Positions 1-64,000 of a DNA stretch of 64,000 bases are shown piece by piece. The stretch lies in NCBI GenBank assembly GCA_032622095.1, contig CP136067.1, positions 129,039,990-129,103,989 of the forward strand, written 5' to 3'. The position numbers and the translations under genes were made by a program. The notes under the pieces were generated by a model, which had not been told where the DNA came from, ran no database searches, and was given only the letters and a program-made list of their open reading frames with translations. Source of the DNA: Siphonodentalium dalli. Lineage: Eukaryota > Mollusca > Scaphopoda > Gadilida > Siphonodentaliidae. The number at the start of each line of letters is the position of its first letter. Position 1 is the first letter of the stretch.

Positions 1-370
1 GTGAGTACGACGCATCCAAAATGGCAGAGGGGAGTGCAAACACGCACAAACATAATATATGAGGAATTGACACAAAACATAGCATTTTGATTGTTACGAG
101 CATATGCTAGTTTATTTTTAAAACTAGTTGATATCTTATTTGTTAGGAAATACTCAGTTGTTTTCTATAACATTCTGACCGAAGTTGCCAGTCGGAGGTT
201 CGTGCAAAACACCAGTCCATACATCTTGGAGAATACTTCGACTGGCAACTGCATGGTCAAAATGTTAGAGCAAACAACTGTGAGTTTGGACAAAAATGAG
301 GTATCAGCTTGTTTGAAAAATAGTATAGCCTATGCTCGAAGCTGCCAAGATACTATGTAATATTATACAA
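1..370. other. Unassigned AT-rich DNA
   Basis: No recognised gene. An open frame of 89 codons at 91-360 (+) has no ATG at its start and no family resemblance that I can see, so it is not called as coding. Confidence 0.4.
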
Positions 371-569
371 TTATTGCATTCCTCCGAGGTTAACATAAGG
401 AATTATCAACCCTCGGAAGTTGATATTCACCAAGGCCGAATTCCTCCGAGGTTAACATAAGGAATTATCAACCCGAGGAAGTTGATATTCACCAAGGCCG
501 AAGGCCGCGGTGAATATCAACTTCCGAGGGTTGATAATTCCTTATGTTAACCAAGGAGGAATGCAATAA
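371..569. repeat. Foldback element with duplicated left arm
   Basis: The outer left arm (371-438) begins TTATTGCATTCCTCC, and its reverse complement closes the element at 503-569, where GGAGGAATGCAATAA ends it. Between them is a second direct copy of the left arm (441-500), so two tandem left arms face one right arm. The right arm pairs best with the outer left copy, with only a few mismatches near the tip and at the loop. Probably a MITE-like foldback sequence; no target-site duplication is clear. Confidence 0.8.
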
Positions 570-1135
570 CTGTTTTATTATATGACGGGCGATTATATCA
601 AATGCAAGGGAAATCTACTCAGATATGATAAATGATAAACACTTCTCTTTCATTTTAAACTTTTTTTCAACAAAATCATCGGTATATCATATGAAGACAA
701 ATCAGGCTACCTAGTTTCAAGATTCCCCATTCGTAATGTACGCAACGTCATTTGCTGTCACATTTAGCGCGTAGGGAAAACCCAGATCTATTTATAGTAA
801 GAGTCAGCGGAATGTTATATTAACCTGCTGAGCGTTATATTAACCTGTGGCGCTATAAAAGGTATAAAAGGAGCAGTGGACATTGGGAATTATTCATAAT
901 TAGGCATGGCAATTTACTATGGGATTTGGAGTAGAAAGTAATGGTCATATAATAAAGACTTTTATCACATGATTAGCACTATTATCCGATATAATATTCG
1001 AGCGTAATAGACACGTGTAATATCGTCGCGTGCAATGGCGTCACGCTGCTCTTTGGGACAATGTTCGCTGGATGCAGTTAATTGTTGTTCTTTTCGATAA
1101 AATTTTAGCGATTATATGATCATGTGATAAAAAAT
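570..1135. other. Non-coding stretch with tandem TATA motifs
   Basis: No supported gene. It contains a short direct repeat (TTATATTAACCTG, near 815 and 836) immediately before two TATAAAA motifs, listed separately. Confidence 0.4.
854..870 (+). promoter_or_regulatory. Twin TATA-box candidate
   Basis: Two consensus TATAAAAGG motifs lie 9 bp apart (854-862 and 863-870). This is a strong match to a metazoan core-promoter TATA box, and initiation would fall near 885-895. No downstream gene is recognised, so it may serve a transposon or simply be chance in AT-rich DNA. Confidence 0.3.
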
Positions 1136-1275
1136 ATCTCAAACTCGTTCTATTTTATACGTAATTTATCAACCTCGTCCACTAAATTCTATTTGAGCCT
1201 CGGTAAACCTCGGCTCAAATCGAATTTAGTGAACTCGGTTGATAAATTCCGTATAAATAGTAACTCGTTTGAGAT
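1136..1275. repeat. Foldback element, 140 bp
   Basis: ATCTCAAACTCGTT at 1136 is mirrored by AACTCGTTTGAGAT ending at 1275. The arms are about 65 bp and imperfect, and meet around GAGCCTCGGTAAACCTCGGCTC near 1194-1216. Non-coding and MITE-like. Confidence 0.8.
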
Positions 1276-1426
1276 CCTCTATATCATAGTTTATTTCTTT
1301 TTCTTCATTTTCTGGACGCGTTTGCGATCTCCTCGGTCACTTTTAATGCGTGGTACTCATAGACTCGACACCAATGATTCCCCATCGTGTGCTTTGATGT
1401 GAATTAATGCAGTTGTATCAGGGTTC

Positions 1427-1621
1427 TTAGTTTGTGTATGGCACTATTAATTCCATGTAACGTTTCGCAAGTTCGTATAGGACATCGTTAGAGTAGCACA
1501 GTTCGGGATGGGGGTCTAGACACATCTCTAACTGGGGATAATTCAAATCCACCCATGTACAATGGCTCCTCAATTGCTGGTAACCACAAAAGCACCACTC
1601 AATATTTTCTACATTCGACAT
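1427..1621 (-). CDS. Possible small ORF or exon, 64 aa, unrecognised
   Basis: This minus-strand frame begins with a true ATG in an A-rich context and has a balanced composition including three Cys, two Trp and several His residues (for example WCFCGYQQLRSHC near the N-terminus). It is free of low complexity, which is unusual in this window. I do not recognise a family, a signal peptide or a membrane segment. It lies just downstream of a poly-G/C tract at 1637-1651. It could equally be a chance frame or part of a transposon. Confidence 0.2.
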   Translation of the reverse strand: MSNVENIEWCFCGYQQLRSHCTWVDLNYPQLEMCLDPHPELCYSNDVLYELAKRYMELIVPYTN

Positions 1622-1636
1622 TTTTCCAACCGAGGA

Positions 1637-1651
1637 GGGGGGGGGGGGGGG
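1637..1651 (+). repeat. Poly-G tract (15 nt)
   Basis: Uninterrupted G run followed by TGGG. One of about nine G or C homopolymers in the window, some of which share flanking sequence. Confidence 0.95.
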
Positions 1652-1794
1652 TGGGTTCTAAACGCTAATCGAAAATAAGAATATTTAGAAGACCCTCTAG
1701 CTTTTCGACCCTGGTGCAATAACTTACACGATTATAACTTCATACCTGTACGGTTATTGGCATTTTCTTTTCCTTTTTTTTTCGACACAAAATC

Positions 1795-2127
1795 CAAGCC
1801 TGCAAATAGTGTGCCTGTCATTTGCAGAATGAGGTCGATAAAGGGTGAATTTAGTGATGCTATCCCTCTGGGGATCTCATTTATGTGTAGGCCTCATCTT
1901 CTGAGAAGTCACAAATTAACATTGTTTTAGTGACTTTTTCCCTGTATATCACCTAATTTTCAGAAGATAAATGCATAATCGATGTGACTAATGCATGGGT
2001 GAACAACACCAACTTCAACTTGGGGAAATCAATCTGATCCTAGGTCTCCCATAGCAGTTTAGTCGCCAAAATTCACCCTCTTGGAACCTCATTCTGCAAT
2101 TGACAGACACACTGTTTGCAGACTTGG
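1795..2127. mobile_element. Hairpin (MITE-like) family A, copy 1
   Basis: The left end (1795-1840) and the reverse complement of the right end (2085-2127) share about 43 bp, including CTGTCATTTGCAGAATGAGG with a few differences. The interior differs from the compact copies and holds extra sequence. Same family as 2225-2671, 7720-7868, 49030-49170 and 49262-49372. Confidence 0.8.
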
Positions 2128-2224
2128 TATGTTCCTGACATACATGTAGATACAACTATGCGAAATTATTCTACTTTTTGGCACAGGTACTTGACATTCA
2201 TTGTATATAGTCGAAGGCACTTAT

Positions 2225-2671
2225 CAAGTCTGCAAATAGCGTGTCTGTCATTTGCAGAATGAGGTCCACAGAGGGTGAATTTAGTGATGCTATCACAGAC
2301 AGCGGGCTAGCATCACCAAATTCACCATCTGGAGACCTCATTCTGCTTAAGCTTCATCTTCTGAAAAGTATCTATAGCCTCAAATTAACATTGTTTAGTT
2401 ACGTTTTCCATTCTGGGAAGTTTCAATATCCCCTAATTTGCAGAAGATAAAATGCATAATCGAGGTGCCCAACGGGCAATGGGTGATCACCACCAACTTC
2501 AACTGGGGAACTTCATTCTGATCCTAGATCTACCATAGCAGTTGATGGCCTAAGCAGAATGAGGCCCCCAGAGGGTGAATTTAGTGATGCTAGCCCGCTA
2601 TGCGGGATAGCGTCACTAAATTCACCCTCTGGGGACCTCATTCTGCAAATGACAGACACGCTATTTGCAGC
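2225..2671. mobile_element. Hairpin family A, composite copy 2
   Basis: The outer ends are inverted repeats (CTGCAAATAGCGTGTCTGTC at 2230; its complement ends at 2671). Inside are two complete hairpins, about 2254-2350 and 2550-2656, each with arms containing GGTGAATTTAGTGATGC and its complement. The structure looks like two family-A hairpins enclosed by one pair of outer ends, as if one inserted beside or into another. Confidence 0.8.
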
Positions 2672-3687
2672 CGAAGGTGCTGATGGTTATGTTACTCACG
2701 GTAGTTTCTTTCCACGCATCGCCATCTTGATTCAATTATCTGGAGAGAAATTCAGATAAACAAGCAAATTAGAGGATTGATTGTAAAACTCGCGAGGATG
2801 CATCAATTTGTTAAGGTGGCTGAGGCCAACAGGTGAAATAACTACTTCATGCAATAACAATAATCATTCTGATTTACCATCGACTGCAGATGTATAATGA
2901 TGTTAACCGTTTGAAACGGGCGCTCACATCAATAACATGGGGTCTACTCTATGACTAAAAGTACATATTGGGGATATATAACATATTTGACACGTTTATC
3001 TATATATGTATAAAATAGTAGGATCTGTATATCTGTTCGCGATTTTTTTCCCAGACCATGGACCGATTTCAACCAAATGTGGTGTGATGACTCGGAGTAC
3101 CCCGGCGGATGTTAGCAGAAGATTTTCCAAATTTGATTTAAAAATAAAAAATTGAATTCAAACAAAATGTTGTCAATTTGAGCAAGGAGTTCAATCTTGG
3201 GCTTTGGCGTTGGCCAGCGGTGAACCAACAAGACATGTATGTCTGCAACCGACGAATCAAACGCCGAGAACAGATGAGTTGCGGAATCTGACAAAGTAAT
3301 ACGGTACACCATATATAGTCGCGGGGCAGTATTTTGCTCCCCACTGTTTTCCAGAGTGACAGTTCCAACTTGGGAGGATGATGTCACGGTGTTTGTATGT
3401 CGGCTTTAGGTTTCGAATTAACCCTTTCTATACTAAATGGATTATCCGTTCAGTTATAAAATTATACAATAGAACGGTTTAATATTCACTTGGAGGTGTG
3501 TTCAGGTAACAAATGCAGACGACAGACAGAAAACAGATAACACAAGAGCAGAATGATTCATATTCTTTGGTGGGAAATGAACATTTCCTCAGGAAACTAC
3601 TCATCAATGAGTATTTATTATAGAAAATATTAACGGGGTTGGGAACTCGCAATTCAATAAACGCACAAGAGCACGATTGCTAAAATA
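2672..3687. other. Non-coding stretch, nothing recognised
   Basis: Short overlapping frames (minus strand 3112-3387) are not convincing. No repeat structure noticed apart from simple AT-rich sequence. Confidence 0.4.
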
Positions 3688-3957
3688 CGGACATACAGCG
3701 GACATACAGTGGACATACAGCGGACATACAGCGGACATACAGTGGAAATACAGCGGACATACAGCGGACATACAGCGGGCACACATACATACAGTGGACA
3801 TACAGTGGACATACAGTGGACATACAGCGGACATACAGCGGACATACAGCGGGCACACATACATACAGCGGACATACAGCGGACATACAGCGGACATACA
3901 GCGGACATACAGCGGGCACACATACATACAGTGGACATACAGTGGACATACAGTGGA
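3688..3957. repeat. 12-bp minisatellite with interspersed 24-bp pattern
   Basis: About 22 tandem copies of a 12-bp unit (GGACATACAGCG, with a GTGG variant). Three evenly spaced variant units read GGCACACATACATACAG. Because the period is a multiple of three and contains no stop codon, several frames on both strands stay open; those frames are artefacts of the repeat. Confidence 0.95.
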
Positions 3958-4098
3958 CGCAGAATTTTGCAGAGGAACTGAATTCGGTACAATCAGATGT
4001 ATCTATACATACGGACTGTCATACATTATATGAGCTATGATTGATTTGAAACTCATTTTGAAAACAAGTGGTCATACACAGAGTTGTGTAGTAGCGGC

Positions 4099-4190
4099 GT
4101 GTATTTTTGACATTGTTTGCGTATTTTTGACATTGTTTGGGTATTTTTGACATGTTTGTGTATTTTTGACACGATTTGTGTATTTTTTCA
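4099..4190. repeat. Short ~19-bp tandem repeat
   Basis: About five imperfect copies of a unit built on GTATTTTTGACATTGTTTG. Confidence 0.85.
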
Positions 4191-4372
4191 TGATTTGGTC
4201 CTTCAAGTCTCTCCGACATGAACACTGGGTTCGCGGGTGGGTACATTGCCGAAATTCCATAAAAGCATGCAGCCTCGAGCTGTATAGTGGTCGTTCTCGC
4301 TGTGGTTTATATCAATGTGTTATATCTCGGAGTCTTCAATATTATTTCCTGCGATATGGCAACTGACGTTTC

Positions 4373-4466
4373 TGACATGTATGTATCAACTCCTACCCGA
4401 ACCTGAGTTCACCGATAGCCTGACATGTATGTATCAACTCGTACCCGAACCTGAGTTCACCGATAG
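4373..4466. repeat. 48-bp tandem duplication
   Basis: TGACATGTATGTATCAACTC begins at 4373 and again at 4421. The two copies differ at one base (CCTACCC versus CGTACCC region), so the duplication is recent. Confidence 0.95.
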
Positions 4467-4594
4467 AAATATTTCTGCAGTCTCGTAAAAAACATTGACG
4501 AACAGTTGATGTTTTTCTCTGTTGATTTATATACATCTCTCATATTATCTTTGTGTCTTCGTTATTATTTTCTGCGGTGTGGCAAATTAATTCG

Positions 4595-5139
4595 CATGTT
4601 CCCCCGGGACATTATATTGCTTCACTCATAGAAATACCAAAGAGTGCCGCCCGTTATTGCAATCTCGACTGCGAGGTGGGAATACACAGGCTGGTATATG
4701 TATCTGCGTCCTGTAGCTGTAGCGAATTTGCAGACATACCCAAGTAATATGTGCATTTACCTATTACATTACGCCGATAGTTTCTCCATATCATTTTTTC
4801 TCTGTATATAGTGCTGGCTGCGACAAATTTCAGACCACGACTACTTGAAATATGCTGAAATAGTACCGGATGCACAACATGACTTGCACCATATTGACTG
4901 ATATGGTTGTGGTGTTCTCGAAACATTTCGAATCGAAAAGGTAATATGAGAAGAAAGGGGAACAATGATAAGAGATGGTTTCTGTCACAGTCACTCACTT
5001 GACAGTCGGGTCTTGCACCATCCAGAGAGATGAGCCCCGACCGACCTTTTATCAACCGCATGGCATTGCACCCTTTACAGTGTCTTCCGAACCCGTAGTA
5101 TAAGGCCAAATGACACTCTTCACTTGTGGAGGACAATAA

Positions 5140-5191
<52 letters not shown>

Positions 5192-5440
5192 CATTCTATT
5201 ACCGTCGCCCTCCACTTATAAAACTTAATAATATGTTCGTGCGTTGTCTGGCGACGGCATATTGCTACACTCATATTTTAACAATTACCTAAATGTATAC
5301 CATCCGTTATTACAATATCGACCGCGAAGTGGGACTACTCATGCTGGTAATCTGCGTCCTATAGCTTTAACGAATTTACAGACATACAAAAGCACAATGT
5401 ACCTATTGCATCATAATGGTAGTGCGGTTGTCCATTTTCT
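4595..5440. repeat. Diverged direct duplication (~660-bp spacing)
   Basis: 4595-4790 and 5255-5440 share a common order of motifs (cattatattgct/catattgctaca, ccgttattgcaatctcgac, gcgaggtgggaatac, ctgcgtcctgtagct, gaatttgcagacatac). The copies are clearly related but diverged. The long minus-strand frame here (4654-5274) runs through the TA microsatellite and is not taken as a gene. Confidence 0.6.
5142..5191. repeat. (TA)n microsatellite
   Basis: About 25 uninterrupted TA dinucleotides. Confidence 0.98.
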
Positions 5441-6174
5441 TCCCTGTAACAATCTCTATATCACAGCGCACCAGTCATACTTCATTTCTGAATCTGTCAT
5501 CGGTTGGGTTCTAGTCTGTGTTTTTTATATTTAGCGCAGGGTTTTCTAGCCAAAAAAGTCAAATTTCCTAAATTCTCACACTAAAAACTTAATGACAGAA
5601 TGGAGAATGCAGACATAAACATTATTGCAAGCACTTTGCCTTCCGAGATAAAATGTTCACAGTGTGCTTGGGTTTTGGGCTTAGACAAACATTCTTGAAC
5701 AGAAAAGGTCTTATGCATCAAACATACAAGACTAAAGTCTCGCAATGTGCGGGGTACGTTAGACAGTTCGCGTATATCACCGTATTGCGTGTATAAATAA
5801 ATCGGCAGCGTTTGGAACATAGATGTGATGTTGAAAATGAAATAAAATAGTTTGAAACGGTGCCATGCAATTGACCCACATGTCAATCTTGACATTTTCC
5901 AATTTCTCAAGAGGAATGATTGTTTGATGTTTTGTACAAAATCTCTCATCCATGGACACATATCATGAATTCATTATGCTCAGGTCTGCGGCGGACATTT
6001 TTGCATTGCTAATTCTCCGGGTGTGAATTTGGGGCTGACCTAAATAATTATGCCATGCTTGGGATTATTCTAGGAGGGATTTTTATACAATTGTTCAACA
6101 AAAAAAAACACTATGATAGCTGTCTGCTTAGGGTCTCCACGTTATAGTCCTATACACTTAATGATGTGTGTCGA
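5441..6174. other. Non-coding stretch
   Basis: No feature recognised. A 126-codon minus-strand frame (5581-5961) has no family resemblance and no coding signature that I can defend. Confidence 0.4.
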
Positions 6175-6327
6175 TTAACCCTTTACCCAACAAACCGGCC
6201 AAAAACGGCAATATAAAGCTGCAACAGCCTAAATTATCTTGGGTCTGTCTCAATAAAACCATACAAATATGGATATCATTGGAACCGGCTCATTGACCAC
6301 ATTGTGATGGTTACAGTTATGCACTGT

Positions 6328-6396
6328 GCCAATGCATTCTCTTATATATGCGAGTCGACCATAGGTCGCCTCGCATATATAAGAGAATGCATTGGC
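6328..6396. repeat. 69-bp palindrome P69, copy 1
   Basis: GCCAATGCATTCTCTTATA is mirrored exactly across a short centre (GACCATAGGTC), giving a stem of about 32 bp. The same palindrome recurs at 6477, 7473, 11993, 12099, 33601 and 33750. Confidence 0.95.
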
Positions 6397-6476
6397 CTAA
6401 AAAAATCTTTTTTTAACACTTTTTACCATTTTTTCTTACATTCTTTAACAATTTTATAATTTTTAATGTGTTAAGA

Positions 6477-6542
6477 CAATGCATTCTCTTATATATGCGA
6501 GGCGACCTATGGTCGACTCGCATATATAAGAGAATGCATTGG
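6477..6542. repeat. P69 palindrome, copy 2
   Basis: Same palindrome as 6328-6396 in opposite orientation (centre GACCTATGGTC), so the two also pair with each other across the AT-rich spacer. Confidence 0.95.
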
Positions 6543-6852
6543 CACAGGGCCGTTGTTGGGCAAAGGGTTAACCATGCGTACATGTTCTTGCCTGGCCCTG
6601 CCTGTCCTCTACCACATTCGACTACGCAAATAGCTAGTGCATGCTGACTGCTGAGTGTATCGATTGTGTAGATACTGCATATTCATTATGCAGATGACAG
6701 GGCAAATGTTTTCTATATTTAATTTGGTTGGGGGCACGAACACAATTTAGGGGGCACATGATTTCACAGACCCTAAAGATACGCCCCTGGCAGTGAATCC
6801 GAATCTGGTTTGATATTAGCAAATGGAGGTTAAGGTGATTCATTTATCTTAT

Positions 6853-6940
6853 ATCGGCAAGTCGGCCAGTTGGTTACGGAGGTGGTGTCGGTGATTTCTA
6901 TGTGGTATTAACCCTCTACTACTTTGCATGTAACGATGAT
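6853..6940. repeat. Diverged repeat, copy 1 of 2
   Basis: AAGTCGGCCAGTT, GGTGGTGTCGGTGATTTC and ACCCTCTACTACT occur in order and recur with changes at about 8127-8200. Family unknown. Confidence 0.6.
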
Positions 6941-7109
6941 ATACACTTAGCATGACACATGGTTAGTAAACTGCAACTGATGATGGTCATATGGACACAT
7001 TTTGGCATCTGTTCAACTCATTTGGAGTCAATTAAAACAAATTTTAAATTCTACCTTTGGTGTTAGATAAAATTGGTCTTTTTTTGGTGGTACTATTTTC
7101 AAAATTCCA

Positions 7110-7592
7110 TTAACCCTTTCAGTGCCAGGGGCCGATCTCATCGGCCCTAATTTACGGTCTGTAAAATCGGCCCTAAAAAATTAAAAAAACCCTTTTTTCT
7201 TCTTTTTTTAAAGATTTTTTTGGGTTGAAATTTGTTTGGTTATGCTTAAGCATGCTATAGCGAATTTAAAAACAAACTGGATAAAACCTTAGGGGCATGT
7301 TAAAACTCAAAACTATCACCAAGTATTCATAGTAATAATTTTGATGCGCATGAAAACTGTAAGATTCCCTGGCACTAAACCTACAAAATAAGTCTGTTAA
7401 AGAATATAAGAAAAATTTATTAAAATTGTAAAAAATTGTAAAAAATAATAACAAATGATGAAAAATTGTTAGGCCAATGCATTCTCTTATATATGCGAGG
7501 CGACCTATGGTCGACTCGCATATATAAGAGAATGCATTGGCACAGGGTATATGGGTTGATACAAAAATCGGACTTGGCACTGAAACCGCTCC
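7110..7592. mobile_element. piggyBac-like element, right end eroded
   Basis: The left end is TTAACCCTTTCAGTGCCAGG. The right end should mirror it but reads GGCACTGAAACCGCTCC, so the last ~7 bp and the TTAA are lost or mutated. One P69 palindrome (7473-7541) lies inside. The tips differ from the 6175 element, so this is another subfamily sharing the same interior palindrome. Confidence 0.7.
7473..7541. repeat. P69 palindrome, copy 3
   Basis: Apparently identical in sequence and orientation to the P69 copies at 6477 and 33750, flanked by AGGCC and ACAGGG as in those copies. Confidence 0.9.
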
Positions 7593-7719
7593 AGGATCCT
7601 GCTTCAATTTCAAATTTCTTGTCATGAGAACGAGGGGCAATTAAATAAATTGGGACCTCGGTCATTATTATATTTGGCATTCTCTTTAATATGTCCAGCA
7701 GACATTAACCACTTTCTCC

Positions 7720-7868
7720 AAGCCTTGAAATAGTGTGTCTGTCATTTGCAGAATGAGGTCCCCAGAGGGTGAATTTATTGATGCTACCCCGCATAGCGGG
7801 CTAGCATCACCAAATTCACCCTCTGGGGACATCATTCTGCAAATGACAGACACCCTATTTCAAGGCTT
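7720..7868. mobile_element. Hairpin family A, compact copy 3
   Basis: A nearly perfect inverted repeat of about 149 bp. AAGCCTTGAAATAGTGTGTC is mirrored at the right end; the arms include GAGGTCCCCAGAGGGTGAAT, and the loop lies near CCCCGCATAGCGGGC. This is the cleanest family-A copy in the window. Confidence 0.9.
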
Positions 7869-8751
7869 GACTTTCTCACGTCATCCCCGCATTTATGCAT
7901 ACCACCTTCCTTATGTTGGGAAAGTACATGACGGATAGGTTGTAAGCCATTATTTCTTTCACTATACCTAAGTTGACAAATGGAAAGGCTTTATAGTCCG
8001 CCATGCAGCCAGTCCTCCATTATGACTTGTTACTGTCATTCCAGAGGGCTTGGTGCGATTTTCGCCGACCCTGTCAGATTTGTCAGTTGGTCATGCAGAC
8101 ACCCATTTATATACCTAGACGTGTTACATGTAACAAGTCGGCCAGTTACTTATACGGGGTGGGGTCTGTGATTTCCTTGTGACCCTCTATTACTGATTCT
8201 GTCACCAATAAAAGTGACACCGTGATACGAACAGCCCTGGAGATAACGTTTCGGCATGCTTATATATACACAATATACCAACTCCCCACAAACCATCGAG
8301 GTGCAAAACTAAGACACCTCAGCTGGAAACATAAGGTCCCGTGTCTCACATATTTGGTTGGCAATACTCGGCAAGAAGCTGACACATTTACCAAGAACCA
8401 GGATTCGAACCGTATTCCCCCGAGCTAGCAGACTTATGACGGCTTAATGCGTATTGTATGTACGTCCCTCCACCGCGTGTGTTTATGACAAGGTTATTGA
8501 GTGACAGCATGTTGAGTTAAGCTGATAATTTTGAGACAAGATTACGCACCAACTTTACAAATTATAAATGTTCTATGGCTGGAAGATACTCGGCATGTGG
8601 TCCAACACGAACATCGGCATGTGTATAGTCGGCGCTGCCTGGATGGTAATCAATTATATATTTTTTTTTCATGTAGGTATGCGCTTCAAGACAAAACTAC
8701 AGACAATGTTTATTCTGAGAAAAAAGCAACTGATAGTCTGATATACAGGTC
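7869..8751. other. Non-coding stretch; diverged repeat at 8127-8200
   Basis: It contains the second copy of the diverged repeat seen at 6853-6940. A tRNA-like GGTTCGAATCC on the minus strand at about 8401-8411 lacks a foldable cloverleaf and is not called. Confidence 0.4.
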
Positions 8752-8968
8752 TACAGTAATGCCCAAAGTAATTGACCACTTAACCACAGCAGAATTATGG
8801 GTAATTTTTCAGGATTTAGTCGGAAATATGGCTTGTTGCCATTCATCGGAAAGCTCTCGGCGAGAGCTTTCCGATGAATGGCAACAAGCCATATTTCCGA
8901 CTAAATCCTGAAAAATTACCCATAATTCTGCTGTGGTTAAGTGGTCAATTACTTTGGGCATTACTGTA
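8752..8968. repeat. Perfect palindrome, 2 x 108 bp with 1-nt centre
   Basis: The arms 8752-8859 and 8861-8968 are exact reverse complements by eye, around a single G at 8860 (CTCTCG-G-CGAGAG). A partial copy of the right arm lies at 14568-14674. Non-coding: frames read through it are mirror artefacts. Confidence 0.97.
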
Positions 8969-9136
8969 TGTTTTGTACCGTATATTAGATGTAAGGTGTA
9001 GTATTGACGCTTTACGGAGTGCAGGTATCTCAGATTACATTTCGCAGGTTATTACACTACATGTAGTACTATACCTTCTCTTCAACAGTGGTTTTGATAC
9101 GATCCTTATTTTGTACTGTATTTTATACTTGGTCCA

Positions 9137-9165
9137 GGGGGGGGGGGGTCGGAAAAAAAATTCAG
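9137..9165 (+). repeat. Poly-G tract with TCGGAAAAAAAATT flank
   Basis: Twelve Gs preceded by GGTCCA and followed by TCGGAAAAAAAATTCA. The same arrangement occurs at 42318 and, inverted, at 44430-44461. Confidence 0.8.
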
Positions 9166-9169
9166 GCAC

Positions 9170-10497
9170 GTACAGTGCTTGGTCAGAACAAAAATCGAGT
9201 TAATTTGAACGTTCCCGCCCAGTCTACATGTGGTATAAAGACAATAAAATGACTTTTCCAGTTGAGTACAGTTCATCCAAAATGAATTCATGGACGTGAC
9301 ACAGAACACACATCATTATTACCTGCTACATTGTACCCAGAATATTCACATGAACATAACAGTAATATGGAATTATAGGTTGGAAAGTGTCAAGTCAAGG
9401 CACTGAGTTGTAAATGGACGTACAGAAAGATGATCAATTTGACTAGCATACAAGAGGGTGCTGTTGGAAATTAGAATATCCCCAATCGAGACCCCCTATG
9501 TTAATTTGCGTCCAGTAGCATCGAGTTTGAATATACGGGATGAGCTAGCAAAGAATGAAGTATAATATAATGACATAATACTTGTATCATGTGACAATAT
9601 ATGCATGTAGTTACAAAATATATTATCCAGAATACAATGGAATGAAACGATAATCGTTTGAGGGACGTTTAGTATAACTCTAGTGATGTTTCAGTCAAAA
9701 ATATAACAATTTCCTATTTACGGAAGATCTGAGGCATACATTATTTAAACCTAGACCCCCAGCTATGACCATAGTCATTAGAAAGAACGGATCGAGAGAT
9801 GAAGATAGGAATTAGAAAGATGCAAATATATTATCCTAAGACTATATACGAAACAATATCCTGAATCGGGTGAAAAAATCACATTAATTGATTTTATGGG
9901 TATACTTGAATGATATTGTTAATTATTTTGATCGATATTTATCGCAAATATAGTGATTATCCAGCCACAACATAAATATTTCTGAAGTGGAATTTTCTGA
10001 AGTGGACACCATCGTAAACCGTGACACTCAATCTAAGACAATTTAAGAACAATGGACAGAATAAATGAAAAGAATAAAAATATAATATACTATACTTACA
10101 TCTAATATCCTCTAATATAAGTCTAACTACGAAATAAATTATCCAGAATAAAAACTAATCTCTCATATACTGTCGGTGTATGTTCAATGGTTCATCTATA
10201 GTTCTACCCGAAGACTAACATAAACCACTTGTGTTGATTCTTCTACCTGGGCTCGCGGCAAATTGGTATCGAATGATATGAAACACGCCAAAAACTCGGC
10301 CTAGCGATGCATTGATGTTGTGCTAATTGATCATAGAAGTTTGTCTATGTACCAATATATGTTCGCTAGGTGAAACACTATATCACACCAGTAATGATGG
10401 AGGCACGTGGAAGCATCATGCGGGGAGTGCTGCCGTGAATATGAGCGGAATCACAGAGCAATTCATCAGAGAGCATCCTAGGCATGCGGCACATGTG
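9170..10497. other. AT-rich non-coding stretch
   Basis: Nothing recognised. A weak diverged repeat built on AAATATATTATCCAGAATA occurs near 9617 and 10125. Confidence 0.4.
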
Positions 10498-11992
10498 GTG
10501 AATCAGAGAAGCCGGTATCTACGACGTCGTGTGTTGATGCTAGTGGGTGCATCCAGTGTTTGTTGTATGATTATGATAAATGCACGCATATATGAGTAAG
10601 ATTACGAAATGTTTTCACAGATGAGTTGGACGTTTGCGCACACCAGGGAGGATGCTGTTATATTTAGACCGGAATTCCAGGGAAATCGTCAACGTCGTGA
10701 CGTCATACTTTGGGCCCGACTAGATCCTTTTTCATGGAATTTCGAACTGCACCCTCCCTCTGTTAAAACCAAAATTTCGAACACTGGGAACTTCCATAGC
10801 TCCCCTTTCAGAACTGACGAAAAGTTCTGACATATACCTCATGTTTTTTTCACCGTTGGACAACTCAGACCATGCAATCACCCACCTTATATGATCTTAT
10901 ATGTTGGATACCTCTCGTGTGTTGATGCTAATGGGTGCACTCAGTGTTTGTTTTATGATTATGATGTATGAACGCATGTGTGATTAAGATTACGAAATGT
11001 TTTCACAGATGAGTTGGACGTTTGCGCACACCACGGAGGCTGCTTTTATATTTAGTCTGGAATTCCAGGGGAAATGCTTTTGGTCATGACCCGACTAGAT
11101 CATTTTACGAGGAATTTGTACCATCCCTCTGTTAAAGCCAAAATACCCAACACTGGTAACTTCCATAGCACCTCTTCCGAACGGACGGAAACATCTAACT
11201 CATGGTTTCTCATCGTTGTACAACTTAAACCGATCACCCACATTATATGCTATAGAAACCATTCAAAAATGGGAACCTCGAAACTCTAAAAGCATAGATG
11301 GCGAATCAGAGAATAAAATGATTCAACGACGCTGTGTGTTCATGGAATTCTAGGGATATCGTGAGCTTCATGCTTTTGGGCATGACCCGACTATATCCCT
11401 TTATGAAGGATTTCCAACTTTACCCTCCCTCTGTTAAAGCCAAAATTTCCTACACTTGAAATTTCCATAGCACCCCTATCCGAACTGACGAAAAGTTCTG
11501 ACATCTATACTCATGTTTTGTCACCGTTGGACAACTTGGACCAATCATCCACCTTATATGTTAGATACCTTTCCAAAATGAGGACCTATCAACACTAATA
11601 TAGCGTCGATATCAGAGAAGAAGGTAACAATGACGTCGTGTGTTGGTGCTAATGGGTGCATCCAGTGTTTGTTGTATGATTATATGATAAATGCACGCAT
11701 GTATGATTAAGATTACGAAATGTTTTCACAGATGAGTTGGACATTTGCCCACACCAGGGAGGCTGCTTTTATATTTAGACTGAAATTGCAGGGAAAGTGC
11801 TTTTGGGCATAACCCGACTGCATCCTTTTACGAGGAATTTCCAACTGTACACCCCCTCCGTTGAAGCCAACACTGGGAACTTCCATAGAACACCTTCCGA
11901 GCGGACGGAAACATCTAACTCATGTTTTCCCATTGTTGGACAACTTAACCCTTTCATGACTGGAGCTTCCTGAAAGTTTGCGAAAACCGTGT

Positions 11993-12071
11993 GCCAATGC
12001 ATTCTCTTATGTATGCGAGTCGCCCATAGGACGCCTCTCATATGCAGTAGAATATAAGATAATGCATTGGC
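11993..12071. repeat. P69 palindrome, copy 4 (degenerate)
   Basis: Outer parts of the stem match (GCCAATGCATTCTCTTAT); the right arm has a short insertion and substitutions. Confidence 0.8.
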
Positions 12072-12098
12072 CTAACAATATTTACCTGATCTTGTAAA

Positions 12099-12166
12099 CC
12101 AGTGCATTCTCTTATATATGCGAGGTTCCCTATGGAAGACTCACATATATAAGCGTATGCACTGGC
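12099..12166. repeat. P69 palindrome, copy 5 (degenerate)
   Basis: CCAGTGCATTCTCTTATATA is mirrored with substitutions at the right (AAGCGTATGCACTGG). Confidence 0.8.
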
Positions 12167-12560
12167 CCGTGGTCTTTAATGCTGCACCAGAGCAGCTCCC
12201 GTCATAAAGGGTTAAACCAATCACCCACCTTATATGATAGAAACCTTTCCATAATGGGGACCTCGAAACTCTAAAAGCACAGATGGCGAATCAGAGAAGA
12301 AGGTATCCACACCGCCGTGTGTTCATGTTAATGGGGTGCATCCAGTGTTTATTATATGATGATGATAAATGCATGCGTACGATTGCGAAATGATTTCACA
12401 GATGGGCTGAACATGTCCGAACATCAAGGAGGCCGTTACTATATTTTGCTTGGAATTCCAAAGAAATCCTCAACTGTTTCTCAAATTATATGATGTCATG
12501 TCTTCTGGTCGATGTGACTAAAGTACCATATTTTGTCTGATGTCTATAACTTCTTCGTTA

Positions 12561-12606
12561 TTAAAGGTACTCAATCCGATCAGGCGGTCCCCCATATCAT
12601 CAAGAT

Positions 12607-12639
<33 letters not shown>

Positions 12640-12994
12640 TTTCTTCAAAAATATGCTTTAGTTATCATAATCGATTAATTGCAACACAATAATGCTAACC
12701 ACTGTCAACTATGGTATCAAATTTCCCAAGTACGTGTTATTTATCAACATTTTGTTCAAAGAACAACAATATTACCACTTGATTTCAGAGTTATCCATCT
12801 TTATCCGTAATTTTGTCCGTTTGATGTCGTTTTTCTGGGCCAAACTTATTGCACATCTCGAGAAATAACAAACTTGAAAAATTGATATCTGATCACTCTG
12901 AGCTTTGATGGGTGGGTTCCTCGACTCGAATAAAATATTGTTTACCCCCGAAGCCAAAGAAATAGTAATTTAGCGTTAATAATGCATCTTTAAA
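12561..12994. mobile_element. Long-inverted-repeat element family B, copy 1
   Basis: The left end TTAAAGGTACTCAATCCGAT matches the ends of the family seen complete at 42626-43113. The right part carries the family landmarks (GAGCTTTGATGGGTGGGTTC, GAAGCCAAAGAAATAGTAAT) and a decayed end near 12994. It contains a (CAA)n microsatellite at 12607-12639. No transposase frame is visible. Confidence 0.8.
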
Positions 12995-14567
12995 GTTGTA
13001 GAGCTGTTCAACATAAACAATCTGTCCAACGAGGAACCGTGTCCACCCCTCACTATAGAAGATGCCAACCTAACAATATTGATTAGTACATCTTTCTAAT
13101 GTTTTCTATATGTTGGAACCCTTCCACAAAGTACCTGCATGTATGGCCAGGCATTGTACAACATTTTGTCGTTTGTGTAGGAAAATATCATTCACTTGGT
13201 CGAATCAAGTTGGTTCAAAGCCACACCATTACACTATCAGAACTTATAGGAAACTGGGGAGAGTATGTCCACCGCCCTACTGCGAAGGGAAATCGCCCCC
13301 TAAATTGTCCCCTAACGTGACACCGGGCCCTGTTTGTCGTGGGGTTGCATCCCGAGTGCGGTGTTGAAATACTGGTGGTACTACTGCGGGCGTTTCATCT
13401 GAGGCATCGACCTGTGCGTATACATGTATACGACTTAGCTTGCGGTCCACTTCGGTCGTACATTGACTCAAGCCGTCAAATGACTAGCAACACCTCTTCA
13501 GTCGAAGACACCTGTCCGGAACCCCTTCTATCATATAATGTCGATATTTTCTTATCTAATGCGATAATCAATTGGGACATGTTTTAGTTATTATTTTTAG
13601 AACAGACCATCATCATGAAACCTTTAGATTATCTCAGATAGAGATAAAGTTCTCCCGCTTGCTAAGTTCCGTGAGCCGTAGAATGTCCCAAATTGAATGT
13701 ATGTATTACCAGGAAATTCTAAATAAATTCAATATTAATTGATAGAAGGGTTTCCGGACAGGGATCTTCGTTCATATTTATTATTTTATACCCAGGAATC
13801 CTGAGGAATCTATATTAAACTTGTTATACGAAGAGATAGACCATCTGTACATGTCAGCATAAACTGTGTGAGGCTGGTCGTCAAACCCGAATCTAGGGGT
13901 TTACCCGGAAGAAATTTGTAACGAAGGTTTTTTTTGTATCATTCGAAGGAGAAATATCTTCTCTATAACATATCCAAAATCTGCTAAAATCCGTTTTGAA
14001 TTAAATGATTTACGGCGATTTTAAAAATGTCTATTTTCCAGCCTTGGGAAATAGGTTTTTCGACAATATACTTATCGGCGACACCGGAACGCATACACGG
14101 TTTGTGCTAAATTAGAATACAGAAAATAATGCAATCACGGCCACGAAATGGGTGTCAAAATGGCCGCAACTCCAAGCCATCTACGACGAAAGCAAGAATT
14201 TTGGATAACCACCTTGAAGTGGAAAATATATTGGTAATTTACATGTATGTTGTTAAATATCTTTAAATGTATACCATTTGAAGGTTTTATCGGTCACTGC
14301 AACGCAAGTTAAACCCAATGATTTACGTCTTTAAAGTTCGGGTTTTCTGCTTAAAATGCCTCCAACAGTCGGGCCAAACATAATGATTTCGGGCATGCAA
14401 CATACGACATAATGGTTTGCCACACAGTATGTGGTAGTTTCATTCGGAATGATGATTAATTATTGAATGTAACGCAGACATTGAAGTGATTTGACGGTTC
14501 CATGAGACCCTGTTTTCACGTTCTCCCTCGTGAGATACATTATATATAGAGAGAATTCGTATATATC
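12995..14567. other. Non-coding stretch with a less AT-rich patch
   Basis: At 13250-13520 the base composition is less AT-rich and frames on both strands overlap, but none resembles a known protein. Nothing else recognised. Confidence 0.35.
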
Positions 14568-14674
14568 TTATCAAAACTCTCATTGAGAGCTTTTCGATGA
14601 ATGGCAACAAGCCATATTTCCGACTAATCCTGAAAAAATACCCATAATTCGATTATTTAGGGCATTACTGTAAG
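14568..14674. repeat. Half copy of the 8752 palindrome
   Basis: It matches the right arm of 8752-8968 (GAATGGCAACAAGCCATATT, then CCGACTAATCCTGAAAAA), with small deletions and a short stretch of the left arm before it. The second arm is missing. Confidence 0.85.
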
Positions 14675-15041
14675 ATTGGACCTTTCAATCAGATAATTAT
14701 CAACATAATTTGTCAACCAATCAACGACTGAGCCGGTCGCTTGCTGCTTTGAACATTCTTTGTTCGTCAAAATTTTTATATTCGCTCATACTTTCAGTGT
14801 TAAATTGCCTATATTTAAACAGCTTTAAATCCCAACTTGAAAAGTAAAGTTTAAGCTAGTCTTAGAGTATTCCATGTCACTGAATTAGGGCCTATTTAAA
14901 CCTGGTCCAGGCAGTTCCATGGTTTAGCGGTATTGTCTGTATATCGTCGAGCTTAATAATCGTACTTGCCTAATGCGGACCGCCGCGTTCTATCGACAGC
15001 GAAAATCGATAATTACGACAACGAATATTTTTGATTGAGAA
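14675..15041. other. Non-coding stretch
   Basis: No gene seen. The last 40 bp (AATTACGACAACGAATATTT) resemble 32621-32650 inside another element. Confidence 0.4.
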
Positions 15042-15499
15042 TTAAAGGCCCACTTAATTTTCGAGTCACCGATTATTTTTTTTGATAGTGCTTTGATATA
15101 CGGTTTTAATAACAATCTATGCCATAAAATATGATTAAAATACTATAATTCATCATCATTTGGAACGTCTGTGTCTCAGAAGGTGCCCACAGAGAAATAG
15201 AAAATAGCTGAAATCATAAAATCATTTCCCCCGTTATGGCTCCAAGAATTAAGGGGATTAAATCTATATCTAAATATATAGAGTTATTCCCCTTCCATTG
15301 AAAGTAATCGACTTTGTGCATAAAATTTTAGCACAGAATGTTCAGACGTCGATATCTCAACAAACACAACAAGTTCATAGTTTATTACATGAATACGTTG
15401 AAAATACAATGTTTTGGAGTTTCCCCTTTCAAACGGTATATAATATGGCATATTTTATGTAATGTGATCTGGGGGTTCAAAAATTAAGTGGGCCTTTAA
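15042..15499. mobile_element. Terminal-inverted-repeat element family C, complete copy
   Basis: The ends are TTAAAGGCCCACTTAATTTT and its mirror AAAATTAAGTGGGCCTTTAA. At about 458 bp with no coding capacity it is MITE-like. The interior matches, in reverse, the left part of 32076-33491 and parts of 51996-53287, which gives a reference for insertions in those copies. Confidence 0.85.
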
Positions 15500-15813
15500 G
15501 CGCTCACACATGTAAATGATTGGGGATAAGTTTTTTTGACAATTGCTATCATCGCTTTTGTTCCATAACCTTAAACCGTCGACTAAGCCATATAATTGAT
15601 TATCCAGCTAAACCCGGTTTAGTGAGGCTAGTCCTGAGATGACGAATCCGTCTTTTAGGGACCGTAGTTTAGAATTGTTTATACAATCAGTTCAATGGGT
15701 GGGGGTGGGCTATAAATAATTAAGGTTGGTGGCCTGTTTGCATGCCCACAAATGCGTATACATATATTATTCCACCTATAATTATACGCACACAATTATA
15801 TAGCGATATATAC
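15500..15813. other. Non-coding stretch
   Basis: Nothing recognised. Confidence 0.4.
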
Positions 15814-16156
15814 TTAAAGGCACGGGCGGCCTTCGCGGTGGGCATGCTGTTAAAATAGTCACATCCGTTAACACTGCTATGAACAGAAAGAATATTAAAA
15901 TATAGACATATTTTATTCTTATACCAATCATAAATATCGTGTAAATAGTATGTTATTGTCAAGTTTGTACGCTTTGTTATGTAAACAAAAGCCAAACAAA
16001 GCGTGCGAACTTGACATTAACATACCATTTATGCGATAGTTATGATTGGCTTAAGAACAAGGTCTGTCCATATTTAATATTCTTTCTGTTTATGGCGGTT
16101 TTAACGGATGTGACTAGTTAACCGCATACCGACCGCGAAGGCCATCCGTACCTTTA
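15814..16156. mobile_element. Foldback element with ~165-bp arms
   Basis: TTAAAGGCACGGGCGGCCTT is mirrored by GAAGGCCATCCGTACCTTTAA. The arms run almost to the centre near 15985 (TTATGTAAACAAAAGCC) with scattered mismatches. It is bordered by similar direct sequences, ATAGCGATATATACTTAA on the left and ATAGCGAAATATACTTAA (16177) on the right. No coding capacity. Confidence 0.85.
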
Positions 16157-17062
16157 ATCGTGGTCCATGATTAGATAGCGAAATATACTTAATCGGGGTC
16201 CACGATTAGATAACGATGGATAATAGTTCAATCGCAGCAACACGTACCACGCAAGGTTAGGATTTTATTTCAAAATGATTACCCTGGGTTAATCGGAAGG
16301 GTGATAACTCTATATAGAACGTACTTTGACGAATTTCCAACACCACAAGTGATCAATTTGGTAGGACATAAGTCAAATTCTCCTATTGGGTGGGTACTTG
16401 TGGAGGCTATGGTTCGCGCACTTTAAAACTCTTCTTCAAATATCTCCGTTATTTCGTCATTAATCCTAACCTCGCGTGGCACTTTTTACTGATATTTAAT
16501 ATCAAATCGTGAACACCGATTAAGTATCTGTCGCTATATAATCGTGTGCGTAGTGGATGATTAATCTGCACATTATTTCCCATATTGTACTTTTCCTTTA
16601 GGAACCGCTCTTTCCATTTTGGCACCACTGTTTTATTTATGTCGCCATTCGTTAATTCGTTGGCCCTTTCGTTTTCATTCATCCATGTCGAACAGAATCC
16701 CCCTGCCCTGACCAACCGACATTTCACATATTGATACTGGTGTTAAGCGCACTGTAGCTAATTAACCGCAGGGTGCTTCCGAATTGTCTATATAAATGTA
16801 TTCAGTATATGTTGTCAGAAAAGCATCGTGGAGTTTCCATAGATGCTGTATAGTGTATACGCAATAATTGAGTAACAGTAATTGATATAAGGGAGGCTAC
16901 TCTGTCCATGCTCGGTATTAGAATGCATGGTAGAGTTAGCGAACTTTCCGTGGAGCTGATATGTGCATTAAAGATATACCATGTGGCTATTCTACTACTT
17001 CAAACGTATACATTACTAATCAGCAACAATGTCGTGTTGAAGAGCGTATGTAAGATTTAAAG
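16157..17062. other. Non-coding stretch
   Basis: A 92-codon minus-strand frame (16449-16727) has a plausible composition but no recognised domain. No other structure seen before the satellite. Confidence 0.35.
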
Positions 17063-17120
17063 GCCTCGGGTACCATACAAACCTCAAGGGATGGAGTGCT
17101 CCATATATAGAGGGGGTCTC

Positions 17121-18440
17121 GGGTACCATACAAACCTCAAGGGTTGGAGTGCTCCATATATAGAGGGAGCATCGGGTACCATACAAACCTCAAGGGATGG
17201 AGTGCTCCATATATAGGGGAGTATCGGATACCATACAAACATCAAGGGATGGAGTGCACCATATATAGGGGGGGTCTCGGGTACCATACAAACCTCAAGG
17301 GTTGGAGTGCTCCATATATAGAGGGAGCATCGGGTACCATACAAACCTCAAGGGATGGAGTGCTCCATATATAGGGGAGTATCGGATACCATACAAACAT
17401 CAAGGGATGGAGTGCACCATATATAGGGGGGGTCTCGGGTACCATACAAACCTCAAGGGTTGGAGTGCTCCATATATAGAGGGAGCATCGGGTACCATAC
17501 AAACCTCAAGGGATGGAGTGCTCCATATATAGGGGAGTATCGGATACCATACAAACATCAAGGGATGGAGTGCACCATATATAGGGGGAGTCTCGGGTAC
17601 CATACAAACCTCAAGGGATGGAGTGCTCCATATATAGGGGAGTATCGGATACCATACAAACATCAAGGGATGGAGTGCACCATATATAGGGGGAGTCTCG
17701 GGTACCATACAAACCTCAAGGGATGGAGTGCTCCATATATAGGGGAGTATCGGATACCATACAAACATCAAGGGATGGAGTGCACCATATATAGGGGGAG
17801 TCTCGGGTACCATACAAACCTCAAGGGATGGAGTGCTCCATATATAGAGGGAGCATCGGGTACCATACAAACCTCAAGGGATGGAGTGCTCCATATATAG
17901 GGGAGTATCGGATACCATACAAACATCAAGGGATGGAGTGCACCATATATAGGGGGAGTCTCGGGTACCATACAAACCTCAAGGGATGGAGTGCTCCATA
18001 TATAGGGGAGTATCGGATACCATACAAACATCAAGGGATGGAGTGCACCATATATAGGGGGAGTCTCGGGTACCATACAAACCTCAAGGGATGGAGTGCT
18101 CCATATATAGAGGGAGCATCGGGTACCATACAAACCTCAAGGGATGGAGTGCTCCATATATAGGGGAGTATCGGATACCATACAAACATCAAGGGATGGA
18201 GTGCACCATATATAGGGGGAGTCTCGGGTACCATACAAATCTCAAGGGATGGAGTGCTCCATATATAGAGGGAGCATCGGGTACCATACAAACCTCAAGG
18301 GATGGAGTGCTCCATATATAGGGGAGTATCGGATACCATACAAACATCAAGGGATGGAGTGCACCATATATAGGGGGAGTCTCGGGTACCATACAAACCT
18401 CAAGGGATGGAGTGCTCCATATATAGAGGGAGCCTCGGGT
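17121..18440. repeat. 158-bp higher-order repeat zone of the satellite
   Basis: Trimers of 53+53+52 bp recur at 158-bp spacing (for example 17144, 17302 and 17460), alternating with 105-bp dimers. The 52-bp unit resets the frame so that the TAG in the unit is skipped, which is why longer open frames appear only here. Confidence 0.9.
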
Positions 18441-18850
18441 ACCATACAAACCTCAAGGGATGGAGTGCACCATATATAGAGGGAGCCTAGGGTACCATAC
18501 AAACATCAAGGGATGGAGTGCACCATATATAGAGGGAGCCTAGGGTACCATACAAACATCAAGGGATGGAGTGCTCCATATATAGAGGGAGCCTCGGGTA
18601 CCATACAAACCTCAAGGGATGGAGTGCTCCATATATAGAGGGAGCCTAGGGTACCATACAAACATCAAGGGATGGAGTGCTCCATATATAGAGGGAGCCT
18701 AGGGTACCATACAAACATCAAGGGATGGAGTGCTCCATATATAGAGGGAGCCTAGGGTACCATACAAACATCAAGGGATGGAGTGCACCATATATAGAGG
18801 GAGCCTAGGGTACCATACAAACATCAAGGGATGGAGTGCTCCATATATAG

Positions 18851-19747
18851 AGGGAGCCTCGGGTACCATACAAACCTCAAGGGATGGAGTGCTCCATATA
18901 TAGAGGGAGCCTAGGGTACCATACAAACATCAAGGGATGGAGTGCTCCATATATAGAGGGAGCCTAGGGTACCATACAAACATCAAGGGATGGAGTGCTC
19001 CATATATAGAGGGAGCCTAGGGTACCATACAAACATCAAGGGATGGAGTGCTCCATATATAGAGGGAGTCTCGGGTACCATACAAACCTCAAGGGATGGA
19101 GTGCTCCATATATAGAGGGAGTCTCGGGTACCATACAAACATCAAGGGATGGAGTGCTCCATATATAGAGGGAGTCTCGGGTACCATACAAACCTCAAGG
19201 GATGGAGTGCTCCATATATAGAGGGAGCCTAGGGTACCATACAAACCTCAAGGGATGGAGTGCTCCATATATAGAGGGAGCCTAGGGTACCATACAAACA
19301 TCAAGGGATGGAGTGCTCCATATATAGAGGGAGCCTCGGGTACCATACAAACCTCAAGGGATGGAGTGCTCCATATATAGAGGGAGCCTAGGGTACCATA
19401 CAAACATCAAGGGATGGAGTGCTCCATATATAGAGGGAGCCTAGGGTACCATACAAACATCAAGGGATGGAGTGCTCCATATATAGAGGGAGCCTAGGGT
19501 ACCATACAAACATCAAGGGATGGAGTGCTCCATATATAGAGGGAGTCTCGGGTACCATACAAACCTCAAGGGATGGAGTGCTCCATATATAGAGGGAGTC
19601 TCGGGTACCATACAAACATCAAGGGATGGAGTGCTCCATATATAGAGGGAGTCTCGGGTACCATACAAACCTCAAGGGATGGAGTGCTCCATATATAGAG
19701 GGAGCCTAGGGTACCATACAAACCTCAAGGGATGGAGTGCTCCATAT
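18851..19747. repeat. 477-bp (9-unit) higher-order duplication
   Basis: The order of unit variants from 18851 repeats from 19328, an offset of 9 x 53 bp, and holds for about 420 bp before diverging. Confidence 0.85.
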
Positions 19748-22700
19748 ATAGGGGGAGTCTCGGGTACCATACAAACCTCAAGGGATGGAGTGCTCCATAT
19801 ATAGGGGGAGTCTCGGGTACCATACAAACCTCAAGGGATGGAGTGCTCCATATATAGAGGGAGCCTAGGGTACCATACAAACCTCAAGGGATGGAGTGCT
19901 CCATATATAGAGGGAGCCTCGGGTACCATACAAACCTCAAGGGATGGAGTGCTCCATATATAGAGGGAGTCTAGGGTACCATACAAACCTCAAGGGATGG
20001 AGTGCTCCATATATAGAGGGAGTCTCGGGTACCATACAAACCTCAAGGGATGGAGTGCACCATATATAGGGGGAGTCTCGGGTACCATACAAACCTCAAG
20101 GGATGGAGTGCTCCATATATAGAGGGAGCCTAGGGTACCATACAAACATCAAGGGATGGAGTGCTCCATATATAGAGGGAGCCTAGGGTACCATACAAAC
20201 CTCAAGGGATGGAGTGCACCATATATAGAGGGAGCCTAGGGTACCATACAAACATCAAGGGATGGAGTGCACCATATATAGAGGGAGCCTAGGGTACCAT
20301 ACAAACCTCAAGGGATGGAGTGCTCCATATATAGAGGGAGCCTAGGGTACCATACAAACCTCAAGGGATGGAGTGCTCCATATATAGAGGGAGCCTAGGG
20401 TACCATACAAACCTCAAGGGTTGGAGTGCTCCATATATAGGGGGAGTATCGGATACCATACAAACCTCAAGGGATGGAGTGCTCCATATATAGAGGGAGT
20501 CTAGGGTACCATACAAACCTCAAGGGATGGAGTGCTCCATATATAGAGGGAGTCTCGGGTACCATACAAACCTCAAGGGATGGAGTGCTCCATATATAGA
20601 GGGAGTCTCGGGTACCATACAAACCTCAAGGGATGGAGTGCTCCATATATAGAGGGAGTCTCGGGTACCATACAAACCTCAAGGGATGGAGTGCTCCATA
20701 TATAGAGGGAGTCTAGGGTACCATACAAACCTCAAGGGATGGAGTGCTCCATATATAGAGGGAGCATCGGGTACCATACAAACATCAAGGGATGGAGTGC
20801 TCCATATATAGAGGGAGTCTCGGGTACCATACAAACCTCAAGGGATGGAGTGCTCCATATATAGAGGGAGTCTCGGGTACCATACAAACCTCAAGGGATG
20901 GAGTGCTCCATATATAGAGGGAGCCTAGGGTACCATACAAACCTCAAGGGATGGAGTGCTCCATATATAGAGGGAGCATCGGGTACCATACAAACCTCAA
21001 GGGATGGAGTGCTCCATATATAGGGGAGTATCGGATACCATACAAACATCAAGGGATGGAGTGCACCATATATAGAGGGAGCCTAGGGTACCATACAAAC
21101 CTCAAGGGATGGAGTGCACCATATATAGAGGGAGCCTAGGGTACCATACAAACCTCAAGGGATGGAGTGCACCATATATAGAGGGAGCCTAGGGTACCAT
21201 ACAAACCTCAAGGGATGGAGTGCACCATATATAGAGGGAGCCTAGGGTACCATACAAACCTCAAGGGATGGAGTGCACCATATATAGAGGGAGCCTAGGG
21301 TACCATACAAACCTCAAGGGATGGAGTGCACCATATATAGAGGGAGCCTAGGGTACCATACAAACATCAAGGGATGGAGTGCTCCATATATAGAGGGAGC
21401 CTCGGGTACCATACAAACCTCAAGGGATGGAGTGCTCCATATATAGAGGGAGCCTAGGGTACCATACAAACATCAAGGGATGGAGTGCTCCATATATAGA
21501 GGGAGCCTAGGGTACCATACAAACATCAAGGGATGGAGTGCTCCATATATAGAGGGAGCCTAGGGTACCATACAAACATCAAGGGATGGAGTGCTCCATA
21601 TATAGAGGGAGTCTCGGGTACCATACAAACCTCAAGGGATGGAGTGCTCCATATATAGAGGGAGTCTCGGGTACCATACAAACATCAAGGGATGGAGTGC
21701 TCCATATATAGAGGGAGTCTCGGGTACCATACAAACCTCAAGGGATGGAGTGCTCCATATATAGAGGGAGCCTAGGGTACCATACAAACCTCAAGGGATG
21801 GAGTGCTCCATATATAGGGGGAGTCTCGGGTACCATACAAACCTCAAGGGATGGAGTGCTCCATATATAGGGGGAGTCTCGGGTACCATACAAACCTCAA
21901 GGGATGGAGTGCTCCATATATAGAGGGAGCCTAGGGTACCATACAAACCTCAAGGGATGGAGTGCTCCATATATAGAGGGAGCCTCGGGTACCATACAAA
22001 CCTCAAGGGATGGAGTGCTCCATATATAGAGGGAGTCTAGGGTACCATACAAACCTCAAGGGATGGAGTGCTCCATATATAGAGGGAGTCTCGGGTACCA
22101 TACAAACCTCAAGGGATGGAGTGCACCATATATAGGGGGAGTCTCGGGTACCATACAAACCTCAAGGGATGGAGTGCTCCATATATAGAGGGAGCCTAGG
22201 GTACCATACAAACATCAAGGGATGGAGTGCTCCATATATAGAGGGAGCCTAGGGTACCATACAAACCTCAAGGGATGGAGTGCACCATATATAGAGGGAG
22301 CCTAGGGTACCATACAAACATCAAGGGATGGAGTGCACCATATATAGAGGGAGCCTAGGGTACCATACAAACCTCAAGGGATGGAGTGCTCCATATATAG
22401 AGGGAGCCTAGGGTACCATACAAACCTCAAGGGATGGAGTGCTCCATATATAGAGGGAGCCTAGGGTACCATACAAACCTCAAGGGTTGGAGTGCTCCAT
22501 ATATAGGGGGAGTATCGGATACCATACAAACCTCAAGGGATGGAGTGCTCCATATATAGAGGGAGTCTAGGGTACCATACAAACCTCAAGGGATGGAGTG
22601 CTCCATATATAGAGGGAGTCTCGGGTACCATACAAACCTCAAGGGATGGAGTGCTCCATATATAGAGGGAGTCTCGGGTACCATACAAACCTCAAGGGAT

Positions 22701-23445
22701 GGAGTGCTCCATATATAGAGGGAGTCTCGGGTACCATACAAACCTCAAGGGATGGAGTGCTCCATATATAGAGGGAGTCTAGGGTACCATACAAACCTCA
22801 AGGGATGGAGTGCTCCATATATAGAGGGAGCATCGGGTACCATACAAACATCAAGGGATGGAGTGCTCCATATATAGAGGGAGTCTCGGGTACCATACAA
22901 ACCTCAAGGGATGGAGTGCTCCATATATAGAGGGAGTCTCGGGTACCATACAAACCTCAAGGGATGGAGTGCTCCATATATAGAGGGAGCCTAGGGTACC
23001 ATACAAACCTCAAGGGATGGAGTGCTCCATATATAGAGGGAGCATCGGGTACCATACAAACCTCAAGGGATGGAGTGCTCCATATATAGGGGAGTATCGG
23101 ATACCATACAAACATCAAGGGATGGAGTGCACCATATATAGAGGGAGCCTAGGGTACCATACAAACCTCAAGGGATGGAGTGCACCATATATAGAGGGAG
23201 CCTAGGGTACCATACAAACCTCAAGGGATGGAGTGCACCATATATAGAGGGAGCCTAGGGTACCATACAAACCTCAAGGGATGGAGTGCACCATATATAG
23301 AGGGAGCCTAGGGTACCATACAAACCTCAAGGGATGGAGTGCACCATATATAGAGGGAGCCTAGGGTACCATACAAACCTCAAGGGATGGAGTGCACCAT
23401 ATATAGAGGGAGCCTAGGGTACCATACAAACATCAAGGGATGGAG
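19265..23445. repeat. 2066-bp tandem segmental duplication inside the satellite
   Basis: The variant order from about 19265 recurs from about 21331 at an offset of 2066 bp (39 units minus 1 bp). Check points agree: 19305/21371, 19681/21747, 20418/22484 (a rare GGGTTGG unit) and 20951/23017 (a 52-bp unit). No difference was seen at the places I compared. Confidence 0.92.
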
Positions 23446-24361
23446 TGCACCATATATAGGGGGAGTCTCGGGTACCATACAAACCTCAAGGGATGGAGTG
23501 CACCATATATAGAGGGAGCCTAGGGTACCATACAAACCTCAAGGGATGGAGTGCTCCATATATAGAGGGAGTCTAGGGTACCATACAAACCTCAAGGGAT
23601 GGAGTGCACCATATATAGAGGGAGCCTAGGGTACCATACAAACCTCAAGGGATGGAGTGCACCATATATAGAGGGAGCCTAGGGTACCATACAAACATCA
23701 AGGGATGGAGTGCTCCATATATAGGGGGAGTCTCGGGTACCATACAAACATCAAGGGATGGAGTGCACCATATATAGAGGGAGCCTAGGGTACCATACAA
23801 ACATCAAGGGATGGAGTGCACCATATATAGGGGAGTCTCGGGTACCATACAAACCTCAAGGGATGGAGTGCACCATATATAGAGGGAGCCTAGGGTACCA
23901 TACAAACATCAAGGGATGGAGTGCTCCATATATAGAGGGAGTCTCGGGTACCATACAAACCTCAAGGGATGGAGTGCACCATATATAGGGGGAGTCTCGG
24001 GTACCATACAAACCTCAAGGGATGGAGTGCACCATATATAGAGGGAGCCTAGGGTACCATACAAACCTCAAGGGATGGAGTGCACCATATATAGAGGGAG
24101 CCTAGGGTACCATACAAACCTCAAGGGATGGAGTGCTCCATATATAGAGGGAGCCTAGGGTACCATACAAACCTCAAGGGATGGAGTGCTCCATATATAG
24201 AGGGAGCCTAGGGTACCATACAAACCTCAAGGGATGGAGTGCACCATATATAGAGGGAGCCTAGGGTACCATACAAACATCAAGGGATGGAGTGCTCCAT
24301 ATATAGGGGGAGTATCGGATACCATACAAACATCAAGGGATGGAGTGCACCATATATAGAG

Positions 24362-24930
24362 GGAGCCTAGGGTACCATACAAACCTCAAGGGATGGATTG
24401 CTCCATATATAGAGGGAGCCTAGGGTACCATACAAACATCAAGGGATGGAGTGCTCCATATATAGAGGGAGCCTAGGGTACCATACAAACCTCAAGGGAT
24501 GGAGTGCTCCATATATAGAGGGAGCCTAGGGTACCATACAAACCTCAAGGGATGGAGTGCTCCATATATAGAGGGAGTCTAGGGTACCATACAAACCTCA
24601 AGGGATGGAGTGCTCCATATATAGAGGGAGCATCGGGTACCATACAAACCTCAAGGGATGGAGTGCTCCATATATAGGGGGAGTCTCGGGTACCATACAA
24701 ACATCAAGGGATGGAGTGCTCCATATATAGAGGGAGCCTAGGGTACCATACAAACCTCAAGGGATGGATTGCTCCATATATAGAGGGAGCCTAGGGTACC
24801 ATACAAACATCAAGGGATGGAGTGCTCCATATATAGAGGGAGCCTAGGGTACCATACAAACCTCAAGGGATGGAGTGCTCCATATATAGAGGGAGCCTAG
24901 GGTACCATACAAACCTCAAGGGATGGAGTG
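24362..24930. repeat. 371-bp (7-unit) duplication marked by a private variant
   Basis: The rare variant GGATGGATTG occurs at 24391 and again at 24762, 7 x 53 bp apart, with matching neighbours. The shared private mutation supports duplication rather than chance. Confidence 0.8.
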
Positions 24931-27900
24931 CTCCATATATAGAGGGAGCCTAGGGTACCATACAAACCTCAAGGGATGGAGTGCTCCATATATAGAGGGA
25001 GCCTAGGGTACCATACAAACCTCAAGGGATGGAGTGCTCCATATATAGGGGGAGTATCGGGTACCATACAAACCTCAAGGGATGGAGTGCACCATATATA
25101 GAGGGAGCCTAGGGTACCATACAAACCTCAAGGGATGGAGTGCTCCATATATAGAGGGAGTCTCGGGTACCATACAAACCTCAAGGGATGGAGTGCTCCA
25201 TATATAGGGGGAGTATCGGGTACCATACAAACCTCAAGGGATGGAGTGCACCATATATAGAGGGAGCCTAGGGTACCATACAAACCTCAAGGGATGGAGT
25301 GCTCCATATATAGAGGGAGTCTCGGGTACCATACAAACCTCAAGGGATGGAGTGCTCCATATATAGGGGGAGTATCGGGTACCATACAAACCTCAAGGGA
25401 TGGAGTGCACCATATATAGAGGGAGCCTAGGGTACCATACAAACCTCAAGGGATGGAGTGCACCATATATAGAGGGAGCCTAGGGTACCATACAAACCTC
25501 AAGGGATGGAGTGCTCCATATATAGAGGGAGTCTAGGGTACCATACAAACCTCAAGGGATGGAGTGCTCCATATATAGAGGGAGCCTAGGGTACCATACA
25601 AACCTCAAGGGATGGAGTGCACCATATATAGGGGGAGTATCGGATACCATACAAACCTCAAGGGATGGAGTGCTCCATATATAGAGGGAGCCTAGGGTAC
25701 CATACAAACCTCAAGGGATGGAGTGCTCCATATATAGAGGGAGCCTAGGGTACCATACAAACCTCAAGGGATGGAGTGCTCCATATATAGAGGGAGCATC
25801 GGGTACCATACAAACCTCAAGGGATGGAGTGCTCCATATATAGAGGGAGCCTAGGGTACCATACAAACCTCAAGGGATGGAGTGCTCCATATATAGAGGG
25901 AGCCTAGGGTACCATACAAACCTCAAGGGATGGAGTGCTCCATATATAGGGGGAGTCTCGGGTACCATACAAACCTCAAGGGATGGAGTGCTCCATATAT
26001 AGGGGGAGTCTCGGGTACCATACAAACCTCAAGGGATGGAGTGCTCCATATATAGAGGGAGCCTAGGGTACCATACAAACCTCAATGGATGGAGTGCTCC
26101 ATATATAGAGGGAGCCTAGGGTACCATACAAACATCAAGGGATGGAGTGCTCCATATATAGAGGGAGTCTCGGGTACCATACAAACCTCAAGGGATGGAG
26201 TGCTCCATATATAGGGGGAGTATCGGGTACCATACAAACCTCAAGGGATGGAGTGCTCCATATATAGGGGGAGTCTCGGGTACCATACAAACCTCAAGGG
26301 ATGGAGTGCTCCATATATAGAGGGAGCCTAGGGTACCATACAAACCTCAAGGGATGGAGTGCTCCATATATAGAGGGAGCCTAGGGTACCATACAAACAT
26401 CAAGGGATGGAGTGCTCCATATATAGGGGGAGTATCGGATACCATACAAACCTCAAGGGATGGAGTGCTCCATATATAGAGGGAGCCTAGGGTACCATAC
26501 AAACCTCAAGGGATGGAGTGCTCCATATATAGAGGGAGCCTAGGGTACCATACAAACCTCAAGGGATGGAGTGCTCCATATATAGAGGGAGTCTAGGGTA
26601 CCATACAAACCTCAAGGGATGGAGTGCTCCATATATAGGGGGAGTATCGGATACCATACAAACCTCAAGGGATGGAGTGCTCCATATATAGGGGGAGTAT
26701 CGGGTACCATACAAACCTCAAGGGATGGAGTGCACCATATATAGGGGGAGTCTAGGGTACCATACAAACCTCAAGGGATGGAGTGCTCCATATATAGAGG
26801 GAGCCTAGGGTACCATACAAACCTCAAGGGATGGAGTGCTCCATATATAGAGGGAGCCTAGGGTACCATACAAACATCAAGGGATGGAGTGCTCCATATA
26901 TAGGGGGAGTATCGGATACCATACAAACATCAAGGGATGGAGTGCTCCATATATAGGGGAGTATCGGATACCATACAAACCTCAAGGGATGGAGTGCTCC
27001 ATATATAGAGGGAGTCTCGGGTACCATACAAACCTCAAGGGATGGAGTGCTCCATATATAGAGGGAGTCTCGGGTACCATACAAACCTCAAGGGATGGAG
27101 TGCTCCATATATAGAGGGAGTCTCGGGTACCATACAAACCTCAAGGGATGGAGTGCTCCATATATAGAGGGAGTCTCGGGTACCATACAAACCTCAAGGG
27201 ATGGAGTGCTCCATATATAGAGGGAGTATCGGATACCATACAAACCTCAAGGGATGGAGTGCTCCATATATAGGGGGAGTATCGGGTACCATACAAACCT
27301 CAAGGGATGGAGTGCTCCATATATAGAGGGAGTCTCGGGTACCATACAAACCTCAAGGGATGGAGTGCTCCATATATAGGGGGAGTCTCGGGTACCATAC
27401 AAACATCAAGGGATGGAGTGCTCCATATATAGAGGGAGTCTCGGGTACCATACAAACCTCAAGGGATGGAGTGCTCCATATATAGAGGGAGCCTAGGGTA
27501 CCATACAAACCTCAAGGGATGGAGTGCTCCATATATAGAGGGAGCCTAGGGTACCATACAAACCTCAAGGGATGGAGTGCTCCATATATAGGGGGAGTCT
27601 CGGGTACCATACAAACATCAAGGGATGGAGTGCTCCATATATAGAGGGAGCCTAGGGTACCATACAAACCTCAAGGGATGGAGTGCTCCATATATAGAGG
27701 GAGCCTAGGGTACCATACAAACCTCAAGGGATGGAGTGCTCCATATATAGAGGGAGCCTAGGGTACCATACAAACCTCAAGGGATGGAGTGCTCCATATA
27801 TAGAGGGAGCCTAGGGTACCATACAAACCTCAAGGGATGGAGTGCACCATATATAGAGGGAGCCTAGGGTACCATACAAACCTCAAGGGATGGAGTGCTC

Positions 27901-30900
27901 CATATATAGAGGGAGCCTAGGGTACCATACAAACCTCAAGGGATGGAGTGCTCCATATATAGAGGGAGCCTAGGGTACCATACAAACCTCAAGGGATGGA
28001 GTGCACCATATATAGAGGGAGCCTAGGGTACCATACAAACCTCAAGGGATGGAGTGCTCCATATATAGAGGGAGCCTAGGGTACCATACAAACCTCAAGG
28101 GATGGAGTGCTCCATATATAGAGGGAGTCTAGGGTACCATACAAACATCAAGGGATGGAGTGCTCCATATATAGGGGGAGTATCGGGTACCATACAAACC
28201 TCAAGGGATGGAGTGCTCCATATATAGAGGGAGCCTAGGGTACCATACAAACCTCAAGGGATGGAGTGCTCCATATATAGAGGGAGTCTCGGGTACCATA
28301 CAAACATCAAGGGATGGAGTGCTCCATATATAGAGGGAGCCTAGGGTACCATACAAACCTCAAGGGATGGAGTGCTCCATATATAGAGGGAGTCTCGGGT
28401 ACCATACAAACCTCAAGGGATGGAGTGCTCCATATATAGAGGGAGTCTAGGGTACCATACAAACCTCAAGGGATGGAGTGCTCCATATATAGGGGGAGTC
28501 TCGGGTACCATACAAACCTCAAGGGATGGAGTGCTCCATATATAGAGGGAGTCTAGGGTACCATACAAACCTCAAGGGATGGAGTGCTCCATATATAGAG
28601 GGAGTCTCGGGTACCATACAAACCTCAAGGGATGGAGTGCACCATATATAGGGGGAGTCTCGGGTACCATACAAACCTCAAGGGATGGAGTGCTCCATAT
28701 ATAGGGGGAGTATCGGATACCATACAAACATCAAGGGATGGAGAGCACCATATATAGAGGGAGCCTACGGTACCATACAAACCTCAAGGGATGGAGTGCT
28801 CCATATATAGAGGGAGCCTAGGGTACCATACAAACCTCAAGGGATGGAGTGCTCCATATATAGAGGGAGCCTAGGGTACCATACAAACCTCAAGGGATGG
28901 AGTGCTCCATATATAGAGGGAGCCTAGGGTACCATACAAACCTCAAGGGATGGAGTGCTCCATATATAGAGGGAGCCTAGGGTACCATACAAACCTCAAG
29001 GGATGGAGTGCTCCATATATAGAGGGAGCCTCGGGTACCATACAAACATCAAGGGATGGAGTGCTCCATATATAGAGGGAGCCTAGGGTACCATACAAAC
29101 CTCAAGGGATGGAGTGCTCCATATATAGAGGGAGCATCGGGTACCATACAAACCTCAAGGGATGGAGTGCTCCATATATAGAGGGAGCCTAGGGTACCAT
29201 ACAAACCTCAAGGGATGGAGTGCACCATATATAGAGGGAGCCTAGGGTACCATACAAACCTCAAGGGATGGAGTGCTCCATATATAGAGGGAGCCTAGGG
29301 TACCATACAAACATCAAGGGATGGAGTGCTCCATATATAGGGGGAGTATCGGATACCATACAAACATCAAGGGATGGAGTGCACCATATATAGAGGGAGC
29401 ATCGGGTACCATACAAACCTCAAGGGATGGAGTGCTCCATATATAGGGGGAGTATCGGATACCATACAAACATCAAGGGATGGAGTGCTCCATATATAGA
29501 GGGAGCCTAGGGTACCATACAAACATCAAGGGATGGAGTGCACCATATATAGGGGGAGTCTCGGGTACCATACAAACATCAAGGGATGGAGTGCTCCATT
29601 TATAGAGGGAGCCTAGGGTACCATACAAACCTCAAGGGATGGAGTGCTCCATATATAGAGGGAGCCTAGGGTACCATACAAACCTCAAGGGATGGAGTGC
29701 TCCATATATAGAGGGAGCCTAGGGTACCATACAAACCTCAAGGGATGGAGTGCTCCATATATAGAGGGAGCCTAGGGTACCATACAAACCTCAAGGGATG
29801 GAGTGCTCCATATATAGAGGGAGCCTAGGGTACCATACAAACCTCAAGGGATGGAGTGCTCCATATATAGAGGGAGCCTAGGGTACCATACAAACCTCAA
29901 GGGATGGAGTGCTCCATATATAGGGGGAGTATCGGATACCATACAAACCTCAAGGGATGGAGTGCTCCATATATAGAGGGAGCCTAGGGTACCATACAAA
30001 CCTCAAGGGATGGAGTGCTCCATATATAGAGGGAGCCTAGGGTACCATACAAACCTCAAGGGATGGAGTGCTCCATATATAGGGGGAGTATCGGATACCA
30101 TACAAACCTCAAGGGATGGAGTGCTCCATATATAGAGGGAGCCTAGGGTACCATACAAACCTCAAGGGATGGAGTGCTCCATATATAGAGGGAGCCTAGG
30201 GTACCATACAAACCTCAAGGGATGGAGTGCTCCATATATAGAGGGAGCCTAGGGTACCATACAAACCTCAAGGGATGGAGTGCTCCATATATAGGGGGAG
30301 TATCGGATACCATACAAACCTCAAGGGATGGAGTGCTCCATATAGAGGGAGCCTAGGGTACCATACAAACCTCAAGGGATGGAGTGCTCCATATATAGAG
30401 GGAGCCTAGGGTACCATACAAACCTCAAGGGATGGAGTGCTCCATATATAGAGGGAGCCTAGGGTACCATACAAACCTCAAGGGATGGAGTGCTCCATAT
30501 ATAGAGGGAGCCTAGGGTACCATACAAACCTCAAGGGATGGAGTGCTCCATATATAGGGGGAGTATCGGATACCATACAAACCTCAAGGGATGGAGTGCT
30601 CCATATATAGAGGGAGCCTAGGGTACCATACAAACCTCAAGGGATGGAGTGCTCCATATATAGAGGGAGCCTAGGGTACCATACAAACCTCAAGGGATGG
30701 AGTGCTCCATATATAGAGGGAGCCTAGGGTACCATACAAACCTCAAGGGATGGAGTGCTCCATATATAGGGGGAGTATCGGATACCATACAAACCTCAAG
30801 GGATGGAGTGCTCCATATATAGAGGGAGCCTAGGGTACCATACAAACCTCAAGGGATGGAGTGCTCCATATATAGGGGGAGCCTAGGGTACCATACAAAC

Positions 30901-31479
30901 CTCAAGGGATGGAGTGCTCCATATATAGAGGGAGCCTCGGGTACCATACAAACCTCAAGGGATGGAGTGCTCCATATATAGAGGGAGCCTCGGGTACCAT
31001 ACAAACCTCAAGGGATGGAGTGCTCCATATATAGAGGGAGCCTAGGGTACCATACAAACCTCAAGGGATGGAGTGCTCCATATATAGAGGGAGCCTAGGG
31101 TACCATACAAACCTCAAGGGATGGAGTGCTCCATATATAGAGGGAGCCTAGGGTACCATACAAACCTCAAGGGATGGAGTGCTCCATATATAGAGGGAGC
31201 CTAGGGTACCATACAAACCTCAAGGGATGGAGTGCTCCATATATAGGGGGAGTATCGGATACCATACAAACCTCAAGGGATGGAGTGCTCCATATATAGA
31301 GGGAGCCTAGGGTACCATACAAACCTCAAGGGATGGAGTGCTCCATATATAGGGGGAGCCTAAGGTACCATACAAACCTCAAGGGATGGAGTGCTCCATA
31401 TATAGAGGGAGCCTAGGGTACCATACAAACCTCAAGGGATGGAGTGCTCCATATATAGGGGGAGCCTAGGGTACCATAC

Positions 31480-31870
31480 AAACCTCAAGGGGTGGAGTGC
31501 ACCATATATAGAGGGAGCCTAGGGTACCATACAAACCTCAAGGGGTGGAGTGCACCATATATAGAGGGAGCCTAGGGTACCATACAAACCTCAAGGGGTG
31601 GAGTGCTCCATATATAGAGGGAGCCTAGGGTACCATACAAACCTCAAGGGATGGAGTGCTCCATATATAGAGGGAGCCTAGGGTACCATACAAACCTCAA
31701 GGGATGGAGTGCTCCATATATAGGGGGAGCCTAGGGTACCATACAAACCTCAAGGGGTGGAGTGCACCATATATAGAGGGAGTCTCGGGTACCATACAAA
31801 CCTCAAGGGGTGGAGTGCACCATATATAGAGGGAGTCTCGGGTACCATACAAACCTCAAGGGATGGAGTG
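31480..31870. repeat. Edge subfamily of satellite units (AAGGGGTGG)
   Basis: Units near the right end carry CAAGGGGTGGAGTG in place of CAAGGGATGG, a form not noticed elsewhere in the array. Confidence 0.8.
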
Positions 31871-32075
31871 CTCCATATATAGGGGGAGCCTAGGGTACCA
31901 TACAAACCTCAAGGGATGGAGTGCACCATATATAGGGGGAGTATCGGATACCATACAAACCTCAAGGGATGGAGTGCTCCATATATAGAGGGAGCCTAGG
32001 GTACCATACAAACCTCAAGGGATGGAGTGCTCCATATATAGAGGGAGTCTCGGGTATATTTGTGGATGATTTATT

Positions 32076-33491
32076 TTAAAGGCCCACTTAATTTTCGAAC
32101 CCCAGATCACATTATATAAAATATATGCCATATTATATACCATTTGAAAGAGGAAGCTCCAAAACATTGTATTATCAACTTATCCGGTGTAATAAACTGT
32201 GGACATGTTGTTTTGTTGAGTTGCCAACGCGTTTTGTCATCTAGATTGCAGTAAAAAGCATAGAGTTCTTCCCCTTCCATTGAAAAAGTTTGAATTCCGT
32301 TGTATTCTGGGAGCCAAAGGGGGAAGTCATTCTATGATTTCAGCAGTTTTCTATTTCTCTGTGGGCATCTTCTGAGACACAGATGTTTCAAATAGTGATG
32401 AAGTATAGTATTTTAATCATATTTTATGGCATAGATTGTTATTAAAATATGCAATCAAAGTCGTTTTCGATGCATCTGTCGGCGTATAGAAGTGTCGGAT
32501 GCCGAATTACATACTGTATAATTTCGCGAAGCGAAATTATACAAAGTATGTAGTTCGGCATCCGACACTTCTATAATCTATACGCCGACAGATGCATCGA
32601 AAACGACGTTGATTGCTTATAATTACGACAATCCGCATATTAGTTGGTGATTAAACAAGTTCTTTTTAAAGAAACTATATTAAAAACACTAAAATAGTAA
32701 AAATACCCAAGTGATATTTGTGTCTGGACTCAGCTGCTCTTTTAACCGAAATGGGAAATTGGGTCGAGAATAAATTGGGCGACCGACCGGAAGTTAGAGA
32801 TGAACCCACACAATTCGATCGCTGTTTCCGACATTCCAACTACACAAAAGCAAGAGACCACACCCGTAAACTATTAAACTGTACTTGCTGATGTAAATTT
32901 CACTTATTTAAAACGATTCTAGAACATGTATTGTCATAAAGGCAGTCCGATTCGATAGCGATTCCGAAGCGGTGTTCTCAAATTTCGCCACCGAATTTGT
33001 GGTCTCCGGCGACTCGAAAAGTAAACAGTCGCTACAAAGGTGCATTCTATGCTCTCATGACCACTGCCATGTCATATTATTATTGGCACGAAGCTGGATA
33101 AATGCTAATACTAATGGTGGAATAGTTATGTAATACATTCTTTTATCCCCAAATAAATTAATGTACTATTTTGCTGTTTAATCGGCGATAATTTTTCGCT
33201 GATATTTGGCGTCTTGCGTTACCACTAGAAACGGAAGTGATTTCTTGCGATTTGATTGGTGGACAAAATAAAATTCCGGGTAAATTCGCCCCATGGATAT
33301 TCGACTTGGTTTGCGAACTTTTTAAGGTATCACAACCCCCAGTGATGCGGGAAACGACACTTCCCTCCACTGATAGATATTGACCAATCAAATGCACGCA
33401 TTTTAGTCAAAGCGAAAGTAGTTGTAATTATACGTACATCAAGTCACTATAAAACAATAATTGGCGACTCGAAAATTAAGTGGGCCTTTAA
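32076..33491. mobile_element. Family C element, 1.4-kb expanded copy
   Basis: The ends are TTAAAGGCCCACTTAATTTT and the mirror ending AAGTGGGCCTTTAA. The left ~370 bp and right ~45 bp match the 458-bp copy at 15042-15499 (reversed). About 990 bp between roughly 32449 and 33440 is extra and starts with a strong hairpin (32451-32616). No domain recognised in its frames. It starts 20 bp after the satellite ends. Confidence 0.85.
32451..32616. repeat. Hairpin, ~80-bp arms
   Basis: GCAATCAAAGTCGTTTTCGA is mirrored by TCGAAAACGACGTTGATTGC, with its centre at AATTTCGCGAAGCGAAATT. A few bases are inserted in the right arm (CTATAATCTATACG versus CGTATAG). Confidence 0.92.
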
Positions 33492-33600
33492 CTAATTATT
33501 GGAGATAACTTCAGTCACATATTACGGAAAACACAACAGCTGAAGCACGCAAAATGTAAATATCTAGGCGTTAACCCTTTACCCAACAGAAGGGCCCTGT

Positions 33601-33669
33601 GCCAATGCATTCTCTTATATATGCGAGTCGACCATAGGTCGCCTCGCATATATAAGAAAATGCATTGGC
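33601..33669. repeat. P69 palindrome, copy 6
   Basis: One change from the common form near the right tip (AAGAAAATGC in place of AAGAGAATGC). Confidence 0.92.
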
Positions 33670-33749
33670 TTAACACATTAAAAATTATAAAATTGTTAAA
33701 GAATGTAAGAAAAAATGGTAAAAAGTGTTAAAAAAAGATTTTTTTTTAG

Positions 33750-33818
33750 GCCAATGCATTCTCTTATATATGCGAGGCGACCTATGGTCGACTCGCATAT
33801 ATAAGAGAATGCATTGGC
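33750..33818. repeat. P69 palindrome, copy 7
   Basis: Same form and orientation as the copies at 6477 and 7473. Confidence 0.92.
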
Positions 33819-33970
33819 ACAGGGCTAACTGTAACTATCACAATGTGGTAAAGGAGCCGGTTCCAATGATATCCATATTTGTATGGTTCTATTGAAACAG
33901 ACCGAAGATATTTTAGGCTGTTGAAGCTTTATTTGGCCGGTTTTGGCCGGTTTGTTGGGTAAAGGGTTAA

Positions 33971-34670
33971 TTCACATGCAAATATGCAATGTGGGCGGGG
34001 GTGGGGTAGGACAAAAAGCCTAGCGAACAAAAAAGAATACAGATGATGGAATGAAAAAGAAAATATGGATATAGCTTAGCAAGTATTAAAAGGCGGAGAT
34101 GGGGAGGAGGAGGGCCAAAATCTTACTATCAATAAAAAGATGTCACCTTGAATTTCAACGCAATTGCGGATATGGTTGATGCTAAATATAGCTCCCACCT
34201 ACATTCGCACCTAACAGGAAGTAAAATACGATCAATTAATTTATGCCGGTCTCTGTTTGTTTACATTTAAAATGAAGAATTTTCTGTTGATAAAACCAAC
34301 TGAAGTGTGGTTTAATTGGTTATTTATCAAGAGCCCATATAGGATGTTATATTGACTATACTTGTAATGCGATATGATCACCTTTATTCCTAGCCACTAA
34401 TCATTAAACAGAAACATACATTGTGGGCACGATTGCGCCACCGATGATGCTGTGACACAGAATCACACACAACACAAACAACAAGAAACAGAGCCAAAAC
34501 AAGAGATTCAAACCGTGCGCAAACCGAAGGACCCCGGGGGGGACAAAAACATTTCCTAACAGACAGCACATCAGTCAGGAAACAAACCCAGGCAGCCCAG
34601 CAATGTGAAATCACAAGCCAGGAGCGAGTGATGGCTCTGCTACTACCGCGGGTGTTAAGGGTGGGCTCCT
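33971..34670. other. Non-coding stretch
   Basis: Nothing recognised. A 74-codon minus-strand frame (34390-34614) has no supporting signal. Confidence 0.4.
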
Positions 34671-36529
34671 AATAGTTGGGGAGCCCGCATATGTTCCATT
34701 TACACTTTTGCGTACAAAAGGTTTGACCCCCTAAAGTTGGTACCAATAATGGAACATTCTGAAAAACCGATTTCTTAAGTTGCGCATTCCTGGGGTTTAG
34801 GGGCCGCTGAACCCCAAAAAGTGCCAAAAGTCACTTCTATTTACACTTCCGCGTACATCGATGAATTTTGGTTTGATGATACTCCTAAGTGTACTGATAA
34901 AGAAAACACAACTTAAGAAAGGGATTTTCCTGGGTTTTTCAGATAAGAAAGGGGGTCCCATGCTGAACCCCAAAACGTGATTTTTCATTTTTTTTTTACA
35001 CTTTCGCGTACATCCATAATTTTTGGTCTCAAAGTACTTTGATATATAATAATTATAAAAACACAACTTAAGAAGCAACTTTTCCTGGGGTTTTAAGATA
35101 AGAAGGGGGTCATCGGGTCACCCCCCAAAACGTAAAAAATCACTTTTATTTACATGATTGCATTCGTCCAACGTGTGTGTATGTGCGTACACACCTGAAA
35201 CGTTGCACTATTACAACCAATACATCCCTAAATCGATACGATCAACTTAAGAAATATATATTCATGTCGTTTTCTGATAAGAACGAGACTTGTTACCCCC
35301 CCCCTAACCCGATCCATTTTCTAGAACTATAAGTGAGCCAGTTTTATGAAAATTATAGCGGAAAATCTAGTAAAATGTATACAAATGTATATATTTTCGT
35401 GAAGCTAAGACATAATGACACTTTTTTGGGCCAAAATTGAAACTCACCATCCAAGATGGCCACCAAAATGGCCGCCGGAAGTTGAAAATATGACATTTTT
35501 TCACAAATATCTTCTAGATCAATTCATGCTGTTTGGAACTGGTTGAGTACTGCAACTTTATTTTGTGTTTTGTATATTAACTGATCATTGGAGCAATTAA
35601 ATATGCAATTATTGGGGTCCAAACCCCTTCCGATCCCTCAAATATTCGATTGTACAGAATGCGGTATAAAATTTCACCAAACATTTCAATTGGGATTCTA
35701 TTCATATTTCAACAAGAAATGAACAGAACTTTGTAATATAAGTGAGGCATATCATTACCTATGAATATTCCAAATCACTGGAACCAAAATTCTTACTTTG
35801 GCTCAAAATGGCTGCCAATATGGCCGCCAAAATATGGAAAATGGTAAATATTACACCAGCATGTCTTGCAATCGCTTACAAGTTGTGTTGATGTATAAAA
35901 TGGGCTATTCTGCATTATATACATTGATACTAACATGTCTGGTGCACCATGGTTAAGTGTTACTATTTTCATCACTGACTTCGTCAAAAATATTGGACTT
36001 TTCTCTAAAAAACTTGACATAAATATTGGCAAAAATTCAGTTTTCAGGTTTGGACCATTTTTTTCTGGTAAAATATAACTATCTTTGGATTGAAAGGTGT
36101 TAATTGTTTTGGTCTATCTTAAATGTGTCACACTACAGTGTTTATAGATCAAATTGCTCAAGATGGCTTCCAAAATGTAAAATTCTAATTTTTTTCATAT
36201 ATCCCGAACATTCTCTGCATTATCCGAAAAGGTAGCAAATTGTGACTCACTTGGTTATTATACGTGTTAGTTAATTAACTGACAACTACATGTTCTATTC
36301 CCAGTTGTCCCAGTTCCGTATGGGGCATGACAAATTAATTTTAAAATATGTAATTTTGCCGAGAACCTCTTTTGTGATTTTGGCCACATTTATTGAAAGG
36401 AAATGGGCAGAACTTTGAGACAGAACTGAGATGGACCATAATCTTTGGCTATTCTGGTTCATTATGATAAAAAAAATGTCAACAGGATACAGTGTGGATG
36501 CCAAGATCGTAGCCAGGGAGTTACTCTGT
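34671..36529 (+). repeat. Giant foldback, left outer arm
   Basis: It contains about four degenerate modules of 135-180 bp. Each has AACTTAAGAA (34776 in mirror form, 34911, 35064, 35243), a TTTACACTTTCGCGTACATC-like segment and AACCCCAAAACGTGA. The stretch 35292-36138 is absent from the right arm. At 35450-36175 the motif CAAGATGGCC or AAAATGGC recurs several times. Confidence 0.8.
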
Positions 36530-36968
36530 GATCATATGTGAGGTGAATAGGTATACAGGGATTTATTGTATGTCATGACTGATGTGAGTAGGTATACAAT
36601 GAGTGACTATATGGTTATGAGTGGGTTGTCCATGGTAAGATTCATCTAGGTATACAGTGAGAGGTCATGGTCAGAAGTGAGGTGAATCGGTATGCATGGA
36701 GTGACTGTATGGTGTATGATTGTGTATATTCAGTACGGGTGCACCCGGTGCGCCTGTATGGTCATTGGTGTGGTGTATGGATATAGCTACATGGTCATCT
36801 ATGTGTTGATTATGTATATATGGAGTGACTGTAAGGTCATGGGTGGGATGTACATGCGTTGTCTGTATGATCATGGATGGGGTGTGTGGATAAATAGGTA
36901 GTGATTTTATGGTTACGGGTAATGTGTATAGGTATACATGGAATGACTGAATATGAATACCTGGAGTA
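36530..36968 (+). repeat. Left inner-arm minisatellite, proximal part (~43-bp unit)
   Basis: Highly degenerate tandem units based on GGTATACATGGAGTGACTAT and GGTCATGGGTGAGGTGTATA. It is interrupted by the hAT-like element and resumes at 38424. Confidence 0.75.
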
Positions 36969-36976
36969 AGCTGGGT

Positions 36977-38415
36977 CACGTAGGGCCCTGCGAATCGGGT
37001 ATTTTCGTTTCGAATCGAATCTCGAATCGAATCAGGCAAACGATTCGAAATCGAATCGAATCTCGAATCGAATCATTGTTACTGAGCCAATCAAGTTCTA
37101 ATACATAGAACTTCAAAGAAACACATACAATTGCCTGACGATCGTTGATGTAGTGAAATATTTGCAGATTATGTTTTTGTCTACACACCTCTATGCATTT
37201 TCTGTGCTAAGCAATTGTTGAATACAGATATAAAGAGCATACATGAATGAGAGAACCAATGTTGACGTACATCTGGAAAATCGTACCGCATGATGCCTGT
37301 TTCATTTTGTTGAATAGCGCAACATTTTTTCGCTACATGTACACTTGCGATGATTGTGTTGTCTGTCACTTGAACAGACAGACTTACAATGTTTACAAAA
37401 ATACTCAGGACAAAAGTTTGAAGATAAATTCTATAACGCGCGTAGTGCCGTCATACTTTATAGTAAATTTATCTTCAAACCTTTTGGTTATAACTCATAA
37501 CCTTAATCAAACCAAAATTATTTCTTATAATTTAATCCACCATTTCACAAGAGAACCACCATAATCACAAGAAGCGTAAAACTTTGAGATTATTGCCATC
37601 AAAAAGACGCACACAACAGTTGAAATTGATATGAGTGCAGGCAATCAAACATCAATTACCAGTGATCAAGTGGTGTCATGAATTCATCGCTTTTGATTGG
37701 CTAGTGAACAGTGTACACATTGATCAACTGATCGATTAACTGCCAGAGCAGGTGTTCCAGAAATATTTTGCATGTACTGTGACACGAGTTGTTAAGTTTC
37801 TAAAACTACATATCTTTGCAAATGTTAGCTTGATCGAGTCTTGTTGATTGTTCTAGGTACTTATGCACCTAAATACTGATGGGTAATGAGCAGTAAATGT
37901 AATGGCAAAGCAATACTAGCTGAAGGAATGTGTATGCAGCATCGGAATCCCCCTTTATATCGCAAAAAAGTATCGAATAGTGTCCGTGTACATTTTAGAC
38001 ACGCATTTTTTAGGCGTGGTCATTTGGCAGGATGCTGCTATGAGTGCTGTATTATCAATAGCAGAAGTAATCAAGAAATTTAGGTTATCGAGAAGTAACT
38101 TTAATGGCTAAATGTGTGACAACCAGTGGTTTTATAATATTCTGTGGAATGACCGCATATGATTAAATTATTTGGCGATAACATTGCATGTCCTGCCATC
38201 GGACATAACGGTATGTGCATACGTTTAAGACGTTTACTATGTTATTGTAGTAAATTTTCTTTTCTGATAAGATCATTGTGGCCAGTAGAAATCATGGAAA
38301 TGCACCTGTCACCAAAGATTCGACGAACACCGAATCATGGTAGCCGATTTCGAATCGAATCGAATCAGACAAACGATTCCGAATAGCATCGAATCGAATA
38401 GATTCGCAGGGCCCT
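36977..38415. mobile_element. hAT-like non-autonomous element, 1.44 kb
   Basis: The inverted ends share AGGGCCCTGCGAATC (left 36982, right mirror ending 38415). They lie inside an 8-bp direct repeat AGCTGGGT (36969-36976 and 38416-38423); the left end carries 4-5 extra bases (CACGT). An 8-bp duplication with such a tip is typical of the hAT superfamily. Subterminal repeats of TCGAATCGAATC occur at both ends, as hAT transposase-binding regions often show. No transposase frame was recognised (the largest is 105 codons at 37247-37564). The mirrored site in the right foldback arm has only one copy of the target. Confidence 0.8.
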
Positions 38416-38423
38416 AGCTGGGT

Positions 38424-39661
38424 GGACATTATCGAGCGTGTGGGTACATAGGGAGTGTCCTTGTGGTAACGGGTGGGATGTATATTTATATATCTCGTGG
38501 ATGTATTATCATTGGTGGGTGTATATGGCTTAGCTGTATTATCATGGATGGCGTGTATGATTATACAGTGAATTGATGAATTGTCATGTGTGAGGTGTAT
38601 ATGCAAGTATGGATGGTTTGATTGGTCGTATGTGTGGGTTTTTGTATAGCTGGAAGGGCTAAATGGCCATTAGTGAGGTTTACATGTATACCTGGAGTGA
38701 AATTATGGTCTAGGGAGGGCTGCATATGTATATCGAGTGGTTATATGACTATGAGTGTCGAATAGGTATACAGGTAGTGACCGTATGATTAATGGTGAGA
38801 TGATTACATGTAGGTATACAAGTAGTAGTAGTAGTAGTAGTGACTGTATGATCATAAATGTAATGAACAACTATACATGGGGTGACAGGCGTATGAGTAT
38901 ACATGTACCTGATGTTCCTGTTTGGTGACCCGTGTCGGTATCGTCATGTGTAGGTTATACCAGTACACACACGTGTTGCTTTATTGTCATGGGCGAGGGA
39001 TATGTGTAAATAGCGAGTGGCTACATGACCATGGATAAGGTGCATATATGCATACATGGAGTGACTATACTGTAACTGACATGGCTATGGTGTATTAGTA
39101 TATCTTGAGTGGCTATTCGGCTATGGTGTGACAAATAGGGATACAGGGATTGACATGGCCAATGTTGAGGTGAATATGTATACAAGGATTGACCATGATC
39201 ATGTACGAATGTTTTGAATAGGTACACACGGGGTGACTATATGGCCATAGGTCAGGTAAAGGAGTATACCAGGTAACACGGGTGAGGGTATGTGTATGAA
39301 GCGAGTGGCTATATGGCCATTGATGATGTGCATATGTATACCGGAGTGACTTTATGGTCATTGTTGTGGTGTTGATGTATATATTGATTGTATATTTGAC
39401 CATGCGTTTGGAGAATAGGTACACAGGGATGATGACCTTATGGCCAATGGTGAGATGAATGGATATACTAGGAGTGACTATATGGTTATGGGTCATGTTT
39501 AGGAGTATACCCGGTGTGCCTGCATTGTGACGCGTGGCTGTGTGGTCATCCGTGGTCATGGGTCAGGTGTACATGTATACAGTGGGTCACTATATGGTTA
39601 TGTCTGTGGTGTTTATGTATATATGCAATGACTGTGATAATGGGTGGCTATCGCTTTCCAC
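38424..39661 (+). repeat. Left inner-arm minisatellite, distal part
   Basis: Continuation of the ~43-bp degenerate array up to the central loop. It includes a small (GTA)n run near 38821-38841. Units such as ATATTTATATAT and TATCATGGATGGCGTG are mirrored in order at 40180-40250. Confidence 0.75.
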
Positions 39662-39722
39662 GATATGCCATGACCTATCTATTGATTAACATATCCTTGA
39701 GTTATTGTGGAAAGCGATAGCC
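39646..39722. repeat. Axis of the giant foldback (stem and 45-nt loop)
   Basis: GGCTATCGCTTTCCAC (39646-39661) pairs with GTGGAAAGCGATAGCC (39707-39722). The loop holds no recognised motif. Confidence 0.92.
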
Positions 39723-40350
39723 GCCCAATGTACACATGTACAACCCACCCATTACCCCAGTCACTCCATATGTACATAAACACCACACAAATGACAATAC
39801 AGTCACCCACTTTATACACGTACATGTACTAGTACACCTGATCATACAGCCATACTTAGTTATACCCGTACATACCACAAATGACGATACATCCACGAGT
39901 CACCATGCATGAACACCAGGTATACACCTACACATGACCATATAGTCACTATATGTATACATATTCACTACATTCACGATCATACGGTCACTCATTGTAT
40001 ACATATTCACCTCACCATGGACCATACAGCCACTACATGTATACCTATTCGCCATACACATGACCATATAGTCAATCCAGGTATACATATGCACATCACC
40101 AATGGTGATCCCTTCCAGATATACCAATATCCGCACATACGACCACTCATAAGTTCCATACTTGCCATACTCACACACGCCATCCATGATAATAAATCTA
40201 CTCCCCATACACCACCAATGATAACACATCCACAACATATATAAATATACGTCCCACCGTTACCAACAGGGCACTCCCTTTATACCCACACATCATTCAT
40301 GACCACACAATAACTCCGTGTATACCTATTATCCTCATCTATGATCATAG
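39707..40350 (-). repeat. Right inner-arm minisatellite
   Basis: The same ~43-bp degenerate units in reverse complement (for example GACCATATAGTCACTATATG). At about 640 bp it is far shorter than the left counterpart (~1680 bp). Confidence 0.8.
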
Positions 40351-41170
40351 AGTATTAAACTCCCTGGCTGCCATATTGGCTTCCACCCTGTATCCAGTTG
40401 ATAAATTTGTATCATAATGGGCCAGAATACCCACATATCATGGTTCATCTCAGTTCCGTCTCAAAGTTCTGCCCTTTCCCTTTCAATAATATGGCCAGAA
40501 TCACAAAAGAGGTTCTCCGCAAAATTCCATACTGCAACTTTAAAATGAATTTGTCATGCCCCATACGGAACTGGGACAAACATAATAGGACGTAGTTGTC
40601 GGTTAATTACATTGTAACTAACACGTACAATAACCAAGTGAGTCACAATTTGCCACGTTTTTTTCGGATAATGCAGAGACTAATGTTCGGGTTATGTTAA
40701 CTTTTAACTTTTTACAAATTTAGTTGCCATTTTGGAAGCCATCTTGAGCAATTTAGTCTATAAACAAGTCTCGTTCTTATCATAAAACGACATGAATATA
40801 TATTTCTTAAGTTGAAGGTATCGATTTAGGGATGTATTGGTTGTAATAGTGCAATGTTCCAGGGGTGTACGCACATACACACACGTTGGACGAATGAAAT
40901 CACGTAAATAAAAGTGATTTTTTACGTTTTGAGGGGTGACCCAATGACCCCCTTCTTATCTTAAAACACCAGGAAAAGTTGCTTCTTAAGTTGTGTTTTT
41001 ATAATTAGTATATATCAAAGTACTTTGAGACCAAAAATTATGGATGTACGCGAAAGTATAAACAAAGGTGAAAAATCACGTTTTGGGGTTCAGCATGGGA
41101 CCCCCTTTCTTATCTGAAAACCCCAGGAAAATCCCTTTCTTAAGTTGTGTTTTCTTAATCAGTACACTTA
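40351..41170 (-). repeat. Giant foldback, right outer arm, inner segment
   Basis: Reverse complement of 34880-35292 and 36138-36520 (for example AAAGTTCTGCCCTTTCC mirrors GGAAATGGGCAGAACTTT). It joins directly across the ~850 bp present only in the left arm, with a 4-nt TGTT shared at the two break points. Confidence 0.85.
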
Positions 41171-42317
41171 CCCTTGGAACAAACGTCGCACTACCGACGA
41201 ATCTAATTCAATTAGAATTAGACTCGAGTTTAATTCATAATTCGTCTGTTGAAACAAACGTCGCATTTAATTCAAGACGAATCTAAATGATTTCTTAAAA
41301 TGGCATAAAGCGTTCATAAGGGTTTTCGTCAAAACGGCTAAAATAGGAAGTTTTATATCAATTCTAAAACGTAAAATTTAGTGAGAAAATGTGGCTTTTG
41401 ACTTCCAAGCGACGAAATTAATGTTACTATTATGAGGAGTGGAAATTGTTGGTTTTATATCGCTATTTCGTAGGTATTGTAGGTCGGACATGATTCTTTA
41501 GGTGGTATTTTGCTTTGAACTTGTCTGAAAGAAATCAGGTCCAGTTTATTTTTATACGAAAACGTTGTACCGTTTTAACAATTTAATAGCAAGTTGAGGT
41601 CAACGCGCTATATCACTATATATTTCGTCAGTATGCCTATCTAAAACCACGTGGTAAAATAACCATGGCGGGCAGGGACGTACGGCTATAGGGTCTCGGT
41701 TGGGGGGGGGGGGGGGGTAATAAATTTGCGTAATTCAATTTGCACCCCCTTGGCTGTTCCTTCACATGCCTGGATAACAGCCTATTCTGAATGGATTAGT
41801 AGATTTGTGATCATTCACTGGGAGGACCATGGTTCTGCCAGTAGAAGAAAAATCAGAGATCTGAACCTGAAAATCCGATCATAGTTTGGCACAGCGGGAG
41901 AAAACTTTGAACATGAAAACCGCAAAAACCTATATAGCATTAGACTGGCCTCGAGCTTTCCAAGTGCTGACAATTTCCAACCTGAAACCCCCACGAAGGT
42001 TGGAAAATTTCCAACTGATGACCATTTAAGTTCATAATTTTGAACGGAAGCATAGGAAAATAATTAGCAGTTTTTTGGCTGGCCACGGGGGTCATGAGGG
42101 ACCAGGACACAGACCATTTCAGTCAAAATGTTGGACCAAAAGTAGGAAAATGTGCAAATGTTGGTCTAAAAACAACAAATTCCCCAATAATTCATTGCTG
42201 GAAAATCAAATTACAAGAACAATTTCAACCCATCGTTGATGTTAAATTTGCATACGTCCATGTACAGTGTAGCGTGTATATCCAAACGGAATAAATATTT
42301 ATTTAGTGCGTCTGCCA

Positions 42318-42360
42318 GGGGGGGGGGGGGGGGGTCTGGAAAAAAATTGCACATATAGGG
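42318..42360 (+). repeat. Poly-G repeat family copy
   Basis: A 17-nt G run in the context GCCA-G17-TCTGGAAAAAAATT, then CACATATAGGGCCC. The inverted relative is at 44430-44461. Confidence 0.85.
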
Positions 42361-42625
42361 CCCAAAAAGTTTTTTTCCGACTTCGAGGGACCCACCACCC
42401 CATTTTTGCAAAAACATATTTTTTTCCTCCAACATTTTGGGGACCCACCCCCGGGGACCCACCCCCCGTTTCTCATGTTTTTATCAAAATTTCAGAGGTT
42501 TTTTTAGCCGTTCTTCAATAACTGTGTTAACTGCCTTGCTAATTGGTAAACACAGATCAGAAAAACGAAATATACAGTATTTCCATGTGTTTCCTGGTGT
42601 TTTCAGTATCTAACAACAATATTAA

Positions 42626-43113
42626 TTAAAGGTACTCAATCCGTAAAGAGGGTCCCCATCTCAACAGATTCCAACAACAACAATCCGATCAGAGGGTCCT
42701 ATATTACTATTTCTTTGGCTTTGGGGGTAAAAAAATATTTGATTCGAGTCGAGGAACCCATCAAACAAAGCTCAGAGTTATTAGATATTGATTTTTGAAA
42801 TTTGTTAAATTCTCGAGATGAGTACTAATAATTGCCGTCAAGTTTGAAACCTGCTCGAGATGATTACACCAAAACTCTATTCAAACAGACAAGGATGGAT
42901 AACTCTAAAATCAAGTGGTAATAATCACGCAATTTTGACTACGTACTGGGCCAGAAAGAATTCCCGATAATGAAAAATAATAGATTTCTAAAATCGATAT
43001 CTAACAAATCTGAGCTTTGATGGGTGAATTCCTCGACTCGAATCAAATATTTTTGACCCAGAAGCCATTGAAATAGTAATTGAGATGAGTTTTATCGGAT
43101 TGAGTACCTTTAA
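42626..43113. mobile_element. Family B element, complete copy, 488 bp (nested)
   Basis: The termini TTAAAGGTACTCAATCCG and CGGATTGAGTACCTTTAA bound long imperfect inverted arms (TTGATTCGAGTCGAGGAACC mirrored by GAATTCCTCGACTCGAATCAAA). It sits inside the 41171-44796 transposon. No coding capacity. Confidence 0.85.
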
Positions 43114-43384
43114 GCATTGTGTAGGTACACTATATGTCACAAATTGCCCTAGACCCCATTATAGCCTTAATATATCGAGTGTGTCTGACAGAGAACACTG
43201 GCCAGTGTAAATAGTGGTAAACAGGTCAGGGGTTCCACAATTATATGTGCATGATCAAAGAACTCTTTAGTCTTATCCAACGGGATGGGAAGGGGAATTG
43301 TTTTATGGTTATGTATACACATAGATATATGGTTATTATACTGCCCGATATTAGTCGGTGGGTATATAGTTGACGTCTCGAGCC

Positions 43385-43645
43385 GTCTGTCCGTACAAAC
43401 ATTTTTTTGAATTTTAACTCAAGAGTCAGTTGTCATATTTGATGCCCTATGGCATGGTGACGGACCAGAAATGGGGGGACGAATATGCATAATATCGCGG
43501 GTTGTGACCACCAATGCCTACCAGAGTTATGGGCCCTGTTCGACTTTATGAAATTCAGTCCATACAAAGTTTTTGCAATATAAGTTAAGTGTCGGTTGTC
43601 AAATTTTGATGTGGTTTGGTATGGTGATAGACCAGAATGAAGAAT
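43385..43645. repeat. Diverged tandem pair, ~165-bp spacing
   Basis: GTCCGTACAAACATTTTTTTGA, split as GTCCGTACAAAC plus a T run, recurs as GTCCATACAAAGTTTTTGCA. GTTGTCATATTTGATG is followed by GTTGTCAAATTTTGATG, and GGCATGGTGACGGACCAG by GGTATGGTGATAGACCAG. Confidence 0.7.
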
Positions 43646-44429
43646 TGAATGTCATTTCTCAATGCATCTGAATGCATCACATTATTTCAGTTCATCTATT
43701 TGTAAGTGATAACAGTATACAATTCGTATTTTAGTTTCGTCTTTTTGAGCAGTAAAGCTCCCAGATGAAGTTCGGAAATTCAATGAGAATAGCGTCACCT
43801 TCATATGGGATTGTCTGAGCAGTAAACAGTAATGTCATTCATCATAACCAATTCAGTTTTATTTGGATAATTGTTGCAAATGAACATTACTGGTAATCAT
43901 TCAAGATGAGAAATAACCAGAAGGAATGAATTTGATTACATGCCAGAACAAGACAGTATTTCAGACATTAGAAATTTATGAGATACCCTTTTCAATTTCA
44001 TGTCACTTTAAGCAACAATCAGGTTAATGATATCTACTAGTAGTCATCATTGAGTATTCACCATGTAGTATCCAATTTGTGATAGAGTTTTTTTGTTTTA
44101 TTACTTGTATACAGATAATACAACTGGGTAATATATTAATTTTGTTACTAAATATTTCTTCCGTTGATCATAAGTTTCCTGAACGTTAATACGGTGGTCC
44201 ACTGTGAAGTTGTCCGGGACACTGTGAAATCCAGAATGTTGCTAAATCTGAGGCTAAAGAGTCACTTTAGCTGCCTGTATAGCCCTATACCAACAAGCAT
44301 GGTACTAACATGCTTAAATACAACATTACATGGTCAGTACTTGTAAATTGTTTGAAAAAAACCCATATTGGAAAAAAATTACAAGCACCATTTTTTCCGC
44401 CTCTGGACCACCCACCCACCCCGGCCCTA

Positions 44430-44470
44430 TATATGGAATTTTTTTTGCAGACCCCCCCCCCTGCGTCTAC
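44430..44470 (-). repeat. Poly-G repeat family, inverted copy
   Basis: CCGGCCCTATATATGGAATT, a T run, GCAGA, ten Cs, then CTGCGTC. Read on the minus strand it matches the 42318 copy. Confidence 0.8.
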
Positions 44471-44796
44471 TCGCATTTAATTTGAAACAATTCAAATACC
44501 ACCAAATTACGCCATGCTCGTTGGTGTTTTCCAGTTTGAATTGGAATTCCCTCATTAGCATATCATTATGCAGCTCGTTTGCATGTCTCCGAATTGAATT
44601 CGAGTCGACGGTGATGCGACGTTTGTTTCAAACACGGATCTCAGACGCATCAGCAATTAAATTCGTGTTGACCACACGCATTCTTCGTCGGTAGTGCGTC
44701 TAATCGCATTTATTTGCAACAAACGTCGCACTACCGACGAATCTAATTCAAATAATTGAATTCGATTCGTCGGTAGTGCGACGTTTGTTCCAAGGG

Positions 44797-45013
44797 TTAG
44801 GAGTATCATCAAACCAAAATTCATCGATGTACGCGGAAGTGTAAATAGAAGTGATATTTGGAACTTTTTGGGGTTCAGCGGCCCCTAAACCCCAGGAATG
44901 CGCAACTTAAGAAATCGGTTTTTCAGAATGTTCCATTATTGGTACCAACTTTAGGGGGTCAAACCTTTTGTACGCAAAAGTGTAAATAGAACATACGCGG
45001 GCTCCCTAACTAT
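44797..45013 (-). repeat. Giant foldback, right outer arm, terminal segment
   Basis: Reverse complement of 34671-34875, for example GGGGGTCAAACCTTTTGTAC mirrored at about 34711-34730. Ends with GGGCTCCCTAACTAT. Confidence 0.9.
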
Positions 45014-45059
45014 AATGTAATTCTGAAACGCATCAGACTTCCACATGCCCATACGTCGG

Positions 45060-45156
45060 ATCTGGGTATTTATAAAACCTTGGCTAGCAGCCACGTACAA
45101 GCACCGATCCGAAATTAACGTGTTTTTCAATTATCAGAGATGAAGCCGAGGTAAGT
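45060..45156 (+). promoter_or_regulatory. Candidate core promoter and first exon with splice donor
   Basis: TTTATAAAA at 45069-45077 is followed about 63 bp later by ATG AAG CCG AG (45140-45150), which runs directly into GTAAGT (45151-45156), a consensus 5' splice site. TATA box, short leader, start codon and perfect donor in this order are what a small first exon would look like. Only 11 coding bases are visible and no downstream exon could be assigned, so the product is unknown. It begins 47 bp outside the giant foldback. Confidence 0.35.
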
Positions 45157-45610
45157 CAAACATTGATTAAGTTTCGCTTGAAATGTATGTATCAACACGT
45201 GAAGACCTGAAGATTATACAAATATTTGTCCTGGTGTGTGACCTCGACAATTAATAGAATTAACCAGAAGCTCCATAGGAGCGGATAAACCTAAAGAAGT
45301 ATAGGCAAAGTAATAACATGCGGAGGTGCTCCAACATTATACTCGACCTGGAAAATTCAAAAACTCAATCAATGACTGTAATTGGTTCAATGTAACACGT
45401 TTAAATTGAATGAACTTTGTTAAAAGAGATCGACATTTATCAATGTTATCATGCAGCAGGGAGACGGGCAGACATGGTAATTGTATTTAACTCAATACCC
45501 AAACATGTCAGACAGGTGCTGGGGTCAAAAATTTATCAAATGTTATCGGTACCCCCAAAGCTTCACACAAAGCTTAATACATTTGGATTACTGAGAGCGA
45601 CACTATACAG

Positions 45611-45750
45611 GTGTTGCCCGATGTCGAGGGAGACATTGAGATTTGTCACCCGCTCGAGAACGGAATGTCTCCCGAGGAGCACAGCTCCGAGGGAGACATT
45701 CCGTTCTCGAGCGTGTGACAAATCTCGATGTCTCCCGAGAAGGACAACAA
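45611..45750. repeat. Hairpin, ~65-bp arms
   Basis: GATGTCGAGGGAGACATT and CGGAATGTCTCCCGAGG are mirrored by CCGAGGGAGACATTCCG and GATGTCTCCCGAGA; the loop is near 45681 (CACAG). The repeated (C/G)GAGGGAGACAT module also makes each arm internally self-similar. The frames at 45417-45968 cross it and are not trusted. Confidence 0.92.
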
Positions 45751-46831
45751 CTGTTTTGTTATCCGATTATACCACAGAAAAAAATCTTTGCCATCCACAC
45801 GCACGATGTTGCACTGAGTCACGAGTTCTTTCTTTCCCGATTATGTATATTTTCAGTAACAACTTATCGTTCTGTTCCATAAACGATAGTCAAGCCATTA
45901 AGCGTTTGATAATCAGCGTTTATTTACGATCATTTTGGTGGTTAAATCGTCAATATCGGTCCATGTAATGTAAACCAATAAGCCATATATGTATGTTATC
46001 ACCTTCTGCAATGTGGAATATTCTATGTCGCCTTGCGCGCGGAATTTACTCGCGATGTTCATTTCATAACGGTCTTCCCCGAAAGCTATTGGGAAGTTGT
46101 CGATTTCATTAATGTACATTCATATGTGTCAGTGCTCCCAAGTACATGGCGATCCTCACACAAAATACTTCTATGATCACACTGCAGACATCGCGGAGAG
46201 GTCTGATATCATGGATAAGCGTACTGTACCATTCATTCGCGCCAAACGTATGCATTACGTTGTCTATATACCAGCAAACATTTATAACCAACCAACCTGA
46301 AGGGATCCACTCTTTCAATCTTGCACCATAATGTCGACATGAACATAATGAATCACCGAGATGTTTCGATGTAAAAAGTACATAATAACGCTTGTCCGAT
46401 AAAAGTATCAACTTAAAAGTTCGAATATTAGTGTTCACCAAATATATGCAAATTAGCAAACACCACAACTGTTGTATTTTGCGAATCCGTGGGGTATATA
46501 AGATCTATGATTTTTTAGTTCATTATAGTGATGTGAAATAGATGATTTACTGCAGTGTGTGTTTGGAGATAATCATGCATTATAACATCAGTCGGGCGAC
46601 AAAAACAATGTCTCCCAGCTCAACGGGCGACAGTGTGATTTCTCGCCCGGCACGTGACAGTACATGGGCCAATCAGAAGGGTGGAAAATATGGAGGAGGG
46701 TAACAAACGTCTTTATCGTTAAGAAAAAAAATAACATCGTCAATCAGAGTAACCAACACATTTAAGGGCCGCATCCCAGGGTAGGGCTGTGCTGAATGTC
46801 TCAAATATCTAACAAGAAGAAGTAAAATGCA
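45751..46831. other. Non-coding stretch; TATA motif at 46491
   Basis: GGGGTATATAAGATC at 46491 is a good TATA-box match but has no associated gene. A CCAAT motif (GCCAATCAGAAGG) lies at 46670. A 119-codon minus-strand frame at 46109-46468 is unrecognised. Confidence 0.35.
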
Positions 46832-47360
46832 TTAGTAAAAAGCCAATTTACAGTAAAACCCCTGCCATTTAAAAACCAACAAGTGATGATCCCTAATATG
46901 GACTGGCATCACACGATAAGCTTCGGCACTATCTGACTTTGCCAAAAACATCCGGCAAACGGCAAATAATGTCTATTGTGTCATCTATAGTTTGGTAAGA
47001 AACCGTAGAATAATCTTTAGGAATAGTGTCATTTAACTGAATTCCCTTCCGGGTACGAGAGTTCATGACCAGGAGATTTTAGGCACCACCCCAATGGGAG
47101 ATATACATATTTGTTTAAACGGCAAATCACTCTGAGTAAAAGGACCCAATAAACGGCCAGCCTCACACTCTTTGTGTATCTTCCTATCGACAATCTCTTG
47201 CATTTCAATGGCTGATTGCAAATTAGGAGGCTCACCCAAAGTAGGCGTAAACTCGGAACCTAACCTGGAACCATTGGTAAAACCATCCACCAAATACTGA
47301 CGCACCTCATCATCATATCCCACAACACCTCATTTAGCTTTTGGTCGTGAATTGGAGTGT
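46832..47360 (-). pseudogene. DIRS-like retrotransposon reverse transcriptase fragment, frameshifted
   Basis: The minus strand carries, in order, segments typical of DIRS-type reverse transcriptases. A start segment TPIHDQKLNEVL (about 47325-47358) is followed in another frame by VRQYLVDGFTNGSRLG, then KECEAGRLLGPF and SPIGVVPK, and after a further frame change LSYPEGNSV. Later come EAYRVMPVH and LLVFKWQGFY, ending at a stop near 46832. At least four frame changes or stops interrupt it. Fingers and early palm (around motif A) are present; the YxDD catalytic segment, RNase H and tyrosine recombinase are absent. A dead, 3'-truncated copy. The family call rests on motif order recalled for DIRS elements, not on a search. 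Confidence 0.7.
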
Positions 47361-47576
47361 TGATACCGAGCTTGATGAGCGATGGCTCTGCGACCCGTGG
47401 TCCGGGTCGCGGAGTTTCCCCTAGGAAGGGGGTCTCCTGACTGAAAAGGCGAGGCTATCCGAGTTGGCCTGGTAGGACAGAAAACAAACTGGTGACCAAA
47501 CTGAGAGCGCAGGAAACGCTAATGAGTCAAGCCACAGGCCCGAGTCCCAGGACAATGACGACCGGATGATAGGTAA

Positions 47577-47826
47577 AAGAGTGAACGTCGGTAGCCGAGA
47601 GGTAGCGTATTGGTCTTTCGTGCTAGCGGACTGGTGTCCAGGTATGGTGTCGTGGTGCCGTGCGCTGTCCGATCGTGCGCGGACATTAATGACTGATCAA
47701 TGTACAGGCCTCGGTGTGTGCACGTTAAAGAACGCCACTGGAGTCACCACATGGTTATACAGTTATTCGGCCGTGGTAGCACCTGGACCGGCTCATAATT
47801 GTCTGTAAATGACAGCGAGCTTCGTA
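47577..47826 (+). mobile_element. SINE-like element, tRNA-type head
   Basis: GGTAGCCGAGAGGTAGCG resembles a tRNA A-box region (TRGCNNAGNNGG). About 130 bp later is TGTGCACGTTAAAGAACGCC, a segment of the kind found in the body of many invertebrate tRNA-derived SINEs. The 3' end is a short GAAGAAGAAAG tail. A convincing B box was not found and no target duplication is clear. It splits the DIRS-like gag and reverse transcriptase fragments. Confidence 0.5.
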
Positions 47827-48012
47827 AGAAGAAGAAAGCAATAACTCTTAGGCCCGCTCCTGGGAGATGCCCCAAACTCTTGACCACTGGACTGATAACT
47901 GGCACAAAATTCCCAGGACTGCTGGACGATTAGGAACCTTGAACGGCTAGGAACCGGTGGAATACAATAGGGTGTTCGTTCCTAAGAAAGGGACCGCATA
48001 TAAAGCTCACAG

Positions 48013-48345
48013 TCAACCAGTTTCTGCCAAATGCCTAATATAGGACTGATACTGAATAAGGCCCAGAACCCCTTTAGGGGACCTCTGCTCATAAAAGTAC
48101 GCAAAAGGTTCAAATACCCCCAACCATTGATTAAGTGAAGTAATCTTCTTGAAATATTTCTGATTTGAGCTGAAAGAAGTGGGACCCCCTTGAATAGACC
48201 ACTCCATAGTCACCGTAACAGGGGGGGGGGTCTGAATTTGAATATTCGGAGGCAAAACTGTTGCCAACTCCACATATTCCCAAGCCCATACTCGACATCC
48301 AAAGGGATGACTACGGACACAAACCCAAGCGGATTATAGAAGTAC
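48013..48345 (-). pseudogene. DIRS-like gag-type fragment 1
   Basis: On the minus strand, NPLGFVSVVIP (about 48310-48342) leads after a frame change into VWAWEYVELATVLP and then ITSLNQWLGVFEPFAYFY and GLIQYQSYIRHLAETG. This order resembles the part of DIRS ORFs with a PLG...IW..EYV.La.LL block followed by a Trp-containing helical block that ends Y...IR.LA. It lies upstream (on the minus strand) of the reverse transcriptase fragment, as expected. The 86-codon open frame is 48013-48273. No zinc knuckle was seen. Confidence 0.5.
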
Positions 48346-49029
48346 CAGGAGTTCATGGAATAGATGAACTGGGATGAGATGGAGTCGGCAGCAGCATCTT
48401 AGAGCATCATATACCTAACATGTAAAACTCCGTTCTATTCCACTCCCTCCACCATCCCCACCATCTTTGTCTTCTTATCTTAAATTCTCCTCTTATTCTT
48501 TATACCCAAAAAACCCCAGGACCCATGTAATATCCGAATTATCTATCTACTGTCCGGTCCCGACACTAACGTCAAATTCCATGATGATTTATATATATTA
48601 TATATATATACAGGGGCCCTTGATGATACCTGGGGAGAACGACACCCGAAAAGCCATGTGCTTACTGTCGTTCTCCCTTTCTACCAGATATATTACATAT
48701 TACCATAGCAATTATATCAGTTCCTTGTGTATTCCCTTGTTCAATGTATATTATGTAATAATCATATATTTGGTGGATAAATAAACAATGCTTAAACCAG
48801 ATGGAGTCGGTACTATAGCGGTCGACGATAATAGGCCCTCGGGCTGTTAATCATTGCCGGAGGGCAGAGCATCGGAGCATCATCAAGTCAGGCACATACT
48901 CGATTCTACTATTGTAGTTATATTGAACTATAGTTAAATTTGACTGTGCCAAATTATTTAGATCCACTACTTCACTGTTTTTGTGGAAATTATGGGATCG
49001 CACAATCCAGTACGCAGCCAAGCCCGAGT
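48346..49029. other. Non-coding stretch of uncertain nature
   Basis: A pyrimidine-rich segment (48435-48500), a TA-rich tract at 48587-48610 and an AATAAA-type sequence (GATAAATAAACAATG) near 48777. GATGGAGTCGG occurs at 48380 and 48801. It could be an insertion or a retroelement end, but no duplication proves this. Confidence 0.35.
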
Positions 49030-49170
49030 TTAGTGTGTAAGTCATATGCAGAATGAGGTGCACAGAAGGTGGAATTAGTGACACTCTCTCGCAAAGCAAA
49101 GACTCAGACTGAAGTTCCCAAATGGTGAATATTGTGATGTACACCCATTGGGAACCTCGATTATGCAATG
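49030..49170. mobile_element. Hairpin family A, decayed copy 4
   Basis: GCAGAATGAGGTGCACAGAA and AATTAGTGACACT on the left, and CCCATTGGGAACCTCGATT on the right, match family-A arms with many changes. Confidence 0.7.
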
Positions 49171-49261
49171 TGTCGTTGGGGATATAGAGAAACTGAACTA
49201 AAACAAAATATAATCTATGTGAAGAAGTTTCTATAGAAATTGATAATAAAGAGGAGATGAT

Positions 49262-49372
49262 GCCTAAGCAGAATGAGTCCACAGAGGGTGAATTTACTGA
49301 TAATAGCCCTCTATGCGGGATAGCGCCACCAAATTACCCTCTCTGGACTTCAATCTGCAAATGACAGGCACA
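49262..49372. mobile_element. Hairpin family A, decayed copy 5
   Basis: AGCAGAATGAGTCCACAGAG, GGTGAATTTACTGATAATAG, then a mirrored ATAGCGCCACCAAATTACCC and CTGCAAATGACAGGCACAC. Confidence 0.8.
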
Positions 49373-49400
49373 CGAAACTCAGGCTGTGCAATGCCACATT

Positions 49401-50020
49401 TTACATATAACAACACTGCCGCAAATAACAGACTACAGACAAAATTTGTTTCGCAACATTTTTGTAAATAACTTCCGGGAAATGAAGGCCAAGAGAATGT
49501 GACAGCGCTACAGCAGGCATTACCTGTTGAAACGCGGTTGAAGTAGAAGCAGCATTATTCGTGGCTGATGAATAAGCAGATTGAACATGTGTACCCCACG
49601 CAGGACCCAACACAGGTAATGTTAATGAGACGGAGGTCGACAAACTGCAGACGAACACATTATAGGAATAGACGACATGGCAGGCATACTTGTGAACGAA
49701 GTCCGCTTCAGACAAAGTTTGAATTGCAGACGACGAACTTATTGGCGATTCCCATGAGCGTAATCCACCCGAAAAGTTAAAGGAGGCCTGCCACGACCAC
49801 GCGACCGACCAAAATTTGGACGAGTTGCGCGACGGGTCCTGTTGGACGGAGCATCATCCACGTCTGGAGGGAACGGCGAAGAACGCCGAGTGCGCCGAAT
49901 AGAAGACCGACCACGAGGTATGCTGAAAATAAAATAAATAAGAGGACATAACAAATTATTTATTTATTAATAAAAGACTTACATACCGAAGAATGCTCCT
50001 TCAAACCACACATTCTTGGA
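49401..50020 (-). pseudogene. DIRS-like gag-type fragment 2, with possible short intron
   Basis: On the minus strand an arginine-rich segment (IPRGRSSIRRTRRSS, then FGRSRGRGRPP; 49739-49923) is followed, in a shifted frame, by VLGPAWGTHVQSAYSSAT and VALSHSLGLHFPEVIYKN (49401-49715). The basic N-terminus and a PLG-like block resemble the gag-like region of DIRS elements. A 64-bp stretch, 49986 down to 49923, begins GTATGT and ends TTTATTTTATTTTCAG, so it looks like a small intron in front of the basic segment. It overlaps in content with fragment 1, so it may come from a second, related copy. Function inferred only from composition and motif order. Confidence 0.35.
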
Positions 50021-50091
50021 AAGTTATCAACAGATAACTACCTACAGTTCAAGCCCCCTCAATAATACCACCGAGAAAGCATATACCATAC

Positions 50092-51222
50092 CCATTAGTG
50101 ACGTATGCTCCTGAAGTCCGAATCTCACCGTTTAGATATTACATTAGTGACAAAGGTTCCTGAACGTCTGAAGCGACCGTTTATAGATTACATTAGTTGC
50201 ATAGGTTCCTGAACGTCCGGAGTGACGGTTTAGAGATTACATTAGTGACGTGGGTTCCTGAACTTCTGAAGGGACCGTTGAGAGATTACATTAGTGACGT
50301 AGATTGATGAATGTTTGAAGCAGCGCGGTTTGGAGATTAAATTAGTGGCGTAGGTTCCTGAACGTCTGACGCGACGGTTTAGAGATTACATTAATTTAGT
50401 GACGTAGGTTTCTAAATGTATGAAGCGGCGCGGTTTGGAGATTATAATATATAACATATAAATTCCTGAACGTCTGACCGGGCGTTGATAGATTGCATTT
50501 GTGACGTATGTTCCTGAACGTCTGAAGCGACGTTTGAGAGATTACCTTAGTGACGCAGGTTGCTGAATGTATGAAGCAGCGCGGTTTGAAAATGAAATTA
50601 ATGCCATATAAATTCCTGAAAGTCTGACCGACCGTTGATAGATTACATTGACCGTTTAGAGATATATTAGTGACTTAGGCTCCTGAACATCCGAAGCGAC
50701 CATTGAAAGAGTATGTTATTGACGTTTAGGTTCCTGAACGTCTGAAGAGGTGGTTTAAAGATTACATTAAAGGTTCCTGAACTTCTGTAACGACCGTTGA
50801 GAGATTTCTTTAGTGACGTACGTTAGCTGAGTGCCTGACGCGGCGGTTGAGAGAATACATTAGTGACGTAGGTTCCTGAACGTCTCAAGCGACGGTTTAG
50901 AGATTTGCATTAGTGACGTATGTTCCTGAACGTCTGAAGCGACCGTTTAGAGATTACATTAGTGACGCAGGTTCCTGAACGTCTGAAGAGACGGTTTAGA
51001 GATTACATTAGTAACGCATTTTGCTGAACGTTCCTAAGCGACCGTTGAGAGATTACATTAGTGACGCAGGTTCCCGAACGTCTGAACCACCATTGAGAGA
51101 TTAGTGACATAGGTTCCTGCATGTGTCTGAAGCAACAGTCGATGTGTTACATTAGTGACGTATTTGTTCCTGTGTCTGAAGCGACCGTTGAGAGAGTACA
51201 TTAGTGACGTATATATGTTACT
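50092..51222. repeat. 49-bp minisatellite, ~23 degenerate units
   Basis: The unit is about GAGATTACATTAGTGACGTA, then GGTTCCTGAACGTCTGAAGC and GACCGTTTA. Unit starts at 50952, 51001 and 51051 give 49-50 bp. Units vary considerably and some are partial. Most units keep TGACGTA and TTCCTGAA. Confidence 0.93.
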
Positions 51223-51532
51223 GACCCTGGTGTCTACATAACATGCTTCACATGACACATCTGTTGTGTTGTGATCGTTGAAACCTGCGCTAATCATATT
51301 ATGTCACCAGGGCCAATTTAAAAGTTAGCAATGTCTCATATAATATTTAGTGTACTGGAGATAATGTAATAATGTAGGAAATTGAAACGACAGAGAGACT
51401 GAGAGAGTGCGAGACAGAATTTCAATATGATTCGATTGTTTTCGAGATAATAACTCAGTGTGCAAAATAGTGTTTCTGCTTTTAACCCTATGCACGTATG
51501 CTGATTTTTTTCCTTTCGACCCTTGAAATTTG

Positions 51533-51784
51533 GCCGTATTACCACTTGATTTTAGAGTTATCCATCTTAATCCGCAATTTTGTCCGAGACTGTCGGTTTG
51601 ACGACATTTTTCTGGGCCACAAATAATCGAAAACATTTCGAGAAATAACAAATTTCAACAATCGATATCTGATCACTCTGAGCTTTGGTCGGTGGGTGCC
51701 TTGACTCGAATCAAATATATTTTTTACCCCCGAAGCCAAAGAAATAGTAATTTGGGAGCGTTAATTCGGATTATCCATCTTTAA
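51533..51784. mobile_element. Family B element, partial copy
   Basis: It carries ACCACTTGATTTTAGAGTTATC, GAGCTTTGGTCGGTGGG and GAAGCCAAAGAAATAGTAAT in family order and a decayed right end (ATTCGGATTATCCATCTTTAA). The left half is missing. Confidence 0.75.
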
Positions 51785-51995
51785 GCTTAAAACCAAAAAA
51801 TTGTTAAAAGCTGCGAGATACGACACTTATTTTTAAACGATTATTCTCTCACTCACGATAAGGAGGAATCGGGCCCTTCAAAGTAATCAAATCAGTATTA
51901 GCCTACCAGGAACGGTTTCTAAAATAGAAATACGACATTTTAGAATACGATTTTCTCCGAATTCATACCCATGACATGTTATCTGAGGAACGCAT
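51785..51995. other. Short non-coding spacer
   Basis: Nothing recognised. Confidence 0.4.
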
Positions 51996-52048
51996 TTAAA
52001 GGCCCACTTAATTTTCGAACTCCAGATCACATTACATAAAATATATGC

Positions 52049-52672
52049 AGATTAGCCCGCCACTGGCGGGATTGGTCCCATGGCTTTGGTCGATCTATTA
52101 ATTTTTGCTTTTTCAAGGTAACCCCGTACAGGCACGCCGACAGCATTCTATCAATTGCGGGTACCCGTTTCAATGTCATGTTGGGTGGCCGACAAAAATA
52201 TTCCCAGTCCCGAGTTGACCATAAATAACAAATTTCACGTCGATGTCACCGCTGACGACCGAGATATCACACAAGGTCATTTGTGGGTACCCGTTTCAAG
52301 GTCAAGGTCACCTCAGGCGGACAAACTGACCCGACGAAAATCTCCCCTAAGTACGAAATTTCGTCTCGATATCCCCAGTTTCCGAGACGGTCGATTGAGC
52401 CGTATTTATACTCGTGTATATAAACGCTCTTTAACAACGACACCGCAGATACGAACGCTCCTTAATCATTAACCCACAATTCCAACGACGGTGGCAGGGC
52501 GAAGGGCGAAGGAGTGCTTGGACGTTCTCAGAAGCGGTGCGATGGCACTTCTCGTGGCTTTTTACCCTTATATAGCAAGTTTGGGCTCAATCGGTCGATC
52601 CGTTTTGGAGTCTATAAAGGATATGTATACACACACATATATATAGGGAAGTCTCAAAATATATCGTAGAAG
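52049..52672. mobile_element. 624-bp insertion with ATATGC duplication
   Basis: Flanked by ATATGC on both sides (52043-52048 and 52673-52678), where the intact family C copies have it once. It begins with a short perfect stem CCCGCC-ACT-GGCGGG (52056-52070). It contains GGGTACCCGTTTCAA twice (about 52158 and 52285) and GGTCAAGGTCACC. No terminal inverted repeats. The single 105-codon frame (52155-52472) spans these repeats and is not trusted. Class unknown. Confidence 0.7.
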
Positions 52673-52718
52673 ATATGCCATTATATACCATTTGAAAGAG
52701 GAAGCTCCAAAACATAGA

Positions 52719-52841
52719 GAATACCCATCGGTTTTGGTTGAATACACGGATTATCTCATGAGTGGCTACAATGAAATTATGTATTTCCTTGTAGCCACGA
52801 ATGAGATAATCCGGGTATTCAACCAAAACCCGTAGGTGTTC
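52719..52841. repeat. Hairpin at the start of the second insert
   Basis: GGTTTTGGTTGAATAC and GGATTATCTCATGAGTGGCT are mirrored by AGCCACGAATGAGATAATCC and GTATTCAACCAAAACC; the loop is near 52775. The insert itself runs about 52716-53141. Confidence 0.88.
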
Positions 52842-53287
52842 TTTTTTATTATATGCGCTACGTTATAAATCCCCCAAAACTGCTAGTTTTGTCCTACAGT
52901 TAACTTCAAATTGTTAGAAATCTTCGACATCTGCATTTTGTTTACATTCCATCAATTGATTTGCTCACCACTGAATGACAAATATCGAGCATATAAACCG
53001 GAAGTAATCTCCGAGAACGTAATACTATTGTGTTATCCATCGTCTCGGTCAGTGTTATCCATCGCCTCGGCCCAGTCGATGGATATAACGTTCTACGTCA
53101 CGGCAATTTTCCTCTATTTAATGGGGAAGCATATAATAAATTGTATTATCAACTTAACCGGTGTAATACACTGGGAACATGTTGTTTTTGTTGAGGTACC
53201 GATGTGTGTTCTGTTCTTAATTTTGATCCTAAGTGTACTATACAGTCGATTATTCTCAACGGAAGGGGAATAACTCTATATCTTAGT

Positions 53288-54080
53288 TTGAAGGCTGATG
53301 CATTCTGGATTGACAACGGGTGAAATTTTGGAATGAATCTGAGAATATCTAACTAGTCTCTAACACTTGGTGGACACTCCTAGGCCACAGAGTCGTAATT
53401 TCGCTAAAATCCGGATTGAGAATCCGAAGCCGATTACGGGGGCGGGGCTAATTCCCGATTCTAGGTCAGATTTTGAAATCCACGTGGTCTCCGAAACTCT
53501 CTCCCAGCGTCAAACATGGCTCATGTATTTGACACAAGTATCATTTGTATCTTATATTTATAAAGTGCATGTTTGTTGTGAAAGTCATGCTTTTCTTCTA
53601 TGTGTGTATACACGGCACATAATTTGCTGCCAATCCGACTTAATGGCATCTTTTTTTCCAAGTTAAAGTGTGTTTATTGATGATGGCAAGCATATCTAAA
53701 CATGACAGCTCTAGGCCTCCTGAATCAAATTCCGAAGATGTTGTGAAGAACACACGGAACTTGTCAGTTGAACAGGGACGTGACGACATGGGTTGATTGT
53801 GTGTCTCGACCCACACCCCGAACTTTGGTACAATTTGCTAAGCTGTGCAGTCATTCATATGTGAGGAAAATCAGGATTATTTTGACTAACTGTTGCAAAT
53901 AATTATACGTACAAGCCAACAAAAGCAACAAACAAACCCGATTTTAAATAAATACATATACAAACTTATGACTAACTCGGGAGAGGGGGTGTCCAGTGAT
54001 CTGTATATATGTTTAACTTGTTTTGGTAGTCATGTTGCTTTGCCATTACTAATTATTTATTTTTTCAGTGTAATAACATA
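53288..54080. other. Non-coding stretch
   Basis: Nothing recognised. Confidence 0.4.
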
Positions 54081-54082
54081 TC

Positions 54083-54112
54083 GCGACCTGAGTTCCAATC
54101 TGTTCTATAAGT
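54083..54112 (+). repeat. Dispersed inverted pair, left member
   Basis: CATATCGCGACCTGAGTTCC followed by AATCTGTTCT is matched in reverse complement at about 59841-59870. The partners are 5.8 kb apart; they may be two fragments of one repeat family or the ends of one element. Confidence 0.65.
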
Positions 54113-54845
54113 ACCGTTCTGGTACGAAACGTTCGTTGTGGTACCATTGGAACCGGAATTAAATTCTCTACAAGATGGTCGCAACACCGAATCGATATTT
54201 CGAACAATAACGCCGTAAAACACGGTTATTTCTTGTCCGAAGTACGCGAAAGTGAGTTGTATTGAGAACTGACTTGTTCCATCTGCTTTCATGCACAAAG
54301 GGGACTGAAACCATATGGGTCTATAACTCAAGTGGATGTAATTTCTTAGTTCCATCTTGTTCTATTTCAATATTGGCAATGTCTGAAGAATTCTACGTGT
54401 ATGAGTCTTCTTCCTACATGGAACAATGTGGATCTAAAATATGATCGAAGCCGATACCTTATCATATTTAAACTATATAGATAGGTTTATATTAAACTAC
54501 TCTAATTAACCTTCGCAGTGCAAAACAGACTATAATATTGTAATGGAGTAGATGAATAACCACCCAGTTTCTTGGTGGCTATATTCCGTTTCCCAAACAA
54601 GGTACATATAAGTTTTAATATTTTAGTATCCTATATTATTCATTCAATGACATAAGTGGTTAATTATATTTGACATACATAGTGATTCACTGCGCATGTC
54701 TAACATTCTGAATGTTTGCATTGGTTTGATATTTTATTTATTGTCATTCCCGCTTCTAGGACATACACCACTTTCATTTACAAATAATGCGCAGATGGTT
54801 AATGGTATGCGGAATCCACTCCACGAACAGTAGCACGTTAATACG
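54113..54845. other. Non-coding stretch
   Basis: Nothing recognised before the foldback element. Confidence 0.4.
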
Positions 54846-54852
54846 GATTTGT

Positions 54853-55754
54853 ATGGGGCGCCATCCCTGCAAATATTCGTTTTCGGAGATATCACCTCGT
54901 AATTCGGAGATATCTCCTCGGTTTCGAGGAGATATCTCCTTGAAATTGCAATTCCTAGCAGATATCTGCTTGGAATATGGTCCATTATGGAGATATCTCA
55001 TTGGATCCAAGGAGATATATGCTTGGATTATAGAGATATCTCCTTGGATCATAGGAGATATCTCCTCGCAACTACGAGATATCTGCTTGAAATATTTCCA
55101 ACGAGATATCTCCTTGAACCGAGGAGATATCTCCATAATCCAAGCAGATATCTGCTCGGATTATGGAGATATCTCATTGAAATAGTTTTCAACGAGATAT
55201 CTTCGTGGACCCAAGGAGATATCTCCATATTCCAAGCAGATATCTCCTTGAAAATATTCCAAGCAGATATCTGATTAAATTATGGAGATATCTCATTGGA
55301 AACCCGCGGCCATGAAATATTAATGATTTCTCCACAGTACATATATCTATGATCGAAATACATCCAAGCAGATATCTGCTCGGAATATGGAGATATCTCC
55401 TTGAAATATTTTTCAAGCAGATATCTCCATAATCCGAGCAGATATCAGCTTGAATCCAAGGAGATATCTCCTTTAACATATTTCAAGGAGATATCTCAAT
55501 AATGCGAGCAGATAGCTGCTCGGATCCAAGGAGATATCTCCTTGGATCCAAGCAGATATCTGCTCGCATTATGGAGATATCTCCTCGGTTTCAAGGAGAT
55601 ATCTCCTTGAAAATATTTCCGAGGAGATATCTCCATATTCCAAGCAGATACCTGCTTGAAACCGAGGAGATATCTCCATAATGCGAGCAGATATCTGCTT
55701 GGATCCAAGGAGATATTTTCGAAAAACGAATATTTGCAGGGATGGCGCCCCATA
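54853..55754. mobile_element. Foldback element filled with GATATC palindromes, 902 bp
   Basis: The ends ATGGGGCGCCATCCCTGCAA and the mirror TTGCAGGGATGGCGCCCCAT form inverted repeats of about 35 bp. GATTTGT lies directly outside both (54846-54852 and 55755-55761), a likely 7-8-bp target duplication. Between them are about 34 copies of a 12-bp palindrome, GGAGATATCTCC or GCAGATATCTGC and one-base variants, at an average pitch near 25 bp; about 30 contain GATATC. The linkers (TTGGATCCAAGG, ATTATGG, TTGAAATATTTC) are themselves partly symmetric. Frames on both strands are repeat artefacts. Confidence 0.9.
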
Positions 55755-55761
55755 GATTTGT

Positions 55762-58700
55762 TACTTTTCGTCACCCTTATAATTTTCGATTTGATAGCGA
55801 ATTTACAGTTGAAGGACATTTAACACACATTTATTCATGAGATTTAATGCTGTTGCATTAACAGTATATATCCGTTAATCGACTGTGACTATGGCCATGG
55901 GATCACCATATATGAAAGTGACCAGAACTACACATACACGCACATACATACACTCTATCAACGACTTTCTGGTGTTCACTTTATCCACCCAGTTTTGGAA
56001 ATACACCAGAGCACACATTGGGCGTCACAATAGTGGATATATAATTCAGAATAATTAGAAAGTTATCGTGTGTGTTGGAGCATACTTATATGCTCAGCCC
56101 CAATTACTGACCGCTCATATCAAGGGATTCAATAAATTCAGTCGTGCCAACAGAAACGTCAACTTCAGCAATCAACTACCACCCAGCCTAGCCACCCCAA
56201 ACACATGATCAGCCATTTTTGTGAAGATCGCTATACATGTAGCCCACCAACGCAACCCTTCCGCAACGACGTTATATATTAGCTGTTCGTAAGCGCACAT
56301 CAGCTGATAGATCCCATGTTGATCCAGCACACCATGCACATCAGAATAAAGTATTGTAAATACAGAAACAGTCAGCAAACGCGCACATACATCAACGTGA
56401 TCTTCATCACCAACATACATCACTCGCTCCACCCATGTTAACATTAAGTCATTTCATAATTCCGTTAGGCATCTCCATCCAAGCCCCATCCATCCCAGTT
56501 CTTTCTACATAAGAACGCATCAGGGGATGCCACAATAACCATGCAGCTCCGTAATACGCGGTACATCTGCTATTGGATAGCCCAAAGGAAGGGCAAAAAC
56601 TTACTACACTCAGAGGCACTACATAAGCGCATGCGACAGAATGGAGCACATGGAACCAGCACCACATCATACCCATCGATGTAGAATTCTATTCAGAAAG
56701 GCAATATTTCACTCTTAACACAACCACAGGACAACACCAATAAGGCATAAAGCGCAACGAATTTAAAGCCCAACTTGAACATAGCCGACAGAATAAGATC
56801 TGGACGGATATGATGTCGGGATTGGATGTATCGACACACATCCACCATATGTCCCGGAGACAGCAAGTACATTCGACCGATGCATCCACAACACAGAAAC
56901 AGTTGACCCAACAATATCCTCTTGCTAAAAAGTCGCACACCATCTGTGGCTTGTACATTGGTTTTAAAGACTGACAAACACAGCATACGAAACAAAATGC
57001 CGCTTTGAGACTCTGAACCACAGTACAAAGGCCACAACACGATACACCAACGGGACAACATTATTCTGCAATGTTGGCGCCTACTATATTCCCTAACACG
57101 TAGAACGTTTATTGGCAAGTAAAATGCTGTTTGCTAAAACGCACCACGGTAGTGAACTTGTGCAGAGAGACCTCAACCAACAACGCAGAGGCTGCATACG
57201 TCAGCGTTCATGGGTTAATCTCACGAGTTACCAAACATGAATTATGACCATGACACCCAGCATATATCCACACTGAACGGCGCATCAGCCTACCGAAGAC
57301 ACTCGATTCCGCAGATAAGAAACCGAAATACGAGCCATGTATGTATATGTAACAGCATGGTGGAGTGTTGTGGGTTCTGTGTTTAGCATACACTCTTATA
57401 CCCATTGTGATAATTCAATAGGATAGTATTTATACGCAAGTGACTGATATATAGACCAATGAGTCATACATTTGGCACACGATATACATGTAACATTTAT
57501 GCGCTGCATTGCCGACCGCCCCAAATACACTTGCAAAGAACAGCTATTTAGACCCACCAAAAAAAAACACAGCAAGCGACACATGGACTAATTACTACTG
57601 CGGAGCTTTGCAGACGTCGAGCACAAGACATGCATAATAACCTAGATGTTTTGTTCCTTTCCCTAACCAGTGCCCATGTTATCCAAGGAGACACATTTCT
57701 ATGAATAGCTTTCCTTGTGGTATTTGAATTTTGAACTTCACCTAAAACCGCAATAAGTTGGAAGATCCCTGTCAGCAGCCCAGACACCAGCAATATACAG
57801 CGTCCCGAGTTAGAAAATACTGAACACTGTTACATGATCATATAGGCTATGGTCATCTTGAAATTATATGGCAGTTTCCGACAGGCGTTGTTCGTGTATG
57901 TTGTATATCAGATGCACGTGGAGTGTCAATAGCCCACAATGATCCACATCATCAACCGCCGACATCGCACAGCGATGTCTCCGCGCCAGTATTCAATGCG
58001 AGCATGTTTCTAAACGACTGACTCTACTATTTGCTCATATTCTGGAAACTAATGCACGGATTGTAATTTTAACCAAACACCTACTCAACTATTGTAGCAA
58101 TACCATGAATTCAGTCAATCTGAGCACATCACCACATTGCAGCGAACACATAGCGGCGCTTCGTCCAGACACCACCCAGTCATTAAAATACCATAAACTG
58201 TCCATGACACCAATCAGTCTAATCGTGGGTATGTTCGCCGCAATATGAGGACCCCACGTCCGACACATCGAATGCGAATTTTGTACGGTCCCCATCGACA
58301 GTTATCTACGAAGTCAAGTTCCCATGAACCGGCACGTAAGCACATGTACCACATAACAGCAGCGGTAGGCACACATGAAGGGCGCGGATCGTCACTATGG
58401 AGAGGTAAAAACGGTTCACAACATCAATCAATGTGAAACGTGTATTTTTCACTACCTTCAATGTGCGATCAACGGTTCAACAGCACATTGCTATTCCTCA
58501 CAATAAAGTATCAACATCGGTGCACAAACAACATACAAAGGCAACCTGATCATCACTCTTTCAGGCCAGGCAATCGGAACGAAAATGAACACCGTACTAA
58601 TATATAATGAACTGTCGAATCAACAAACAATGGCCCTCTCGCAAATACAAAACTGTATGAGAAAAATTTCAGATAACACCCCCGATTGATCTAGACAAAA

Positions 58701-60210
58701 AAGTAAATTTGAAGATAGATTATTACTCCAGCTTAAATAGTAGATGCGTTTACCAAGGTGTACATCCATATCCAATGCTGATGCATATGCCAGCTATATA
58801 TACATGAGCGTCTACATTGGAAGCACTTTTGGCGAAACAAAACCAACGCATGTGCTCTTGGAACAATCATAGCTGCCATAAGTTGTCCATGTTCAAATTG
58901 CCATTGATCCAAACAGGGACGCCCGTAGCACAGTAGATTGAGTGATTAAACACTTCTGAACCATTTGGCCACCTGTCCTTATTAGCAACGTGCATGAATT
59001 GCGCTATGGTAACCACATAGCTGTTCACGCTATTGTTGGAGGTTGTGTGGCTGGAAGCTATTAATATGGTGTTCAATGATGAACACATTGATGGTATCCA
59101 AATATTAGAGTAGCAGCTGAAATGAGTGTGTCAAAAGACCAACTTTAATGAATGGGGTGATCAATTGAGTTCATACTAAACCTGGCAATTATATATATTG
59201 CTAATTTCCAATACGCAGGTAGGACAGCTCCGTTCATCTGGTAGATTACAAAACTTTGGTGAGTATACGTGAACTAATTTCCTACCAATGTTGACGCAAT
59301 ATATTATTATGGTCTGCACGATGTGTAAAGTCCATCTCTCGAGTAGCATTGTATTTACAGTGATGTTGGTACTCATTTAAATGCATCATACTGTAAACCA
59401 ACATGACCAAAGTAGTGTACTTGGAACAAATGCGGCTTCCAGAAGTGTCGGAAATCAATTTGTTATGCTGGTGAATAGAGTGTATAGTTTAACTCTTAGT
59501 TGTCCTAAGTTCCAAAATGACATATTTTTCGGAACATAGGACAACCTGGCCCTAAAATAGTGTTAAGGTCTGAACTGTCATTTGCGTGTTCAACAACAAA
59601 TATTTAGTTCTATTTTGCTCTAAGTGCTAAATTTCACACCCTAGGTCTACATTTCTCAAAACTTAAGAGATATAACAGATTTATGCGGATATGTCTGGAT
59701 ACAATTGAATAGCTAAGACATTAAGGAATCCAAAGATGTGAAAATTTCCACTGTAAACCATACATTTCAGTTGTGACGGCAATTCAAACTTTGAAAATCG
59801 ATTTACTCAAAATCATAAAAAATGCACTTAGAACAGATTGGAACTCAGGTCGCGATATGGGAGAGGGGGGTACCCTTAAGTGAGTCAGTACTTGTCCCCC
59901 AATTCCTTTGTATGTATAAACAAATGTATGTGTTATATATCATGTGTTATCTAAATTTGACATATATTTGAAATAAATATATCTAAACTAAACTTTGGTA
60001 CATTCCAGCAGTCGGAAATTTCATGCATGACACAACATTAGTTGGACATTAATTTGACACCATATATAGGTTGGCATTGTTCTCATTGTTTGATTTTTTT
60101 CAACCAGTAAAAGTTGGTAATTTTCCAATCTTAGTGTTTGTCAGATTGGGTATTTCCAACGGGGAGCAAATTGAATTCTGCGAACCTGTGAGATTGATGT
60201 TTGGTTCAAT
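55762..60210. other. 4.4 kb without recognised features
   Basis: 55.9-58.6 kb is a little less AT-rich, with a run of minus-strand frames of 60-141 codons (the largest at 56693-57118, Cys- and Leu-rich). None overlaps a recognisable domain or shows splice-linked continuity, so no gene is called; a non-coding transcript or a fast-evolving gene cannot be excluded. The right member of the dispersed inverted pair lies at about 59841-59870. Confidence 0.35.

Positions 60211-60243
<33 letters not shown>
60211..60243 (+). repeat. 33-nt poly-G homopolymer
   Basis: Thirty-three consecutive Gs after TTCAAT, followed by TGCAGTTGGCCGGAAATTTG. The longest homopolymer in the window and a clear potential G-quadruplex; the length itself may be imprecise in any assembly. 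Confidence 0.95.
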
Positions 60244-60244
<1 letters not shown>

Positions 60245-61269
60245 GCAGTTGGCCGGAAATTTGAGGAAACTTACTTCTAGCCACGTCCCTAGAACATGTG
60301 TCTGTTGACTATATATACAGAGACTATTGCGCAAAACGACTGCATTTAACGAAACAAAACATGTTAAACATGAAATTGCTATAACTTTAAGACTAGATGA
60401 TAGTACATACGTGTACATTGTATCTGATAATCCATCGATACCATATAATCCTACTATTTCTTGAATAAGAAGAAACATTATAATAACGAACACAGCAGAA
60501 GACATATCCATGCAGGTTCATATGAATTCGGTCAATGGTGACGTATCCGCCGAATTCGAAATCGACATGCGTTCGGGCGGTATTTTAAGGATGGAATTAT
60601 GAAATGGACATATGAAAGTGACAATCAACAATGATTTGCAATTGCTTCGCCATCAACCGAAGTGCTCCCCCAGCGTTACTATCAATAGCGTTATTATTTG
60701 GCTAATTTCAGTAATATTCTCCCAGTTTACATTCAATAAAACAAATTTGTCTTCGCATTTAAAATTCTTTGATATAGATCGTTTATATTCTGCAATAATT
60801 TGTACACAAGAGAGCGGATTCTTATGTTTTATTGTGTTTTTAAACTCTGAGGTGGCGAAATCTCGGTTTGTTTACATTACGAACATTTGAGTCCGTAATC
60901 GGAATCGATCCCAATCGGATTACCACGAAATTGAGATTACGGTCTGTTCGTTCACTGATTCTGACAATTTCTGGTCTGTTCTTTTGCCGAACCAAGTCGT
61001 ACGGGGACCAATCTGTAATCTGAATCCAGAATCTGAATCGGATTTTTAGCGAAATAACGCCTCAGCTGTTCAGTAATCTGGTGGACTATTTTGATTCCTC
61101 TTCCATATTGTATATACTATGGAATATGTTGTGTATAATGCGATCTGGACATTCGAATATTAAGTGAGCCTTTAGTCGAGCCTGTAGATTTTTAAATATG
61201 AAAATAAGGTGTGTTCGGGACAATAAATCCATATTATACGGCGATGGCCAGGAACTTATTTAGAGATGC
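60244..61269. other. Non-coding stretch with a family-C-like end
   Basis: No gene seen. TTCGAATATTAAGTGAGCCTTTA at about 61153-61175, described here as TTCGAATATTAAG plus TGAGCCTTTA, resembles a decayed right end of family C. Confidence 0.45.
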
Positions 61270-61733
61270 ATAATCAGATCAGATGGTCCCCAAACCATCA
61301 AGATGCAAAACAACAACAACAACAACATTTATTCAAAATACGCTTTAGTTATCAGAATCGATTAATTGCATCAAAATAAAGCTAATCACTGTCAACTATG
61401 GTATCAAATTTCCCAAAAAAGTTTTATTTATCAAAATTTTTTCGACGAAATATCGCCGTATATATTATCACTTAAGTATCACGAAAGTTGGCCGTATTAC
61501 CACTTGATTTTGGAGTTAATCCATCTTCATCCGCAATTTTGACCTTCCGTTTGACCACAAGTTTCTGGGCCACATATTATTACACATCTCGAGAAATAAC
61601 AAACTTCAAAAATCTATCACTCTGAGCTTTGATGGGTGGGTTCCTCGACTTGAATCAAATTTGTGTTACCCCCCACCCCCGAAGCCAAAGAAATAGTAAT
61701 TTAGGGGTGTTTAATCGGATTGGGTACCTTTAA
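61270..61733. mobile_element. Family B element, left end eroded
   Basis: The right end CGGATTGGGTACCTTTAA and the interior (AACAACAACAACAACATTTA; GAGCTTTGATGGGTGGGTTC; GAAGCCAAAGAAATAGTAAT) match the 12561 copy closely. The left tip is missing. Confidence 0.82.
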
Positions 61734-61834
61734 GAGTTCGGTACAATGCTCACTATAAAAACGGCGGACGAAGCAAAAATGGTGAGCGTTTTCAACTTGA
61801 TAACCGCATGAAAACGATGATATGAGGGTATCAC

Positions 61835-62264
61835 CCCCTCCCCTTGAATACCAGTTAATTTTGGGGGGGTGAATCCTGAATACATGTTAAGAAATAATAT
61901 GCGATAAATGACATACAAATTGACTGTTTTAATATACCGGTTAATTAAAAGTTTGGAATTGGAACACAAATCAAATATAGTTTCCGGACGCCTTCCGGTT
62001 AACGACCGAAGAGACGCCGGTCGCGTTATGGGCGTTATGATACGATTAATGATACTTTATGATGGCATGGTGGTCGACTATGCCCAAGAAGCTATTCTAC
62101 CCACTCATTCATACAGATAACTAGCACAAAATATTATTTTGCGCCATCAAAACCTGCGTCCAAGATGTTTTGCTTGAACCAGAATACCAGTTAATTCGGG
62201 GGTATGAATCCCGCGTACGGCTTCAAAACACCCTGAATCCCGCGTACCGAAAGGGGGGGGGGGG
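61835..62264. repeat. Related G-rich repeats around AATACCAGTTAATT
   Basis: GAATACCAGTTAATTTTGGG at 61845 and GAATACCAGTTAATTCGGGG at 62181 are followed by similar GTGAATCC/ATGAATCC. A 12-nt G run (62253-62264) near GATATCATCATG mirrors a C-rich stretch at about 61815-61840. A loose inverted arrangement of one repeat family. Confidence 0.55.
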
Positions 62265-62931
62265 TTGATATCATCATGAAGGGTATGGGAATAGGATTTC
62301 GTAATTTGTCCCAGTTCAAATCCCTGCAGCCACAAGGGATTCTACATTGGGTTCAAACTCCAGGCAGAGTTATCTCCCATCGCACCGCTGATATATCGCA
62401 GCGATAGCGTAGAGGGCGCTGTATGGAGTTTACCTTGGGTTATATTTAGCGAACTTATATGACACAATTAAAATACATGGGGGTGTGGGTAACGTATACA
62501 GTATAGTTTTCTAATAGAATGTAGATTTCTGAATGAATTCTCTCTAAATGTCAAAACTCATGCTGCGTGCTATGTTCGATGTCTTCGTGTGAATTGGTAT
62601 GCCGACTCCGTTTGTTCAGTCAATCCCCAGAAAAATATATCTATATATGACTACATATATCACATGAATTATGTACAGTTAATTACACTCACTAATTGTC
62701 ATCCGTAATTGGTTACTGTGTGCATGGTGGTTATATCTGCTCCAATAACTTATTAGTTTTCTGTTATTACCTTATTAGGCGGCGTCACACGTATCAGCAA
62801 TTAGCAATTAATGCCACAGCGCTGCCATACTGGATCATATATGGTGGTGCAGTAAGGTGACAATTGTCCACAATGCATAAATAGAGGATCTCCAACGAGT
62901 TATGTTGAGATATATAGAGGATATGAAATGA
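62265..62931. other. Non-coding stretch
   Basis: Nothing recognised. Confidence 0.4.
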
Positions 62932-63051
62932 GTGTTTCTCTCATATGATATTTATGAAACGAGTCTAAGAATTTTCAGTTTTCTCGAGCCTCCGGCGAGA
63001 GAAAACTGAAAATTCGTGACGAGTTTCATAAATATCATATGAGAGAAACAC
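62932..63051. repeat. Hairpin, ~55-bp arms
   Basis: GTGTTTCTCTCATATGATAT is mirrored by ATATCATATGAGAGAAACAC, and AATTTTCAGTTTTCTC by GAGAAAACTGAAAATT, around the centre GAGCCTCCGGCGA. The stem core TTTATGAAACGAGT also appears, without a loop, at 63571-63596. Confidence 0.93.
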
Positions 63052-63335
63052 GAATTACATATTCTATTTATCATATGACACCTATAAATTGATTATGATG
63101 TCCAAAACGCACACAAATCACTAAATAGCTATATGACATCGGCAGCAAAAGGTTAATGTGACGTCACTTCATTGCACCGGAAGCCCAATTACACCTGGTG
63201 AACTAGCAGAAATAATATGCACGCGAATATATAGTGCGCTATTCTGTTCTCAGTTTGTGACATTATATCGTATGTTTATTAGATAAATACGAATTACATA
63301 TTCTATTTATCGTATAACAATGTCCAAAACTATAT
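63050..63335. repeat. Diverged direct duplication next to the hairpin
   Basis: ACGAATTACATATTCTATTT then TATCATATGACA and GTCCAAAACGCAC (63050-63112) recurs as ACGAATTACATATTCTATTT, TATCGTATAACA and GTCCAAAACTATA (63288-63331). Confidence 0.8.
63159..63250 (+). promoter_or_regulatory. Possible promoter cluster: CRE, ETS and TATA-like motifs
   Basis: A full palindromic CRE TGACGTCA (63159-63166), an ETS-type CCGGAAG (63178-63184) and GAATATATAG (63225-63234) are closely spaced; a CCAAT motif (GCCAATCAGAACCC) follows at about 63439. The combination is suggestive of an animal promoter, but no gene is recognised in the remaining 750 bp. Confidence 0.25.
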
Positions 63336-63570
63336 ATTTCAAGATTATAATTGCGAGAATTTCGGCATCGCGTTGATTGACGCGCACGAATTTGACCTGC
63401 ATTTAGTTAGAGATACGGCTCGGCTTCGGCTGCCATTCAGCCAATCAGAACCCACTTTTTGTCAACAAACCAATCAAATTATCGGAAGGTGATATGAACT
63501 AGTAGTTCATATGAAATTGATTTATGACATACTTTCCAACGTAAATAATGATTGAGTCATATGATAAAAG

Positions 63571-63596
63571 ATTTTATGAAACGAGTTTCATAAAAT
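63571..63596. repeat. 26-bp perfect palindrome
   Basis: ATTTTATGAAAC joined to GAGTTTCATAAAAT forms a symmetric sequence; it shares its core with the 62932 hairpin arms. Confidence 0.85.
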
Positions 63597-64000
63597 CCCA
63601 ACGTAACGAGTTGAAGATCTTGTATATCACAAGAAAACAACTAGAGCTTTGTGCCTTTTTAACAAATCAAAATCATTAAAAGTAGTTGCAAAATGTATAT
63701 ATTTACAGCGTTGGCTGAGACGCTTACCAACTGTATAAGACAGTATTGCGCTCTGTGGTTGGCGACGGAAAATATAGTTCCACAATTTGCCTCTTTGTTT
63801 TTGTGACTATTATAGTTAGTGCAACGAAGTTGGACAATAATGTAACTTTAATGAACAAAGTAATCATTTTGCATTGTCTGGTGTTGGTGTTATGCGCGGA
63901 TTTTCGAAATAGTATTAATCCACCTGGATCAGTGTAAAGACGCAGCGCGGTCATTTTGTTGGTGCGATACGAAGTGATATGTAGCACTCGCCCATTCATG
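63597..64000. other. Unassigned right end
   Basis: Overlapping frames on both strands (63724-63999 minus, 63746-63937 plus) are unrecognised. The plus-strand frame has a hydrophobic stretch (residues ~14-25) but no other support. Confidence 0.3.

Follow-up and report, generated by a model that had tools for sequence, protein, structure and literature searches.

A worn copy of a gene-less, mobile foldback family in the genome of Siphonodentalium dalli

The foldback copy in the window

The window, a 64,000-nucleotide stretch of Siphonodentalium dalli DNA, contains a foldback at 34673-45012 that is flanked on both sides by the target-site duplication (TSD) TAA. Its parts are as follows.

34670..34672, no strand: left TSD, TAA
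34673..35294, + strand: left outer arm, with the terminal sequence TAGTTGGGGAGCCCGC and four ~154-bp modules
~34673-34805, 34806-34961, 34962-35115 and 35116-35293, + strand: left-arm modules, internal bounds approximate
35296..35304, + strand: poly-C tract closing the left outer arm, 9 C in this copy
35305..36514, + strand: left middle arm
36515..39645, + strand: left inner arm, a degenerate 42-bp minisatellite, which the 1,439-bp insertion listed next splits in two; outer bound approximate
36977..38415, no strand: nested insertion of 1,439 bp, foreign to the foldback, with the 8-bp duplication AGCTGGGT
39646..39661, + strand: axis stem, left half
39662-39706: axis loop, 45 nt
39707..39722, - strand: axis stem, right half
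39723..40370, - strand: right inner arm, minisatellite; outer bound approximate
40370..40766, - strand: right middle arm
40763..41170, - strand: right outer arm, inner part
41171..44796, no strand: nested insertion of 3,626 bp, foreign to the foldback, with the terminal inverted repeat CCCTTGGAACAAACGTCGCACTACCGACGAATC and the duplication TTA
44797..45012, - strand: right outer arm, terminal part, ending in CGGGCTCCCTAACTA
45013..45015, no strand: right TSD, TAA

The initial annotation had described a 10-kb foldback with arms of two layers, the whole interval being one inverted repeat. The inverted arms are indeed there: 34672-34888 matches 44797-45013 at 97.2% identity and 34886-35294 matches 40763-41170 at 95.4%, the top inverted match in the interval scoring 649 bits where none of 50 dinucleotide-preserving shuffles exceeded 39.2. 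The 16-bp axis stem at 39646/39707, with its 45-nt loop, also lies where it had been placed. The interval as a whole is not one inverted repeat, however, as it holds two insertions and has lost ~0.83 kb between the right middle arm and the right outer arm. The exact ends are 34673 and 45012. The size was likewise too large, the native element measuring 6.09 kb and the window copy, without the two later insertions, ~5.26 kb net. Both insertions postdate the foldback, each having its own target duplication (AGCTGGGT at 36969-36976 and 38416-38423 for the first; TTA at 41168-41170 and 44797-44799 for the second). The first may be hAT-like, to judge by the 8-bp length of its duplication; the second gave no Pfam match in six frames.

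The two layers that had been proposed were recovered, with a middle zone between them that had been overlooked. From the outside in, each arm consists of 620 bp made up of the four modules, then the middle zone, then the degenerate minisatellite of 42-bp units, which extends to the axis with its 16-17-bp stem and 45-nt loop. Four motif sets are present in both arms with matching spacing. In the family consensus the left and right arms are identical at 598 of 600 positions of the outer zone, at ~88-97% up to position 1300 and at less thereafter, identity falling to ~50% in the minisatellite. Most of the element is long inverted arms with internal repeats, as in the foldback class.

A dispersed family with 3-bp target-site duplications

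The terminal 25-mer has 228 exact copies in the 2.23-Gb eukaryotic genome and none in the backward control, which bears out the earlier proposal of a foldback with ends shared by a dispersed family; a terminal 24-mer had no match in viral contigs. Among 100 listed ends, 80 form 40 inward-facing pairs, and 28 of these pairs are 5.9-6.15 kb long, full-length members being 6.09 kb. In eight of 11 aligned copies identity to the consensus is 99.5-99.9%, the others standing at 99.0, 96.6 and 95.7%, and an older member (94%) is 6,093 bp long with its ends unchanged. These ends are defined by TAGTTAGGGAGCCC (also given as TAGTTAGGGAGCC and TAGTTAGGG), positions 1-11 of the terminus being TAGTTAGGGAG. 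The copies are dispersed and TSD-flanked, as expected of a mobile foldback. We conclude that the family has been recently mobile and amplified and that the window holds one worn copy of it.

The initial annotation had allowed for an inversion generated by assembly. Inverted pairs occur at many separate loci, and therefore the inversion in the window is no assembly accident. That the structure is assembly-made, or a one-off chromosomal inversion without mobility, is scarcely credible: the inverted build recurs at many loci together with 3-bp TSDs, and we found no point in favor of this explanation.

Copies that lose similarity after the module zone were found at 14 places. One candidate for a sister family with other ends (L041/L042) was rejected, as the two proved to be copies, 98.8% alike, of a single segmental duplication. 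The two longest pairs are those on C3 (19.2 kb) and C2 (15.9 kb); the C3 interior, of which 7.0 kb was read, did not resemble the consensus, and no stretch free of stops in it exceeded 126 codons.

A TSD of 3 bp was found in 17 of 18 elements tested, the sole pair without one being the 15.9-kb C2 pair. In none of the 18 did the flanks match over 4 bp, nor was there any match beyond 3 bp at lengths of 4-6 bp (flanks viewed to 8 bp). The 17 duplications were TAA/TTA (nine), TAT/ATA (five), TTG, ACA and CCA. TSDs are 8 bp in hAT elements, 7-8 bp in the P superfamily and 7 bp in its member Galileo, and Helitrons have neither TSD nor terminal inverted repeat (TIR). The tested elements have neither the 8-bp TSD of hAT, nor that of Galileo and the P superfamily, nor the 8-10-bp TSD of Mutator-type foldbacks, and the family is not built like a Helitron. 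A 3-bp TSD is found in PIF/Harbinger, with a preference for TWA, versus which TAA/TTA in 9 of 17 is a loose fit. A Repbase rule assigns a family when its terminal 11 bp match a classified family with at most one mismatch (PMC4455052).

How does this family compare with other foldbacks? The sea urchin TU elements and Drosophila FB are foldbacks with outer domains of tandem repeats, with TSDs of 8-9 bp, unlike the 3 bp here. PIF/Harbinger MITEs share the 3-bp TSD, often TAA/TTA, but are short, whereas the present family is 6.09 kb with kilobase arms. Galileo (Drosophila, P superfamily) also has long, internally repetitive TIRs, for which three transposase-binding sites were shown, the nearest ~70 bp from the end (PMC3688188), and these sites work in the way we read the modules here; some Galileo members carry a P-type transposase, however, and the present family has none. 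Tetris of Drosophila virilis is likewise a non-autonomous foldback for which no autonomous partner was found, and its TIRs are divided into three domains (flanking, outer and inner) that contain repeats of ~220 bp, but it has a TSD of 8-10 bp and three structurally complete copies and is filed under Mutator (PMC4079207). Tm1 of Meloidogyne (Mutator/Foldback) has composite inverted arms of variable length, but its TSDs are 9 bp and a Mutator-like transposase exists in its family (PMC3169594). Among open-licence papers we found no foldback with a 3-bp TSD; the superfamilies named in the foldback descriptions consulted are Mutator and P, and with a 3-bp TSD the foldback build would reach past these two.

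Coding content and the candidate mover

The absence of a visible gene noted in the initial annotation was upheld: six frames of one full-length copy gave no Pfam match at E<=1, the longest stop-free stretch in the consensus is 161 codons, and no coding was found in the foldback. As a gene-less element has many near-identical genomic copies, its mover must be something else in the cell. We consider it highly probable that the family consists of foldback-type DNA transposons that are non-autonomous and move by cut-and-paste through a transposase that makes 3-bp TSDs, and that their outer arms correct one another. A transposase encoded elsewhere would bind the motifs repeated in each arm's four outer modules, cut at the TAGT ends and insert with a 3-bp stagger. 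Against this whole reading stands the lack of a linked transposase: the transposase-bearing relative suggested initially, with the family termini, was not found in a partial search with 14-base and 21-base patterns. The first 14 bases followed by forced divergence, a pattern that reaches only partners sharing those bases, occurred at two places (two also in the backward control), the first being a member of the family into which a base has been inserted and the second showing no similarity; the first 21 bases followed by a different base occurred at one place, a family member.

Which superfamily would supply the transposase? PIF/Harbinger is our leading guess, and a mover from another superfamily with 3-bp TSDs falls only a little short of an even prospect. 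It would suit TAA/TTA making up only nine of the 17 duplications, and the 56 listed places on C1-C3 that match PF13359 (the PIF/Harbinger transposase), all of them 31 kb or more away from any foldback end listed. Yet non-autonomous copies need no nearby helper, and PIF/Harbinger transposases are plentiful in the genome, with at least 150 PF13359 matches listed, all above the cut-off, from 910 candidates.

The 15.9-kb C2 copy has two open reading frames, of 603 and 461 codons, that share a reading frame and are separated by a single stop, within a 4,005-bp tandem duplication. Could it be a broken autonomous form, and its coding block the helper gene? The block does sit between two family ends, and its visible border is TAGT following an A/T-rich triplet. 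It breaks the minisatellite at consensus position 3115, however, as a nested insertion would, the triplets flanking the copy do not match, ORF 1 belongs to no Pfam family and ORF 2 fell below the cut-off (best E-value 0.23), and we regard this origin of the helper as very unlikely.

Probable exchange between the outer arms

Foldbacks are usually old and ragged with few intact copies, and therefore their movement and the matching of their arms are hard to study. Here the many near-identical, full-length, clean-ended copies, together with older subfamilies, make arm exchange, poly-G deletion and target choice directly measurable.

It has been partly shown that sequence passes between the two 620-bp outer arms of an individual element. 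Private variants common to both outer 600-bp arms of an element numbered 15 versus a mean of 4.01 (0 of 2000 permutations as high), in a permutation that ignores kinship among elements, and at five sites of the outer zone one element alone has the variant, and has it in both arms. No site of the outer zone is fixed by arm; in the middle zone, where arm-specific differences dominate, 17 of 49 are. The middle zone also has a weak shared-variant signal (6 versus 2.22, 12 of 2000 permutations), so the border between the zones is graded rather than absolute. In L011, moreover, the outermost 977 bp of the left arm are found at the right end. Homogenization of the outer arms is incomplete: most main-subfamily members have two sites at which left and right arms differ.

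Might the outer arms match only through a recent replacement in a founder, without continuing exchange? The near-identity of the consensus outer arms and the two sites that still separate them in the main subfamily would agree with this, but the variants private to both arms at five sites require exchange after the subfamilies split, and the L011 right end also speaks against it; we think it improbable. Under the reading that we prefer, continuing exchange could proceed by conversion or by template switching during foldback repair, and would preserve function at both ends; the middle arms have meanwhile drifted apart, and the minisatellite core would serve as a spacer under little or no sequence constraint. 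We suggest tentatively, thinking it rather doubtful in full, that the outer arm may be a self-correcting unit in a lineage of foldbacks within a 3-bp-TSD superfamily. The four-module end zones would convert each other and the poly-C/poly-G inner edge would brake repair synthesis, so that both ends remained matched and active as subfamilies turned over and the rest of the arms decayed.

A deletion ends at or beside arm position 621 in the window copy and in L018, L032, L037 and L039. Because L032-L045 were chosen by a pattern ending at the poly-C/poly-G tract, and L014 and L010 have their deletions elsewhere, the tract as a deletion end is a lead only. L027 was rejected as a copy that had lost an arm at the poly-G tract: its other end is 7.4 kb away, which points to an insertion or rearrangement. 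Among the other copies listed, the poly-C tract ranges in length from 5 to 53.

Structure of the window copy and its dispersed relatives

The inverted arms described in the initial annotation were borne out by self-comparison of the window, in which the best inverted match of the interval scored 649 bits against a maximum of 39.2 in 50 shuffles, far above chance, and the axis stem with its 45-nt loop is as described there. The history of the window copy was read by comparison with intact copies:

34673-45012: foldback element, window copy, TAA on either side
36977-38415: nested insertion, 1,439 bp, in left minisatellite, duplication AGCTGGGT
41171-44796: nested insertion, 3,626 bp, in right outer arm, duplication TTA

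The right arm is also short of ~0.83 kb (arm positions 621 to ~1452), and net of insertions and loss ~5.26 kb remains. The 3,626-bp insertion, translated in all six frames, has no match to Pfam at E<=1. It holds an inverted repeat (42681-43123) with relatives at 12770-12980, 51525-51786 and 61483-61743.

That the element belongs to a family, as had been suggested, was upheld by searching the eukaryotic genome (2.23 Gb, nine contigs) for the outer 620 bp: all 40 candidates scored, from 1354 at first look, matched, 39 of them being copies other than that in the window, at 98%. Among 20 copies fetched, both ends lay inside the fetched stretch in 14, three overran it and only one end was seen in three. 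The terminal 25-mer occurs 112 + 116 times in the genome (backward control, 0), a total of 228 that counts perfect ends and not elements, older copies escaping it. The first 100 such places listed include 40 inward-facing pairs less than 25 kb apart and 20 unpaired ends, which may be truncated copies or have a partner that is mutated or outside the places listed. Of the 40 pairs listed, 28 measure 5.9-6.15 kb and three 5,455-5,462 bp, and the remainder span 1,952 to 19,170 bp.

Both flanks were read for 18 elements, and a perfect 3-bp target-site duplication was present in 17 (TAA/TTA 9, TAT/ATA 5, TTG, ACA and CCA one each), a 4-bp repeat in none; the sole exception is a 15.9-kb copy on contig C2. 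These elements form a foldback family with defined ends, a 3-bp duplication, dispersal, a recent burst and no coding found. Two 3-kb stretches on contig C8 (L041 and L042), ~1.6 Mb apart in opposite orientation and 98.8% identical, share a foldback remnant plus its flank and represent a recent segmental duplication.

Build of the element and probable exchange between arms

The consensus of 11 copies is 6,090 bp long, with arms of 2,506 bp on the left and 3,584 bp on the right, and eight copies are 99.5-99.9% identical to it, the other three 99.0, 96.6 and 95.7%. Between the consensus arms, the outer zone is identical at 598 of 600 positions; identity per 100 columns is then 88-97 to ~1300, mostly 63-95 to 1900, and 43-63 in the aligned minisatellite, whose very degenerate 42-bp unit (51-60% matches) is present in ~9 copies on the left and ~34 on the right. 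One half of the axis stem was located at 23 places, and at 18 of these the halves lie exactly 45 nt apart; at the others the partner half mostly shows a point change. Three motifs recur four times in the outer zone, at the same positions in both arms, and two further motifs occur three times each.

Motif positions in both outer arms
TTTACA: 27/168/322/476
GCGTAC: 38/179/333/512
CTTAAG: 102/240/394/573

We compared patterned differences at two-state sites between the consensus and four other elements, and between two of those. At positions 1-620 all lay between elements (2-6 per comparison) and none between arms; at 621-1900 most lay between arms, with 58-103 in each comparison when locus L010 is left out, and few between elements (0-5). 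Among 14 elements, outer arms had 15 shared minor variants versus 4.01 expected (0/2000 permutations), five sites with a variant private to both arms of a single element, and no arm-fixed sites. In the zone 660-1300 (13 elements, L018 having been dropped on account of its deletion), 17 of 49 sites were arm-fixed and the shared-variant signal was weak (6 versus 2.22 expected; 12/2000 permutations), and at 1480-1780 there was none in 83 usable columns. Heavy gaps in its right arm kept L014 out of the shared-variant test. A direct trace of exchange is the left arm's outer 977 bp at the right end of L011. From these alignments we conclude that, measured against subfamily splits, arm exchange has probably happened often in the module zone and rarely farther inward. 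Two outer sites separate left and right arms in most main-subfamily members, which argues against full exchange. The poly-C/poly-G tract at 621 may set the border, a reading weakened because the signal grades into the 660-1300 zone.

Coding content, mobility and class

When one full-length copy was translated in six frames, Pfam yielded no match at E<=1, and the longest stop-free stretch of the consensus, 161 codons, lies in the minisatellite. The initial annotation had envisaged a transposase-bearing relative with the same ends; a genome pattern search found no gene-bearing copy sharing the first 14 bases around a different interior. In the C2 copy, foreign sequence of at least 8 kb enters at consensus 3115, within the minisatellite, and we read it as a putative nested insertion. 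The coding block of this copy (L052:1-8001), an unclassified coding element, comprises a 4,005-bp tandem duplication (99.97%); its two ORFs, 603 and 461 codons long, share a frame and are separated by a single stop, and no Pfam family exceeded the cut-off for them.

One derivative (L032/L048, 1,952 bp) consists of two outer arms, an insertion and little else. Because it keeps a perfect CCA duplication, it suggests, without proof, that the outer arms alone are enough for movement; alternatively, shrinkage may have followed insertion. Most probably, a helper transposase would act in trans on the four-module ends, and through repair of the excision gap, or folded arms, one outer arm would template the other. 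Galileo's long repetitive arms hold several transposase-binding sites (PMC3688188).

By structure the family is a foldback. Its target-site duplication rules out membership of Mutator, P or hAT, and membership of PIF/Harbinger is possible, as is an earlier Repbase entry. PIF/Harbinger transposases are abundant in the genome (at least 150 matches listed, from 910 candidates), and the 56 listed on contigs C1-C3 lie at least 31 kb from listed family ends.

Other repeats in the window

A 53-bp unit is repeated in tandem over 15 kb (17063-32056; ~283 copies, 95% matches), and this array may sit within a mobile element, since it is bounded by an inverted pair (15104-15499 / 32076-32447, 77%). A second inverted pair (6174-6572 / 33570-33971, 94.8% identity), each half palindromic internally, belongs to a MITE-like family. 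The window also holds a near-perfect 217-bp palindrome (8752-8968, 99.5%) and a palindrome-rich array (54852-55754) centred on AGATATCTCC.
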